IMG/VR virus record: IMGVR_UViG_3300009180_000080
Span: 1-42,121 of that record
Reading direction: 5' to 3' (one strand)
DNA: 42,121 nucleotides
Source: a virus
Shown: piece by piece, positions 1-42,121 of the stretch
How the letters are laid out: each line of letters starts with the position of its first letter
How positions within the stretch are numbered: the first letter of the stretch is position 1
Position numbers and translations under genes: made by a program
The notes under the pieces: model-generated
What the model was told of the DNA's origin: nothing
Seen by the model: the letters and a program-made list of their open reading frames with translations, nothing else
The model's database searches: none

Positions 1-360
1 AATACTAGTTGTATACATGTCATTAGCTCCACCATACACAAAACAATAGTCAATTTTATTATTTAATTTAAGATGTGCTTGTTCTAACATCCAATAAGTT
101 GTTTTACCTAATATTGATACATTTATCATATTAAAACCAACCTTAGTACTTAAGACTTTTTGCCAACCATTTATGTGATTGCTGGTATGTGAATCACCTA
201 TAAATAATGCTGTTTTATTTTTAACATTAAGTATTATTGGAGTATCAACTACAGTGGAATCTGTTTGTGATTGAGTAGGTGTTGGAGTTGTAGCCGAAAC
301 TACAACCCAACCTAAACCTAAACTTAAAACAATTAATATTAAACCGTCTTTTAATCTCAT
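1..360 (-). CDS. SGNH/GDSL-type hydrolase, exported or membrane-anchored (C-terminus outside window)
   Basis: The first 120 residues are visible; the gene runs off the left edge. A hydrophobic stretch at residues 7-23 looks like a signal peptide or membrane anchor and is followed by a Thr/Pro/Gln-rich linker. The sequence LFIGDSHTS (residues 52-60) matches block I of SGNH hydrolases, with Ser57 as likely nucleophile; Gly85 fits block II and GGAND (110-114) fits block III with its oxyanion Asn. The block V Asp-His pair should lie off the window. SGNH enzymes are esterases or deacetylases, so an action on acylated surface glycan is possible but is inference. Its ATG overlaps the stop of the secreted-protein gene upstream (ATGA), so the two are probably co-translated. 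The ORF is open to base 1. Confidence 0.72.
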   Translation of the reverse strand, partial: MRLKDGLILIVLSLGLGWVVVSATTPTPTQSQTDSTVVDTPIILNVKNKTALFIGDSHTSNHINGWQKVLSTKVGFNMINVSILGKTTYWMLEQAHLKLNNKIDYCFVYGGANDMYTTSI

Positions 361-1514
361 TTCAACTTAACTACTTTTTGGTTTTTACCATTACTATAAC
401 GCACAATATACACTTTATCTGGTTCCATGTAATCAACTTGTCTACCTAACATATCATAGTAACCAATTACTTTTAAATCTTCTTCTCTAACAATGTTCTT
501 AACTGAAGTTTTATTACATTTTTCAATTGTAATTCGTCTCATTATAAATGTGTCTTGACCATTACATTCATTGTACCATTGAGCTATAACTAAATAACGA
601 GTATCTTTAAATGGAAAGTTATATTTCAATACACGAGCACTTTTTTCTGGTCCTTGTATTTTAAGTAAATCATTATCACTAAAGTTATAATAATTGATTA
701 GTTGTTGATCGCTCATTGAATCCCATTGTCTTTGAGTCAGTGAATCTAATTCCCAACCTCTGTAAATGTACTGATAATATCCCCAACAAGTATCTGTTTT
801 ACTAGTTGTACCTAATGTCATTTTAGCTGTTATACTATCATTACATGTATTAGTTGAACTGGATAATTTATAAGGATATTTACATTGATTGAAATAAGCA
901 ATATTAATTTCTCTAACTAATGCTGTATCACAAATTTCACATCGATTTCTAATTTTCAAATATACATTGTATTTACCTTTTTCACTAAATACAATGTCAA
1001 CTTTACCATTAAAACTGGACATTGTATCAATTTGTTTTGTTTGTTGAGTGTAAACAATATACACATAATCAATACAAGTATCGTCTAAATTAATACCACC
1101 TAAAGTAAATCGATATTGATTTCTAACATTCTGTTGTGTTAGAGTAACTTTAGACCAATCACATTTAATTGTAGTTGGAAAACAAGTTACATTAATTGTG
1201 TCTACAAATACAGTGTCATCACCATTACATTTATTCATAATTAACACAGTAGCATAGTATTTACCTTTTGAAGGAAATGTTATGTTGTATGTACTACTAC
1301 CATTTTGTCTACGTAATAATACTTGTGAAGAGACAGTTGTAATTTCTACAAAACGATATGACATACAGTTTGTATCTGACACTCCATTTAGTTTAAATGT
1401 ATATTCATTACATTTATTTGTTGAAGAAAGTCCTACTTTACTCCAATCTGTTTTTCTAGCGTAACTGGTCGTTACTGATATCATCAGCATTAGACCTAAT
1501 ATAAATTTTCTCAT
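357..1514 (-). CDS. Secreted protein with three Cys-rich Ig/PKD-like repeats and a type IX secretion (T9SS) sorting domain
   Basis: 385 residues. Residues 1-19 form a clear signal peptide ending in TSYA. Three related segments of about 95-110 residues follow, each with paired cysteines. The first two open with DWSKV and all three end near a Cys-Asn-x-x-D-T-type strand, the pattern expected of PKD/Ig-like beta domains. The last 45 residues or so contain YYDMLGRQV, then VYIVRYSNGK and a basic KVVKLK end. This matches the type A C-terminal sorting domain of Bacteroidota T9SS cargo (typical pattern vYdllGrxv...GiYivr...kkvvk). The inferred fate is export through Sec and then T9SS to the host surface, or a virion protein with that fold. 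The gene follows the 74-residue gene by 1 nt and is coupled by ATGA to the SGNH gene. Confidence 0.7.
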   Translation of the reverse strand: MRKFILGLMLMISVTTSYARKTDWSKVGLSSTNKCNEYTFKLNGVSDTNCMSYRFVEITTVSSQVLLRRQNGSSTYNITFPSKGKYYATVLIMNKCNGDDTVFVDTINVTCFPTTIKCDWSKVTLTQQNVRNQYRFTLGGINLDDTCIDYVYIVYTQQTKQIDTMSSFNGKVDIVFSEKGKYNVYLKIRNRCEICDTALVREINIAYFNQCKYPYKLSSSTNTCNDSITAKMTLGTTSKTDTCWGYYQYIYRGWELDSLTQRQWDSMSDQQLINYYNFSDNDLLKIQGPEKSARVLKYNFPFKDTRYLVIAQWYNECNGQDTFIMRRITIEKCNKTSVKNIVREEDLKVIGYYDMLGRQVDYMEPDKVYIVRYSNGKNQKVVKLK

Positions 1515-1515
1515 T

Positions 1516-1740
1516 TTAATTAAATTTTAGTCCTTGTTCATTCATTTGTTCATGTAAGAAGTCTCTAATAGCTTCTAATGCGTCATAGGTTTCTTTAGAC
1601 ATAGTATCTGGAGCATATTTTGTTTTAGATCTTAGTTCTTGATCTACTTTCCACATTGCAAATGACCATTTGCTTCCGTTTGCAGCGTCTTGAAAGTCCA
1701 CTTGGTCTTCTGGTAAGTTAAATTCTAATATTGCTTTCAT
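1516..1740 (-). CDS. Small conserved-type phage protein, unknown function
   Basis: 74 residues, acidic at the start and otherwise helical and charged (LEFNLPEDQVDFQDAANG, later EAIRDFLHEQMNEQG). It has no signal peptide or membrane segment. It resembles small cytoplasmic proteins common in phages with T4-like replication genes, but I cannot assign a function. It sits 3 nt after the 164-residue gene and 1 nt before the secreted-protein gene, so it is part of the operon that begins at the promoter near 2246. Confidence 0.75.
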   Translation of the reverse strand: MKAILEFNLPEDQVDFQDAANGSKWSFAMWKVDQELRSKTKYAPDTMSKETYDALEAIRDFLHEQMNEQGLKFN

Positions 1741-1743
1741 ATT

Positions 1744-2238
1744 TTATCTTATGGTTTTATTTGATATTCCTACAGTATTGACTATATTAGTATTGATTGA
1801 TGTTATTATACCATTCACAGTATAATTACTTGGACCAAGTGTGGTACTGAAACTGTTACTGGTTCCTGCCATTAGGTTAATTTTTTGTATTTTCATTTTA
1901 ATACACTTAACATTTTTAAAATTAATTACTTGTTTAATAGTTAAGTTAGTGCTTAACATTGCTAAGTTTTTTTTTTGTTTATTCCAATCTATAATCTTCC
2001 TTTTGTTGTCGTGTTTTTCTTTAACCTCATTCCATATTAATCTTGTAGTTATATTCATATTAGTATATATTACATGATCACTTATAAAATCATTAACAGT
2101 ATAATACACATTTGTACTATTTGTTTTTTTATTAAATACTCTAAGTCTAACTTCTTCACTAGTCCAATTTGTTCCTGGAGTGATATGCCAAAAATAATCG
2201 TACTTTTGTCTAATTTTTCTTAATAATACTGTTTTCAT
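1744..2238 (-). CDS. Hypothetical protein, first gene of a promoter-led unit
   Basis: 164 residues, not recognised. The N-terminal third has WHITPGTNW and beta-type stretches (VYYTVNDF). The C-terminal 50 residues are rich in Ser/Thr/Asn and hydrophobic beta-branched residues with a repetitive look (IITSINTNIVNTVGIS), as in extended beta structure of appendage proteins. There is no signal peptide. The start is supported by a TATATT box exactly 7 nt upstream of the ATG, which implies a nearly leaderless mRNA. Confidence 0.7.
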   Translation of the reverse strand: MKTVLLRKIRQKYDYFWHITPGTNWTSEEVRLRVFNKKTNSTNVYYTVNDFISDHVIYTNMNITTRLIWNEVKEKHDNKRKIIDWNKQKKNLAMLSTNLTIKQVINFKNVKCIKMKIQKINLMAGTSNSFSTTLGPSNYTVNGIITSINTNIVNTVGISNKTIR

Positions 2239-2245
2239 CTTATAT

Positions 2246-2274
2246 AATATAATAAATTTTATTTAAAAAGCCAA
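2246..2274 (-). promoter_or_regulatory. Class 1 promoter TTGGCT-17-TATATT
   Basis: The -35 TTGGCT (2269-2274), 17-bp spacer and -10 TATATT (2246-2251) lie 7 nt upstream of the ATG at 2238, so the start site would fall on or next to the ATG. The spacer is a run of T then A, like the sites near 4170 and 31017. Confidence 0.7.
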
Positions 2275-2281
2275 TTTTTTT

Positions 2282-2452
2282 TTAAAGTTCATAATAATGA
2301 AGTATTTCCTCTAATTCAATGAGTTTGGTGGATTGTTGTTGGTATTTACTGATTTTGTTTATATTAAAAATAATACTACATACATTACTAGTATACATGC
2401 CATTAGTATAATACCTCATATCTGTGCATTTTTGGTAAAAATTATAGTTCAT
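2282..2452 (-). CDS. Microprotein A (56 aa), YYEL family
   Basis: A 56-residue ORF beginning MNYNFYQKC and ending EEILHYYEL, TAA stop. It is the last of nine closely packed small genes. Its N-terminus (MNYxF) and C-terminus match microprotein B, and the C-terminal ending recurs in C and D, so these are tandem paralogs. The start overlaps the end of B by 11 nt. No membrane segment or Cys cluster is visible. Function unknown. Paralogy and overlap packing are the evidence that it is translated. Confidence 0.62.
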   Translation of the reverse strand: MNYNFYQKCTDMRYYTNGMYTSNVCSIIFNINKISKYQQQSTKLIELEEILHYYEL

Positions 2453-2603
2453 AATAGTCTAGTATTACATTTAATTCTTGCTTCTTGTAAATTACAGACT
2501 GAATATCAGTCATAGCTGATGTAACAATACTTATACCAGTACTATATGCCTCAATGTTATAAAATTTCATATTACTACAGTTTTGTTCAAAATCATAATT
2601 CAT
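2442..2603 (-). CDS. Microprotein B (53 aa), YYEL family
   Basis: 53 residues, from MNYDFEQNCSNMKFY to NVILDYYEL, TAA stop. It is a paralog of microprotein A: both begin MNY[ND]F, have a Cys near residue 9 and Met at 12, and end in YYEL. It overlaps A by 11 nt and C by 11 nt. Likely small, helical and acidic. Function unknown. Confidence 0.62.
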   Translation of the reverse strand: MNYDFEQNCSNMKFYNIEAYSTGISIVTSAMTDIQSVIYKKQELNVILDYYEL

Positions 2604-2751
2604 AATAATCTAATATCCAATCGTAATTAAGATACATTTGTTGGTGTTTACTAATCTCATCTATTGAATCAATAATATTATTTATATTCTCTAAATAAAC
2701 ATCATTGTTGAATTTTACTATTTGTTGGTAATGTTTTTCAAATAAAATCAT
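2593..2751 (-). CDS. Microprotein C (52 aa), YYEL family
   Basis: 52 residues, MILFEKHYQQIV to DWILDYYEL, TGA stop. The middle (INNIIDSIDEISKHQQ) aligns with microprotein D (HNVIQSINDIKKDKD) and with A (INKISKYQQQ). The start ATG overlaps the TGA of D (ATGA). An upstream in-frame-looking ATG for an MNYDFI peptide runs into TGA after six codons, perhaps a relic of the MNYDF start seen in A and B. Confidence 0.62.
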   Translation of the reverse strand: MILFEKHYQQIVKFNNDVYLENINNIIDSIDEISKHQQMYLNYDWILDYYEL

Positions 2752-2897
2752 AGTTCATAAAAGTCTAATAAATAATCAACATCACACATGTCTTTGTCTT
2801 TTTTAATATCATTTATTGATTGAATAACATTATGTCTAAATTCTAGATAATCATCATTGTCGTATTCTAATATGTCTTCTATTTCATATATAGTCAT
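2748..2897 (-). CDS. Microprotein D (49 aa), YYEL family
   Basis: 49 residues, very acidic, MTIYEIEDILEYDND to DYLLDFYEL, TGA stop. It shares the SIND-I-K core and the C-terminal [I/L]LDxYEL ending with C. Coupled by ATGA at both ends (to E upstream and C downstream). Function unknown. The conserved extreme C-terminus suggests a short linear motif or a small fold closed by that helix. Confidence 0.62.
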   Translation of the reverse strand: MTIYEIEDILEYDNDDYLEFRHNVIQSINDIKKDKDMCDVDYLLDFYEL

Positions 2898-3040
2898 AAT
2901 ACTAATCTATTTGATAATAAAGTTAAATAAAATCTATAACCATGAACTACATCATTTGGAGTGAAATTTTTTAAGTGTTCCACATGATCATTTTGATGTA
3001 ATCTTACTATTCTTAACATCATACGATATTCTCTAGTCAT
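2894..3040 (-). CDS. Microprotein E (48 aa), unknown
   Basis: 48 residues, basic, MTREYRMMLRIVRLHQND to LLSNRLVL, TGA stop. It lacks the YYEL ending. The frame is closed upstream by a TAA, so this ATG is the only start. ATGA overlaps with D (downstream) and F (upstream) support translation. Confidence 0.55.
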   Translation of the reverse strand: MTREYRMMLRIVRLHQNDHVEHLKNFTPNDVVHGYRFYLTLLSNRLVL

Positions 3041-3174
3041 AAGTTCATCCAAATTTTTATCCAAGTGTTTACATCCGATGATTTACGATTGAAAGGACAT
3101 GTTATTTCACGTGAATGTTTTACAAGTATATCTACTGTTGATTTGTAAACATATGATTCCATACTGTATTTCAT
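3037..3174 (-). CDS. Microprotein F (45 aa), unknown
   Basis: 45 residues, MKYSMESYVYKSTVDIL to WIKIWMNL, TGA stop. It contains one Cys-Pro-Phe and has no signal peptide. Coupled by ATGA to both neighbours. Not recognised. Confidence 0.53.
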   Translation of the reverse strand: MKYSMESYVYKSTVDILVKHSREITCPFNRKSSDVNTWIKIWMNL

Positions 3175-3344
3175 AATATAAATCTACTTATTAATGCGTT
3201 ATTCATTTGATCACTGAGTGTTATACCATTTGTTAATGCGTTTCTCCACATAACAATTTCTATAATATTCTTATATCCTATATTATGAGTATAGCAACAT
3301 TTCATTTTAATCATATTATGATATTTTAAGTTGTATTCGTTCAT
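3171..3344 (-). CDS. Microprotein G (57 aa), unknown
   Basis: 57 residues, MNEYNLKYHNMIKMKCCYTH to NALISRFIL, TGA stop. The segment MWRNALTNGITLSDQMNNAL looks helical. It contains a CC pair. It overlaps F by ATGA and H by 1 nt. Confidence 0.53.
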   Translation of the reverse strand: MNEYNLKYHNMIKMKCCYTHNIGYKNIIEIVMWRNALTNGITLSDQMNNALISRFIL

Positions 3345-3505
3345 TATAACTCCATTGTATTACATAAACTCTCATTAACAGTATTTTTATTATGATATTT
3401 TCTTTGATCTAAGAGTTGTCTAGTTCTCATCATTCTAAAATGATTTGGTAACATTGAAAAACTAGCCAATCTTGTCATAATAAGTGTCAAATCACGTTTT
3501 GTCAT
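3344..3505 (-). CDS. Microprotein H (53 aa), unknown
   Basis: 53 residues, basic, MTKRDLTLIMTRLASFSMLP to NESLCNTMEL, TAA stop directly followed by TGA in frame. The TAATG arrangement shares one base with the ATG of G. It ends in MEL, a weak echo of the YEL ending of A-D. Confidence 0.53.
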   Translation of the reverse strand: MTKRDLTLIMTRLASFSMLPNHFRMMRTRQLLDQRKYHNKNTVNESLCNTMEL

Positions 3506-3612
3506 AAAACAAACACTTTTGACCTAAATAATAAATGGTCTTTAGCATTAAACATACTAATATTTGAACTTACTAAATGTTTATAATACTCAGTAAAATC
3601 TGTATGTACCAT
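3502..3612 (-). CDS. Microprotein I (36 aa), unknown
   Basis: 36 residues, MVHTDFTEYYKHLVSS to SKVFVL, TGA stop overlapping the ATG of H (ATGA). It is the first of the microprotein train and starts 16 nt after the stop of the 81-residue gene. It is short, so the evidence is its tight coupling. Confidence 0.45.
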   Translation of the reverse strand: MVHTDFTEYYKHLVSSNISMFNAKDHLLFRSKVFVL

Positions 3613-3628
3613 TATTCTAATTTTAAAA

Positions 3629-3874
3629 CTATTCAGCGTCATATGGTATCAACAACAAATCAGCAATTGCTTTATTGTGTTTCATAATCTGTTTTTCTAA
3701 CTCAGTTTTACGTTCGTCAGTAGTAGTGTCTTCTAACCACTCAATAGCTAATAAACGTCTCGCGTCTAATTCAACTTCAATTAAAACTAAGATTTTAATA
3801 GTTAGTTCATAGTCAGCATACTTTGCTGCTAATTCTTCTAATTCACTGTCTGATAAATCTCTTCTACCTGCCAT
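3629..3874 (-). CDS. Hypothetical acidic helical protein
   Basis: 81 residues, MAGRRDLSDSELEELAAKY then helices rich in Glu, Leu, Ala and Lys (KTELEKQIMKHNKAIADLLL). Probably an all-alpha coiled coil. It ends in TAG, which shows that amber is a stop here. It follows the 91-residue gene by 1 nt and precedes the microprotein train. Function unknown. Confidence 0.72.
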   Translation of the reverse strand: MAGRRDLSDSELEELAAKYADYELTIKILVLIEVELDARRLLAIEWLEDTTTDERKTELEKQIMKHNKAIADLLLIPYDAE

Positions 3875-3875
3875 A

Positions 3876-4151
3876 TTACAACTTAATTAAACCATTAGAC
3901 ATAAGAACTTTGTAAAAGTCCAAAATACTTCTCATTGTTTCAGTAGGCAATTCACTCAAATTACTTACACTACTATTAGCTAGTTGATCTAAATACTCTA
4001 ATGTTTGTTTATCATTAGTATCACAATTTACTAGTAAAGCAATACCTAAATTCACAGAATGTCCATCTTTAGATGTGATCATACCTTTTAATGTTTCAAA
4101 TGACTCACTGTCTAATTGATGTACATTTTGATTTTTAATTAATTCTTCCAT
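3876..4151 (-). CDS. Hypothetical protein, promoter-proximal
   Basis: 91 residues, MEELIKNQNVHQLDSESFET, helical, with no membrane segment. The sequence KGMITSKDGHSVNLGIALLVNCD may pair helices as in HEAT/ARM-like repeats, but that is a guess. The start is preceded by AAAAGGTT, one of few SD-like stretches, and by a class 1 promoter whose -10 lies 18 nt upstream. First gene of the unit that runs through the microproteins. Confidence 0.7.
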   Translation of the reverse strand: MEELIKNQNVHQLDSESFETLKGMITSKDGHSVNLGIALLVNCDTNDKQTLEYLDQLANSSVSNLSELPTETMRSILDFYKVLMSNGLIKL

Positions 4152-4169
4152 AACCTTTTTATCTTATAT

Positions 4170-4198
4170 AATATAACAAATTTTTTAAAAAAAACCAA
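4170..4198 (-). promoter_or_regulatory. Class 1 promoter TTGGTT-17-TATATT
   Basis: -35 TTGGTT (4193-4198), spacer T6A6-type of 17 bp, -10 TATATT (4170-4175). The leader to the ATG is about 11 nt after the expected start site and contains AAAAAGG, an SD-like sequence. Confidence 0.68.
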
Positions 4199-4202
4199 TT
4201 TT

Positions 4203-4406
4203 TTATCTAAATTCTTTTAAATTTTCTAAATCCATAGTACAAATAATTTCATCTAACCAATACATACCAGGATCAGTCACAAAATGTATTATTTCTTTTT
4301 TAAGATTAAAGATATTATCATGATCTAAAGTACCATCTTTATGGTGCCACTTAGTTACATAGTATTCCATCATTTCTTTTTTACTGTGGGTAATAGGAGG
4401 TGTCAT
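4203..4406 (-). CDS. Hypothetical small protein
   Basis: 67 residues, MTPPITHSKKEMMEYYVTKWHHKDG..., ending ENLKEFR. No motif recognised; Trp- and His-rich first half. It overlaps the gene upstream by 4 nt (ATGA) and is last in the metallophosphoesterase unit. Confidence 0.65.
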   Translation of the reverse strand: MTPPITHSKKEMMEYYVTKWHHKDGTLDHDNIFNLKKEIIHFVTDPGMYWLDEIICTMDLENLKEFR

Positions 4407-4603
4407 ACTAATTTATCTAAGTCTAAATACGATACTGCTCTACGTTGAAATGTTTCTACTGTAGTTGTACTACAATCAGTAGGAGGTGATTGTCTGTAAA
4501 CATCTAATAACCATAGTATAAAAAAATTATGATCATGTACTGTGTCCTTCATACGAAGTCTACGTTTAATACTATCTAATTCAATCATTGATTTTGATTT
4601 CAT
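4403..4603 (-). CDS. Hypothetical small protein
   Basis: 66 residues, MKSKSMIELDSIKRRLRMKD..., with a hydrophobic FFILWLLDVY patch. The patch is too short and flanked by charge, so I do not call it a membrane segment. ATGA overlaps on both sides. Confidence 0.65.
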   Translation of the reverse strand: MKSKSMIELDSIKRRLRMKDTVHDHNFFILWLLDVYRQSPPTDCSTTTVETFQRRAVSYLDLDKLV

Positions 4604-4794
4604 GCAAAATGTAAATCTAATTTATGATATGGATTAACATGTCTAATAGCAACTCTATTAAGCATACTTAGTTTAGGTGAATTTTCTACTTTTATAACAT
4701 AAAGTTCTTCATTCATCACTACTAAGTCTTTAATAGTAAAATCATCAGTTACATGTGTATCTATAAAGTAGGGTTCGTATTCTCTTGGTTCCAT
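4600..4794 (-). CDS. Hypothetical small beta-rich protein
   Basis: 64 residues, MEPREYEPYFIDTHVTDDFT then KDLVVMNEELYVIKVENSPK. The pattern suggests a small beta barrel. Its start lies inside the 3' end of the metallophosphoesterase gene (34-nt overlap). Function unknown. Confidence 0.62.
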   Translation of the reverse strand: MEPREYEPYFIDTHVTDDFTIKDLVVMNEELYVIKVENSPKLSMLNRVAIRHVNPYHKLDLHFA

Positions 4795-5483
4795 ATAAAT
4801 ACTATTGGTTTGTTAGTTGGTTCGTATTGTAAGTTACATGTCGCTGCATTAATATGATGTGTTTTACCATCATTAAATACTCCATAACTTTCGTGGATAT
4901 GACCACAGCAAAATAATTTACATGTCGTTTCGTTAAGTTTATTTAGTAGTTGAATATCACCAACATTTTCACCACGAGCTACATAATCATTTATACCATG
5001 TGCTGGCCCATGAGTAATAACTATATCTACATCATTTGGTATTTGAGACCAGTGATTGTAAGCATCTGGACCTCGATCAACATTAAAAGCCCATCGAGTT
5101 CCAAATCGTGCTGACTGTGGACTACCAAAAAACTTAATTCCATCTAATATAATACTAGTATTTTCTAAGTAAAATACATCTAATGGTAAGTTGTTTAGTA
5201 TGTTCACTAACCAAAATGGTTTAGAACCCTCAACATATTTGTCTTTATCAACTTCTTTGATGTACTCGTTTTGAAATTTTGGATCAAAACTACGATCATG
5301 ATTACCAGCAATAAAGATCTTATGTTTGTGAGTTTGTTTACTAAACCATTTAATGAAACTTTCAACCTCATCTTTATAACCATATGAAGTAATGTCACCA
5401 CAGTGAATCAAAATGTCACCATCAGGCACTTCTACTCGTTTGTGTTTGTTGTGTGTATCACTAATAATAACAATCTTTTTCAT
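4761..5483 (-). CDS. Calcineurin-like metallophosphoesterase
   Basis: 240 residues with the full set of metal-binding motifs: SDTH (Asp9, His11), CGD (Asp30), GNHD (60-63), THGPAH in the second half and GHIH near residue 195. The order and short spacing match the single-domain MPPED1/YfcE-like branch rather than the larger SbcD nucleases. The expected activity is a two-metal phosphodiesterase or phosphatase in the cytoplasm; the substrate cannot be read from sequence. It starts 7 nt from a TATATT box, so the mRNA is probably leaderless, and it heads a unit with three small unknown genes. Confidence 0.9.
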   Translation of the reverse strand: MKKIVIISDTHNKHKRVEVPDGDILIHCGDITSYGYKDEVESFIKWFSKQTHKHKIFIAGNHDRSFDPKFQNEYIKEVDKDKYVEGSKPFWLVNILNNLPLDVFYLENTSIILDGIKFFGSPQSARFGTRWAFNVDRGPDAYNHWSQIPNDVDIVITHGPAHGINDYVARGENVGDIQLLNKLNETTCKLFCCGHIHESYGVFNDGKTHHINAATCNLQYEPTNKPIVFIWNQENTNPTL

Positions 5484-5490
5484 ATATTAT

Positions 5491-5520
5491 AATATAACAA
5501 AGTTTTTTAAAAAAGTCCAA
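5491..5520 (-). promoter_or_regulatory. Class 1 promoter TTGGAC-18-TATATT overlapping the uvsE 3' end
   Basis: -10 TATATT (5491-5496) lies 7 nt before the ATG at 5483. TTGGAC (5515-5520) is 18 bp away, one more than at the other sites. The -35 is formed by the last codons of the UvsE-like gene (Phe-Gly-Leu-Phe-stop). Confidence 0.62.
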
Positions 5521-6421
5521 ATTTTTCTTTATAATTTTTAACAGTCAATTCTTTTTGTTTAGCCTCAATCATGACATCAATGTCTAAACCATAAGTTTCA
5601 ATTTTGTTAAAAATATAATCACTGTGTGCTTGTAATTTTACTTTTAAATTTTCATTTAATGCTTTAGACTCACTGTAGTGTACAACTGGTCTAATATCAC
5701 CCCATGTAGTAGTAGCTAATGTTAAAGCTTCTTGTTCTGTTTGATCTCCAGTACAGAACTTGTGATGGTGATAATCGAAGACGATTGGTATGCCAATTTC
5801 TTCATGTACGAGACTGTAAAGATCGGTTGTTGAATACATAACCGCTTTATCATCATTTTCAACAGTAAGTCTGTTCTTGATAGCATCTGGAAGTGTTTTA
5901 AAGTTTTTAATAAATGTTTTACTACTGTTAATTTTGTCTCCATAAGCAGCACCCATATGAATATTAATTTTATTGTAAGGTGTTTCACTCAACCCCATAT
6001 AGTCCATAAGATCACTGTGTGCTTGTAATTCACTAATACTATTTTCAACAACATGTTTGTGTGGACTAGTAAGTACTACAAACTGACCAGGATGTGTAGT
6101 CAAACGCATTTCATGTTTAGTAGCAAAATCACCACAGTGTTTTAAAATAGTTTTAATTTCCTCAATGTCTTTCATGTTGTGCCAATCTACTTTATTTGCC
6201 CATGGAATAATACTAGATGACAAACGAAACAACATAATATCATTTTCTAAGTTCCATTTCAAATACAATTCTAAGTCTTTAACATTTTGTAATGACAACT
6301 CACTAACATATTCAAGACCCTTTTTATCTAAAGTAGCTTTCTTCAAACTACGATTTGTAGTAATCTTTTGTTTTTTCAACGTTTCGTTGATACACGCGTA
6401 ACCATAATTTATCTTTTTCAT
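5507..6421 (-). CDS. uvsE: UV damage endonuclease (UvsE/UVDE family)
   Basis: 304 residues, close to the usual UVDE length. The protein begins with the family signature INYGYACINETL. Later TIM-barrel metal-ligand motifs are visible: LFRLSSSIIPWA, LTTHPGQFVVL, INIHMGAAYGDK, LTVENDDK and FDYHHHKFC. UVDE enzymes nick DNA 5' to pyrimidine dimers and other lesions, starting excision repair. The neighbouring ATP-dependent DNA ligase upstream fits a repair pair. The start is preceded by AAAAAGGTT, an SD-like leader. Confidence 0.92.
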   Translation of the reverse strand: MKKINYGYACINETLKKQKITTNRSLKKATLDKKGLEYVSELSLQNVKDLELYLKWNLENDIMLFRLSSSIIPWANKVDWHNMKDIEEIKTILKHCGDFATKHEMRLTTHPGQFVVLTSPHKHVVENSISELQAHSDLMDYMGLSETPYNKINIHMGAAYGDKINSSKTFIKNFKTLPDAIKNRLTVENDDKAVMYSTTDLYSLVHEEIGIPIVFDYHHHKFCTGDQTEQEALTLATTTWGDIRPVVHYSESKALNENLKVKLQAHSDYIFNKIETYGLDIDVMIEAKQKELTVKNYKEKFGLF

Positions 6422-6443
6422 AACCTTTTTGTTTTATTTTTTA

Positions 6444-7535
6444 TTATATATCAAATCTATCTACATTAACAACTTTTGGAAAACGAGGTATTCCATCAGC
6501 TGTTAGTTCAAAGTATTTTACTGTTGCTTTTTTACCTATTAATTCTTGTTTTTGTGACCATAACTCAATTAAATACTCTTGAGTACCATTTACAGTACTA
6601 AAGAACATATCGCCTTTTTTAGTCTTAAATAACATTTGACCTACCATACCAGTTAACTTACCACTACCTTCATATACATCTAAAATTTCAAACTCATCGT
6701 CTTCAAATGTCTTGTATTTCAATAATGTTTTACTTCGTTTATTTTCATAGTCACCACTCAATGTACGAATCATCAAACCTTCATAACCTTGTTCAATATA
6801 CTCACTGTATTTACTTAACATATCAGCTTCACTTTGAGCTAAATGTGTTTCAACCATTATAATGTGTTCGTCATGATAAAATTTGTATAACGCAATCTTC
6901 CTAACATCGAATCGGCCGACATTAGATGGTACGTCGTAGATCCAATATTGGATGAGTTTTTTCGATTCTTCCAAATCTTGGCTTGTTGGTTTCGTTTTTT
7001 TAACAAGACTACAAATCGTGTTGAAATTATTTTTGTCTCTGTAATATAATTCTCCATCTAATATTAAATCTGGGTTTGCTAAAAAATGATGTTTTAATGA
7101 TTCAAATATATGAGGTGCACTAATGATTTGTTTACCATTACGAGTCCACATACCATCTGATTTAACTATACATCTAATTCCATCTAATTTTGGTTGTACA
7201 TTTACTGGATATGTCAATTTTGCTTTATAGTCTTCATACTTGTGAGCTAACATTGGTTTAAATGGTGTTGGTTTATCAACATCATTAATGTCTTCAAAAC
7301 TACCTAATTCTAAACGTTTACGTCTCATAGCAGTTGCTTCAGCTAATGCTTGTTCTTCAGCTGTGGTGCTATTCTTTTTATTAATGTTTTTAGGATAACA
7401 AACAGTCCACTCAGCTTCAGTTTTAATTCCATCTACATAACCACTAATTGTTCTGTATTTGTCAGCTTCAACCTCAATTGTCCACTCAAGCACTTTTCCG
7501 CTTACGGCCTTTTTGTATATTGTTTTTAACTTCAT
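6444..7535 (-). CDS. ATP-dependent DNA ligase with N-terminal WGR-like domain
   Basis: 363 residues. Residues 1-70 resemble a WGR-like fold (KAVSGKVLEWTIEVE, then the TTAEEQALAEA linker) seen in some phage ligases. The nucleotidyltransferase core starts at about residue 95. Motif I is QPKLDGIR with Lys116 as the AMP acceptor; then DGELY (motif III region), EGLMIR (motif IV) and LLKYK (motif V). The C-terminal part (DVYEGSGKLTGMVGQMLFK) is the OB domain. It seals nicks during replication and repair. It overlaps the 96-residue gene by 50 nt and precedes uvsE. Confidence 0.92.
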   Translation of the reverse strand: MKLKTIYKKAVSGKVLEWTIEVEADKYRTISGYVDGIKTEAEWTVCYPKNINKKNSTTAEEQALAEATAMRRKRLELGSFEDINDVDKPTPFKPMLAHKYEDYKAKLTYPVNVQPKLDGIRCIVKSDGMWTRNGKQIISAPHIFESLKHHFLANPDLILDGELYYRDKNNFNTICSLVKKTKPTSQDLEESKKLIQYWIYDVPSNVGRFDVRKIALYKFYHDEHIIMVETHLAQSEADMLSKYSEYIEQGYEGLMIRTLSGDYENKRSKTLLKYKTFEDDEFEILDVYEGSGKLTGMVGQMLFKTKKGDMFFSTVNGTQEYLIELWSQKQELIGKKATVKYFELTADGIPRFPKVVNVDRFDI

Positions 7536-7776
7536 CTTTATTTTGGAAAAATTTATTTTGACTTCTTTCTTGTTTTTTAACTTCTTTAACTGCTTTTACT
7601 TCTTGAGCAAATTGTTTTTCTGTTTTGTGATATTTAATACTTACAGATACAGGTCCTGTTGTTGTAATATCTAAATCATATGTCCAAGTTGTGTCTAAGT
7701 CTTCACCTTTAAATACACGTGTGAATTTACGTGGTGATTCTTCTCTTGGTTCTTCTTTTGGTCTGCCTCTACTCAT
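7486..7776 (-). CDS. Hypothetical basic protein
   Basis: 96 residues, with an arginine/glutamate-rich start (MSRGRPKEEPREESPRKF), a central beta segment (TWTYDLDITTTGPVSVSIKY) and a Lys-rich helical tail. The AT-hook-like RGRP at residues 3-6 hints at nucleic-acid contact. It shares one base with the gene upstream (TAATG) and overlaps the ligase start by 50 nt. Function unknown. Confidence 0.66.
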   Translation of the reverse strand: MSRGRPKEEPREESPRKFTRVFKGEDLDTTWTYDLDITTTGPVSVSIKYHKTEKQFAQEVKAVKEVKKQERSQNKFFQNKDEVKNNIQKGRKRKSA

Positions 7777-7946
7777 TAAAATAATTCTTTAAATTTATTC
7801 GGGTCAATATTCTTACCCATTTCTTTTAATTTTTGTGCTTCTTCATCTTTACGAAGCATTTCATCAGCCAAACGTTCTAATTGTTTTTGTTTAGCTTTGA
7901 TTTGTTTTTGTTGTTTTTTATATTCTGAAAATTCTTTATCTTTCAT
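7776..7946 (-). CDS. Small coiled-coil protein
   Basis: 56 residues, almost entirely one Lys/Gln/Glu helix (KDKEFSEYKKQQKQIKAKQ...), ending NKFKELF. I chose the ATG at 7946 rather than an in-frame upstream start at 7982. A TATATT box lies exactly 7 nt upstream of it, and the longer version would translate the promoter itself. Confidence 0.7.
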   Translation of the reverse strand: MKDKEFSEYKKQQKQIKAKQKQLERLADEMLRKDEEAQKLKEMGKNIDPNKFKELF

Positions 7947-7953
7947 CTTATAT

Positions 7954-7982
7954 AATATAACAAAAAAAAGAGAGAGAATCAA
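7954..7982 (-). promoter_or_regulatory. Class 1 promoter TTGATT-17-TATATT fused to a terminator
   Basis: -10 TATATT (7954-7959), 17-bp spacer, -35 TTGATT (7977-7982) lying in the loop and arm of the hairpin at 7971-7994. The leader before the ATG is 7 nt. Confidence 0.66.
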
Positions 7983-7994
7983 AAAATTCTCTCT
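7971..7994 (-). terminator. Intrinsic terminator after the 95-aa gene
   Basis: A 9-bp stem (AGAGAGAAT with ATTCTCTCT), 6-nt loop, then a T run on the minus strand. It begins 8 nt after the stop of the Lys/Pro-rich membrane protein gene. Confidence 0.75.
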
Positions 7995-8001
7995 TCTTTA
8001 A

Positions 8002-8289
8002 TTACTTAGCGATGTTAGCTTTTGGCTTTGGTTTACGATAAGGTTTTTTCTTTTTAACTGGAACTGGTGTAGCTTCTACTTCAGCTACCGGTTCTAGTTT
8101 TGGAGTTTGTGTTTTAGTTTTTACAACCACATTGTTTACTACTACAATTGGTTCTTCTTCTACTAATGTTGGTTCCTCCATCATAATTGAATGTGAATCG
8201 TCATTCACATCTTCGTTCTTTTCAGTTAAGAAGCGATAAACACCTACTACTACTAGAACGGCACCGATAATTATAATTATGCTTGTCAT
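8002..8289 (-). CDS. Membrane-anchored acidic/Lys-Pro-rich protein
   Basis: 95 residues. Residues 3-20 (SIIIIIGAVLVVVGVYRF) form one N-terminal membrane helix. An acidic segment then leads into a Pro/Lys-rich tail (PVKKKKPYRKPKPKA). The layout, one anchor with an extended tail, resembles spanin or TonB-like periplasm-spanning proteins. As it follows the membrane-anchored glucosaminidase gene by 1 nt, a role in envelope disruption is possible but unproven. It ends at a terminator. Confidence 0.7.
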   Translation of the reverse strand: MTSIIIIIGAVLVVVGVYRFLTEKNEDVNDDSHSIMMEEPTLVEEEPIVVVNNVVVKTKTQTPKLEPVAEVEATPVPVKKKKPYRKPKPKANIAK

Positions 8290-8290
8290 T

Positions 8291-8857
8291 TTAAAATTTA
8301 CTTTTTAATTTATAATCATTTACTATTTGTTTTACTTTTACTGAGTATGTATTATTTCCTTCACAGTAAATTTTATCTAAAATAGTATAGTATTGTTGTT
8401 CAGTAACATTAACATTATTACCAAATACTGATTCTTGCCATAGTTTATAATCTAATGTACTTTCTTTCCAAGATTCAAAAACAGCAAATCCATTTTCTTC
8501 ACCTAATGCTAAAGTACTGCGTGTATGAGCATATCTCATTCCATATAAATTTTTATTTGATTTACCAACCCCACTACGACCTAAATTAGTTTCAACATAT
8601 GCTTGTGCTGCTACAATATGTGGATATTTAATATCATAACGTTTAAGTAAATCAATTAAATTATCCTGTGTTAATACTGAGTCTTGTCTTTTGTATTCTA
8701 AGTACTTCACTTCAATATTATCTAAAATAGATGATTGAACATATCTTCCTAAGATAAAACTACCAACAATAATCAATAAAATTGATCCTGATAATAGTCT
8801 CATTTTACGTTTGTCTTTAACAAATTGTAAACTATATTTATCAAATTTATATATCAT
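8291..8857 (-). CDS. Membrane-anchored glucosaminidase-type peptidoglycan hydrolase
   Basis: 188 residues. A short cytoplasmic start is followed by a membrane helix at 21-40 and then a glucosaminidase-like domain (GH73/PF01832 type). Its signature is AAQAYVETNLGRSGVGKSN with Glu89 as the likely catalytic acid, then NKNLYGMR (101-108) and FAVFESWKEST. These enzymes cleave GlcNAc-MurNAc bonds. Being anchored, it may act locally at the inner membrane, as an alternative lysin or in late envelope remodelling. The canonical GH19 endolysin is encoded far away at 31566. Confidence 0.85.
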   Translation of the reverse strand: MIYKFDKYSLQFVKDKRKMRLLSGSILLIIVGSFILGRYVQSSILDNIEVKYLEYKRQDSVLTQDNLIDLLKRYDIKYPHIVAAQAYVETNLGRSGVGKSNKNLYGMRYAHTRSTLALGEENGFAVFESWKESTLDYKLWQESVFGNNVNVTEQQYYTILDKIYCEGNNTYSVKVKQIVNDYKLKSKF

Positions 8858-8860
8858 AAC

Positions 8861-9256
8861 TTATTTAATTTGGTCAATCCAATAATTTTTCATAGTGTTA
8901 ACATCAAATGTTACTTCTTTTCCTAAATTAGACATAGTCCAATCTAACAATGCTCCATAACATTCATCTCTGTTTTGAATTTTCACTTCTAAATTTTTAA
9001 TATTTTTAAATTTAGAGTTCATATCAACTATTTTTTTAGTTAAATTATCAACTTGTTTAGTTAAAGCAGTGTTAGTTTCACTAGCTAATCTTAACTCAGC
9101 TTCTAATTCAGCTATTTTGATTTTTTGATTGCTTTGGTTTACGACCTCGTTTTGTATCTGAGGTGTTTGAGGTTTCAACAGTTGATTGATTTGTTTCCAA
9201 TAGTTTTTTAATTTCATAATCATGACTAATTTTTTGTATTTCAGAACATTTTTCAT
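8861..9256 (-). CDS. Coiled-coil protein overlapping its upstream neighbour
   Basis: Up to 131 residues. From about residue 48 it is a clear coiled coil (KIAELEAELRLASETNTALT, then KQVDNLTKKIVDM), followed by a compact end (YGALLDWTMSNLGKE). The N-terminal 48 codons lie inside the 3' end of the gene at 9108-9503 in another frame. No ATG exists between that stop and the coiled coil, so the true start is uncertain: ATGs at 9256, 9223 or 9217 lie in the overlap. Function unknown. Confidence 0.6.
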   Translation of the reverse strand: MKNVLKYKKLVMIMKLKNYWKQINQLLKPQTPQIQNEVVNQSNQKIKIAELEAELRLASETNTALTKQVDNLTKKIVDMNSKFKNIKNLEVKIQNRDECYGALLDWTMSNLGKEVTFDVNTMKNYWIDQIK

Positions 9257-9503
9257 ATTGCTCGGTGTTAATAAAGGTTTTCATACAGCCGCTTAATGCT
9301 ACAGGCCAATCTTCGTGTGTTGAGTAAAGTCTAAATATTTCTCCATCTTCCTCTACTACTACATCACAAACAGCTACTTTTTTAATATTTTTAGCTATAC
9401 CTCGTTTGATAGCTTCTAACAAACAATCAGCTAACTCAGTTGTTTCACTTTCAGCTAAACGTTGAGTAAAATCAACCATTGACTTAACTTTAATTGTTCT
9501 CAT
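9108..9503 (-). CDS. Hypothetical protein with basic tail
   Basis: 131 residues, MRTIKVKSMVDFTQRLAESE..., an alpha/beta body with VAVCDVVVEEDGEIFRLYST, then a low-complexity basic tail with RGRKPK, an AT-hook-like sequence. Coupled by ATGA to the 88-residue gene upstream. The tail region is shared with the overlapping coiled-coil gene. Function unknown. Confidence 0.72.
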   Translation of the reverse strand: MRTIKVKSMVDFTQRLAESETTELADCLLEAIKRGIAKNIKKVAVCDVVVEEDGEIFRLYSTHEDWPVALSGCMKTFINTEQYEKCSEIQKISHDYEIKKLLETNQSTVETSNTSDTKRGRKPKQSKNQNS

Positions 9504-9766
9504 TTTTTCTTCCTCTCTGATTTAAGTTGAATTTCTTTTTCTAATTGTTCAACAGCAAATTTAGCTCCAGCCATAGGTGAGAAACGTTTTTGTGTGTTTT
9601 GCTCTCTAGCGATTAGACGCTCTTGTCTTTGTTTTTCTTCTAAAGCATCTGCTTGAGCAATCTGCTCAGCTAATGTTAGTGTTCGAGTTTGAGTTTTATT
9701 TTGACGATTAACTCTGTCAAAATTTCTTATTGCTCGATCAAATTCGTCTTGTGCGCATGTTTTCAT
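9500..9766 (-). CDS. Hypothetical helical protein
   Basis: 88 residues, charged and helical (LAEQIAQADALEEKQRQERL), ending LKSERKKK. One Cys near the start, no membrane segment. ATGA overlaps on both sides. Function unknown. Confidence 0.68.
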   Translation of the reverse strand: MKTCAQDEFDRAIRNFDRVNRQNKTQTRTLTLAEQIAQADALEEKQRQERLIAREQNTQKRFSPMAGAKFAVEQLEKEIQLKSERKKK

Positions 9767-10422
9767 ATTATAATTTTATTACTTTTTCTAATATTATCAC
9801 TACCCCACATAGGTTTTAAATTAGTATAGTGGTTTAATTTTTTTACTTCTTCCAATGTCACTGCTAAACTAATTGGTTTAATATGATCTATATGCCATGT
9901 TGTATTATTTTTACCTATACCATGATTATCCCAAGTCATATTTAGTTCAAATTGATTTTCAATATATTCTTTAAATTTATCCCAACTTTCTAAACCTATT
10001 ATTTCCAATGTTGGTTGGTTTTTAATTACCCCAATATTTTTAATACTTTTAAGTATAGCAGATGATAATGCTTTATGTAATCTTTCATTAGGATTTGAAT
10101 AATATCTTTTCATATGATAATTATTATTTTTCATCCACTGTTTTACTTTTTCTTTACCTACAGTTTTATTATATTCAATAACATACGAATCCCATTTTTC
10201 TTTATTATTTTCCCTCCAAACATATGATGTTTCAATAACTTTATCTTTATTATTTAAATAATACTGTGAATGATATTGAGGATTTTGGGATTTAAATTGA
10301 TTATTTTTTAATATACAACATTGTTTACATTTAGGAGATAATCCATCTCCTCTTGATTTATCTTTACTGAATAAAGATAAATTTTTATCTGTTTTACAAA
10401 TTGTACATGTTTTAAATCCCAT
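9763..10422 (-). CDS. HNH endonuclease with N-terminal zinc finger
   Basis: 219 residues. An N-terminal CxxC...CxxC zinc finger (Cys6, Cys9, Cys32, Cys35) is followed by a charged linker and an HNH core, WHIDHIKPIS, then LNHYTNLKPMWGSDNIRKSN. Both the His-Asp-His dyad and the later Asn are present, so it is likely active. Free-standing enzymes of this type nick DNA near their own locus and act as selfish elements. It is flanked by a promoter upstream and coupled by ATGA to the gene after it. Confidence 0.88.
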   Translation of the reverse strand: MGFKTCTICKTDKNLSLFSKDKSRGDGLSPKCKQCCILKNNQFKSQNPQYHSQYYLNNKDKVIETSYVWRENNKEKWDSYVIEYNKTVGKEKVKQWMKNNNYHMKRYYSNPNERLHKALSSAILKSIKNIGVIKNQPTLEIIGLESWDKFKEYIENQFELNMTWDNHGIGKNNTTWHIDHIKPISLAVTLEEVKKLNHYTNLKPMWGSDNIRKSNKIII

Positions 10423-10438
10423 ATTCTCTTATAAATAT

Positions 10439-10467
10439 AATATAACAAAATATTTTAAAAAAACCAA
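10439..10467 (-). promoter_or_regulatory. Class 1 promoter TTGGTT-17-TATATT
   Basis: -35 TTGGTT (10462-10467), 17-bp spacer, -10 TATATT (10439-10444), 16 nt before the ATG of the HNH gene. The class 2 motif ATATTTAT (10431-10438) adjoins it directly downstream. Confidence 0.66.
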
Positions 10468-10470
10468 CTT

Positions 10471-11106
10471 TTATAATCGTGAGATGTATTGATTCTCATC
10501 GAGATCGTCATCGTCTGCTAACCCTAAACTTTTAAAATGATCTAACTGCCAACCTTCTAAGTCCCAAGTTGGTTGTTGTTTTTCAGTTGGTGTATAATCA
10601 TCTTCAATAAATTGAATTTGTTTAGCATTAAAAACTTCATCAACATATAAATAATAACAATTATAACAAAGAATTTCTAAATTTTCCAACCTCCAATTAC
10701 TTTTATTTTTGTCTTTAAAACTAAGTAATAATGGTTGTCTCATATCAGATGCTCTACGTTCATGAAAACTACATCTATAACATTCTGATTTTAGTAAGAC
10801 TTCATTTAATAAACGAGACTTTAATTTGTCTACTGTGTATGATTTTCTAGGTATTCTTCCTTCTAATAAATCTATTAAAGCAGGTTCTTTACCTTTTAAT
10901 GGTAAAAACTTAGGTATACCTTTTCCAAATTGATTTAGATGTTTGTCAAATAATGTTTTACCAGTTGTATCATCATTATACATTTTAGCAAAACGTTTAT
11001 AATGATTATAACTACAGTTTAAATAACGAGCAGCGGCTCTATTAGAACGAGTAGCATTCTGAGCCTTAATAATGTCTTGTTTAGTAAATGTTTTAGCTAG
11101 TGGCAT
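10471..11106 (-). CDS. HNH-fold zinc protein with helix-turn-helix, probably nuclease-inactive
   Basis: 211 residues. Residues 8-45 look like a helix-turn-helix (DIIKAQNATRSNRAAARYLN). A CxxC (CYRC) and a CYNC pair flank LLLSFKDKNKSNWRLENLEI, which has the spacing and DxNxxN..LENL pattern of HNH enzymes. However, the usual His-His/Asp-His pair is replaced by Leu-Ser-Phe. The likely role is therefore DNA binding rather than cleavage; a regulator is one possibility. The acidic C-terminal tail (ADDDDLDEN) is notable. It starts inside the end of the upstream gene. Confidence 0.72.
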   Translation of the reverse strand: MPLAKTFTKQDIIKAQNATRSNRAAARYLNCSYNHYKRFAKMYNDDTTGKTLFDKHLNQFGKGIPKFLPLKGKEPALIDLLEGRIPRKSYTVDKLKSRLLNEVLLKSECYRCSFHERRASDMRQPLLLSFKDKNKSNWRLENLEILCYNCYYLYVDEVFNAKQIQFIEDDYTPTEKQQPTWDLEGWQLDHFKSLGLADDDDLDENQYISRL

Positions 11107-11449
11107 TTTGTTGGTTAATTAGATTCCACAAGTCTTCAGGTGTATTACATGGTACTACAATACCATCACCATCCATTAATTGATTCTCAGTTCCATCTGG
11201 ATTTAGTCTACCATAAAGGTAAAAGTCAATTAAATCCATTCCTTGATCTCCAAAATGTAACAACATTAAGTCTTCTATTATTTTATAATAAAGTTCATTG
11301 TATGTTGAGTAATCTAATCTTAATTCACTAAATAATTTTTCTTGACGATCTAAAGCGTCACCTAAATTATTAATAACACTAATAAAGATTTCTTTTTTGA
11401 TTGAAGAATTTGTTCTGGTTTTACGTTTTATTTCAACGTTACCGAACAT
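11093..11449 (-). CDS. Conserved-type phage protein, unknown function
   Basis: 118 residues from the ATG at 11449, which follows the stop of the 134-residue gene by 1 nt. A longer reading from 11518 would run 69 nt into that gene. It starts MFGNVEIKRKTRTNSSIKKE, then helices (ISVINNLGDALDRQEKLF, KIIEDLMLLHFG) and a C-terminal loop with a DGTENQLMDGDG turn. No family recognised. It overlaps the HNH-fold gene by 14 nt. Confidence 0.7.
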   Translation of the reverse strand: MFGNVEIKRKTRTNSSIKKEIFISVINNLGDALDRQEKLFSELRLDYSTYNELYYKIIEDLMLLHFGDQGMDLIDFYLYGRLNPDGTENQLMDGDGIVVPCNTPEDLWNLINQQNATS

Positions 11450-11450
11450 T

Positions 11451-11855
11451 TTATTCTTCACCGGATTGAGTTTCTTCTGTGTCATCTGTAACCTGTTTTT
11501 CTTTTTGTTTTGTTCCAATTAAATCACTCATTACCCACTGTGATAATGAATCTAATGGAACAATAAAACCTATTGCTGTGAATTTATCTTTTAAGTCCTT
11601 GTCACGATCAATAACAATATCGTATTGGGAAAATTTCTTTTGTAAAAAGGTGGCTAATTGGTTTCCAACATCATTCAAACGAGTACCATCCACTTGAGTA
11701 CTGTCCTTAGGAATAAATTGAATTTTAACGCCAACCTTTGTAGGATTTTTATTTACATCAAACTTTACTGACCAATCAACACCACCAAATTTAGTTGAAT
11801 ATCTTACTGGTCCAGTAATGTTTGAAACTTCTAGTATAGTGTTTAAATTAATCAT
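11451..11855 (-). CDS. Hypothetical protein with class 2 promoter motif
   Basis: 134 residues, beta-rich (FGGVDWSVKFDVN, VGVKIQFIPKD), then an amphipathic helix (VGNQLATFLQKKFSQYDIVI) and an acidic tail ending TQSGEE. No family recognised. It overlaps the end of the glycosyltransferase gene by 8 nt. It has ATATTTAT at 11861-11868, exactly 5 nt before the ATG, so it can be transcribed independently of the sugar island. Confidence 0.7.
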   Translation of the reverse strand: MINLNTILEVSNITGPVRYSTKFGGVDWSVKFDVNKNPTKVGVKIQFIPKDSTQVDGTRLNDVGNQLATFLQKKFSQYDIVIDRDKDLKDKFTAIGFIVPLDSLSQWVMSDLIGTKQKEKQVTDDTEETQSGEE

Positions 11856-12909
11856 TTGTGATAAATATGAGTTCTTTAGAACGATCTGCGAAAGAATTAA
11901 TAGTTATTTTAAAATTATCAATTTCATAAACTCCAGTGTCTGCTGTATCTGCTACTATTTCATTTAATTGACTAATTAATGACCAATTATTAGGTTGTTG
12001 TAAATCAAACTCAACTATAATGTCAAATTCGTTAGAATTTGTTGGGTTTACTTCATTAAACCAATCATCTAATGGACTTGGTTGATAATTAGAAATAATT
12101 GCGCATTTACGGTAAACAGGTGTGAGTATTGGATGTTGATTAGAGTCATTTTTAATCCACGAACCCCATTTTTTAATATAATATTGTTTTGCTTTTTCTT
12201 CAGCTATTTTAAAATAATCATCATTTACACCTATTTTTTCACTCCATCTGTGTCCTCTACATGTTAAATGATAAACAAAAGCATCTCTACTTTGAATTAA
12301 TTCATAACCTGCTAACAACCATCTTTGAAAGATGTCACTGTCTTCATATGGGAATGGAGCAAAACCCCAATCATGACCTCCAATTCTTTGGAAATCGTCT
12401 TTATAAATTACCCATGGGGCAAACATGCCTTTAGTAGTTTCATTATTATGAATAGGTTGAATTTCATTAACATAATTTTCAAATGCTTCAATATTTAAAT
12501 CATCAAAGTCTAATCCAAAGTTTTGAATAATTTTTTCAGGACCTGGTGGATGTAAAGGTGGTTCAATTCTAGTTCCACATACTACTTTACCTGGTCTTAA
12601 ATGTTTAATAGTATTTTCAACATAATTAGGACCCATAATCATATCAGCATGCATAATACCTACAATATCATTAGTAGCCATTTGAATACCTAAATCATAC
12701 AATACTGTATGGCCGTCACGAGTTGGACTTTGATAAATTTTTACATTTCTGTCTAATGATGCTATTTTCAACATCCACCCCCAAGTATCATCTGTGGAAG
12801 CATCATCTAATAAAACAATTTCCACTTCAGGAGCGTGTTTTTTAATTGATTGATAAGCATTTTTTAAATGCCTAAGATTATTGTGGGATGGTATTACTAT
12901 TGAAATCAT
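11848..12909 (-). CDS. Family 2 glycosyltransferase
   Basis: 353 residues. The GT-A N-terminus reads SIVIPSHNNLRHLKNAYQSI, then IVLLDDASTDDTW for the nucleotide-sugar pocket and MHADM as the metal-binding DxD-type motif. GHDWGFAPFPYEDSDIFQRW supplies the ED catalytic-base motif of GT2 enzymes. About 100 extra C-terminal residues are not recognised. Last gene of the sugar island; it overlaps the preceding GT2 gene by 32 nt. Confidence 0.88.
   Translation of the reverse strand: MISIVIPSHNNLRHLKNAYQSIKKHAPEVEIVLLDDASTDDTWGWMLKIASLDRNVKIYQSPTRDGHTVLYDLGIQMATNDIVGIMHADMIMGPNYVENTIKHLRPGKVVCGTRIEPPLHPPGPEKIIQNFGLDFDDLNIEAFENYVNEIQPIHNNETTKGMFAPWVIYKDDFQRIGGHDWGFAPFPYEDSDIFQRWLLAGYELIQSRDAFVYHLTCRGHRWSEKIGVNDDYFKIAEEKAKQYYIKKWGSWIKNDSNQHPILTPVYRKCAIISNYQPSPLDDWFNEVNPTNSNEFDIIVEFDLQQPNNWSLISQLNEIVADTADTGVYEIDNFKITINSFADRSKELIFITND
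11861..11868 (-). promoter_or_regulatory. Class 2 start-site motif ATATTTAT
   Basis: ATATTTAT followed by 5 nt and the ATG at 11855. It lies inside the 3' coding end of the glycosyltransferase gene. The same motif at the same spacing precedes four other genes. Confidence 0.5.
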
Positions 12910-13621
12910 AATTTTGTCCGTATTGTCTTAAATCATAGTATAACAAAGAATACTCACTTTTACCAAAATAAGAATTCATATTTGTTTCAGCATTTCTACA
13001 AAATTCATTAACACCAATATTTATTTTATTTTCTTTAAATGTTAATGAATTCATATGAGTAATAGTATGGTTGTCACTTACTATAGTTTTAAATCCATAT
13101 TTTTCACCTACACAACCAGCATAAAAATCTAATCCCCATCCATAAATTAATTCATCTGGAAAATGTTGTATTTTTTCAGCTATGTCTCTTCTAATTAGAG
13201 GAGCTTGAAAATCAATCCATCTAACTGGTCTTAATCCACCTCCCCAATTCCACATCTGTTTCCAAAAACACTGTTCCATTGAAGCATTAATTACAGTCGC
13301 TGAGTAAATACTAGCGTCTGATTCTTTAGCTTCACGTAATGATGTTGTTAAGAATGAAGGACCATGAAATACTAAGTCATTATTTAAAAAATATAAATAC
13401 TCATGATCTGTGTTTAAAAAGTATTCTAAAGCCGCATTCAACCCACCACCAAAGAAAATATTTTCTTCTAATCTATGGGTAGTTGATTGAGCTAAAGATT
13501 CTTTAGATCCATTGTCTATTACCATTAATTCACATTTAGTGAATAATGGATCTCGTTTTAATTGATTTACTAAATTATCTGTCCATTGAGGCAGATTATG
13601 ATTAAGTGTTGCTACTAACAT
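12878..13621 (-). CDS. Family 2 glycosyltransferase
   Basis: 247 residues. The start (MLVATLNHNLPQWTDNLVNQ), CELMVIDNGSKES, the loop NIFFGGGLNAALEYF and YFLNNDLVF (DxD-like NND) match rhamnosyltransferase-like GT2 proteins. GWGLDFYAGCVGEKYGF is the acceptor-side region. The transferred sugar cannot be told. It starts 2 nt after the upstream stop. Confidence 0.85.
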   Translation of the reverse strand: MLVATLNHNLPQWTDNLVNQLKRDPLFTKCELMVIDNGSKESLAQSTTHRLEENIFFGGGLNAALEYFLNTDHEYLYFLNNDLVFHGPSFLTTSLREAKESDASIYSATVINASMEQCFWKQMWNWGGGLRPVRWIDFQAPLIRRDIAEKIQHFPDELIYGWGLDFYAGCVGEKYGFKTIVSDNHTITHMNSLTFKENKINIGVNEFCRNAETNMNSYFGKSEYSLLYYDLRQYGQNYDFNSNTIPQ

Positions 13622-13623
13622 GT

Positions 13624-14427
13624 TTAAAATTTAAAAGGTGAATTCCAATTAGACTGCATAACTATTCCAAAATAATTTTGTTTAAAATGTTCCTCAGTAT
13701 AACCTAATTGTTTAAAATACTCATATTGTGGTTTGAAATGCATAAATTTAAAAATAGGTTCTATAGGTATTATATCTATTGTTTTATTATATAATAACCA
13801 TTCTCCATACCAAGTAAATTCTGAAGAACAAAAATCAATTAAATTAGAAAAATTTAAAGAATTTGATTGTAAATAAATTTCATCTAAACTTTTCCATACT
13901 TTACTAGACCAAATAACAGGACCTGGACCAAAGTCAAATACTCTTCCTTGTCTTCCAAAAACTTCCATTATTTTATGTCTTTCATCACAATAACTTTGAT
14001 ATGGATCAAATCCTAATACTTCTTTACCGTATCTACTAGTCCAATCAAACAAATCTTTTTGTTCATGTAACACAGTATAAGGAGTAGTATCATCATACAT
14101 AAAGTCAGAGTATTTAAACGGTTTAATAAAATACGAATCTGAGTCTAACATTACGTAATTTTCACATAGATTTAATCTCCAAAAATTACTTTTAACAGTT
14201 TGTTGTGTTTTCCATGTTTGTTGTGAGATGTCAAATATATCTTCATCTGCTATTATATTAACATAATTCACATCAACATTATTTTTAAATAATTCTAATT
14301 CAGACTTAGGAACAGATATGTAGTATGGTATATTATCTACATTATTATTCTTAATTGATTCAATAGATACTTTTAATCTATCTAAGTCTTTAGAATAAGT
14401 TTTAGTATATAAAACTATTTTATCCAT
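13624..14427 (-). CDS. Glycosyltransferase-like protein (resembles the DUF6492 group)
   Basis: 267 residues from the ATG at 14427; a longer start at 14448 is possible. KIVLYTKTYSKDLDRLKVSI and YVMLDSDSYFIKPF (DSDS as metal site) indicate a GT-A fold. FGPGPVIWSSKVW and EFTWYGEWLL resemble the DUF6492 group found in polysaccharide loci; that match is from memory and tentative. The start overlaps the FkbM gene stop by 8 nt. Confidence 0.72.
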   Translation of the reverse strand: MDKIVLYTKTYSKDLDRLKVSIESIKNNNVDNIPYYISVPKSELELFKNNVDVNYVNIIADEDIFDISQQTWKTQQTVKSNFWRLNLCENYVMLDSDSYFIKPFKYSDFMYDDTTPYTVLHEQKDLFDWTSRYGKEVLGFDPYQSYCDERHKIMEVFGRQGRVFDFGPGPVIWSSKVWKSLDEIYLQSNSLNFSNLIDFCSSEFTWYGEWLLYNKTIDIIPIEPIFKFMHFKPQYEYFKQLGYTEEHFKQNYFGIVMQSNWNSPFKF

Positions 14428-15040
14428 TTCTTTCAAATAACAAATCAACTTGATTTAAAGTAACTCCTTCATTTAAAAAACTTAAATCTACTATGTCTTT
14501 TAATTTAAAGTTATGTTCATTCATAAATTGAAAAACATCACCAATTAAACATCCGCCTTTATTATATTCAAAGACACTACATTCAATTAATATGTATTTA
14601 GTTCTACTAACTGCTTTTAAAGCACCATTTAATATTTTTATTTCAGATCCTTGAGTATCTAATTTTAATAAATCAATATCTCTATTATCTAATAAATTAT
14701 CTAATGTGTTTGAAATTAAGTCAGTTTTTACTAAATATTGTTCATCAAAATCTGATGTATTTTCTTTATAAATTGAATTTCCAGAACTTAACAACCATTT
14801 ATCTGTCATATAATAAGTATGTTTGTCTCCTACATTATCTGTAAGTAGTCCTATAGTATATGGATAACCAGTTTGTTTTAGTATTTCTTCAGCATTTGGA
14901 TTAGCTTCAAACATATGTATGTCAGTTTGAGGCCATAGTGATTTACATGTTTTAGCAAAATCACCAATGTGTGCTCCAACATCAACAATAAATTTTGGAT
15001 TAAATCCATCGTAGTTTAAAATTTGTAATCTATCTAACAT
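14420..15040 (-). CDS. FkbM-family SAM-dependent methyltransferase
   Basis: 206 residues. FIVDVGAHIGDFAKTC is the SAM-binding motif I, IHMFEANPNAEEIL is motif II, and DLLKLDTQGSEIKILNGA is the typical FkbM motif with the conserved D-x-E-G/Q-S-E region. FkbM enzymes O-methylate sugars or secondary metabolites. In this island a glycan substrate is the natural inference. It overlaps the upstream GT8-like gene by 11 nt. Confidence 0.88.
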   Translation of the reverse strand: MLDRLQILNYDGFNPKFIVDVGAHIGDFAKTCKSLWPQTDIHMFEANPNAEEILKQTGYPYTIGLLTDNVGDKHTYYMTDKWLLSSGNSIYKENTSDFDEQYLVKTDLISNTLDNLLDNRDIDLLKLDTQGSEIKILNGALKAVSRTKYILIECSVFEYNKGGCLIGDVFQFMNEHNFKLKDIVDLSFLNEGVTLNQVDLLFERNG

Positions 15041-15800
15041 TTGTATAAAAATTATCTATTAAAAAAGTTGACGCTAAATTTCTGAAATTCTCATCTCCAG
15101 TAATATGAAAAATATTAATACAGTCTCTAATATTGTCAACAGCGTTTATTTCTCTTCCTAAATCATCAATGTAATTAGCAAAAAAGTTTTTACAATGCCA
15201 ATCAAGTACATTATAACTTCGGTCTAATAAAACTACATCAAAATTTTGTTTTCTTAATTCAAAATTCAATAAAGTTTGATCATCAGTTAAATTTGGTGAT
15301 TTGTTTATTGAACACCATTCTGATGATTTTTCTTTATAAAATGTTTGTATTTCTTTAAATACAGGTTCATGTATTTTATTATAAATAATAAAACCAGAAT
15401 TAAAATAATTATCCCAATTTACTGTTATATCATTGTACCAATGTTTTTGAACCATTTTTGATGATCTATTTAAAGATGGACCAAAACCATTATCTAATAC
15501 AGCACCAAATTTATTATTGGTTTTACTAAAAAAATCACCACAATGTGGTAAAGGAAATGTATCATAGTCTACTTGTGCTACTTGATCAAATTCAATATTA
15601 TTGTATAATAATATGTCTAATGTCCACATTTTTTGCATTTGTGGAGTTATTGATTCAAAATCTGCTATAGGTTCATTTAATTCTAAAAACTTACAATTAT
15701 TTTGTTCACACCATGATTTCCATGCTTTTTTACAATTTGTTACAAATAACGGCTCAGGTCCTGTTTTTCTGTAATTAGGCATTACTACTAAATTAGTCAT
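15030..15800 (-). CDS. GT8/glycogenin-like glycosyltransferase
   Basis: 256 residues. QVDYDTFPLP provides a DxD metal motif, YFNSGFIIYN is the conserved FN-x-G segment of GT8-like enzymes, and DDQTLLNFEL is the DQ-x-x-LN motif. IFHITGDENF near the end fits the H-x-x-G region. Retaining transferase of unknown donor. It overlaps the next upstream gene by 8 nt. Confidence 0.78.
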   Translation of the reverse strand: MTNLVVMPNYRKTGPEPLFVTNCKKAWKSWCEQNNCKFLELNEPIADFESITPQMQKMWTLDILLYNNIEFDQVAQVDYDTFPLPHCGDFFSKTNNKFGAVLDNGFGPSLNRSSKMVQKHWYNDITVNWDNYFNSGFIIYNKIHEPVFKEIQTFYKEKSSEWCSINKSPNLTDDQTLLNFELRKQNFDVVLLDRSYNVLDWHCKNFFANYIDDLGREINAVDNIRDCINIFHITGDENFRNLASTFLIDNFYTNVR

Positions 15801-16659
15801 TTATTATATAATTAAATAATTTTTCTGTTGTTAAATAATTTCTAGTATAATCTATTAATTGATTTGTATAATTTATTAAATCATCTTCATTTAATTCACT
15901 TATATTAGAATTACATTTTATAATTAAATCTTTAGGAAATGTAAACATAGTATACTCTGGACATTCATTTAAATTAGGAAAAAATGGAATACAACCATTC
16001 ATTAAAATCTCATAATGTCTTAAACAATCCCATCCACCTTTTTTAAATGTAACACCAAACCATGATTTTTGATAACCTTCAAAATAACTTGTTTCATCAT
16101 CATAAATGTATGTTGATAAATCACCTGGTATTATTGTAGCGTAGTCTTGTGATTTATTTGGCATTTTATGTACTATTAAATATTTTGGAATAGCAAAATA
16201 TATAGGTTTAATAAAATCAGTTGGTTTAAATACTAGTTCACGTTTATAATATGTTCCATATTGTAAAACATCTTCTCTAATATTTTGATCATCTTCTCCA
16301 TCTACTAAAATAATGTCTTTTCTACTATAGAATTTAACAACATCTTCAATAAAATCCAAACATCTTGTAAAAGAACCATATATTATTTTATCAAAAAAAT
16401 GATTTTCTATTTTTTCTTTTATATTACTACGGTCTACATCTATATTATCAAATTGACCATATAATGTAAATCCTCTTCCATAGCTTCTTCCATTTTCAGG
16501 CACACGTGTATTCCAATATTGGTTTTTATCATTTTTATACATATACCATAATTTATTATAGTCTATAAAATTTTCACCTAATACTGAACGACCACCATGG
16601 AATATCATATCACTTTGAAAGTCAGGTAAGTCTGCTTTTGATATAAAAAGTACTCTCAT
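15793..16659 (-). CDS. GT-B / exostosin-like glycosyltransferase
   Basis: 288 residues. The start MRVLFISKADLPDFQSD suits a GT-B N-terminal domain. The segment WDCLRHYEILMNGCIPFF closely resembles the R-x-x-E-x-x-x-x-G-x-I-P motif of exostosin and similar GT-B enzymes, which binds the donor. Middle regions are not recognised. Coupled to the neighbours by 4-8 nt overlaps. Confidence 0.68.
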   Translation of the reverse strand: MRVLFISKADLPDFQSDMIFHGGRSVLGENFIDYNKLWYMYKNDKNQYWNTRVPENGRSYGRGFTLYGQFDNIDVDRSNIKEKIENHFFDKIIYGSFTRCLDFIEDVVKFYSRKDIILVDGEDDQNIREDVLQYGTYYKRELVFKPTDFIKPIYFAIPKYLIVHKMPNKSQDYATIIPGDLSTYIYDDETSYFEGYQKSWFGVTFKKGGWDCLRHYEILMNGCIPFFPNLNECPEYTMFTFPKDLIIKCNSNISELNEDDLINYTNQLIDYTRNYLTTEKLFNYIIND

Positions 16660-17366
16660 TTTATTAATTCGTCAAGTGTTAAATAATTAGAATCTAAAGT
16701 TGAGTATTTATTAGGCATATGAAATATAATAGACCGTGAAATTAAATCTTCATAAATATACTTAGGTATACCTTGTTGATGACCTGGCCATTTTGGAGAA
16801 TAATAAAAATTACTACATGAGTCTTCTAATGAAGTGCCATAATTTATATTTTTATTTTTTAGAATATTTAATTGATTATTGTTCACTATCCATCCACCTT
16901 GATGTACATTGTCTACTTCTAACTTATTATTAATTATTTTACCTATAGAATGCACATTAGCTTTATGCATATCTATTAAATAAATGTTGTTATTAGTATT
17001 TTCATATCTTACAAAACCATGAATATAAACATCAGGTGTTTCTGAATTTAGTTTATTTTGACCTTCAATAAATGCTAATACATTATCTTCAGTTATTAAA
17101 GTATCATTTTCTTGATGCATATATAAATCATACTTATTGACATTATTGAAAGCATAATTTCTAGGTTCTATAGACAATGCTGTTCCAATATTATCATTGT
17201 ATTTTATAATATCTACATTTACTGGTCCATTATATATAAAATCTTCAGTAGTAAATAAAACCACATCAACTTCAATTTTAGTAAATTTAGAGTATTCTTC
17301 TAATATTTTTTCTAAAAAGTGATTTTGGTGAGTCCCATAATTTGGAATCAAACTTAATAATTTCAT
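16656..17366 (-). CDS. Putative GT-A glycosyltransferase
   Basis: 236 residues. MKLLSLIPNYGTHQNHFLEK and YMHQENDTLITEDN (an END/DxD-like site) suggest a GT-A fold with a non-standard metal site. HGFVRYENTNNNIYLIDMH and VHQGGWIVNN fill the acceptor side. It is assigned partly by its place in the island. ATGA overlaps on both sides. Confidence 0.58.
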   Translation of the reverse strand: MKLLSLIPNYGTHQNHFLEKILEEYSKFTKIEVDVVLFTTEDFIYNGPVNVDIIKYNDNIGTALSIEPRNYAFNNVNKYDLYMHQENDTLITEDNVLAFIEGQNKLNSETPDVYIHGFVRYENTNNNIYLIDMHKANVHSIGKIINNKLEVDNVHQGGWIVNNNQLNILKNKNINYGTSLEDSCSNFYYSPKWPGHQQGIPKYIYEDLISRSIIFHMPNKYSTLDSNYLTLDELIK

Positions 17367-18040
17367 ACTTTTATAATATTATGATTTTGTTTAAAAAATA
17401 CATTTTCTGGAAAACCTTGACCAGCATAAATTGTTGATCTTACACCTAACATATCTAATACTATAGGTAAAGAACTACTTCCTAAATGTCGTTCATCAGC
17501 ATGATACGCCTTATAAACATTTTCTTCAAAACTTGAGTTTGTGTCTAATTCAACAATATCAAAAGGCATCATTGATTTCCATTGTCCCCAAAATCCATTT
17601 AATTGGTGGGCTACAGGAATAGTAACTTTTGAATATATAATAGTATCTGGAAAATTAATTAGTTTTAATGTCATTTCACGATCATAATCTAAATTATTTA
17701 ATTTAGCATAATACTCTGACATGTAAACATCTATACTAGTTCCAGGTACAAAACCAAAATTATAATATTTTCCTTCTATACCAAAATCAGCTGGATTGAA
17801 TCTCCAATTATTTAAGTCCCAAGCATCTGATCCTATATCTATTAAAGTTACTTTTTCACAAAACTCTTGATGTTCTAAGAATTTTTTAACTTTATCATAC
17901 ATGTAATAATTCTGTGAAACTACAAAATGTATTTTTTCATTATGTGTTTTATAGTACCATGACGCTACAGGCCATAACATAAAAAAATCTCCAATCCAAC
18001 TAACGTTTGTAAAAATCATATTATAAAATAAGCTTGCCAA
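17363..18040 (-). CDS. Putative GT9-like (heptosyltransferase-type) glycosyltransferase
   Basis: 225 residues. FTNVSWIGDFFMLWPVASWY has the GD-x-x-x-x-P layout of the GT9 N-terminus. ERHLGSSSLPIVLDMLGVRS resembles its donor-site D-S-x-x-x-H-x-A-x-x-x-G region in degenerate form. It is shorter than typical GT9 enzymes (300-350), so it could be a reduced or inactive version. Start overlaps the TylF-like gene by 25 nt. Confidence 0.5.
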   Translation of the reverse strand: MASLFYNMIFTNVSWIGDFFMLWPVASWYYKTHNEKIHFVVSQNYYMYDKVKKFLEHQEFCEKVTLIDIGSDAWDLNNWRFNPADFGIEGKYYNFGFVPGTSIDVYMSEYYAKLNNLDYDREMTLKLINFPDTIIYSKVTIPVAHQLNGFWGQWKSMMPFDIVELDTNSSFEENVYKAYHADERHLGSSSLPIVLDMLGVRSTIYAGQGFPENVFFKQNHNIIKV

Positions 18041-18597
18041 TCTTCACCATACATTAATGTCAGCCCATGTTTATTTACAAATTCATCAACAGCTGTTTTA
18101 GCTCCTAAACATGAACCAGCATTATAATCATCACATAAAATAATTCCACCTTTTACCATTCTAGGATAGAAAAATTCAAGTCCTAATTTATAACTTGAAT
18201 AAATGTCTACATCTAGATGTACAAACTTAAACATTTTATCTTTAACGATATTTGAGTTTGTTTTAGGAAATTCTCCTTTTAATATAGTAACATTAGAATT
18301 ATTTATAAATAAATTTTTAACTTCTCCAAAAGAAGTATCATAAAAATCTCCCTCAATATGAATATTATCATATTCACTTACTTCAGGCATTCCTTCAAAT
18401 GTATCAAAACCATAAATTTGATCATTAGGAAATTCATTAACTAATTTTAATAATGATCCTCCTTTATATACCCCTACCTCAGCAATACATCCTTTTAACT
18501 CACTAGTCATTTTTGATATATTAACTAGTGAAGTTAAAGCATGTTCTTGTAATAGTGTTCCTCCAATTGGATTTGAACTTATTTGTCTTTTATCCAT
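18016..18597 (-). CDS. TylF/MycF-type O-methyltransferase
   Basis: 193 residues. CIAEVGVYKGGSLLKLVNEF (motif I), IYGFDTFEGMPEVSEYD, FVHLDVDIYSSYKLGLEFFY and GGIILCDDYNAGSCLGAKTA match the macrocin O-methyltransferase family, including the Asp cluster that binds Mg2+. Family members methylate hydroxyls on sugars. 6 nt separate it from the preceding methyltransferase. Confidence 0.9.
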   Translation of the reverse strand: MDKRQISSNPIGGTLLQEHALTSLVNISKMTSELKGCIAEVGVYKGGSLLKLVNEFPNDQIYGFDTFEGMPEVSEYDNIHIEGDFYDTSFGEVKNLFINNSNVTILKGEFPKTNSNIVKDKMFKFVHLDVDIYSSYKLGLEFFYPRMVKGGIILCDDYNAGSCLGAKTAVDEFVNKHGLTLMYGEDWQAYFII

Positions 18598-18603
18598 AAA
18601 CTA

Positions 18604-19095
18604 TTATTTTTCAGCCATTACCATAAAAGCATTGTACAAATCTACTCCAGATACAAAAATATTTTTATATCCTTTATTTATTAAATAGTCTTTAATAATA
18701 GTAGGACTAAAAATATGAACATGTTTTCTGTTATTCCATGGTCTCCAATATTCTTGAGAATAATCAGGTAGATATAAAAATAAAGTTCCATTTGGTTTTA
18801 ATGTTTCATACCAATAATCCATAGTTCCTACCCAATCAACTATATGTTCTAAACAATGGCTAGAAAAAATATAATCAACATTTTGTTTAGGTAAATTAGT
18901 AGCATGGTAACCATCATCAAAACTTAAATCAATAGGTGTTGAACCTTCAAATGACCATTCTGGTTTCATACATCCAATATCATATCCTTCTCCTTTACAT
19001 ACTTGTTGAGCAAACGGAAAAGCAAATCTAGCCGCGAAACCTTCAGTTTGAAATTTTGGATACAACATTCCATTAAAATCAATAGTATTTACCAT
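18604..19095 (-). CDS. Class I SAM-dependent methyltransferase
   Basis: 163 residues. GYDIGCMKPEWSFEGSTPID is a shortened motif I/II region. VDYIFSSHCLEHIVDWVGTM and LKPNGTLFLYLPDYSQEYW are motifs IV-V of the Methyltransf_11 type. The first 30 residues replace the usual N-terminal helix. Substrate unknown, probably a sugar, from context. 2 nt after the upstream stop. Confidence 0.78.
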   Translation of the reverse strand: MVNTIDFNGMLYPKFQTEGFAARFAFPFAQQVCKGEGYDIGCMKPEWSFEGSTPIDLSFDDGYHATNLPKQNVDYIFSSHCLEHIVDWVGTMDYWYETLKPNGTLFLYLPDYSQEYWRPWNNRKHVHIFSPTIIKDYLINKGYKNIFVSGVDLYNAFMVMAEK

Positions 19096-19097
19096 AT

Positions 19098-19685
19098 TTA
19101 TTTAATTGGTGTAATAATAATATAACCTTGATCTTTATAAGATAATTCAATATTATGAGTGTCACCAAAACAATCATAAACAAAATCAATTCCATCTCCA
19201 CCTAATACATTTCTTTCAGTCCAATTTCCACCTTCAAATGGTCCATCAATGTATATTCTCAAATCATCAATAATAAAAACATCTTTTTTACAGTTTCTAA
19301 CTGAAATTAAAGTTCTTAATTCTTTTTCTAGTGGTATTCTAATATTGTCTACTTTTTCTGTATCATACCCACCACCAGTTGATGTTCCTGGAAAATGAGC
19401 ATCTAAGAAAAATAATGTAGGTTTTTTATCAAGTTCAGCCACTGGCCCTTTAATAAAATCTTCACTTTCCATATTGTAAAGTGTTATACCTTTTTCTTCA
19501 TTAATAAATTGTGTGCAATACGTATCATATGTTTCTTTATGAACTTCTGTTGATAGCCACTTTTTAAAAGGAAGTCCAAGGCTGTAAGAAAAAGACCATC
19601 CTGGTCCTGTTCCTGTTTCTACAAAATTAACCAAATTATATTTGGTAATGTAATCTTGTACGTTGTGATGTTGTAATAATCCCAT
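19098..19685 (-). CDS. Rossmann-fold methyltransferase-like protein
   Basis: 195 residues. NFVETGTGPGWSFSYSLGLP resembles motif I. The strands WLSTEVHKETYDT, TLFFLDAHFPGTSTGGGYDT and DVFIIDDLRIYIDGPFEGGN follow the order of class I methyltransferases, with Asp-rich loops like TylF. It could alternatively be a non-methylating Rossmann protein. Part of the island; 12 nt after the upstream stop. Confidence 0.6.
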   Translation of the reverse strand: MGLLQHHNVQDYITKYNLVNFVETGTGPGWSFSYSLGLPFKKWLSTEVHKETYDTYCTQFINEEKGITLYNMESEDFIKGPVAELDKKPTLFFLDAHFPGTSTGGGYDTEKVDNIRIPLEKELRTLISVRNCKKDVFIIDDLRIYIDGPFEGGNWTERNVLGGDGIDFVYDCFGDTHNIELSYKDQGYIIITPIK

Positions 19686-19697
19686 GTTGTTTATTTA

Positions 19698-20555
19698 TTA
19701 ATTAATATCGTTTATCATTCCATATTCATCAAATATTGGCATTCCTCCCCATTTGTTGAAAAATTTTAATCTATTTATTTCTTCAGATTTTATTTGTCTT
19801 TCTGAAGATTTACCATTATTTTCTTCTAATCTATGAGAACCTCTAGCTCCAAAATGAAATACCATTGATTTTGAAGTTAACACAAATTTATAACCTTCGT
19901 TTTTCATTCGTAAAAATAAATCCATGTCTTCCCATGATGTTGGACTAAATTGTGGATCATTACCTCCAATTTTATCCCAATCAGATTTACGAATCAAACC
20001 ACTCACACCTTCAGCTTTAGGAATAGTAAAATTGTTACTTCTAACAAATTGATCCATCCAATCTTCTAGTATTTCTTTATCAAAATCATCATAGTGAGAA
20101 CCAAAAATATTTTTAGGAACAATAATTGTTCCAGGACGTGATTGACCATTTCCAAACATATCTGGTTCTATTCTATGACTAAATACCCAAGTTGGTTCCT
20201 TATGTTTTTGAATTTCTTCTAAACAAGCTAAATCCCAATTATTACTTACATAAAAATCAGAATGTAAAAACATAATATATTCTGTTGTTACTTTTTCAGC
20301 ACAAAAATTCATTCCACCACCAATTCCTTTAGATGAATTATTTTTGTCAATATAATACTCATATTTGTATTTTAATTTATTATCACGCAACCATTGATCT
20401 GTTCCGTCTGTACAATTTTCAGCATGAATGATAAATGGTGCTTTGTCAAAAAAACTATTTTTTCTAACTGATTCTACAGCTAGTTTTAAGTACTCTAAAT
20501 TGTTAAAAGTACTAATACAAAATGTGAGTGGATTAGATTGTGTCGTAAAAGGCAT
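19698..20555 (-). CDS. Family 2 glycosyltransferase
   Basis: 285 residues. TFCISTFNNLEYLKLAVESV, HAENCTDGTDQW, KGIGGGMNFCAEKVTTEYIM and FLHSDFYVSNNWD (HSD as the DxD variant) are a GT2 core. GGNDPQFSPTSWEDMDLFLR contains the ED catalytic motif. Its start overlaps the upstream GT2 gene by 23 nt. Confidence 0.87.
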   Translation of the reverse strand: MPFTTQSNPLTFCISTFNNLEYLKLAVESVRKNSFFDKAPFIIHAENCTDGTDQWLRDNKLKYKYEYYIDKNNSSKGIGGGMNFCAEKVTTEYIMFLHSDFYVSNNWDLACLEEIQKHKEPTWVFSHRIEPDMFGNGQSRPGTIIVPKNIFGSHYDDFDKEILEDWMDQFVRSNNFTIPKAEGVSGLIRKSDWDKIGGNDPQFSPTSWEDMDLFLRMKNEGYKFVLTSKSMVFHFGARGSHRLEENNGKSSERQIKSEEINRLKFFNKWGGMPIFDEYGMINDIN

Positions 20556-21150
20556 TTTGTTTTTCTTGTTTAGTTATTGTTTTATGGTGACCTAAAGCAT
20601 AAATGTCTTCAGCTGGTAGTAAAGCCATATTTGTATGACCTTCTAATTTTTCATGTACTTTACCAATCCAATTAATTTCTGGTTTATTTTTACAAATTCT
20701 ATATTGATAATCAGGAAAATTAATTCTATTGTGTTCATCAACTCTCCATCCCCATTGTCCAATATGTTTTTGAGTTAAACCAGCTACTGTATTAATACGT
20801 GGTATTAAATAACAATCAATTGTTGGATTAAGTTCTATCACTTGACGAATTAAATCAATTTGATCTTTATTTACCTCTTCATCAGCATCAATAAAGAAAA
20901 TATAATCTTTTTTACAATGTTTTTTTAAATTATTTTTAAAAGTAGAAAAGTCACCATTTAATTCACTAAATACTCTTTCAATTCTTTCAAAATTACTTAT
21001 TAAATCTAACATTTCTTGGGACGCGTTGGGAGTATCAATTTGGATAATGATTTCATCACTATCAACTTTACATTTAATGAGTTGATCTATTAAACGTTTT
21101 AGTTCCGCTGTTTCATTGCAAGCGGTAATAGCAAAACTAATGTTTATCAT
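20533..21150 (-). CDS. Family 2 glycosyltransferase (WaaE/KdtX-like)
   Basis: 205 residues. ISFAITACNETAELKRLIDQ, EIIIQIDTPNAS and YIFFIDADEEV (DAD metal motif) give a GT-A core. YQYRICKNKPEINWIGKVHE is the R-(I/L)-(C/F)...W-x-G-x-V-H-E motif seen in WaaE-type lipopolysaccharide core glucosyltransferases. It ends soon after, shorter than that family. Coupled by ATGA to the zinc-ribbon gene. Confidence 0.85.
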   Translation of the reverse strand: MINISFAITACNETAELKRLIDQLIKCKVDSDEIIIQIDTPNASQEMLDLISNFERIERVFSELNGDFSTFKNNLKKHCKKDYIFFIDADEEVNKDQIDLIRQVIELNPTIDCYLIPRINTVAGLTQKHIGQWGWRVDEHNRINFPDYQYRICKNKPEINWIGKVHEKLEGHTNMALLPAEDIYALGHHKTITKQEKQNAFYDTI

Positions 21151-21590
21151 ACAGCATTAATATAAGAAATTGCTTCAAGAAAACCAACTTTTCCAAAATT
21201 TCTTTTAGTTGTTGTGTCTGATTTATGTTTAGGTATTTCTTTATCTTGCTCAACATAAATTTTCTTTTCTTCTTCTGTTAATACTCTATTTTTGATTGCT
21301 GACCAAGTCCAATTGTCTTTAGTTGATCCATCAATGAATACAATACCTTCTTCATTTTCAATAACAAGTGGATACCATATTTTACCTTCAGTGTCTATTG
21401 ATTTTAGGTCTTTGTAAAGTTCGGGCATTGTTTCTTCAAACTTTTCTACATCATACTCACCGTCTTTGATAAAATCATTAGCGGTAAATCCACAACTTGG
21501 ACAGTTATATGCCCAAGCTGTTTCATTTAGTGGAGTTGCGTAACACATTTCACTTTCACAGTGACTACATTTTACTAATTTATCTTCCAT
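21147..21590 (-). CDS. Zinc-ribbon protein, unknown function
   Basis: 147 residues. CSHCESEMCY and NCPSCGFTAND supply a CxxC...CxxC zinc ribbon at residues 8-36. The rest (WYPLVIENEEGIVFIDGSTK) is a beta-rich domain of unknown function. Similar zinc-ribbon proteins occur beside T4-like phage structural and sugar genes, but no role is known to me. It overlaps neighbours by 4 nt and 1 nt. Confidence 0.72.
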   Translation of the reverse strand: MEDKLVKCSHCESEMCYATPLNETAWAYNCPSCGFTANDFIKDGEYDVEKFEETMPELYKDLKSIDTEGKIWYPLVIENEEGIVFIDGSTKDNWTWSAIKNRVLTEEEKKIYVEQDKEIPKHKSDTTTKRNFGKVGFLEAISYINAV

Positions 21591-22888
21591 TATATTTTCT
21601 TTAATTTAGGTAATTGTGGTAATTGTGGTAACACTAATTTAGGTTGTTCTTTAACATACTGTTTATAATACTCACCTAATTTTTCTGTCATTTTTTCAAA
21701 ACTAAAATTAGTTTTACTGTAAAATGATTGACGATTTGCTTTATCTATGTATTTTTTATAATTAGCATGGATGTCAACTAATAATTGTCCAGCTTGAACA
21801 TAATCAGCAGTATACCATGCGCTTTCAGCTAAAATAATGTTAGGAACAACAGCTGATGGGTGAACTTGAGTTAATTTACCTCCAATTAAATTTGTAAATT
21901 CGGGATTTAAAAAATCTATTTGACCTGACCATCCTGAACATATAATTGGTTTTTTAGTTACACTGAATTCTAATAATGGACGACCAAATCCTTCACCTTT
22001 AGTTAAATTAATCATTGCTTTAATTTTTAGATGGTTATAAAGATAATTAATTTCTTTTTCTTCCAAGTCACCATGAATTAAATAAATGTTAGGCAATGTA
22101 CCTTTTACTGTTTTTCTAACTTCATTGATTTTATTTAAAATACTATTTTTATCTAAAATACTTCCACCAGCACTTGATGTTTTTAAAATTAAACAAGGAG
22201 CATTTTTCTTATTTTTAAATGTTTCTAAAAATACTTTAATTGTCATCCCTACATTTTTACGATCTTCACCTAAAGCCCCACCTAACCAATGGCCAACAAA
22301 CAAATACGCGAAATTCTCGGGAATTTCATCGAGATACGTTACTAAATCATTTTCAGGTATGTCTTTATCATCCATATGGAAGTATGTGTTTAAATCAACA
22401 CCTTCAAAAATAACTTCAATTGGTTTTTCAATTTTGATATGTCTAACAACATTACCTTGTTGGTCACGTTGTTCTGCTTGAGTTTGTAAAAATACTTGTT
22501 TTGAATGTTCTGATGAAATTAAATTCAAATCCATTCGATTACAACCATCAATCCAAGATGGATCACACAATGTTGTTTCAATACCGGCTGTTACACCAAT
22601 ATTGTATTTTCCTACAGGTTGAAATTCATTTGGAATTGTAATTTGCATCCAAACATCAGGCTGTTGTGTTAATTGATTTCCTTCAATTAAATGTTTTTTC
22701 ATCCAATTCCATTCTTCATGATCATCTAAATAACCATAAGGTGTGTTTCCCCAACGTTGAGATAAAATCCATACATCCCACTCATCTTTTTTTGCTTCTA
22801 TTGTTGCTTTAACAAAATCTCTTGCTCTAGCACCGTATCCTGAGTATGTTTCTACAGGACAACTTATTACAACATATTGTTTACTCAT
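21590..22888 (-). CDS. Group 1 (GT4-like, GT-B) glycosyltransferase
   Basis: 432 residues. VVISCPVETYSGYGARARDF is a GT-B N-terminus with a Gly-rich acceptor loop. GVTAGIETTLCDPSWIDGCN follows. The C-terminal domain has AYLFVGHWLGGALGEDRKNV, LTKGEGFGRPLLEFSVTKKP (the E-x7-E donor motif of GT4) and PIICSGWSGQIDFLN. A proline/leucine repeat (LPQLPQLPKLKK) ends the protein. 3 nt after the second GT4 gene. Confidence 0.88.
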   Translation of the reverse strand: MSKQYVVISCPVETYSGYGARARDFVKATIEAKKDEWDVWILSQRWGNTPYGYLDDHEEWNWMKKHLIEGNQLTQQPDVWMQITIPNEFQPVGKYNIGVTAGIETTLCDPSWIDGCNRMDLNLISSEHSKQVFLQTQAEQRDQQGNVVRHIKIEKPIEVIFEGVDLNTYFHMDDKDIPENDLVTYLDEIPENFAYLFVGHWLGGALGEDRKNVGMTIKVFLETFKNKKNAPCLILKTSSAGGSILDKNSILNKINEVRKTVKGTLPNIYLIHGDLEEKEINYLYNHLKIKAMINLTKGEGFGRPLLEFSVTKKPIICSGWSGQIDFLNPEFTNLIGGKLTQVHPSAVVPNIILAESAWYTADYVQAGQLLVDIHANYKKYIDKANRQSFYSKTNFSFEKMTEKLGEYYKQYVKEQPKLVLPQLPQLPKLKKI

Positions 22889-22891
22889 AAC

Positions 22892-24337
22892 TTAATATAC
22901 TAATTTGTGTCTTAATTTTTTAACTGGTAGTTCTTCTACTTTGGTGAATGTAAATGGTTTTTTAGGTGTCCAATTTTCTAATGTATCTTCAATTCCTTCA
23001 ATAATATTTTTACTCATATTATCAGCAGTCATCATAGCTTCAGTTGATGTAACCCACTCACGAGCTAATTCACCTCTACGTTTTCTTTCATCTGCTCCCA
23101 TTTCATAACATTCTACTAAACGTTTAGCTACATCTCTGAAGTCACAACGATCATCAAAAATATATGGAGTAATTGGAGAACCTTGTATACTCATATTTGT
23201 AGGCCAAACAGGCAATGCCCATTCACCACATTTTTTATATGTTCCAAAATGATTTGAACAAAATTCTGAGTCAAATTTAATCCAATTACCATCTTCATCT
23301 TCAAAACGCATTTGGTCTTGCATACCACCAGTTGAGTTTGCAATAATCATTTTACCACACATCATAGCTTCTGTTAAACTTAAACCCCATCCTTCATTAG
23401 ATGAAATTAAAGCAGTTACATCACACATATTATATAGTCTTCTCATATCATCTACTGATACTAATTTATCCCAGTAAATAATATTCATATAATCTTCACT
23501 ACATAATAAATCTTCTACAGCTTTCATGTCTGTTCCATTGTCATCCACAACTTGAGTGTGCATTAAAAAAGCACATTTTTTAGCTTTTTCTTCACCAATT
23601 TGTTCACAAAATAACCTGTAGGCAGCCATTAAATCAGGTAATGATTTACGACGTATATTACGAGCGTTATAATAAACAACATACTCATATTCTTTACCTC
23701 CAAAAACTTCACTTTTTAAACGTTTGAATTCAATGTAATCTGGATCTGTAGGTGTAATAGGTCTAAAATTATTTTCATTAATACCATGAGGTGTGTATTT
23801 AATAATTTTGTTGTGAGCTTTGTCACCCAATACAATTTTATTAATATTCTCTGTTTGTTTAGAGATAGCTAATAATCCGTCACAAGAATCATAGTAATCT
23901 TCATTATACATTGGTGCTGGATAATCATCCCAAATGTTTAAATAAATCATTGGTATTTTACGACGAACTTCATTTTCAATGTCAAACAACCAAATCCAAT
24001 AACGTGGATCTGTAAAAAACATTAACGCATCTGGCTTTTCGTGTTTTAAAAGATCTCTAATTAGTTGAGCATCCCCATATCCATTAATAGGCAATAATTC
24101 AATTTTAGCATCACTAATGTCTAATAATTTATTAGTTTCTGGTGATAAATCAAACTTTTTACCTTGATCTGGGTGATTGATAGCTCCTCCAATATTTAAC
24201 CAATTAAATCGATGAGCTGATCCTATTACAAATTCACGAGCCATAGTAGCAATGCCACTATGCATTCTCATGTCATCTGATAATAAGATAATTTTTTTAC
24301 GTTTGTTTTGTGGAATATAACCTTCTTTTGTATTCAT
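22892..24337 (-). CDS. Group 1 (GT4) glycosyltransferase
   Basis: 481 residues. IILLSDDMRMHSGIATMARE is the N-terminal GT-B domain, GLLAISKQTENINK and YTPHGINENNFRP are typical GT4 segments, and LISSNEGWGLSLTEAMMCGK carries the E-x7-E donor-binding motif, followed by MIIANSTGGMQDQM. First gene of the sugar island in transcription order; the ribbon-helix-helix gene lies 9 nt upstream. Confidence 0.9.
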   Translation of the reverse strand: MNTKEGYIPQNKRKKIILLSDDMRMHSGIATMAREFVIGSAHRFNWLNIGGAINHPDQGKKFDLSPETNKLLDISDAKIELLPINGYGDAQLIRDLLKHEKPDALMFFTDPRYWIWLFDIENEVRRKIPMIYLNIWDDYPAPMYNEDYYDSCDGLLAISKQTENINKIVLGDKAHNKIIKYTPHGINENNFRPITPTDPDYIEFKRLKSEVFGGKEYEYVVYYNARNIRRKSLPDLMAAYRLFCEQIGEEKAKKCAFLMHTQVVDDNGTDMKAVEDLLCSEDYMNIIYWDKLVSVDDMRRLYNMCDVTALISSNEGWGLSLTEAMMCGKMIIANSTGGMQDQMRFEDEDGNWIKFDSEFCSNHFGTYKKCGEWALPVWPTNMSIQGSPITPYIFDDRCDFRDVAKRLVECYEMGADERKRRGELAREWVTSTEAMMTADNMSKNIIEGIEDTLENWTPKKPFTFTKVEELPVKKLRHKLVY

Positions 24338-24346
24338 AAATCTAAT

Positions 24347-24547
24347 TTAAATTGATCCTGTTAATTCATGTTTATAATTATGCATTGTTTTTCTGAAATC
24401 TTCATTATTAATATAATAATGCATTGTACGATCTACCAACTTTGATAAACTGAATTTTGTTCTTACACACATAACTTTGAAATCTTCAAACATTTGTGGT
24501 TCGAGTTTTAAACTTGTTAAACTCTTGTCTTTACTTGCTGTTGCCAT
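24347..24547 (-). CDS. Ribbon-helix-helix (CopG/Arc-like) protein, putative repressor
   Basis: 66 residues from the ATG at 24547; I reject the longer start at 24586 because it would translate the upstream palindrome. TSLKLEPQMFEDFKVMCVRT followed by KFSLSKLVDRTMHYYI fits a beta strand plus two helices of an RHH dimer. It precedes the 12.5-kb sugar island by 9 nt and follows a near-perfect inverted repeat, so autoregulation and control of the island are plausible inferences. Confidence 0.68.
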   Translation of the reverse strand: MATASKDKSLTSLKLEPQMFEDFKVMCVRTKFSLSKLVDRTMHYYINNEDFRKTMHNYKHELTGSI

Positions 24548-24562
24548 AATTTTATTGTTGAT

Positions 24563-24584
24563 GATAAATATATACGTATTTATC
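24563..24584. promoter_or_regulatory. Inverted repeat upstream of the RHH gene, candidate operator
   Basis: GATAAATA (24563-24570), 6-bp spacer, TATTTATC (24577-24584), a perfect 8-bp inverted repeat. One arm on the minus strand contains the class 2 motif ATATTTATCA. The centre lies about 26 bp upstream of the RHH start, a usual place for an autoregulatory operator. Confidence 0.5.
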
Positions 24585-24598
24585 AAAAACGTAAAAGT

Positions 24599-25543
24599 TT
24601 ATGAAAAAAATGTTGTTTTCTTTTCATTTTTATCACAAAGACCATTTTTTCCAAAACTACACCATTTACAAGCTGTACCTACATTTTTAGGATATTCTTT
24701 ATCTAAAATAAACAAACCATCATTAGTAAAACATTCATTTATAAACTCTTGAAAGTTAGTATTTGCTTGTTTCATTTTAGTTTTACCAGCAGCTGGTTTA
24801 AGTCCTTGTAGACGTGGAATATTAAAATCTGGACTGTCCCACACTTTACGTTTTAATACAATAAATTCAACTTCAATTTGATCTAATGAAACATTGTATA
24901 AGTCACTAAAGTATTGTTTATATAAAAGTATTTGTTGTAGTTTAGTTTGATCACGTTTTTCTTTGTCTCCCCAACCTTTATAAGATGTTTTGAAATCATA
25001 AATATAATAAGCATCATATGTTTTATCATGTACTACAACATCAATAAAACCTTTCATATACAAATTTTGTTTGCCTTCTAATTTATAAATAATTGGTACT
25101 TCAATACCTACAAGTTCCCAATTTCTAATACCAAACCATTTTGACTTATCTTTTTTAAATGCTTTAATAATTTCAATACCATCATCATAAAATTCTTTCA
25201 TTTCATCAGGAGTTGAAAAATGTACACCTTTAGTTTCTTTAAGTTGTTTTTTGTATTCCTCCATGAAATCATCTTTAAAAAATTGTTCCCAATCTTGTTC
25301 ATCAGCTTTTTTATTAGAAACAGTGTATACTTTAGTTAAGTAAGACTGAAGTGTATTATGTATAGCAGTTCCAAATACTGTAAAAATACTTGGTTCGTAA
25401 ATATAATTACCTTGAGCATAATTTAAATACCACTGGTATTGACAATTGCGCCATATTGAGTACTGTGAGTATGATACTGTTTTGTCAGTTATATGATTAA
25501 TTTCATATAACTTTTTACTAGTAACATTTTTATACTTTGCCAT
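24599..25543 (-). CDS. PD-(D/E)XK nuclease, RecB/AddB/Cas4-like with probable Fe-S cluster
   Basis: 314 residues. VSYSQYSIWRNCQYQWYL is the RecB-family start with Cys34. FGTAIHNTLQSYL holds the active-site His62, GFIDVVV the first acidic residue (Asp168) and YIYDFKTS the D-x-K pair (Asp183, Lys185). KLQQILLYKQYF is the QxxxY motif. Cys292, Cys295 and Cys303 complete the four-cysteine pattern of AddB/Cas4-type 4Fe-4S nucleases. Likely a recombination or end-processing exonuclease in phage DNA metabolism. Its stop lies 51 nt before the RHH gene. Confidence 0.88.
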   Translation of the reverse strand: MAKYKNVTSKKLYEINHITDKTVSYSQYSIWRNCQYQWYLNYAQGNYIYEPSIFTVFGTAIHNTLQSYLTKVYTVSNKKADEQDWEQFFKDDFMEEYKKQLKETKGVHFSTPDEMKEFYDDGIEIIKAFKKDKSKWFGIRNWELVGIEVPIIYKLEGKQNLYMKGFIDVVVHDKTYDAYYIYDFKTSYKGWGDKEKRDQTKLQQILLYKQYFSDLYNVSLDQIEVEFIVLKRKVWDSPDFNIPRLQGLKPAAGKTKMKQANTNFQEFINECFTNDGLFILDKEYPKNVGTACKWCSFGKNGLCDKNEKKTTFFS

Positions 25544-25892
25544 TGAGTTCTTGTCTTAATTTGTTCAAATATAAAATAGCATCCATATGTTCTTCAATAG
25601 CATGATTTAACCATTCATCAACACTTAAATCAGTACGATCCATAGTATTGTTGTATTTTTGTTTACCAAAACTAGCTCTACTAATAAAACTATCTACTAC
25701 TCCATCAACAATACTATCAGTCTTACGAACCAAACGATGAGTGTCCTCATTTTTCATAATACGCTCATATTCTTCTTTACTTTTTTCTATAGATTTTCCA
25801 GTGTGTTCTTGAACATAACTATAGTCCATTTTAATATGAGGATCTTCAATGTATTGTGGATACATTCTACTTTGATTTTTTTCGTTTTCCAT
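25530..25892 (-). CDS. Helical protein, possibly MazG-like
   Basis: 120 residues from the ATG at 25892, which has an AAGGA-type SD sequence about 10 nt upstream; an ATG at 25910 is also possible. The C-terminal half, FGKQKYNNTMDRTDLSVDEW then HAIEEHMDAILYLNKLRQEL, follows the W-x-x-x-(A/E)-x-EE-x-x-D-A-x-x-Y pattern seen in small phage all-alpha NTP pyrophosphohydrolases. That assignment is tentative. It overlaps the nuclease gene by 14 nt and lies next to replication genes. Confidence 0.6.
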   Translation of the reverse strand: MENEKNQSRMYPQYIEDPHIKMDYSYVQEHTGKSIEKSKEEYERIMKNEDTHRLVRKTDSIVDGVVDSFISRASFGKQKYNNTMDRTDLSVDEWLNHAIEEHMDAILYLNKLRQELNGKV

Positions 25893-26307
25893 TTTTCTTT
25901 TTTCCTTCAAAACCTTTTAACTCTAATAATATAACATTTTTTTCTTCTAAAGACAAAATTTCAAAAAATTCTTTAACTTCACGGGCACCACACTCAAAAT
26001 AAGTAGCTAATACTTGAACTTCATCCTCATCCCATTTTACATTTGATTTTACCCACTTATTCCACATTGGTTTCTTTGGAATAATGTCTTTATAAAAATC
26101 ATAAAGTTTATCTGGAGGCATTGGGTACAACATAGCCATTTCCACTATTTGGATATAGCTTTTATTGAATGACAATGCCTTATTAATAATAAAACTATTA
26201 AAACCAGACTGTTCTTCTTCAGTAAAAGATGACCAATCACGTTTTTCAACTGTGATCTGTTTTAACCAATCGAATGGTGTGAGTGTCTTTTTTATTTGTT
26301 TTTCCAT
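25867..26307 (-). CDS. 62: Clamp loader small subunit (T4 gp62-like)
   Basis: 146 residues, mostly helical, with a basic tail. MLYPMPPDKLYDFYKDIIPK then KKPMWNKWVK resembles the segment of gp62-type proteins that ends in K-x-x-x-x-K-W-x-K. DEDEVQVLATYFECGAREVK aligns with the following helix pair. Together with the gp44-like ATPase nearby it would load the sliding clamp onto primer ends. T4 gp62 is 187 residues, so this one is shorter. No ATPase motifs are expected or seen. The assignment is from remembered family patterns. Confidence 0.62.
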   Translation of the reverse strand: MEKQIKKTLTPFDWLKQITVEKRDWSSFTEEEQSGFNSFIINKALSFNKSYIQIVEMAMLYPMPPDKLYDFYKDIIPKKPMWNKWVKSNVKWDEDEVQVLATYFECGAREVKEFFEILSLEEKNVILLELKGFEGKKKNGKRKKSK

Positions 26308-26897
26308 ACATAACCACCAGCACTTTTACTAATACCACAGGTGTTATTAGCTATACTTACTGGATTTATTTTTAATTCTTTACCTGCTTGTTTTTTGGAT
26401 TCCCATTCTTTAATAAAATTTCCATCTAAATCATATTGAAGAATATATTTAGAACTAGCTTTACTTTTCCAAGCTCCTTCTTGCATTCTTTTTCTCCAAG
26501 TTTCATCATACATTGAATGTCCTTTTTTAGATTGACTCATTTTTTGTCTAGTTTCAAGTGAAGGTTTTTTACCCATCATTGATTTAGATTTTTTATCTTT
26601 AACTTCTTGACTATGTTTACCTCCTTGTCCTCCATACATTATATTTAGACCTTCTTCTACACTATTATAGAAATCAATCCAATATATTTCTTTATCATTT
26701 AGATTTTCAACTTCACAAATTTCTATTATTTCAAACAAATGTTTTTCCCATCCGTACTTATTTACGGAATTATTTAATTTATGTTGTTTCTGTCTTCTTC
26801 CTTCATACTTATAGGAAGATTTTCTTTCATCTAAATCAATAGACTTACCTATGTAAACCTTATTATTAGGAGATGTAATCTTATAAATACCTATCAT
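26292..26897 (-). CDS. GIY-YIG homing-type endonuclease
   Basis: 201 residues from the ATG at 26897. Residues 1-95 are a GIY-YIG catalytic domain: GIYKI (3-7), VYIGKS (14-19), an Arg in DERKSSYKY and the Glu in the KEIYWI helix. HSQEVKDKKSKSMMGKKPSL and ETRQKMSQSKKGHSM are NUMOD3-type DNA-binding repeats, and the C-terminal ILQYDLDGNFIKEWESKKQA is a NUMOD1-like module. It sits between the gp62-like and zinc-ribbon/gp44-like genes, as expected for a free-standing homing endonuclease invading a replication locus. Confidence 0.9.
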   Translation of the reverse strand: MIGIYKITSPNNKVYIGKSIDLDERKSSYKYEGRRQKQHKLNNSVNKYGWEKHLFEIIEICEVENLNDKEIYWIDFYNSVEEGLNIMYGGQGGKHSQEVKDKKSKSMMGKKPSLETRQKMSQSKKGHSMYDETWRKRMQEGAWKSKASSKYILQYDLDGNFIKEWESKKQAGKELKINPVSIANNTCGISKSAGGYVWKNK

Positions 26898-26902
26898 CAA
26901 TG

Positions 26903-26910
26903 ATAAATAT
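26903..26910 (-). promoter_or_regulatory. Class 2 start-site motif ATATTTAT
   Basis: ATATTTAT, 5 nt, then the ATG of the GIY-YIG gene. Same spacing as at 29859 in front of the HNH gene in the tRNA region. Confidence 0.5.
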
Positions 26911-26935
26911 CATAAAATGTCATCAAACATAGTCA

Positions 26936-27163
26936 TTAATCTTTTGTTTGTAGTTCTTTAGGTAAGAATTCTTGATTTACATGTCCACATTTAGTACATT
27001 GAAATACTGGAATTGGTACTAGTCCATCTTGAGGATTACCTGTTAAGAACTTACTTACTTTTCTTAACATCATTCCTTCTTGGAATACTTCATGTCCACA
27101 CTCATCACAAGTCATGGCTGTTGTCTTATCAAGACTTACATTTAATTTAGGTGCATTATTCAT
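26936..27163 (-). CDS. Small zinc-ribbon protein
   Basis: 75 residues. MTCDECGHEVF and FQCTKCGHVN give two CxxC knuckles about 32 residues apart with the central PQDGLVPIPV strand. Similar one-ribbon proteins lie near clamp-loader genes in T4-like marine phages, as far as I recall, but no function is known. It follows the gp44-like gene by 12 nt. Confidence 0.78.
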   Translation of the reverse strand: MNNAPKLNVSLDKTTAMTCDECGHEVFQEGMMLRKVSKFLTGNPQDGLVPIPVFQCTKCGHVNQEFLPKELQTKD

Positions 27164-27175
27164 ATATATAATTAT

Positions 27176-28066
27176 TTATTTTTCAAGTAATTTTGCTATT
27201 GTACTCATAAATGTAATTTCTTTGTCTGGTGAATTCATTGAGTTGTGAATTCCTTCAGCAATTGTAATAATAGATTTAGCATTAGTTGTATTATCATACA
27301 ATGCTCTGTATATTTCAGTAAAGTCTTTTACTCCATTGTCTGCTACAATTTGTCTAATTTCAGTAAAAGCGTCTTTGGTTTGTAATTTATCAATAATGTC
27401 TTGAACATAATTTGACTTAGTAAAACTTTTACCAGTAGTTATTAATACATTATTTCTAACACATGCTTGTAAATTATTTAGTGTTTTACGAATATCCGGA
27501 TGAAATGTTTTTACAATAGATACTACTTCTTTTTTATCATATTCAACATTTTCTTGGTTGAGTATACTCAAACAATGTTCATAAAGTTGTTTGGGAGTAA
27601 GCGAATTTAACGCATAACTTGCTAGTCTTGAATGGAGCGGTGAAATAATTCTGTCTGCGAAATTACACGTGAATATGAAACGAGTTTGTAAACTAAATGT
27701 CTCAATTATATTACGTAAAGCAGCTTGAGCATTAAGTGTCAAAAAATCAGCTTCATCTAAAATAACTACTTTTAATTTTTTAAATGTAGCTGTACTTGCA
27801 AATTGTTTTACTTTGTCTCTAATAGCATCAATTCCATTTTCATCACTACAATTTAGATACAAGTAATCACAATCAATATTTGATGTAATAATTTTAGCAG
27901 CAGTTGTTTTACCTGTACCTGGACTACCATGTAATAATAAGTTAGGAAAATCTTGATTTATAATCCATTCTTTCAAATCTTCTACTAAGGCTTCATTTCC
28001 AATGTAGGTGTCTAAGTTTTTAGGGCGATGTTTTTCAACCCAAAGTGTATTTATTTTCTTACTCAT
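27176..28066 (-). CDS. 44: Clamp loader ATPase subunit (T4 gp44-like, RFC small-subunit family)
   Basis: 296 residues from the ATG at 28066, 4 nt after the upstream stop. LWVEKHRPKNLDTYIGNEAL is the RFC/gp44 N-terminus. HGSPGTGKTTAAK is Walker A (47-54), KVVILDEADFL is Walker B with DEAD, then NAQAALRNIIETF, RFIFTCNF (sensor 1) and PLHSRLASY (the SRC-box equivalent, with an arginine finger). A helical collar domain ends the protein. It acts as the ATP-driven motor that opens the sliding clamp. An upstream ATG at 28090 lies within the neighbour gene. Confidence 0.93.
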   Translation of the reverse strand: MSKKINTLWVEKHRPKNLDTYIGNEALVEDLKEWIINQDFPNLLLHGSPGTGKTTAAKIITSNIDCDYLYLNCSDENGIDAIRDKVKQFASTATFKKLKVVILDEADFLTLNAQAALRNIIETFSLQTRFIFTCNFADRIISPLHSRLASYALNSLTPKQLYEHCLSILNQENVEYDKKEVVSIVKTFHPDIRKTLNNLQACVRNNVLITTGKSFTKSNYVQDIIDKLQTKDAFTEIRQIVADNGVKDFTEIYRALYDNTTNAKSIITIAEGIHNSMNSPDKEITFMSTIAKLLEK

Positions 28067-28070
28067 ATTA

Positions 28071-28817
28071 TTAAAAAGATGTGTTTTCATCTACCACATA
28101 TCTCAAATCTTCTAATTTTGCTGATTTTATTTGTAAAGCTTGCTTAAATTTTCTTTTAATTCCACTTAGTTGTTGTAATCGATGTACAAATTTATCATGG
28201 TCTTTACATAAAAAATCAATACAATCACTTTTATGTTTTTTATTTTTCCTATAACTTTCATAAAATGCATAACGTACTTTGTATGAAATTGTTTTTGATG
28301 GATGTTGAATATAAACAATCTGTGGATCTTTATTACCGGGTGTGAAATTAACTGGATATAAATTTTCTTGTTTTGTATCAAAATTATTATCATACTGTTC
28401 ATTGAAAATATCAATATGAATGTTCAACTTACGATCCCATAGTCTAATTAATTTTTTATTAAGTATGTCTTTAGTTGGTGTTTTATTTATTTCCTCATCT
28501 AAGAGTATTTCATCATTATATGGATCATCTACTACTTCTAATTCAAACAATGATTTCATAATATCAAATTCTTCTTCAGTTAGTGGTTCTGTTAAAGCAA
28601 AATCTAAATCAGCGCTTCTGGTTTTAAAATCTAATGTAATTAAACCTAAAACATGTAATGAAACTGAACCTGCTAAGACTAACTTAGGACAAATACTAGT
28701 CATTGTAATGAGTCTATTATATAGATCTTCATTATTAATAAAATTACTTGTAGTAGTAAAAGCAATTTGTGCTTCTTTTGAGTATGATCTTAAATCATAA
28801 TTAATTTTTTCTTTCAT
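28071..28817 (-). CDS. Nucleotidyltransferase-fold protein
   Basis: 248 residues. LVLAGSVSLHVLGLI (GS at 50-51), then SADLDFAL (Asp70, Asp72) and NIHIDIFNE (Asp136) match the G-S, D-x-D and third-carboxylate pattern of Pol-beta-type nucleotidyltransferases. The all-alpha C-terminus holds CIDFLCKDHDKFVHRLQQL. Relatives include AbiEii-like toxins and tRNA-modifying enzymes; which one is not decidable. It lies between the tRNA cluster and gp44, has its own promoter and an SD-like AAAAGG before the ATG. Confidence 0.65.
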   Translation of the reverse strand: MKEKINYDLRSYSKEAQIAFTTTSNFINNEDLYNRLITMTSICPKLVLAGSVSLHVLGLITLDFKTRSADLDFALTEPLTEEEFDIMKSLFELEVVDDPYNDEILLDEEINKTPTKDILNKKLIRLWDRKLNIHIDIFNEQYDNNFDTKQENLYPVNFTPGNKDPQIVYIQHPSKTISYKVRYAFYESYRKNKKHKSDCIDFLCKDHDKFVHRLQQLSGIKRKFKQALQIKSAKLEDLRYVVDENTSF

Positions 28818-28833
28818 AACCTTTTATACTAAT

Positions 28834-28862
28834 AATATAACAAAAAAAGCTTGGAAAACCAA
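28834..28862 (-). promoter_or_regulatory. Class 1 promoter TTGGTT-17-TATATT fused to a terminator
   Basis: -10 TATATT (28834-28839), 17-bp spacer, -35 TTGGTT (28857-28862) formed by the loop and arm of the hairpin. 16 nt to the ATG at 28817. Confidence 0.7.
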
Positions 28863-28866
28863 ACTT
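28847..28866 (-). terminator. Terminator hairpin after the tRNA cluster
   Basis: AAGTTTGG-TTTT-CCAAGCTT on the minus strand (8-bp stem with one mismatch) followed by a run of seven T. It sits 16 nt past the 3' end of the last tRNA. The loop and inner stem match the hairpins at 31084, 37531 and, in part, 42051. Confidence 0.72.
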
Positions 28867-28882
28867 CTTTTAATTTTTTAAG

Positions 28883-28957
28883 TGGACCCTACAGGACTTG
28901 AACCTGTGACCTTCGCATTATGAGTGCGCTGCTACTAACCAACTGAGCTAAAGGTCC
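28883..28957 (-). tRNA. tRNA with CAT anticodon (Met or Ile2)
   Basis: 75 nt. Acceptor GGACCTT pairs with AGGGTCC, the anticodon loop is CTCATAA on a GCGCA/TGCG stem, and the T-arm is ACAGG-TTCAAGT-CCTGT. No CCA is encoded. The overall sequence resembles bacterial tRNA-Ile2, in which C34 is changed to lysidine, as well as elongator tRNA-Met, so the amino acid is left open. The D-loop GGTTAGTAGC carries an insertion relative to the usual form. Confidence 0.9.
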
Positions 28958-28965
28958 ATTATTAG

Positions 28966-29037
28966 TACTCCTAACGGGATTCGAACCCGTGACTTGTCCG
29001 TGAAAGGGACATGACTTAACCGCTTGTCGATAGGAGC
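28966..29037 (-). tRNA. tRNA-Glu (TTC)
   Basis: 72 nt. Acceptor GCTCCTA/TAGGAGT (one G-T pair), anticodon loop CTTTCAC on a TGTCC/GGACA stem, T-arm ACGGG-TTCGAAT-CCCGT. No encoded CCA. Confidence 0.93.
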
Positions 29038-29041
29038 AAAT

Positions 29042-29143
29042 AAAGTAAGATGGTGAGGTGTTAGGGGCTTTGACCCACTCGGCTTTCCTCTCCACCCATA
29101 GCCTTAACTAGTATTGGATGACGGCTACATACCACCTTACTTT
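29042..29143 (-). ncRNA. Unassigned structured element in the tRNA cluster
   Basis: This fills the 107-nt gap between tRNA-Glu and tRNA-Gln, the size of a long-arm tRNA plus spacers. The ends pair over 13 bp (29042-29054 with 29131-29143, one G-T). Inside are TAGCC/GGCTA (29099-29103 with 29123-29127) and a T-arm-like AGTGG-GTCAAAG-CCCCT. The segment GGAGAGGAAAGCCGAGTGGG resembles the 5' end of tRNA-Ser. I could not fold a regular tRNA. It may be a degenerate Ser/Leu/Tyr-type tRNA or another small RNA. Confidence 0.4.
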
Positions 29144-29144
29144 G

Positions 29145-29215
29145 TTACCTCCCAAGGATTCGAACCTCAATTAATTGGACCAAAACCAATTGTCCTGCCG
29201 TTAGACGAGGAGGTA
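29145..29215 (-). tRNA. tRNA-Gln (TTG)
   Basis: 71 nt. Acceptor TACCTCC/GGAGGTA with the U1-A72 pair typical of tRNA-Gln, anticodon loop TTTTGGT on an AATTGG/CCAATT stem, T-arm GAGG-TTCGAAT-CCTT. It reads CAA, the preferred Gln codon of an AT-rich phage. The HNH gene stop lies only 3 nt upstream of its 5' end. Confidence 0.93.
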
Positions 29216-29217
29216 AT

Positions 29218-29853
29218 TTATTTTTTATCTTTATGTTTATACAAAATATCTTTTAATTCTGGAAAGTATTTTATTATAAATTTATCTGCTCTTTGTGGAT
29301 GAATACCTGTTACTTTTTCTACTTTTAATCTCCATCCTCGTTGAGTAAAATCAATTTCAGCTTTTATAATGTTATTAATTCTTTCAGTTAATTTTTTATT
29401 ATATTTTGATTCTTCTTTTTTTATTTTAGGTATTTCTATTTTATTGGTTTGACATATTTTTAATACTCTTTTATAGTTACCTCCTGAATTATCCATTCCT
29501 AGAGATACTAGTGTTTGATTTATATTTTTGTTATTTTTTAACGCTTCTATTATTTTTTCATCACTTATGTTTGTTTTTTGTTTTATACTTTTCTTTTTTC
29601 TAAATGTAGATGTTAATGAATGACAATTAGGACATAAAAATTCTAAATTTTCTTTTTTATTATTCCAATTATCTCCATCTTTATGTTCTATTTCTAATGT
29701 AATTTTTTCTCCCATCCATTCATTAATACCACATTTATTACATTTATATTCAAACACATTATTTAATATAATATATTTTCTTATAGAACTACCATATTGT
29801 AGTTTTATTTCTCCAGATAAAATTTTATCTATATTATTTTTAATATCTACCAT
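29218..29853 (-). CDS. HNH endonuclease inserted in the tRNA cluster
   Basis: 211 residues from the ATG at 29853; an upstream ATG at 29871 would read through the class 2 motif. YKCNKCGINEWMGEKI, LEIEHKDGDNWNN and LEFLCPNCHSLTSTFRKKKS make a complete HNH core with two zinc-binding CxxC pairs and catalytic His. The C-terminal half is Lys-rich and looks like a DNA-binding extension. It splits the tRNA array between tRNA-Gln and tRNA-Trp, in the manner of a mobile free-standing nuclease. Confidence 0.9.
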   Translation of the reverse strand: MVDIKNNIDKILSGEIKLQYGSSIRKYIILNNVFEYKCNKCGINEWMGEKITLEIEHKDGDNWNNKKENLEFLCPNCHSLTSTFRKKKSIKQKTNISDEKIIEALKNNKNINQTLVSLGMDNSGGNYKRVLKICQTNKIEIPKIKKEESKYNKKLTERINNIIKAEIDFTQRGWRLKVEKVTGIHPQRADKFIIKYFPELKDILYKHKDKK

Positions 29854-29858
29854 CAATA

Positions 29859-29866
29859 ATAAATAT
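29859..29866 (-). promoter_or_regulatory. Class 2 start-site motif ATATTTAT
   Basis: ATATTTAT, then TATTG, then the ATG of the HNH gene at 29853. It decides the start codon, since any earlier start would include it. Confidence 0.5.
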
Positions 29867-29892
29867 GTCAAAGATTATAAAAAACATTCGAG

Positions 29893-29967
29893 CAGGCATG
29901 GAGAGATTCGAACTCCCAACAAACCTGGTTTTGGAGACCAGTGCTCTACCAGTTGAGCTACACACCT
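29893..29967 (-). tRNA. tRNA-Trp (CCA)
   Basis: 75 nt. Acceptor AGGTGTG/CATGCCT (two G-T pairs) with discriminator G, typical of tRNA-Trp. Anticodon loop CTCCAAA on a CTGGT/ACCAG stem, T-arm GGGAG-TTCGAAT-CTCTC. The CCA anticodon reads UGG and is consistent with UGA acting as stop. Confidence 0.93.
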
Positions 29968-29975
29968 GTATATTT

Positions 29976-30015
29976 TGCGGAAGATGTAGGATTTGAACTT
30001 ACGTTACTATTCCGC
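29976..30015 (-). pseudogene. 40-nt tRNA-Gly-like relic (acceptor and T-arm only)
   Basis: The 5' GCGGAA pairs with 3' TTCCGC, as in bacterial tRNA-Gly. A T-arm GTAAG-TTCAAAT-CCTAC and the A discriminator follow the normal order. The D-arm, anticodon arm and variable loop are absent, so it cannot decode. It is either a deletion relic or a minihelix kept for another purpose. Confidence 0.6.
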
Positions 30016-30032
30016 CACCTGACTAATTTTAA

Positions 30033-30226
30033 ACCAAAGTAGAGTAGAGTTAAACTTTTGCTGAAAAGTTTTAATTTTTGAGTTTTTCTTTTTTAAATCT
30101 TGAATTTTGAATCTTAAGGCATTCATCAATATCAATATCAAAGCATCATGTTATCGTTAGATAGTAATCTCTATCAGAGACGTCCGAAGACGGTGCTACT
30201 CATTCAACTCTACTCTTTAAATTGGT
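30033..30226 (-). ncRNA. Candidate structured RNA of about 195 nt
   Basis: The ends form a long stem: ACCAA and AGAGTAGAGTT (30033-30037, 30041-30051) pair with AACTCTACTCT and TTGGT (30206-30216, 30222-30226). Internal hairpins on the minus strand are CGTC-TTCG-GACG (UUCG tetraloop), CTCTGATAGAG or the alternative GATAG-AGATTA-CTATC, and AAACTTTT-CAGC-AAAAGTTT. No ORF with codon-like content lies inside. It abuts the stop of the 142-residue gene and precedes the tRNA-Gly relic. No known RNA family recognised. Confidence 0.5.
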
Positions 30227-30654
30227 TATATCATTGTGAGAGCATTATATGCCTCAATTTCTTCTTGAAGAGTTTCAATTTGCTCTTCTAATTCCTTTAC
30301 TCTAGCATCCTTATCAAACAGGTTCATATAAGCTACATACTCGATTTCATTACCATCTCCATATCTGTCACGATGTACACCTTCTTTGGTTTCAACATTA
30401 CGAAGTTTAGCAGCCATGCTTTTTAATTCACCTAATTTAAAAATCTTACTAGCAATACCTGTGTTTGCAATGTGGATTTTAGTTTTTAAATCAATTAACT
30501 CATTAGTTAATCTAACCCATTCATCATAAGCAACAGAAGGAGCATAACCAGTAGATCCTTTTACAGTTGAATTAAACTTACTGAAACGAATATACATTTC
30601 ATCAATTTGCTTTACAAGTTTCTTTTTGTGTTTTAATGCTTTTGTTAAATTCAT
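30226..30654 (-). CDS. Helical protein, possibly DIP1984-like
   Basis: 142 residues. MNLTKALKHKKKLVKQIDEM, then ELIDLKTKIHIANTGIASKI, and a coiled-coil end (ELEEQIETLQEEIEAYNALT). The beginning and the LKTKIHIANT segment recall the DIP1984 family of helical proteins, whose function is unknown. It lies between tRNA-Met/CAT and the structured RNA, so it is probably processed out of a mixed tRNA/mRNA transcript. Confidence 0.72.
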   Translation of the reverse strand: MNLTKALKHKKKLVKQIDEMYIRFSKFNSTVKGSTGYAPSVAYDEWVRLTNELIDLKTKIHIANTGIASKIFKLGELKSMAAKLRNVETKEGVHRDRYGDGNEIEYVAYMNLFDKDARVKELEEQIETLQEEIEAYNALTMI

Positions 30655-30670
30655 ATACTTTATTTTTAGG

Positions 30671-30737
30671 AGCGGACCACGACTCGAACGTGAATTAAAG
30701 GTTATGAGCCTTTTGTGTTACCATTACACTAATCCGC
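30671..30737 (-). tRNA. tRNA with CAT anticodon (Met-type)
   Basis: 67 nt, short because of a small D-arm (GTGTAATGGTAACAC). Acceptor GCGGATT/GGTCCGC, anticodon loop CTCATAA on AAAGG/CCTTT, T-arm TCACG-TTCGAGT-CGTGG. There is no C1-A72 mismatch and no GGG/CCC anticodon stem, so it is not a classical initiator. Second CAT tRNA in the cluster; one of the two may be Ile2. Confidence 0.85.
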
Positions 30738-30740
30738 TAG

Positions 30741-30813
30741 AGCCACCTTCCAGAATCGAACTGAAAACCTTCTCATTACAAGTGAGATGCTCTACCAATT
30801 GAGCTAAGGGGGC
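30741..30813 (-). tRNA. tRNA-Thr (TGT)
   Basis: 73 nt. Acceptor GCCCCCT/AGGTGGC with one C-T mismatch, D-arm TAGCTCAATTGGTAGAGC, anticodon loop CTTGTAA on TCTCA/TGAGA, T-arm with TTCGATT. Only 3 nt separate it from the next tRNA. Confidence 0.92.
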
Positions 30814-30823
30814 TTGTTATTTT

Positions 30824-31009
30824 TTAATAACGTTCTGGATGTTTATCCATTTCTACTACTTGTCTAACTCCAATTAAATCCATCAAAGTTAACGAGTCTT
30901 TATAAATTGAATCACAAACTGTGGTGTCAATTTCACTATTTGAACTTGGTGTTGATGGTGCACATGCCACTAATCCTACTACTGTTAATACTAATAATAA
31001 CTTTTTCAT
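30824..31009 (-). CDS. Small lipoprotein
   Basis: 61 residues from the ATG at 31009, which lies 7 nt after a TATATT box; an in-frame ATG at 31045 would translate the promoter. MKKLLLVLTVVGLVACAPS is a lipoprotein signal with lipobox LVAC, so the mature protein starts at Cys16 and is tethered to a membrane. The tail (SNSEIDTTVCDSIYKDS, ...EMDKHPERY) is not recognised. It could be an outer-membrane spanin or a superinfection-exclusion factor; neither is shown. Confidence 0.8.
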   Translation of the reverse strand: MKKLLLVLTVVGLVACAPSTPSSNSEIDTTVCDSIYKDSLTLMDLIGVRQVVEMDKHPERY

Positions 31010-31016
31010 CTTATAT

Positions 31017-31045
31017 AATATAACAAATTTTTTTAAAAAAGCCAA
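31017..31045 (-). promoter_or_regulatory. Class 1 promoter TTGGCT-17-TATATT
   Basis: -35 TTGGCT (31040-31045), spacer T5A7-type, -10 TATATT (31017-31022), 7 nt before the lipoprotein ATG. It should also drive the tRNA cluster downstream. Confidence 0.72.
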
Positions 31046-31071
31046 TTTTTATTTTTTTTTATACTTAATAT

Positions 31072-31100
31072 ATAATAACAAAAAGAGCTTGGAAAACCAA
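31072..31100 (-). promoter_or_regulatory. Second, upstream class 1 promoter TTGGTT-17-TATTAT
   Basis: -10 TATTAT (31072-31077), 17-bp spacer, -35 TTGGTT (31095-31100) in the terminator hairpin. No gene starts at it; 27 nt further on comes the promoter at 31017. It is either a tandem promoter or the remains of a unit whose gene has been lost. Confidence 0.52.
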
Positions 31101-31105
31101 GCTCT
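31084..31105 (-). terminator. Terminator hairpin after the secreted-protein gene
   Basis: Perfect 9-bp stem AGAGCTTGG-TTTT-CCAAGCTCT followed by TTTTTG on the minus strand, 24 nt after the stop of the 142-residue gene at 31129. Confidence 0.8.
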
Positions 31106-31128
31106 CTTATAAGTAATTATTTTAAATA

Positions 31129-31557
31129 TTATAATTTAAATAAAGTAATAATATAACCAAGTTTTTGTTCACCTTTAAAAGTGATTTGTGCTTTAATTAC
31201 ATCTTGAGCATGAGGTAAACTATTGTAAACTGATTCAAGCATGTAAAAACATTTAGTAAAAGATGAGTTAGATGGAAAATCAATATCAATTGCTTTATAA
31301 CTGCGAGGAGCATTACATTTAGCTACTAAATTATTTCCAGAAGGACTTGAACCAGCACCCACAGAAACCACTGCTGGACCACCAACAGCTACACTAGGTA
31401 CAGTTGTATTAGGATGTAAATTAACACCATCAATAGTAATTGACATTCCTTTGAATTTATCAGGATTAGAGGTGAAATCTGCTTGGTTAACAGTTTGAGC
31501 TGAAGCAGCGCTAGCCAATGCTACGATGCTTAATACGAGTAAAGTGATTTTTTTCAT
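31129..31557 (-). CDS. Secreted protein, unknown
   Basis: 142 residues. MKKITLLVLSIVALASAASA followed by Gln is a clear signal peptide with cleavage after ASA. The mature part is beta-rich: FKGMSITIDGVNLHPNTTVP, then VVSVGAGSSPSGNNLVAKCN and YIITLFKL at the end. The pattern (short strands around a conserved F-K-G turn) suggests a small barrel such as an OB fold. Last gene of the lysis/export unit, ending at a terminator. Periplasmic or released. Confidence 0.8.
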   Translation of the reverse strand: MKKITLLVLSIVALASAASAQTVNQADFTSNPDKFKGMSITIDGVNLHPNTTVPSVAVGGPAVVSVGAGSSPSGNNLVAKCNAPRSYKAIDIDFPSNSSFTKCFYMLESVYNSLPHAQDVIKAQITFKGEQKLGYIITLFKL

Positions 31558-31565
31558 GTTTGTTT

Positions 31566-32372
31566 TTATTTTAGTAAGTTGTAGTATTCGTTGAAATGTT
31601 TAATTCTATCTGGTAGTCCAATAGTTCCACCATTGACTCTTTTTGTTACTGCTGTTATTGTAGCCTCATCTGCTCCTTTATCACAAATAGCCCAAAGACT
31701 ATTTTTATTAAAAAACCAAGCGGCACTTGCTAAAGCATATTTAGTTGATACTAGATCAGGATTAACTAAAATGTCTTCTGGAACAGTTTTATCAAACTGA
31801 GTATAATTGTCTTTACCTGTTAATTGAATATAACCTCTTCCTCTAAATTTAAATCCTTCTCCTGTTGTTTCTACTCCATTACCCATTCTACCACCATAAA
31901 CTCTATTAGCAATTTTTTCAGGTTGACGAGCATAAGATTCTGCTAAAGCAGGAGTAAAATATTTAGGAAAAATACCTAATAAGCCTTTTGAACTATAATT
32001 TAAATTTTCTGATGTAGCTTTAAATTGTCCGGATTCATGTCCTGCCTGTGCAAGGAAATGAGCTAAACGTAAAACATTTGTAATATTAAACTTAGCCGCT
32101 GTATCAGGAATTGCTGCTATTACAGAATCAGGAATGTGTCCTTTTAATTTATCAAGTTTAAATGAAGAAGTTACAGTTGGTGTTGAAGTTACTCCAAATA
32201 TTTTATTCCAAGTATCATCTCCTACTACACCATCATCATCTAATCCATTTGTTTTTTGCCATATCTTAACAGCTTCTTCTGTTTTAGGACCAAATGTTCC
32301 TATAGGTTCTACACCTAATTTAATTTGTAATTTTTTAACGTCTTCATTTACGTCACCTTTTTTTAATAACAT
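31566..32372 (-). CDS. Endolysin: PG-binding domain plus GH19 lysozyme/chitinase-type domain
   Basis: 268 residues. Residues 1-60 are a PG_binding_1 domain (GDVNEDVKKLQIKLGV, GTFGPKTEEAVKIWQ). Residues 80-268 are a GH19 domain: LAHFLAQAGHESGQFKAT with catalytic Glu113, then NRVYGGRMGNG, FKFRGRGYIQLTGKDNY and the second acid in that region. GH19 endolysins cut the glycan backbone of peptidoglycan. No signal peptide, so it depends on the holin encoded just upstream (2 nt between genes). Confidence 0.93.
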   Translation of the reverse strand: MLLKKGDVNEDVKKLQIKLGVEPIGTFGPKTEEAVKIWQKTNGLDDDGVVGDDTWNKIFGVTSTPTVTSSFKLDKLKGHIPDSVIAAIPDTAAKFNITNVLRLAHFLAQAGHESGQFKATSENLNYSSKGLLGIFPKYFTPALAESYARQPEKIANRVYGGRMGNGVETTGEGFKFRGRGYIQLTGKDNYTQFDKTVPEDILVNPDLVSTKYALASAAWFFNKNSLWAICDKGADEATITAVTKRVNGGTIGLPDRIKHFNEYYNLLK

Positions 32373-32374
32373 AT

Positions 32375-32782
32375 TTATTTTTCTTTATGTTGATCAATTT
32401 TATTAAGAAGTATTGTTAATAACTCGTTTTGTATTAATTTAGCTCTATTTGCATTTTTTAAAGCACTTATTAATTGGAATACAATAAATGGTGCCATTAC
32501 TGTTTCACTTAGCCAACTTGTACCTTTAAATCCTATTTCAATCATTAATATGCATGTTAACATTATAACCCAAACTACTAGTGTTTGAAGTACTTTTAAT
32601 GCTTTTCTTGTTTGAAAACCTTCAGTTTTTACTCCTGCCCACACACCCATGAAACCATCAAAAAATATTACAGCTACCAAGGCTAGATACTGTTCAGCAT
32701 TATCAGCGGTTAACTTCATAAAGTAAGTACACACAAATGCACAAATAGTGGTAAACGATAATACTAATAAACTTGATTTCAT
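32375..32782 (-). CDS. Phage holin
   Basis: 135 residues with three to four membrane helices: 4-22, about 33-50, 66-86 and a weaker one near 93-108, then a charged C-terminal tail. FFDGFMGVWAGVKTEGFQTRKALK matches the D-x-x-x-G-x-x-A/K...R-K loop of the Bacteroidota/Firmicutes phage holin group (PF05105-like). It directly precedes the GH19 endolysin. ATGA overlap with the upstream gene. Confidence 0.85.
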   Translation of the reverse strand: MKSSLLVLSFTTICAFVCTYFMKLTADNAEQYLALVAVIFFDGFMGVWAGVKTEGFQTRKALKVLQTLVVWVIMLTCILMIEIGFKGTSWLSETVMAPFIVFQLISALKNANRAKLIQNELLTILLNKIDQHKEK

Positions 32783-33051
32783 CCTACTTCGTTTTCTTTT
32801 GTTTCTTCTGATTTATCAGATGGTTTACTTTTATTAATAAATTTATCTACAGAACCAATAGCAAAACTTCCTAATACAATTATCATAAAACCATCAAAGA
32901 TCATTCTATTGATAACTAATTCTTTCCCTAAATAACCAGTAATAATATCAACAATAAATGCAATACACATTAATGAAAAAGCAATAAATCCAACTACTGA
33001 TTTCTCATTAATTGAATTATTGTCATCGACTAAATCTTTAAACCAACCCAT
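32779..33051 (-). CDS. Small membrane protein of the lysis cassette
   Basis: 90 residues with two membrane helices (about 20-38 and 52-68) and a charged C-terminus (KPSDKSEETKENEVG). Two helices and the position next to the holin suit a second holin, antiholin or pinholin-like regulator. TAATG-type junction with the upstream gene. Confidence 0.76.
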   Translation of the reverse strand: MGWFKDLVDDNNSINEKSVVGFIAFSLMCIAFIVDIITGYLGKELVINRMIFDGFMIIVLGSFAIGSVDKFINKSKPSDKSEETKENEVG

Positions 33052-33344
33052 TATTTTTTCTTGTTTTTAAGTAGTAAACTTTCATTATAACCTTCAATTG
33101 CTGTCATATAAAATTGATTTTCATAAGTATAAACAGCAACTAAACTGTCATTTCTTTTTAATTGACGAGCCATATTTTCAATTTTAACTGCTTGGACTTC
33201 ACTTATTTTTTTACAGTCTTCTAAAATTTCTTTTTTAGTAGAAATTGAATCATAGTAAAGATAGCCCACAACAGATAACATAATAAATGCTATTGCACTT
33301 ACTGGGTTATTTTTAAATTCGTTAAATGATACAGGTAAAGCCAT
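33051..33344 (-). CDS. Spanin-like membrane protein with coiled coil
   Basis: 97 residues. One membrane helix (residues 15-30) is followed by a coiled coil (KEILEDCKKISEVQAVKIEN) and a soluble end. The layout is that of an inner-membrane spanin. If so, a lipoprotein partner is expected; the exported small gene at 33348 is not a lipoprotein by its signal. Confidence 0.7.
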   Translation of the reverse strand: MALPVSFNEFKNNPVSAIAFIMLSVVGYLYYDSISTKKEILEDCKKISEVQAVKIENMARQLKRNDSLVAVYTYENQFYMTAIEGYNESLLLKNKKK

Positions 33345-33347
33345 TGT

Positions 33348-33521
33348 TTATTTATTTAATGATAAATATGGACTATTTTTTAACTTCTGTAAAACGTTTA
33401 TAAATGTTTTACAATTTACATTGGTTGAATCTAAAAATGTTTTAGATACAAACGTTGATTTTTGAGTGAAGGCTAATACTGCAACCATAGCAGTAAGAAG
33501 CAATAATATTAGTTTTTTCAT
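33348..33521 (-). CDS. Small exported protein
   Basis: 57 residues from the ATG at 33521, which overlaps the upstream stop as ATGA; a start at 33533 is less likely. MKKLILLLLTAMVAVLAFTQ is a signal peptide. The mature part is only about 38 residues with one Cys. Function unknown; lies inside the lysis/export unit. Confidence 0.68.
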   Translation of the reverse strand: MKKLILLLLTAMVAVLAFTQKSTFVSKTFLDSTNVNCKTFINVLQKLKNSPYLSLNK

Positions 33522-33976
33522 TTTATGTTCCAAAGTTTTACTTGTTCTTTTGTAAACTCAATTAAATTGGGTTCAACATTCTGCAACAATTTTAAAAACT
33601 TTAGTTCAAATGAATACGCTTGATACTCTTCTTCATGACCAGATAAAATGTATGGCATAGCCATCAAATGTAAATGGTAAGTTTCATGTACTAAAACAGC
33701 AGCTATGTTATTTAAACTATTTAGCTTAATGTCTTTTGATGAAACTAATACAACTCCTTTTCCGTCAACTACAGTATTTGATGAATAATCTTTATTCCAA
33801 AATTCAATAACATCTACATGTTCTACTAACATTTTATAATGTGTAGGAGATGTTTTAGCTATTAGAAGAATAGCTTGTTTTACTATTGAGTCCCAACCAT
33901 CTTCAGTTTTATGAACATTAATTTGAGAACATAAAACTTGTGGTAAAAGACACAACAATAAAACAAACTTTTTCAT
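33518..33976 (-). CDS. Exported HExxH metalloprotease-like protein
   Basis: 152 residues. Residues 1-17 are a signal peptide. AAVLVHETYHLHL holds the zinc motif HETYH (97-101), and GHEEEYQAYSFELKFL (113-128) supplies a third ligand, as in gluzincin-type minimal proteases. The small size leaves little beyond the active-site helices. An envelope or host-surface substrate is likely because it is exported with the lysis genes. ATATTTAT lies 5 nt before its ATG, so it may head the lysis unit. Confidence 0.8.
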   Translation of the reverse strand: MKKFVLLLCLLPQVLCSQINVHKTEDGWDSIVKQAILLIAKTSPTHYKMLVEHVDVIEFWNKDYSSNTVVDGKGVVLVSSKDIKLNSLNNIAAVLVHETYHLHLMAMPYILSGHEEEYQAYSFELKFLKLLQNVEPNLIEFTKEQVKLWNIK

Positions 33977-33981
33977 CTATA

Positions 33982-33989
33982 ATAAATAT
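33982..33989 (-). promoter_or_regulatory. Class 2 start-site motif ATATTTAT
   Basis: ATATTTAT, then TATAG, then the ATG of the HExxH gene at 33976. It marks the possible start of the lysis/export operon after groEL. Confidence 0.5.
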
Positions 33990-33997
33990 GGGAGGGA

Positions 33998-35611
33998 TTA
34001 GTATCCCATACCCATATCCATCATTGGTTGTGCATCATCTTTCTTTTCTTCAAAAATAACACTTTCTGAAGTTAAAATAGTACTAGCTACTGATAATGCA
34101 TTTTCTAGTGCTACTCTTGTTACTTTAAATGGATCTAAAATACCAGCTTCATAAGCATTAACTACTTCTTTAGTTTTAGCATTGTATGTTAAGTCTACTG
34201 ATTTGATTAATTCCTCAATTGTATTAGGTGCTACTTCTAATCCTGCGTTTTCCATAATTTTATAGAATGGACTACTAATGGCTTTAGCAATAATCTTTTT
34301 ACCTAAAGTTTCTTGAGTCATACCTAAAGCAATATTAGCTAATGGCCATCCACCACCGGGAATAATGCCTTCTGCTAAAGCAGCTTTAGTTGCATATAAT
34401 GCATCTTCAACACGATCTCTTTTTTCTTTAATTTCAAGATCACTGTTTCCACCAACTGAAATGATAGCCACACCACCGCTTAATTTAGCTAAACGTTCTT
34501 GTAGTTTTTCTTTTTCAAACATTGATTGAGCATTGTCAATTTGATTTTTTAATTCTTCTGCTCTTGTTTCTAATGCTTCACTACTTCCTTTACCATCAAC
34601 AATAGTTGTTGATTCTTTAGTAATAGTTACCATTCTAGCATTACCTAAACACTGTTCTAACATAGGACCTACAACTTTTTCAAGTTTAATACCTTGTTTT
34701 TTAACACTAACAACTTGTCCACCTGTTAATGTAGCCATGTCTTCTAATAATAAAGTTCTACGATCACCATAGTCTGGTGCTTTAACAGCACATGCTTTAA
34801 TTACTCCTCTTGATTTATTAATTAATAATACTGCTAATGCTTCCTCACCAAATTCCTCAGCTACAATTACTAATGATTTATTTTCACCACTTGCTTTTTG
34901 TAGTACAGGAACTAGTTCAGCTGCTGAATTAATAACACCGTCTACTAATAAAATCATTGGATCATTTAATACTGCTTTCATTGTAGTATTGTCAGTTACA
35001 AAATAAGGTGATTTATAACCTCTTTCAAACTGCATACCTTCAACAAAGTCTAATATTGTTTCACCTGTTTTACTAGATTCAATAGTAACAATACCATCAT
35101 ATCCAACTTCTTCAATTGCATCTGCTAATAAACGACCAATTTCTTCATCATTATTTCCTGAAATTGTAGCAATGTTAAATAACTGTTCATTTGAAGTAAC
35201 AGGAACAGATAATGCTTTTAATTCATCAATAACTTCAGTTACTGCTATTTCCATTTGTTGTTTTACTTCAACAACATTAGTACCTTTTTCAATTAATTTC
35301 ATTCCTTCTTCAATCATAACAGTTGCTAAAAGAGTAGAAGTAGTAGTACCATCACCAGCTTCATTCGCTGATTTTATTGCTACTTGTTTTACAAGTTGTG
35401 CTCCAATATTTTCAATGTCATCATCTAATTTATGAAAACTTTTAGCTACACTAACACCATCTTTAGTTGCTTTAATAGTTCCATCAGCTTCATTAATTAG
35501 TACATTTCTGCCGCCTGGGCCTAAAGTTGAACTTACACTAGCATTCAATTTAAGAATACCATCTAGTAATTTTTGTTTTAATTCGGTTCCGAATAATGTT
35601 TTTGTGCTCAT
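33998..35611 (-). CDS. groEL: GroEL-like chaperonin (Cpn60)
   Basis: 537 residues, full length. LGPGGRNVLI, KDGVSVAK, AGDGTTTSTLLATVMIEEG (ATP site), the apical domain with EGMQFERGYKSPYFVTD, and RVEDALYATKAALAEGIIPG (with the catalytic Asp) are all intact. It ends MMDMGMGY rather than the usual GGM repeat. Lys-Tyr-Asn-rich sequence and AT-rich codons match the rest of the phage, so it is not a recent host fragment. Overlaps groES by ATGA. Presumably folds phage proteins, as in phages EL and OBP. Confidence 0.97.
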   Translation of the reverse strand: MSTKTLFGTELKQKLLDGILKLNASVSSTLGPGGRNVLINEADGTIKATKDGVSVAKSFHKLDDDIENIGAQLVKQVAIKSANEAGDGTTTSTLLATVMIEEGMKLIEKGTNVVEVKQQMEIAVTEVIDELKALSVPVTSNEQLFNIATISGNNDEEIGRLLADAIEEVGYDGIVTIESSKTGETILDFVEGMQFERGYKSPYFVTDNTTMKAVLNDPMILLVDGVINSAAELVPVLQKASGENKSLVIVAEEFGEEALAVLLINKSRGVIKACAVKAPDYGDRRTLLLEDMATLTGGQVVSVKKQGIKLEKVVGPMLEQCLGNARMVTITKESTTIVDGKGSSEALETRAEELKNQIDNAQSMFEKEKLQERLAKLSGGVAIISVGGNSDLEIKEKRDRVEDALYATKAALAEGIIPGGGWPLANIALGMTQETLGKKIIAKAISSPFYKIMENAGLEVAPNTIEELIKSVDLTYNAKTKEVVNAYEAGILDPFKVTRVALENALSVASTILTSESVIFEEKKDDAQPMMDMGMGY

Positions 35612-35898
35612 TTTACAATTCCTATAATATCTGTTTCTTTACAAATTACATAATCTTCATTGTCAAGTGAAATAATTTGGCTACCCATTCTAGGCACCAA
35701 AACTATGTCTCCTTGTTTCAATTCAGAATCTTTTGACTCGCCTCTATGGAAGTTATATGTAGGACTTACATCAATAACCTCACATACCAACGATTTTTCT
35801 TTTCCCAAATCTGGAAGATAAATAGCTCCTGCCATTTGTTCTTCTTCTTCAACTTGTCTTAGGACCATATGTCCATTTACTGGTTTTAGTGTTTTCAT
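35608..35898 (-). CDS. groES: GroES-like co-chaperonin (Cpn10)
   Basis: 96 residues. LKPVNGHMVLRQVEEEEQMA, GAIYLPDLGKEKSLVCEVID, then QGDIVLVPRMG and DYVICKETDIIGIVK follow GroES closely. The mobile loop, EEQMAGAIYLPD, is present with the IYL that docks into GroEL. An extra loop with YNFHRGESKDSE replaces the usual roof region. Coupled to groEL by ATGA. Confidence 0.93.
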   Translation of the reverse strand: MKTLKPVNGHMVLRQVEEEEQMAGAIYLPDLGKEKSLVCEVIDVSPTYNFHRGESKDSELKQGDIVLVPRMGSQIISLDNEDYVICKETDIIGIVK

Positions 35899-36182
35899 AT
35901 ATCAAATTTATTACTTAATTTTGTCATTATTTCATCATAACGTTTAATAAAATCAGCTATTGTAGTTGTTTTAGTATCATTAACTAATAATTTAGCTATT
36001 GATTTTAAAGTATTACTAAAACTATTGTAGTAACCAATGTTTTCATCAGTACCTCTTTCTTTAGGTTTAACTACAGTGTAGCAAAAACCATCAAAATAAA
36101 TTACATAAGGACTAATTGCCTCATCTTCAATTTTTGAACTAGTCTCTTCTCTAGATTTTTTTCTCAAAACTTTTCTTTCCAT
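35895..36182 (-). CDS. Hypothetical protein leading the groES-groEL unit
   Basis: 95 residues with a basic start (MERKVLRKKSREETSSKIED), then SPYVIYFDGFCYTVVKPKER and a helical end (IADFIKRYDEIMTKLSNKFD). Not recognised. ATGA overlap with groES. Its own promoter lies in the 3' end of the upstream gene, so it may be co-regulated with the chaperonin. Confidence 0.7.
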   Translation of the reverse strand: MERKVLRKKSREETSSKIEDEAISPYVIYFDGFCYTVVKPKERGTDENIGYYNSFSNTLKSIAKLLVNDTKTTTIADFIKRYDEIMTKLSNKFDI

Positions 36183-36184
36183 AA

Positions 36185-36412
36185 TTATAATATAACATTT
36201 TCTCCTGGGAATTCCAAAGATAATTGATTATCTTCAAATGGTTTGACATCTTGTATTTCCATTACAAAGTAATAAAAACCATTAGATTTGAATACTTTAT
36301 CGTATCCTTTTTTGTATTTGATCCATTTAGGATCAATGTCTTTATGATCTGCGATTTTATTTTCTACCAGGTATAATTTGTCCTGGACGTTGATTATTTC
36401 CTTGTTTAACAT
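36185..36412 (-). CDS. Hypothetical small protein
   Basis: 75 residues, MLNKEIINVQDKLYLVENKI, then IKYKKGYDKVFKSNGFYYFV. Mixed alpha/beta, no motif. Its start lies 56 nt inside the preceding gene. Function unknown. Confidence 0.65.
   Translation of the reverse strand: MLNKEIINVQDKLYLVENKIADHKDIDPKWIKYKKGYDKVFKSNGFYYFVMEIQDVKPFEDNQLSLEFPGENVIL
36189..36217 (-). promoter_or_regulatory. Class 1 promoter TTGGAA-17-TATATT inside the upstream gene end
   Basis: -35 TTGGAA (36212-36217), 17-bp spacer, -10 TATATT (36189-36194), 6 nt before the ATG at 36182. It is built from codons of the 75-residue gene (ENVIL-stop). It would drive the groES-groEL unit separately. Confidence 0.62.
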
Positions 36413-36755
36413 TAGAACTTATTTTATTTTGTGGCGCAACTGGAATTGGATTATTTTGAACTTTTGGTTCAGGTTTCACAAATGGAGATTCATTTACATT
36501 GAATTTACGTACACCTGGAATTTCTAAAATTTCAGCTAGTATTTTATTGTAAACTTCTTCATTAAATTTACCCCCATAAGGATAAGGATCGGTTTTTACT
36601 ACTACAGCTATTCTGTCTTTATCAACACGACGAGTATTTAAAGTGACAACACCAGCAATTGAACGAATTTCATCGTTAATTTCACCTTGTGTTTTTTCTG
36701 TGTTACTTGTACTTAAAAACAAAACACCTTTTATAGTATAAATAGATCTAGCCAT
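36357..36755 (-). CDS. Hypothetical protein, ferredoxin-like pattern
   Basis: 132 residues. GEINDEIRSIAGVVTLNTRR, RIAVVVKTDPYPYGGKFNEE and VYNKILAEILEIPGVRKFNV alternate helix and strand as in a beta-alpha-beta ferredoxin-like fold. The tail is Pro/Gln/Asn-rich and disordered. ATATTTAT lies 5 nt before the ATG. It lies next to the sliding clamp but I have no functional assignment; a virion or assembly protein is possible. Confidence 0.68.
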   Translation of the reverse strand: MARSIYTIKGVLFLSTSNTEKTQGEINDEIRSIAGVVTLNTRRVDKDRIAVVVKTDPYPYGGKFNEEVYNKILAEILEIPGVRKFNVNESPFVKPEPKVQNNPIPVAPQNKISSNVKQGNNQRPGQIIPGRK

Positions 36756-36760
36756 TTGTG

Positions 36761-36768
36761 ATAAATAT
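36761..36768 (-). promoter_or_regulatory. Class 2 start-site motif ATATTTAT
   Basis: ATATTTAT, then CACAA, then the ATG at 36755. It lies in the 14-nt gap after the sliding-clamp gene. Identical in 13 nt to the site at 11861. Confidence 0.5.
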
Positions 36769-36769
36769 A

Positions 36770-37504
36770 TTATTCAGCTAATTTTACAACAAAATATGTT
36801 GATGTTATATCATCTTCAGTAAATTCTAATTTTAACAATCCTTCTTCATTAATTTTAGCTTTACCATTAGCTGATTTATTGACTGCTAAAATTTCTTTAA
36901 CTATATTAGCTGAAAATGCCATTGGTTCAATACCAATTGTGTATTCACATGGTTGAACCATTTTAATTTTATTAGCAAAAGTAGCTGAGTCTCCTACTGT
37001 TAATTCAACATGTTTAATATCATCAATTTTTTTACATCCAATTTCAAACCTACCTGGTTTATCTAATGCTGAATGTGCTTTGGTGAAATTTTTAGTAAAA
37101 TCTTCATCAATTGAAAATTCAACATCATATTCTTCAGGTTCATTAATATTTGGAACACTTGGAATTAAGTCTTCACTAGACAAATAAAAATCTAAGTCAA
37201 AGTCATTATCATTAACTTTTAATTGATATGGAATACCTTGATTTCCTGTAATAACTTCAATGTTAACCATAGCTATATCCATAATGGTTAACAATTTATT
37301 AAATTGAGAAGTACTATAAATACTAATATCATTTTTACCAAGTCCTAAGTCTTTAGTAGTAGATACTAAACCAGCACAGTCTTTAGTTGGAGTAATAAAT
37401 TTTACACTCATTCCATCATCTTCTGTACTATTCCATGTAACAGATTCTACTAAACCATTTAAATGGTATTTATCAATAACTTGAGTGATATTTTTCTTTT
37501 CCAT
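36770..37504 (-). CDS. 45: Sliding clamp (T4 gp45-like)
   Basis: 244 residues, near the 228 of T4 gp45. The repeated beta-alpha-beta layout is visible: DISIYSTSQFNKLLTIMDIA parallels the IYDLNGFLGIL segment of T4. The C-terminal ANIVKEILAVNKSANGKAKI, GLLKLEF and TSTYFVVKLAE parallel its last strands. It would form the ring that holds the polymerase on DNA, loaded by the gp44/gp62-like proteins encoded at 27176 and 25867. Own promoter 14 nt upstream of the ATG. Confidence 0.8.
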   Translation of the reverse strand: MEKKNITQVIDKYHLNGLVESVTWNSTEDDGMSVKFITPTKDCAGLVSTTKDLGLGKNDISIYSTSQFNKLLTIMDIAMVNIEVITGNQGIPYQLKVNDNDFDLDFYLSSEDLIPSVPNINEPEEYDVEFSIDEDFTKNFTKAHSALDKPGRFEIGCKKIDDIKHVELTVGDSATFANKIKMVQPCEYTIGIEPMAFSANIVKEILAVNKSANGKAKINEEGLLKLEFTEDDITSTYFVVKLAE

Positions 37505-37517
37505 AACTTATATTAAT

Positions 37518-37546
37518 AATATAACAAAAAAGGCTTGGAAAACCAA
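37518..37546 (-). promoter_or_regulatory. Class 1 promoter TTGGTT-17-TATATT fused to a terminator
   Basis: -35 TTGGTT (37541-37546) in the hairpin, 17-bp spacer, -10 TATATT (37518-37523), 13 nt to the sliding-clamp ATG. Confidence 0.72.
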
Positions 37547-37550
37547 GCCT
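37531..37550 (-). terminator. Terminator hairpin after the LRR-like gene
   Basis: Perfect 8-bp stem AGGCTTGG-TTTT-CCAAGCCT with TTTTTTG after it, starting 5 nt after the stop of the 450-residue gene. Confidence 0.82.
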
Positions 37551-37555
37551 CTTTA

Positions 37556-38908
37556 TTATTGTATTACTTCTTTGGCTGTGCCAGGCGGAACATTAGAGAT
37601 ACCTGTATTAGTAATATCTAAAACACCATTTACTTTTAAATTTTTAGGCAATTGTTTGAAATCTGGATTGTTTGATAAATTCAAGTTTCCATTTATTGTT
37701 AAGTTGTCAGGCAACATTTTTAATCCTGTGTTACTAATATTTACATTATTAGTAATTGTTTTAGGAGCTTCAGAAGGCACATTGATATTTCCTAAGATTC
37801 TAATCATTAACCAATGTCTGTAAGCATCAGGACTTATACTTTCTTTATTTACAATATTATTTTCTTGTAAATACTTCATTAAGTTGATGTAAGGATACTT
37901 CAAAGCATTTTTAGCTCCTACTTCTTGTCCTTCAACATTTTTCAATTTACCAACTTCACTATCATAATACACTAAGTTGTTTTTATTGTCTGTTTTAGCA
38001 TCTAAATAATAAAGTGGTCCTATTTTATAAATGTCAAATCCATCACTGTTTCCAATTTTAAATTTACTTAAATCTAAGTTAGTATTGAATGCTTTTGGTG
38101 GTACTCTTCCTTCTTTATCTAAAACCCACTGTAAAAACTCATTTTTCAATTCAGGTTCATCATCAATATTTACATTTTTCATGTTTTTCAGTTGATTTGA
38201 CTCATAATTCAACTGATATTGATTTTCATTATCTAGTTTAGTAAATAAATAATATGGACCTTTTTTTAAGTAATCATTGAAACTAGGTCGATTCCTAGTA
38301 CACCAACTTACTCTTGCCCCACAGTTTGTTAAAACAAGATATTTTTTATAACAATCTTCATTTTCATAACAAATTTGAGGTATTTTGTAAACATAGTATC
38401 CACTTTTTGTTTTTCCTATTAGTTTAATAGGATCAATCAAAGCTTGTCTTACTTGTGGAGGAATACTATCTTGAGATTCACCTTCAGGAGCACCACTCTT
38501 TTCAAGTTTATCTTTCACACCACCCATCTTGTATTCAAAGTCTTCAAAACTCTTATATTGGTTAATGTCTTTACTAAAATCAGCTCCACCTAATGCTACT
38601 ACTTTTGGTTTCTTTTTATTTACTTCAAAAAAACCAAGTAAATCTTTTACAGCAGTATTATGATTATCATTAAAAAATCTTTGTCTTTCACTACGATCTA
38701 AACGCATATAACGAGTAAACAACCATTTTAAATAACTTCCGTCTTGAGTAGGATCAATATCAATTAAAGATTTGAATTCTTTTTCACTTACTTTATTGGG
38801 ATCCATAGGTATAGGATTTTCCTTATCTCTTATTTGAACAAAGTCTTTTTTAAGTTTATTGACTGTTTGTTCTCTTTGATTTTCTAATAATAAATCTACT
38901 AATTTCAT
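37556..38908 (-). CDS. Large protein with C-terminal leucine-rich-like repeats, unknown function
   Basis: 450 residues. The N-terminal half is charged and helical. A Cys-containing core (residues about 175-235) reads NCGARVSWCTRNRPSFNDYL then GPYYLFTKLDNENQYQLNYE. Residues 375-445 show leucine-rich-like repeats: VNISNTGLKMLPDNL, NLNLSNNPDFKQLPKNL, VLDITNTGISNVPPG. These are the pattern of LRR consensus L-x-x-L-x-L-x-x-N. Such repeats mediate protein binding. The gene lies between polymerase and clamp with no gap explained by known replisome proteins. No signal peptide. Confidence 0.75.
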   Translation of the reverse strand: MKLVDLLLENQREQTVNKLKKDFVQIRDKENPIPMDPNKVSEKEFKSLIDIDPTQDGSYLKWLFTRYMRLDRSERQRFFNDNHNTAVKDLLGFFEVNKKKPKVVALGGADFSKDINQYKSFEDFEYKMGGVKDKLEKSGAPEGESQDSIPPQVRQALIDPIKLIGKTKSGYYVYKIPQICYENEDCYKKYLVLTNCGARVSWCTRNRPSFNDYLKKGPYYLFTKLDNENQYQLNYESNQLKNMKNVNIDDEPELKNEFLQWVLDKEGRVPPKAFNTNLDLSKFKIGNSDGFDIYKIGPLYYLDAKTDNKNNLVYYDSEVGKLKNVEGQEVGAKNALKYPYINLMKYLQENNIVNKESISPDAYRHWLMIRILGNINVPSEAPKTITNNVNISNTGLKMLPDNLTINGNLNLSNNPDFKQLPKNLKVNGVLDITNTGISNVPPGTAKEVIQ

Positions 38909-38926
38909 AATATAATATAAATATGG

Positions 38927-39811
38927 TTAGAAATTAAAGAATTTGGCAACATTTGGATTCAAAGATGGAAATGAGTTAGGTCCATAAATATCATCATAAA
39001 TCCCTTGTAGTTTATTTAGTAATACATTGTTAAATCCACTATCAGTATCAGCGTATTTTTCAAGGAACTCATGAATAAACGGAGGGCTATCATTAGTAAA
39101 GGCGAGAACCTCAATACCATATGGATTTTTCTTAAGTGGTATGAACTTTATTTTGTCTCCTTCAACAATACATGAATATTGTTTATCTAAACCTTTAAAT
39201 CTAATAAGATCATTTGTAAATATTGCGGCCTTACTATTAATAGGACATTTATTTCCTAATTTACTGAATATTTGACCACTTGCTGGTTTAGACGCTATAT
39301 AATTATTAATTTGTTTTACTCCAGTTGGTTTAGCTAATTTACTGTAGTGTGTGTTTTTTACTTCATTTCTAAAATCTTGAATTTTTTTATCGATTTCTTT
39401 TTTAGGTTTACCATACATAATATCCATAATTAAACCCTTACCAAATACAGCATACATTGGTGTCATATTTGATTTCATCACATCCATTCCTTTAATGTCT
39501 AATTCTTCTGTTGGAACACCTTCTTTATTTACAATAAATTGAGCGTATCTTCTTTTACCAGCAAAATAACCTCTTTCGATCAAAACCTCCTGCTTCAACT
39601 CAAAATATTCGTTATCGCAGTTGAATAATTTCTTACAAAGATCTTGGAGAAAAGGTTTAGTTTTTTCTTGGTAGTCAGAGGTTATTTCAAGACCTACTGA
39701 AACCATTTCTTCACGGTTTTTTGTATTTACATTTGGATTGCGATGAACAATCAAATCCTTTAGTTCAAAAAATAATGAATCTGTATCACTGGTTATTATT
39801 CTGTCTTTCAT
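38927..39811 (-). CDS. 43: DNA polymerase family B, C-terminal part of a split gene
   Basis: 294 residues. It begins MKDRIITSDTDSLFFE, so the catalytic motif C (DTDS, 9-12) is nearly the first thing in the protein. FAGKRRYAQFI (KRRY 86-89) is the thumb-proximal KKRY motif; the rest is the thumb domain. It lacks motifs A and B, which are on the product of 40334-42031. Both parts must associate for activity. The start lies 26 nt inside the GIY-YIG gene. Confidence 0.9.
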   Translation of the reverse strand: MKDRIITSDTDSLFFELKDLIVHRNPNVNTKNREEMVSVGLEITSDYQEKTKPFLQDLCKKLFNCDNEYFELKQEVLIERGYFAGKRRYAQFIVNKEGVPTEELDIKGMDVMKSNMTPMYAVFGKGLIMDIMYGKPKKEIDKKIQDFRNEVKNTHYSKLAKPTGVKQINNYIASKPASGQIFSKLGNKCPINSKAAIFTNDLIRFKGLDKQYSCIVEGDKIKFIPLKKNPYGIEVLAFTNDSPPFIHEFLEKYADTDSGFNNVLLNKLQGIYDDIYGPNSFPSLNPNVAKFFNF

Positions 39812-40310
39812 GTCTTTCTATTGCTGATTTACTCATTTTTTGTTTTGTTTCGTTGGTTTTGATTTTACCAAAATGTCCGTGATTTTCTCCTGTTGGCCAT
39901 GAATCAAATACTTTCCCTTTTGATGGGTGGTTATTTTTATCAAATCTTTCTTTTGCTTTTTGACTTCTTAGTTGTTTTTCTTCTTCACTCATTTTTCTTC
40001 CTTTACTAGGTGATACTCTACCTTTTATTTTTTCACTAATCTTATCTTTAGATTCTTGTTTATGAAACGATAATCCATTTCCTCCATGAGTAATATTTTC
40101 AAGTTTGAATCCCCATGACTTGTATTGAGCTATCCAATATTTTTCCCAGTATTCCCAATCTTCTGTTGGAACTTCATCTATGTAAATCATTTTTACATCT
40201 TTTCCAAAGTTATTACAATGAACGTTTATTCTTGTTTTTGGATTAGGAGATTTACCTATGTAAATAGGAATGTTATTTCTATGTATTTCGTAAATAATAG
40301 TAGTACTCAT
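39786..40310 (-). CDS. GIY-YIG endonuclease between the two polymerase parts
   Basis: 174 residues. TIIYEIHRNNIPIYIGKS (YIG at 17-19), then KTRINVHCNN (Arg), TEDWEYWEKYWIAQYKSWGF (Glu helix) and HGGNGLSFHKQE form the nuclease domain. SKDKISEKIKGRVSPSKGRK and NETKQKMSKSAIERHERQNN are NUMOD3-type repeats. It has its own class 1 promoter and overlaps the C-terminal polymerase gene by 26 nt. Its separate start and stop, and the absence of room for an intron core, make it a free-standing endonuclease. Confidence 0.9.
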   Translation of the reverse strand: MSTTIIYEIHRNNIPIYIGKSPNPKTRINVHCNNFGKDVKMIYIDEVPTEDWEYWEKYWIAQYKSWGFKLENITHGGNGLSFHKQESKDKISEKIKGRVSPSKGRKMSEEEKQLRSQKAKERFDKNNHPSKGKVFDSWPTGENHGHFGKIKTNETKQKMSKSAIERHERQNNNQ

Positions 40311-40318
40311 ACGCTAAT

Positions 40319-40347
40319 AATGTAACATAAATATTAGATTTCTCCAA
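40319..40347 (-). promoter_or_regulatory. Class 1 promoter TTGGAG-17-TACATT at the polymerase split
   Basis: -35 TTGGAG (40342-40347) is made of the last codons (Leu-Gly-Glu) of the polymerase N-terminal gene. 17-bp spacer, -10 TACATT (40319-40324), then 8 nt to the ATG. ATATTTAT (40327-40334) overlaps it. Confidence 0.55.
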
Positions 40348-42031
40348 GCTCTTTTGCTATTTCTTCATTTACAAAGTTGATTGATTCTTGTATCAGTCTT
40401 TGACCTGTTAGTGTGATTGCTTTACTTATGAATAAGTTACCATCACTATATCTAAATGAGTTAATAGCGAATACACCATAAACGTCATTCAACTTGATCT
40501 TCATTGAGTGTTGTCTGCGATTGTAAAATTCACCTAATTCTTTATCACCTGACTTGTAAGCTTGTTTCATTTTATTTTTAAAGTCTTTACGTTTATCAAA
40601 CCAATCATTTAAAATTTCTACAATAATAGAATCTTTATCAGTTCTGAATATAGTTCCATTAGCACTCATTCTCATGTTTTTTGTTTCAACAAACTTGATT
40701 ACATCACCTACACTCATTTCCATTTGTTGGACTTTACGATCTAGTGTTACTCGTTCTACAGTTAATATTTTATTAGGATCAAGTTGTTTTAAATCATTTA
40801 AACCCCATTGATTGTCATACTTATCACGATTTTTAATACAAGCTACTAATGTTTCAATACCCATATTAAGATTACGAATAATAGAAGGATATAAACTTGT
40901 AAAATCTAAGTCACTTACCCATTCATACAAACCAGGTACTGGATCTTTTAAATAACCACCAGCGTATTCTTCATTTGGATTTCTTAACGCTGGATTCATA
41001 GTTGTAGGTTTGTTGGGACTTACGATGTTTTTACGACGTAAATAAGTTAATATGGCACCTTCATTGAGAGCAGTAGCATAATAAATATTTTCGTACGCTA
41101 CGTGGCAAAGATGACATATATTTTTAGTTAGTTCTATAAATTGAAGTTTATTATCTAACGCTACTAAGATTTCAACGTCACGTAAGTTGTAATCAATGAA
41201 TTTATGAACGTCTTCTTTAAACAAACGATCTAAACTACCTTCATATTCAATTTTTCCTAATTTAACATACTTTTCACCAATTGCTGCTAAAGCATAACTT
41301 GGTTCTTGAGACATAATAAATTTTTTATGAAGTAACATATAGTCAAGATGATTAACTCCACAAATTCTAACTGTTGATTCTTCTCTAAAGTCTCTGACTT
41401 GAACACGTTTTAATGGAGACAAACGTTTTGCTTGAGCGTCTCCTACTACTTGACACATTCTGTGATAAAGATAAGGTATATCAAAAAACTGACTGTTCCA
41501 TCCTGAAATAATTGTTGGGTCACATTCTTCAAATTTATCTAAAAATCCCATTAATAATTCACGTTCAGTATTATATGGAATAATTTCTTTACTATCTTCT
41601 TCTACTGGGTTGATTTGTCGTTTTTCATCTAAAATCAAACAGTAGTATTTTTGTAATGTGACATCATACAAAGCAACAGATGTTATTTTCATTGGTGCTC
41701 TTTTAATGTATTCTGTTGTAAGTGCACCACCAATTTCACACTCAATGTCTAAATAAACAACATTATGAAATTGAGGAGCGTCATCACTGTCTTTGTAAAT
41801 GTCTACTAGACAATTTGTTTCAATTGGAATGTCTATTTCAAAAAATTCGTTTGGTTTTGTTTTGTCCATTGATTTTGTTGGACTAACTCGTCTTCCATCA
41901 ATTGTAAAAAACTCACCTTCTTTGTCTAGTTTATAATAAGTTGGAGTGTAATCTACTTCTTGCCATCCTAATTGATCGTCTCTTATGATTGCTTTTTTAG
42001 TGTGGTAATTATAATCTATAACTTGATACAT
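40334..42031 (-). CDS. 43: DNA polymerase family B, N-terminal part (exonuclease, motifs A and B)
   Basis: 565 residues. Proofreading motifs: Exo I DIE (95-97), Exo II NSQFFD (179-184), Exo III YNLRD (281-285). Polymerase motif A is DFTSLYPS (376-383) and motif B is KLNDVYG (513-519). It stops after EIAKELGEI, before motif C. With the second part the total is 859 residues, similar to T4 gp43 (898). The truncated end abuts a GIY-YIG gene, so the gene appears split at the fingers/palm boundary. A TATATT box lies 7 nt before the ATG. Confidence 0.95.
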   Translation of the reverse strand: MYQVIDYNYHTKKAIIRDDQLGWQEVDYTPTYYKLDKEGEFFTIDGRRVSPTKSMDKTKPNEFFEIDIPIETNCLVDIYKDSDDAPQFHNVVYLDIECEIGGALTTEYIKRAPMKITSVALYDVTLQKYYCLILDEKRQINPVEEDSKEIIPYNTERELLMGFLDKFEECDPTIISGWNSQFFDIPYLYHRMCQVVGDAQAKRLSPLKRVQVRDFREESTVRICGVNHLDYMLLHKKFIMSQEPSYALAAIGEKYVKLGKIEYEGSLDRLFKEDVHKFIDYNLRDVEILVALDNKLQFIELTKNICHLCHVAYENIYYATALNEGAILTYLRRKNIVSPNKPTTMNPALRNPNEEYAGGYLKDPVPGLYEWVSDLDFTSLYPSIIRNLNMGIETLVACIKNRDKYDNQWGLNDLKQLDPNKILTVERVTLDRKVQQMEMSVGDVIKFVETKNMRMSANGTIFRTDKDSIIVEILNDWFDKRKDFKNKMKQAYKSGDKELGEFYNRRQHSMKIKLNDVYGVFAINSFRYSDGNLFISKAITLTGQRLIQESINFVNEEIAKELGEI

Positions 42032-42038
42032 TATATAT

Positions 42039-42067
42039 AATATAACAAAAAGAGCTGGTAAAACCAG
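42039..42067 (-). promoter_or_regulatory. Class 1 promoter CTGGTT-17-TATATT fused to a terminator
   Basis: -35 CTGGTT (42062-42067) in the hairpin loop and arm, 17-bp spacer, -10 TATATT (42039-42044), 7 nt to the polymerase ATG. Confidence 0.7.
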
Positions 42068-42071
42068 CTCT
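42051..42071 (-). terminator. Terminator hairpin before the polymerase gene
   Basis: AGAGCTGGT-TTT-ACCAGCTCT on the minus strand followed by TTTTTG. It lies 26 nt after the stop at 42098. Confidence 0.8.
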
Positions 42072-42097
42072 CTTTAAAATTTTTATTAATTTTACTA

Positions 42098-42121
42098 TTA
42101 AACTATTCTTATAACTTTAGC
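42098..42121 (-). CDS. Possible C-terminal end of an upstream gene
   Basis: The last seven codons before a TAA read AKVIRIV in the only open frame, and a terminator follows 26 nt later. That fits the end of a coding gene whose body is outside the window; nothing more can be said. Confidence 0.4.
   Translation of the reverse strand, partial: AKVIRIV

Follow-up and report, generated by a model that had tools for sequence, protein, structure and literature searches.

Do phages of Bacteroidota encode proteins that the type IX secretion system (T9SS) of their host sorts to the cell surface, and by what signal would such proteins be recognised? The question is raised by a gene near one end of the window, the 42,121-nt stretch of viral DNA analysed here. 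The preliminary description of this DNA had placed at positions 357–1514 an exported protein with three cysteine-paired Ig/PKD-like repeats and a C-terminal domain (CTD) of the kind that sorts T9SS type A cargo. The 385-aa ORF was confirmed, and it lies on the minus strand, which had been left unstated (Table 1). Judging from its homologues in 14 other phage records and from the purifying selection on its tail, the protein is more than a chance ORF.

Table 1. Positions of the repeat-protein gene, the parts of its product and the neighbouring genes in the window
Feature	Position	Strand	Evidence or remark
SGNH/GDSL hydrolase gene, N-terminal membrane or signal segment	1–360	−	cut by the window edge; PF13472 sub-threshold on the fragment
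Exported repeat protein gene, 385 aa	357–1514	−	ATG ORF; T9SS-like short C-terminal tail; homologues in 14 other phage records
Short C-terminal tail, residues 340–385, proposed compact T9SS sorting signal	360–497	−	selection; three strands; same tail on unrelated proteins; CTD profile match
Motif E equivalent QKVVKLK, C-terminal strand, conserved Lys	360–380	−	alignments
Motif D equivalent KVYIVRY (RgpB: GVYAVRI), usual Gly absent	396–416	−	alignments
Motif B equivalent YYDMLGRQV (RgpB: IFDMNGRRV)	435–461	−	alignments
Ig/PKD-like domain 3, residues 210–333, 5 Cys	516–887	−	PKD match in homologues L001/L002; AlphaFold2
Ig/PKD-like domain 2, residues 115–209, 4 Cys; domain common to homologues	888–1172	−	family HMM; AlphaFold2
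Ig/PKD-like domain 1, residues 20–112, 4 Cys	1179–1457	−	family HMM; AlphaFold2; sequence
Sec-type signal peptide, residues 1–19	1458–1514	−	n-, h- and c-regions and S-Y-A cleavage motif read from the sequence
Upstream small gene, 74 aa	1516–1740	−	same order as in phage record G018
Upstream gene, 164 aa	1744–2238	−	same order as in phage record G018

The Sec signal that had been claimed for the protein can be read directly as MRKFILGLMLMISVTTSYA, with cleavage before RK and without a lipobox, which is the form of signal peptide found on T9SS type A cargo. All 13 cysteines lie past it. AlphaFold2, run with seven aligned sequences, modelled three tandem beta-sandwiches followed by a three-stranded tail, with modest confidence (mean pLDDT 61, tail about 62–83). 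The Foldseek neighbours of this model are generic FnIII/Ig arrays and the homologue in L002 reaches the PKD cut-off, so that the three Cys-containing Ig/PKD-like domains are borne out. As the family HMM matches the window protein twice (residues 1–112 and 115–385), domains 1 and 2 are taken to be a duplication.

The C-terminal motifs that had been quoted exist in the protein; the standard sorting domain was not recovered. Neither PF18962 nor TIGR04183 matched the window protein, even at an E-value of 10, and neither has a match anywhere else in the 42,121-nt window. A Pfam search with the tail alone gave no sorting-domain match, and a PDB sequence search with it gave no match. In place of the seven-strand CTD that had been expected, AlphaFold2 models a tail of ~46 residues with three strands (residues 348–353, 370–374 and 380–384), and the window protein has neither the HMM score nor the seven-strand beta-sandwich by which T9SS type A cargo is recognised. 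Compared with that domain (PF18962/TIGR04183; RgpB CTD, 5HFS/5AG8, 8GLJ/8GLK), the phage tail has the same C-terminal position on a protein with a signal peptide, a similar motif B (YDMLGRQV versus FDMNGRRV in RgpB), the conserved Lys of motif E and an hhalign alignment that extends to the C-terminus. It differs in having 46 residues rather than about 75 and three predicted strands rather than seven, in lacking both the YPNP half of the CTD and the GxY Gly, and in falling below HMM detection.

CTDs of similar size have been described in Prevotella intermedia. These short CTDs, 40–55 aa long, have a single three-stranded sheet that bears motifs B, D and E; their cargo is cleaved and glycosylated, for some proteins by experiment (PMC11969387). 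The window tail resembles them in its length of 46 aa and in its three modelled strands, which form one sheet equivalent to strands 3, 6 and 7. Its motif B reads YDMLGR, with a Gly that is invariant in the family and is followed by a basic residue, R or K, and the Lys of motif E is invariant in an alignment of seven tails. The six residues DYMEPD separate YYDMLGRQV from KVYIVRY, which is within the 1–6 aa between motifs B and D of short CTDs when the motif boundaries are set by our reading of the published motifs. The difference lies in motif D, the GxY Gly of which is absolutely conserved in P. intermedia CTDs (PMC11969387). Where those bacterial proteins have GxY or GxN with an invariant Gly, the phage tails have KVY, QPY, VPY, EVL or similar, and a Gly near this position is present only in some tails of another tail-bearing family, described below. 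In RgpB, a change of the motif B Gly to Arg stops secretion, and in P. gingivalis the Lys of the C-terminal strand has also been reported as important or conserved (PMC11285876). The phage tail retains both of these residues and lacks the GxY Gly. To our knowledge, short CTDs have been documented in one species only.

When the tail family was compared by hhalign with phage CTDs aligned to solved CTDs from the PDB, the homologue in L003 being left out, a P-value of 9.4e-5 and a score of 24.8 were obtained. None of 200 column permutations reached this score (0/200; maximum 17.8). The two profiles align from motif B onwards as far as the C-terminus, interrupted once, by an 18-column gap that follows motif B and precedes motif D. 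Close spacing of these two motifs is the distinguishing mark of the P. intermedia short CTDs. An earlier hhalign comparison with seven close tails, which covered the motif B stretch only (P 0.0019), was superseded by this broader set of tails. For the window tail alone, the match to the CTD profile was weak (21/3000 shuffles); against a constructed short profile with the B–D segment removed the figure was 3/3000, for a profile built after the tail had been seen. A single-sequence Smith–Waterman comparison with the RgpB CTD was also weak (114/2000 shuffles) and was set aside. The bacterial CTDs used for comparison were taken from PDB chains because a second genome scan, with a phage GroEL as the query, returned mostly spirochaetes and no Bacteroidota.

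Scans of IMG/VR yielded homologues of the repeat protein in 14 other records (L001, L002, L003, L006, L007, L021, L124, L125, L154–L157, L168 and L173). Each has a signal peptide and between one and three body domains, and all end in the same tail except the homologue in L003, whose C-terminus is a complete sorting domain (PF18962 33.7 bits, cut-off 27; TIGR04183 30.4 bits, cut-off 23). This domain occupies the position of the tail, behind a body that shares 35% identity with the window protein (E-value 9e-13 in a single comparison). In both L003 and L001, the repeat-protein gene lies a few kilobases downstream of membrane-protein genes that look similar by eye, which is consistent with orthology. 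An AlphaFold model of the L003 protein was discarded, its CTD being poorly modelled because the remaining rows of the alignment had no CTD. In L157, a second exported protein is encoded near the repeat-protein gene (62–1051) and has a TIGR04183 domain of its own (25.8 bits, cut-off 23).

Against the homologues in L001, L006 and L021, the tail has a dN of 0.085–0.13 at a dS of 0.7–1.0, and the body has a dN of about 0.5 at a dS of 0.8–1.05. On these rates, the tail is evidently under strong purifying selection. As its dN is low at a similar dS, we conclude that the tail was not acquired recently and is not decaying; no other part of the protein is as constrained. Searches of cultured phages and plasmids by tblastn, with the repeat protein or its tail, returned nothing relevant. 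A scan of GTDB genomes with the repeat-protein family, using narrow search patterns, revealed no relative and no bacterium with a T9SS that uses this tail.

The tail also occurs on other phage proteins. Loci that have nothing but the tail in common were picked up when a divergent homologue was used for a scan, and a profile made only from the tails of this family found two further tail-bearing families among 2,238 phage ORFs. One consists of five proteins of 684–793 aa (E-values 1.5e-9 to 5e-7) and the other is represented by a 164-aa protein (4e-5), with the best non-member at 0.13. Every match is at the very C-terminal end of its protein, and the N-terminus of each of these proteins resembles a signal peptide. 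No significant similarity was found between the body of the repeat protein and those of the two other families, and the tails of the three families contain no sorting-domain HMM match at cut-off. Given the same tail on unrelated exported proteins, these phages probably put proteins of their own outside the infected cell. The 684–793-aa proteins contain GCTD...NY...DNGSC repeats (L158 1030–3135, L159 1081–3135, L160 784–3165, L166 1434–3659 and L167 318–2549) and adjoin a peptidase-like gene; no Pfam/NCBIfam sorting domain was recognised in those tested.

A second cargo of related phages, an exported cohesin-domain protein of roughly 630 aa, has a full CTD that scores 41–54 bits against PF18962 in 15/15 records, all of them retrieved by a scan with this cargo. 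The isolate Flavobacterium phage vB_FspM_immuto (NC_055915), the host of which is Flavobacterium sp. LMO8, has a split homologue, gp014/gp015, and the CTD of gp015 scores 37.8 bits. Capsid, portal and terminase (58–66% identity) relate immuto to the 180-kb phage G018; GroEL, glycosyltransferases and lysis genes relate it to the window. Its exported cohesin-domain cargo has a full, standard CTD, and no repeat-protein homologue was found in it. No virion proteomics was found in the immuto publication examined. In G018, the four-gene order around the repeat protein is the same as in the window, and the repeat-protein gene is at ~15 kb, the cohesin cargo at ~59 kb and the virion genes at about 99–161 kb. 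The second cargo with its full CTD, the Flavobacterium host of immuto and the kinship with G018 point to T9SS-bearing Bacteroidota as the probable hosts.

The cohesin/dockerin-like cargo is a single fused protein with a full T9SS CTD in environmental phages (L013 2083–3984; L023 11598–13422) and is split into two signal-peptide genes in immuto. In G018, the stretch from holin/endolysin to GroEL contains a block corresponding to gp013–gp019 together with the cohesin-CTD cargo. The window phage lacks this block at the same place (31566–33998, minus strand), and there is no cohesin-CTD gene in this syntenic slot between holin and GroEL. Some 12 kb of the window (11848–24337, minus strand) is occupied by genes resembling those for glycosyltransferases and methyltransferases, suggesting that the phage may synthesise or remodel glycans. 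Two of these are 57–58% identical to glycosyltransferases of immuto.

The coupling of the repeat-protein gene to a downstream SGNH hydrolase gene, also part of the preliminary description, holds: the SGNH start overlaps the repeat-protein stop by four bases (ATGA, 357–360). The first 120 of about 222 codons of the SGNH gene are inside the window, and complete homologues exceed the PF13472 cut-off. An SGNH gene is adjacent or close to the repeat-protein gene in 7/15 records, and is thus a frequent but not an obligate neighbour. A partnership between the two products, and a surface function for the repeat protein, are speculation.

In our view, the repeat protein is probably T9SS cargo encoded by the phage, sorted by a compact signal of the 'short CTD' type that escapes the HMMs. 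The original proposal of a T9SS-type signal on a phage protein stands in so far as the L003 homologue, the portability of the tail, the profile comparison, the full-CTD cargo of related phages and of immuto, and the distance of the gene from the virion genes support it, and falls in respect of the HMM match and the seven strands. The protein would be made by the phage inside an infected Bacteroidota cell and, given its signal peptide, exported by Sec to the periplasm, where its Cys-containing Ig/PKD-like domains would fold and form disulfides. The three-stranded tail, with motifs B, E and a Gly-less D, would then be taken up by the host translocon and a PorV-type shuttle, and the protein would be released from or anchored on the outer surface. 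There it would probably act in adhesion or cover receptors and glycans, possibly together with the SGNH esterase where one is present. The purpose of such surface delivery may be receptor masking, superinfection exclusion or adhesion. The wider proposition, that large phages of Bacteroidota carry a compact, portable T9SS tag on several unrelated exported proteins with which they remodel the exterior of the infected cell, and that short CTDs are far commoner than documented, seems to us evenly balanced between true and false.

Against the sorting-signal reading stand the silence of the HMMs, the missing GxY Gly, the weak single-sequence tests, the lack of a PDB match for the tail, the modest AlphaFold2 confidence, the documentation of short CTDs in one species only and the fact that no bacterial relative was seen in the genome scan. 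Silent HMMs, the lost Gly and the absent YPNP half, together with the empty holin–GroEL slot of the window phage, would also suit a protein that is exported but stays periplasmic or membrane-associated, with a tail that is a CTD-descended mini-domain no longer driving secretion and serving instead in dimerisation, anchoring or substrate binding. We regard this as unlikely, since the tail is much better conserved than the body and is a C-terminal module on unrelated exported proteins, as expected of a sorting tag, and since it retains the motif B Gly and the C-terminal Lys, two residues for which importance or conservation has been reported in P. gingivalis (PMC11285876).

The preliminary description had offered a structural module of the virion as its alternative, in which case the Ig-like repeats would decorate the virion or its tail fibres. 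Phage virions often carry Ig-like domains, some phage tail-tip proteins are among the generic FnIII/Ig Foldseek matches, and the tail-bearing family member in L158 is encoded beside small repeat proteins with a possible structural role. However, signal-peptide N-termini are found in all of the homologues compared, the domains are Cys-rich, and in G018 the gene is distant from the capsid, portal, sheath and baseplate block (15 kb versus about 99–161 kb). The repeat protein was found neither to be homologous to virion genes nor to lie among them, having no PHROG structural match and no match in 50,697 phage records, and a virion component is therefore highly unlikely. Convergence could also explain the likeness of the tail to CTDs, as a short beta-hairpin with a basic C-terminus on a protein that leaves by another export route or on lysis. 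The marginal scores of individual tails against CTD profiles and the lack of a Pfam or PDB match for the tail are in keeping with this, but the family-level hhalign P-value and its permutation control, the preserved motif order and C-terminal position, and the presence of a real CTD at the same place in L003 make convergence the least probable of the explanations considered.

Phage-encoded T9SS cargo has been proposed before. Cryophage encodes such cargo, and hijacking of host secretion, possibly for superinfection exclusion, was suggested (Bellas et al. 2020; PMC7468147), while sorting domains were also reported in genes of crAss-like BACON phages (de Jonge et al. 2019; PMC6949934). With these two precedents, 'little-described' was a fitting term for the strategy. 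As here, the sorting domains are encoded by phage genes, but those of Cryophage and the crAss-like BACON phages are standard annotated domains, whereas the signal described here is short, unannotated and present on several unrelated phage families. No short, degenerate and portable phage sorting tag was found in the literature searched, and the portable short signal appears to be new.

If our reading is correct, this is a testable and recurrent case of phages using the T9SS to display their own proteins on the host surface, which has so far been inferred only from scattered annotations. T9SS signals could then be far shorter and more degenerate than TIGR04183 and PF18962 detect, and present inventories of cargo in phages, and perhaps in bacteria, would be incomplete. 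The tail alignment can be converted to an HMM for finding such signals, and immuto and its Flavobacterium host provide a laboratory handle on phage T9SS cargo.

Elsewhere in the window, a family B DNA polymerase (38927–42031, minus strand) is split into two ORFs, 40334–42031 and 38927–39811. A GIY-YIG endonuclease-like ORF (39786–40310) splits it just before the DTDS catalytic motif, and no Rfam intron was found. The polymerase of L154 is intact across the junction, where just three residues lie between the two aligned stretches. The window also contains six tRNA genes (Met, Glu, Gln, Trp, Met and Thr; 28882–30813, minus strand), and an HNH endonuclease-like ORF (29218–29871) lies among them.

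Follow-up and report, generated by a model that had tools for sequence, protein, structure and literature searches.

A T4-type phage DNA polymerase gene divided beside motif C around a GIY-YIG gene, with signs of recurrent homing in its family

How does a replicative DNA polymerase come to be encoded in two genes that part next to its catalytic motif C, and can such an enzyme still work? The question is raised by the window, the 42,121-base virus record IMGVR_UViG_3300009180_000080 analysed here over its whole length, in which a polymerase part, a nuclease gene and a second polymerase part follow one another on the minus strand (Table 1). The same record contains a phage-encoded chaperonin of the Cpn60/TCP-1 family (33998-35611; Pfam E 2e-50) and a cluster of six tRNA genes (28883-30813).

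Table 1. Features of the divided polymerase locus and its surroundings in the window
Feature	Position	Strand	Remarks
N half, T4-type family B DNA polymerase (exonuclease, motif A, motif B)	40334-42031	-	565 aa
GIY-YIG/NUMOD3 homing-endonuclease-like gene	39786-40310	-	174 aa; Pfam, PHROG, family alignment
Overlap of nuclease 3' end with C-half start, different frames	39786-39811	-	26 nt
C half (motif C DTDS, remaining palm, thumb), own ATG	38927-39811	-	294 aa
TATTTAT, possible late-type promoter	40327-40333	-	begins 23 nt upstream of nuclease start; consensus match only
TTTTTGTTATATTATATATA, possible early-type promoter	42032-42051	-	adjoins N half on upstream side; by inspection only
Terminator-like hairpin upstream of polymerase gene	42046-42076	-	

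The coordinates that the original prediction gave for the two polymerase genes were exact, and its placing of the cut between motif B and motif C agrees with both profile matches and motif positions. The N half matched the Pfam families DNA_pol_B_exo1 (E 8e-21) and DNA_pol_B (E 7e-25) and positions 30-567 of the 856 in the DNA polymerase profile PHROG 262 (E 2e-112). The C half takes up the same profile at 571 and follows it to 837 (E 2e-41); the Pfam scan gave no polymerase match for this half, only a sub-threshold match to a herpes small-capsid family. Both window halves are open and keep all motifs, which we take to be the exonuclease motifs and motifs A and B in the N half and motif C (DTDS) and KRRYA in the C half. 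As had been claimed, motif C starts eight residues into the second gene, the residues MKDRIITS preceding DTDS. Three codons before the C-half ATG there is an in-frame TAG, so that this ATG is the sole usable start and a longer form is impossible; it sits within the nuclease gene, in its final 26 nt. By its domains, its catalytic motifs and the RB69 gp43 fold of an intact relative (L087, see below), the window polymerase belongs to T4-type family B (gp43).

The gap was said to be filled by a GIY-YIG gene of 174 residues, and GIY-YIG (Pfam E 4e-6) and NUMOD3 repeats (E 5e-10) were indeed found in it, together with a match to the homing endonuclease profile PHROG 314 (E 2e-10). The gene retains the residues that never vary across the family alignment (Y, YIG, R, H, E, N and GG), which indicates a conserved catalytic domain. 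The nuclease start follows the N-half stop after 23 nt, and no gap follows the nuclease. Searches for relatives of this nuclease gave none in viral_contigs and one weak match in phages, and no relatives of the C half were found in bacterial and archaeal genomes.

The original prediction also gave the nuclease its own promoter. What stands of this is the TATTTAT upstream of the gene; a scan of the window for sigma-70 promoters showed no excess (14 versus 20.1 expected). Of the 27 TATTTAT sites on the sense strand, nine are found no more than 45 nt upstream of a gene start (versus 6.8% of the strand), and the motif is present in 15 of 22 gaps between N half and insert in split alleles. Judged from these patterns, a separate nuclease promoter is plausible. 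Sequences similar to TTTTTGTTATATTATATATA were seen by inspection upstream of other window genes. Two motifs, TTTTTGTTATATTAT and CATATTTAT, are repeated upstream of several window genes and are possibly the early and late promoters of this phage.

An alignment with intact polymerases had been proposed to see whether residues are missing at the junction, and none are. In Microcystis phage Mel-JY01, whose polymerase is intact, the match to the N half (through residue 565) ends at 74862 and the match to the C half (from residue 2) begins at 74866, one codon apart. In the closely related loci L001 and L002 the frame is open across the junction (..ELG-T-N-KDYVVTADTDS.. and ..ELQ-T-D-KDYVVTADTDS..), where the window reads ..ELG-E-I-stop followed by M-KDRIITSDTDS. 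Intact counterparts of the locus thus exist, and the insertion is precise. In an AlphaFold model of intact L087 (mean pLDDT 86.5), the cut is predicted to fall in the loop 570-575, which joins helix 538-569 to strand 576-579, with motif C directly after it at 580-583. RB69 gp43 was the closest solved fold for this model (TM 0.74-0.81, best E 8e-52), and by sequence alignment the cut corresponds to the position between its residues 612 and 613.

The close relatives of the window polymerase (79-85% identical) are intact, L087 and L081 being its intact sisters. To survey the family, every related locus whose best C-half match reached at least 38% identity was collected from the matches listed, giving 162 loci with 103 distinct sequences. 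Among these 103, there were 77 intact, 25 split and 1 partial sequences, and all splits fall in the same loop before motif C; as one of the scans was led by the nuclease and only matches listed were used, sampling was not random and 25 of 103 is no frequency in nature. Every one of the 25 split C halves has its own ATG, 8-23 residues before DTDS. The N halves end in tails such as NTPKGCGNKKK, KKFNLAPHS or EELKKVFDL, which are alike among split alleles and not found in intact ones.

The inserts differ in kind. On a contig of its own, L003 is divided at the same place by another GIY-YIG gene (211 aa, NUMOD1), and genes of this kind occupy 18 of the 25 inserts (including L363, assigned by Pfam domains, L162, with a different catalytic end, and L152, with a stop). 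Three inserts (L306, L322 and L338) hold a second GIY-YIG-type gene (PHROG 314, no Pfam match), and the window insert, whose NUMOD3 nuclease lies outside the subfamily of most split relatives, is a third kind. L241 carries an endonuclease-VII-like protein (PHROG 1035, E 2e-13), the insert of L305 is cut by the contig end, and L221 has no insert at all, with 6 nt between stop and ATG in the same frame. When a profile of the L003-type nuclease was used for scanning, all 19 of the best 80 loci listed that had at least 43% identity lay inside a split polymerase gene (in a few, a contig end truncates the flanking polymerase parts); 58 of the other 61 had no polymerase piece nearby. In some split relatives 189 to 1574 nt with other ORFs follow the nuclease, up to five ORFs in L119/L149.

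Several loci deserve separate mention. In L221 (500-700 of a 148.6-kb contig), an in-frame TAA is followed by the ATG and the tail resembles that of split alleles; this is either a nuclease-free split or else a stop mutation or read error. The nuclease of L122 (2352-2990; L122/L152) has a stop at codon 55, with both polymerase halves open. Passenger ORFs between nuclease and C half were seen in L119/L149, L124, L127/L157, L306 and L338; L306 and L322 share a near-identical 99-aa ORF despite an identity of only 76% between their polymerase backbones, and ORFs of 60 aa that resemble each other occur in L147 and L149. The intact alleles L330, L331, L372, L231 and L369 carry a flank (QRLLQESIKNMN or similar) like the one in split alleles; they may possibly have been re-fused, or may be where the cassette was first hosted. 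The intact L001 polymerase has a GIY-YIG-like gene (5897-6616) directly downstream, followed by an MDNFDLKK ORF like those within some split genes. By inspection, L071 (3116-5804) contains a cyanophage-like polymerase broken before motif B by an HNH-like ORF of 193 aa.

Split and intact alleles can be 94-100% identical far from the junction and about 50-65% identical around it, where split alleles resemble one another rather than their intact counterparts. On a tree of the polymerase away from the junction (101 of the 103 sequences, leaving out the partial L015 and one intact fragment of < 450 aa), the split state required 19 changes, a number that shuffled labels also gave (17-25, mean 22.5); it is thus scattered almost at random over the backbone tree. 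On the tree of the flanks (98 sequences, 22 split), 5 changes sufficed, compared with 15-22 (mean 20.0) in shuffles. The difference between flank and backbone DNA identity, in percentage points, was -37.4 for split-intact pairs (n=5) versus -0.3 for intact-intact pairs (n=9) at > 95% backbone identity, and -31.1 (n=11) versus -1.9 (n=112) at 85-95%, with the pairs sharing ancestry and hence not being independent.

The divergent tract begins just past the conserved GQR, some 20-30 codons before the N-half end, and stops 50-80 codons into the C half. In L322, identity to intact L330 is 100% past codon +70 but falls to 41-80% within +50, a stretch over which L322 matches split L306 at 100%; the L322 contig may be chimeric. 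The same flank/backbone pattern was found, without an exact donor, in L124/L225, L147/L307 and L150/L344. The nucleases can also be more alike than the polymerase backbones around them (89 versus 64% amino-acid identity for L147/L150). The dip in the flanks, the flanks shared by split alleles and the likeness of the nucleases are as predicted by homing with co-conversion of the flanks. Such co-conversion is indicated in many relatives; in the window, the sequence is only suggestive of it.

There, identity to L087 is 81.5% in the backbone and 61.4% in the flank, and to L081 77.6% and 68.3%, while in all four intact pairs tested from the same clade the flank was at least as similar as the backbone. 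Among 339 intact-intact pairs of like backbone identity, drawn from all sequences of the set, 16 were as low as window/L087 and 62 as low as window/L081. The window does not group with other split alleles on the flank tree, and no donor for its insert or flanks was found among the related sequences searched. By analogy with the relatives, the window insert was likely imported by homing.

The missing donor would also fit a real two-chain split whose flanks diverged by fast adaptation to the split state and not by co-conversion. We consider this improbable, since split flanks from different backbones are alike, up to 100% in L306/L322. Another way to account for the locus is that the insert is an intron (group I or II) carrying a nuclease ORF and that splicing restores the polymerase mRNA. 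The precise insertion would fit this, and other phage polymerase genes are reported to be interrupted by introns and endonuclease genes (PMC2993671, PMC12363816). However, Rfam scans at the gathering threshold detected no intron, either in the window or among 16 related loci, and relaxing the cut-off to E 5 for the window region and to E 0.5 for seven split loci brought none to light. There is also no non-coding space for an intron core, given the 23 nt before the window nuclease and none after it, and relatives hold whole further ORFs in the gap. The split-specific N-half tails and the fresh ATGs of the C halves likewise speak against splicing. On the Rfam scans and the lack of non-coding space we rejected the intron, which is very unlikely; a spliced mRNA, named by the original prediction as one thing that would overturn it, is unsupported. 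Joining of the halves after translation by a split intein, as in Nanoarchaeum equitans PolB and as proposed for phage MIJ3, is suggested by the position, motif C of PolB being a known intein site at which the N. equitans gene is broken (PMC549080). Yet there is no room for intein domains, as N halves extend no more than a few dozen residues past the palm helix and the window C half starts eight residues before DTDS, and no intein family in Pfam matched. This possibility was discarded as well and is scarcely conceivable.

The polymerase might also be a decaying pseudogene whose place another polymerase has taken. The window is a fragment, so that another polymerase gene could lie outside it, and the N half of L158 is frameshifted. 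Against decay, the window keeps all motifs, and dN is well below dS in both halves, in the window and in relatives. For window/L087, dN/dS was 0.127/0.98 and 0.153/1.91 in the two halves, and for the split/split pair L152/L153 it was 0.057/0.57 and 0.056/0.65; values for split versus intact alleles also include the time before the split. A second complete polymerase gene, the other finding that was to count against the prediction, was absent from nine larger related records (97-180 kb, none certified complete), each of which has one PolB, split in four of them; the window itself is a 42-kb fragment. Neither PolA nor PolIII was found in the seven related records tested. Decay with replacement is countered by these observations and is most improbable. 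The simplest reading, we infer, is that the two chains assemble into a working polymerase. All these results agree with the original prediction of a polymerase divided between motifs B and C, a resident GIY-YIG nuclease and a palm put together from two chains; the recurrence of the split in one loop of many relatives, and its cassette-like behaviour there, go beyond that prediction.

The explanation in which we have good confidence is that a free-standing GIY-YIG gene split a T4-type polymerase into two chains and that recurrent homing with co-conversion operates in the family. A free-standing GIY-YIG homing endonuclease gene would insert into the replicative polymerase gene at the loop that leads from the long palm helix to the beta-hairpin bearing motif C. 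The halves would be made separately, the C half starting from the ATG in the terminal part of the nuclease gene, and would presumably join non-covalently as one polymerase. In the wider family, several nuclease types would enter the same loop of intact alleles by homing, and repair would copy the nuclease plus roughly 20-30 polymerase codons upstream and 50-80 downstream, judging by the co-conversion footprint in relatives. As the nuclease would be copied together with polymerase flanks, a ready-made split junction would spread between polymerase backbones. Somewhat more tentatively, we favour the broader view that a homing cassette, consisting of a nuclease and flanks fitted to the split (C-terminal tail, start codon), spreads among T4-type phages and makes two-subunit polymerases cut at the catalytic motif. 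Several nucleases would share the loop, passenger genes would travel inside, and the split would persist nuclease-free in at least one phage (L221).

Only eight residues separate the cut from the catalytic aspartate pair of an essential enzyme, the replicative polymerase. If the two-chain enzymes work, the family B palm can be broken at its most conserved motif and still function, and a core replication enzyme can be turned into a two-subunit one by a selfish gene time and again. Split/intact pairs that are nearly identical away from the junction, such as L124/L225 and L147/L307, open the cost, the assembly and the reversal of the split to direct test.

The original prediction pointed to split gene 43 in Aeromonas T4-like phages, and this precedent was traced to Aeromonas phage 25, in which the GIY-YIG gene seg43(25) is reported to lie between genes 43A and 43B, the halves co-purifying and being polymerase-active (PMC2988022). 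Phage 25 and the window share a T4-type polymerase in two parts with a GIY-YIG gene between them. However, the phage 25 gene is cut before motif B, which according to its record is in 43B, and the window gene after motif B, adjoining motif C; 43B also has a group I intron by the record note. A split of the phage 25 type does not describe the window, where motif B is in the N half. In Aeromonas phage Aeh1, mobE is reported to split nrdA into two cooperating genes (PMC2988022), so that a free-standing homing endonuclease again breaks an essential gene in two, but the gene is that of a ribonucleotide reductase and the nuclease is of the HNH type. The pol-c inteins of PolB, at YGD|TDS, and the two-piece PolB gene of N. 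equitans (PMC549080) resemble the window in placing a homing element at motif C of a family B polymerase, whereas the N. equitans halves are rejoined by protein splicing and the window has no intein. Endonuclease genes or small ORFs are also reported to interrupt the polymerase genes of Jug phages, of the OM43 phages MEP401/402 and of Pseudomonas phage MIJ3 (PMC12363816, PMC10580990, PMC6892783); these are other phage groups, and MIJ3 is described as having an intein. Openly readable titles and abstract openings in the literature contained none that pointed to a split at motif C by a free-standing nuclease or to spread as a cassette. Genes split by free-standing nucleases are already known; what differs here is the cut at motif C and the proposed spread as a cassette.
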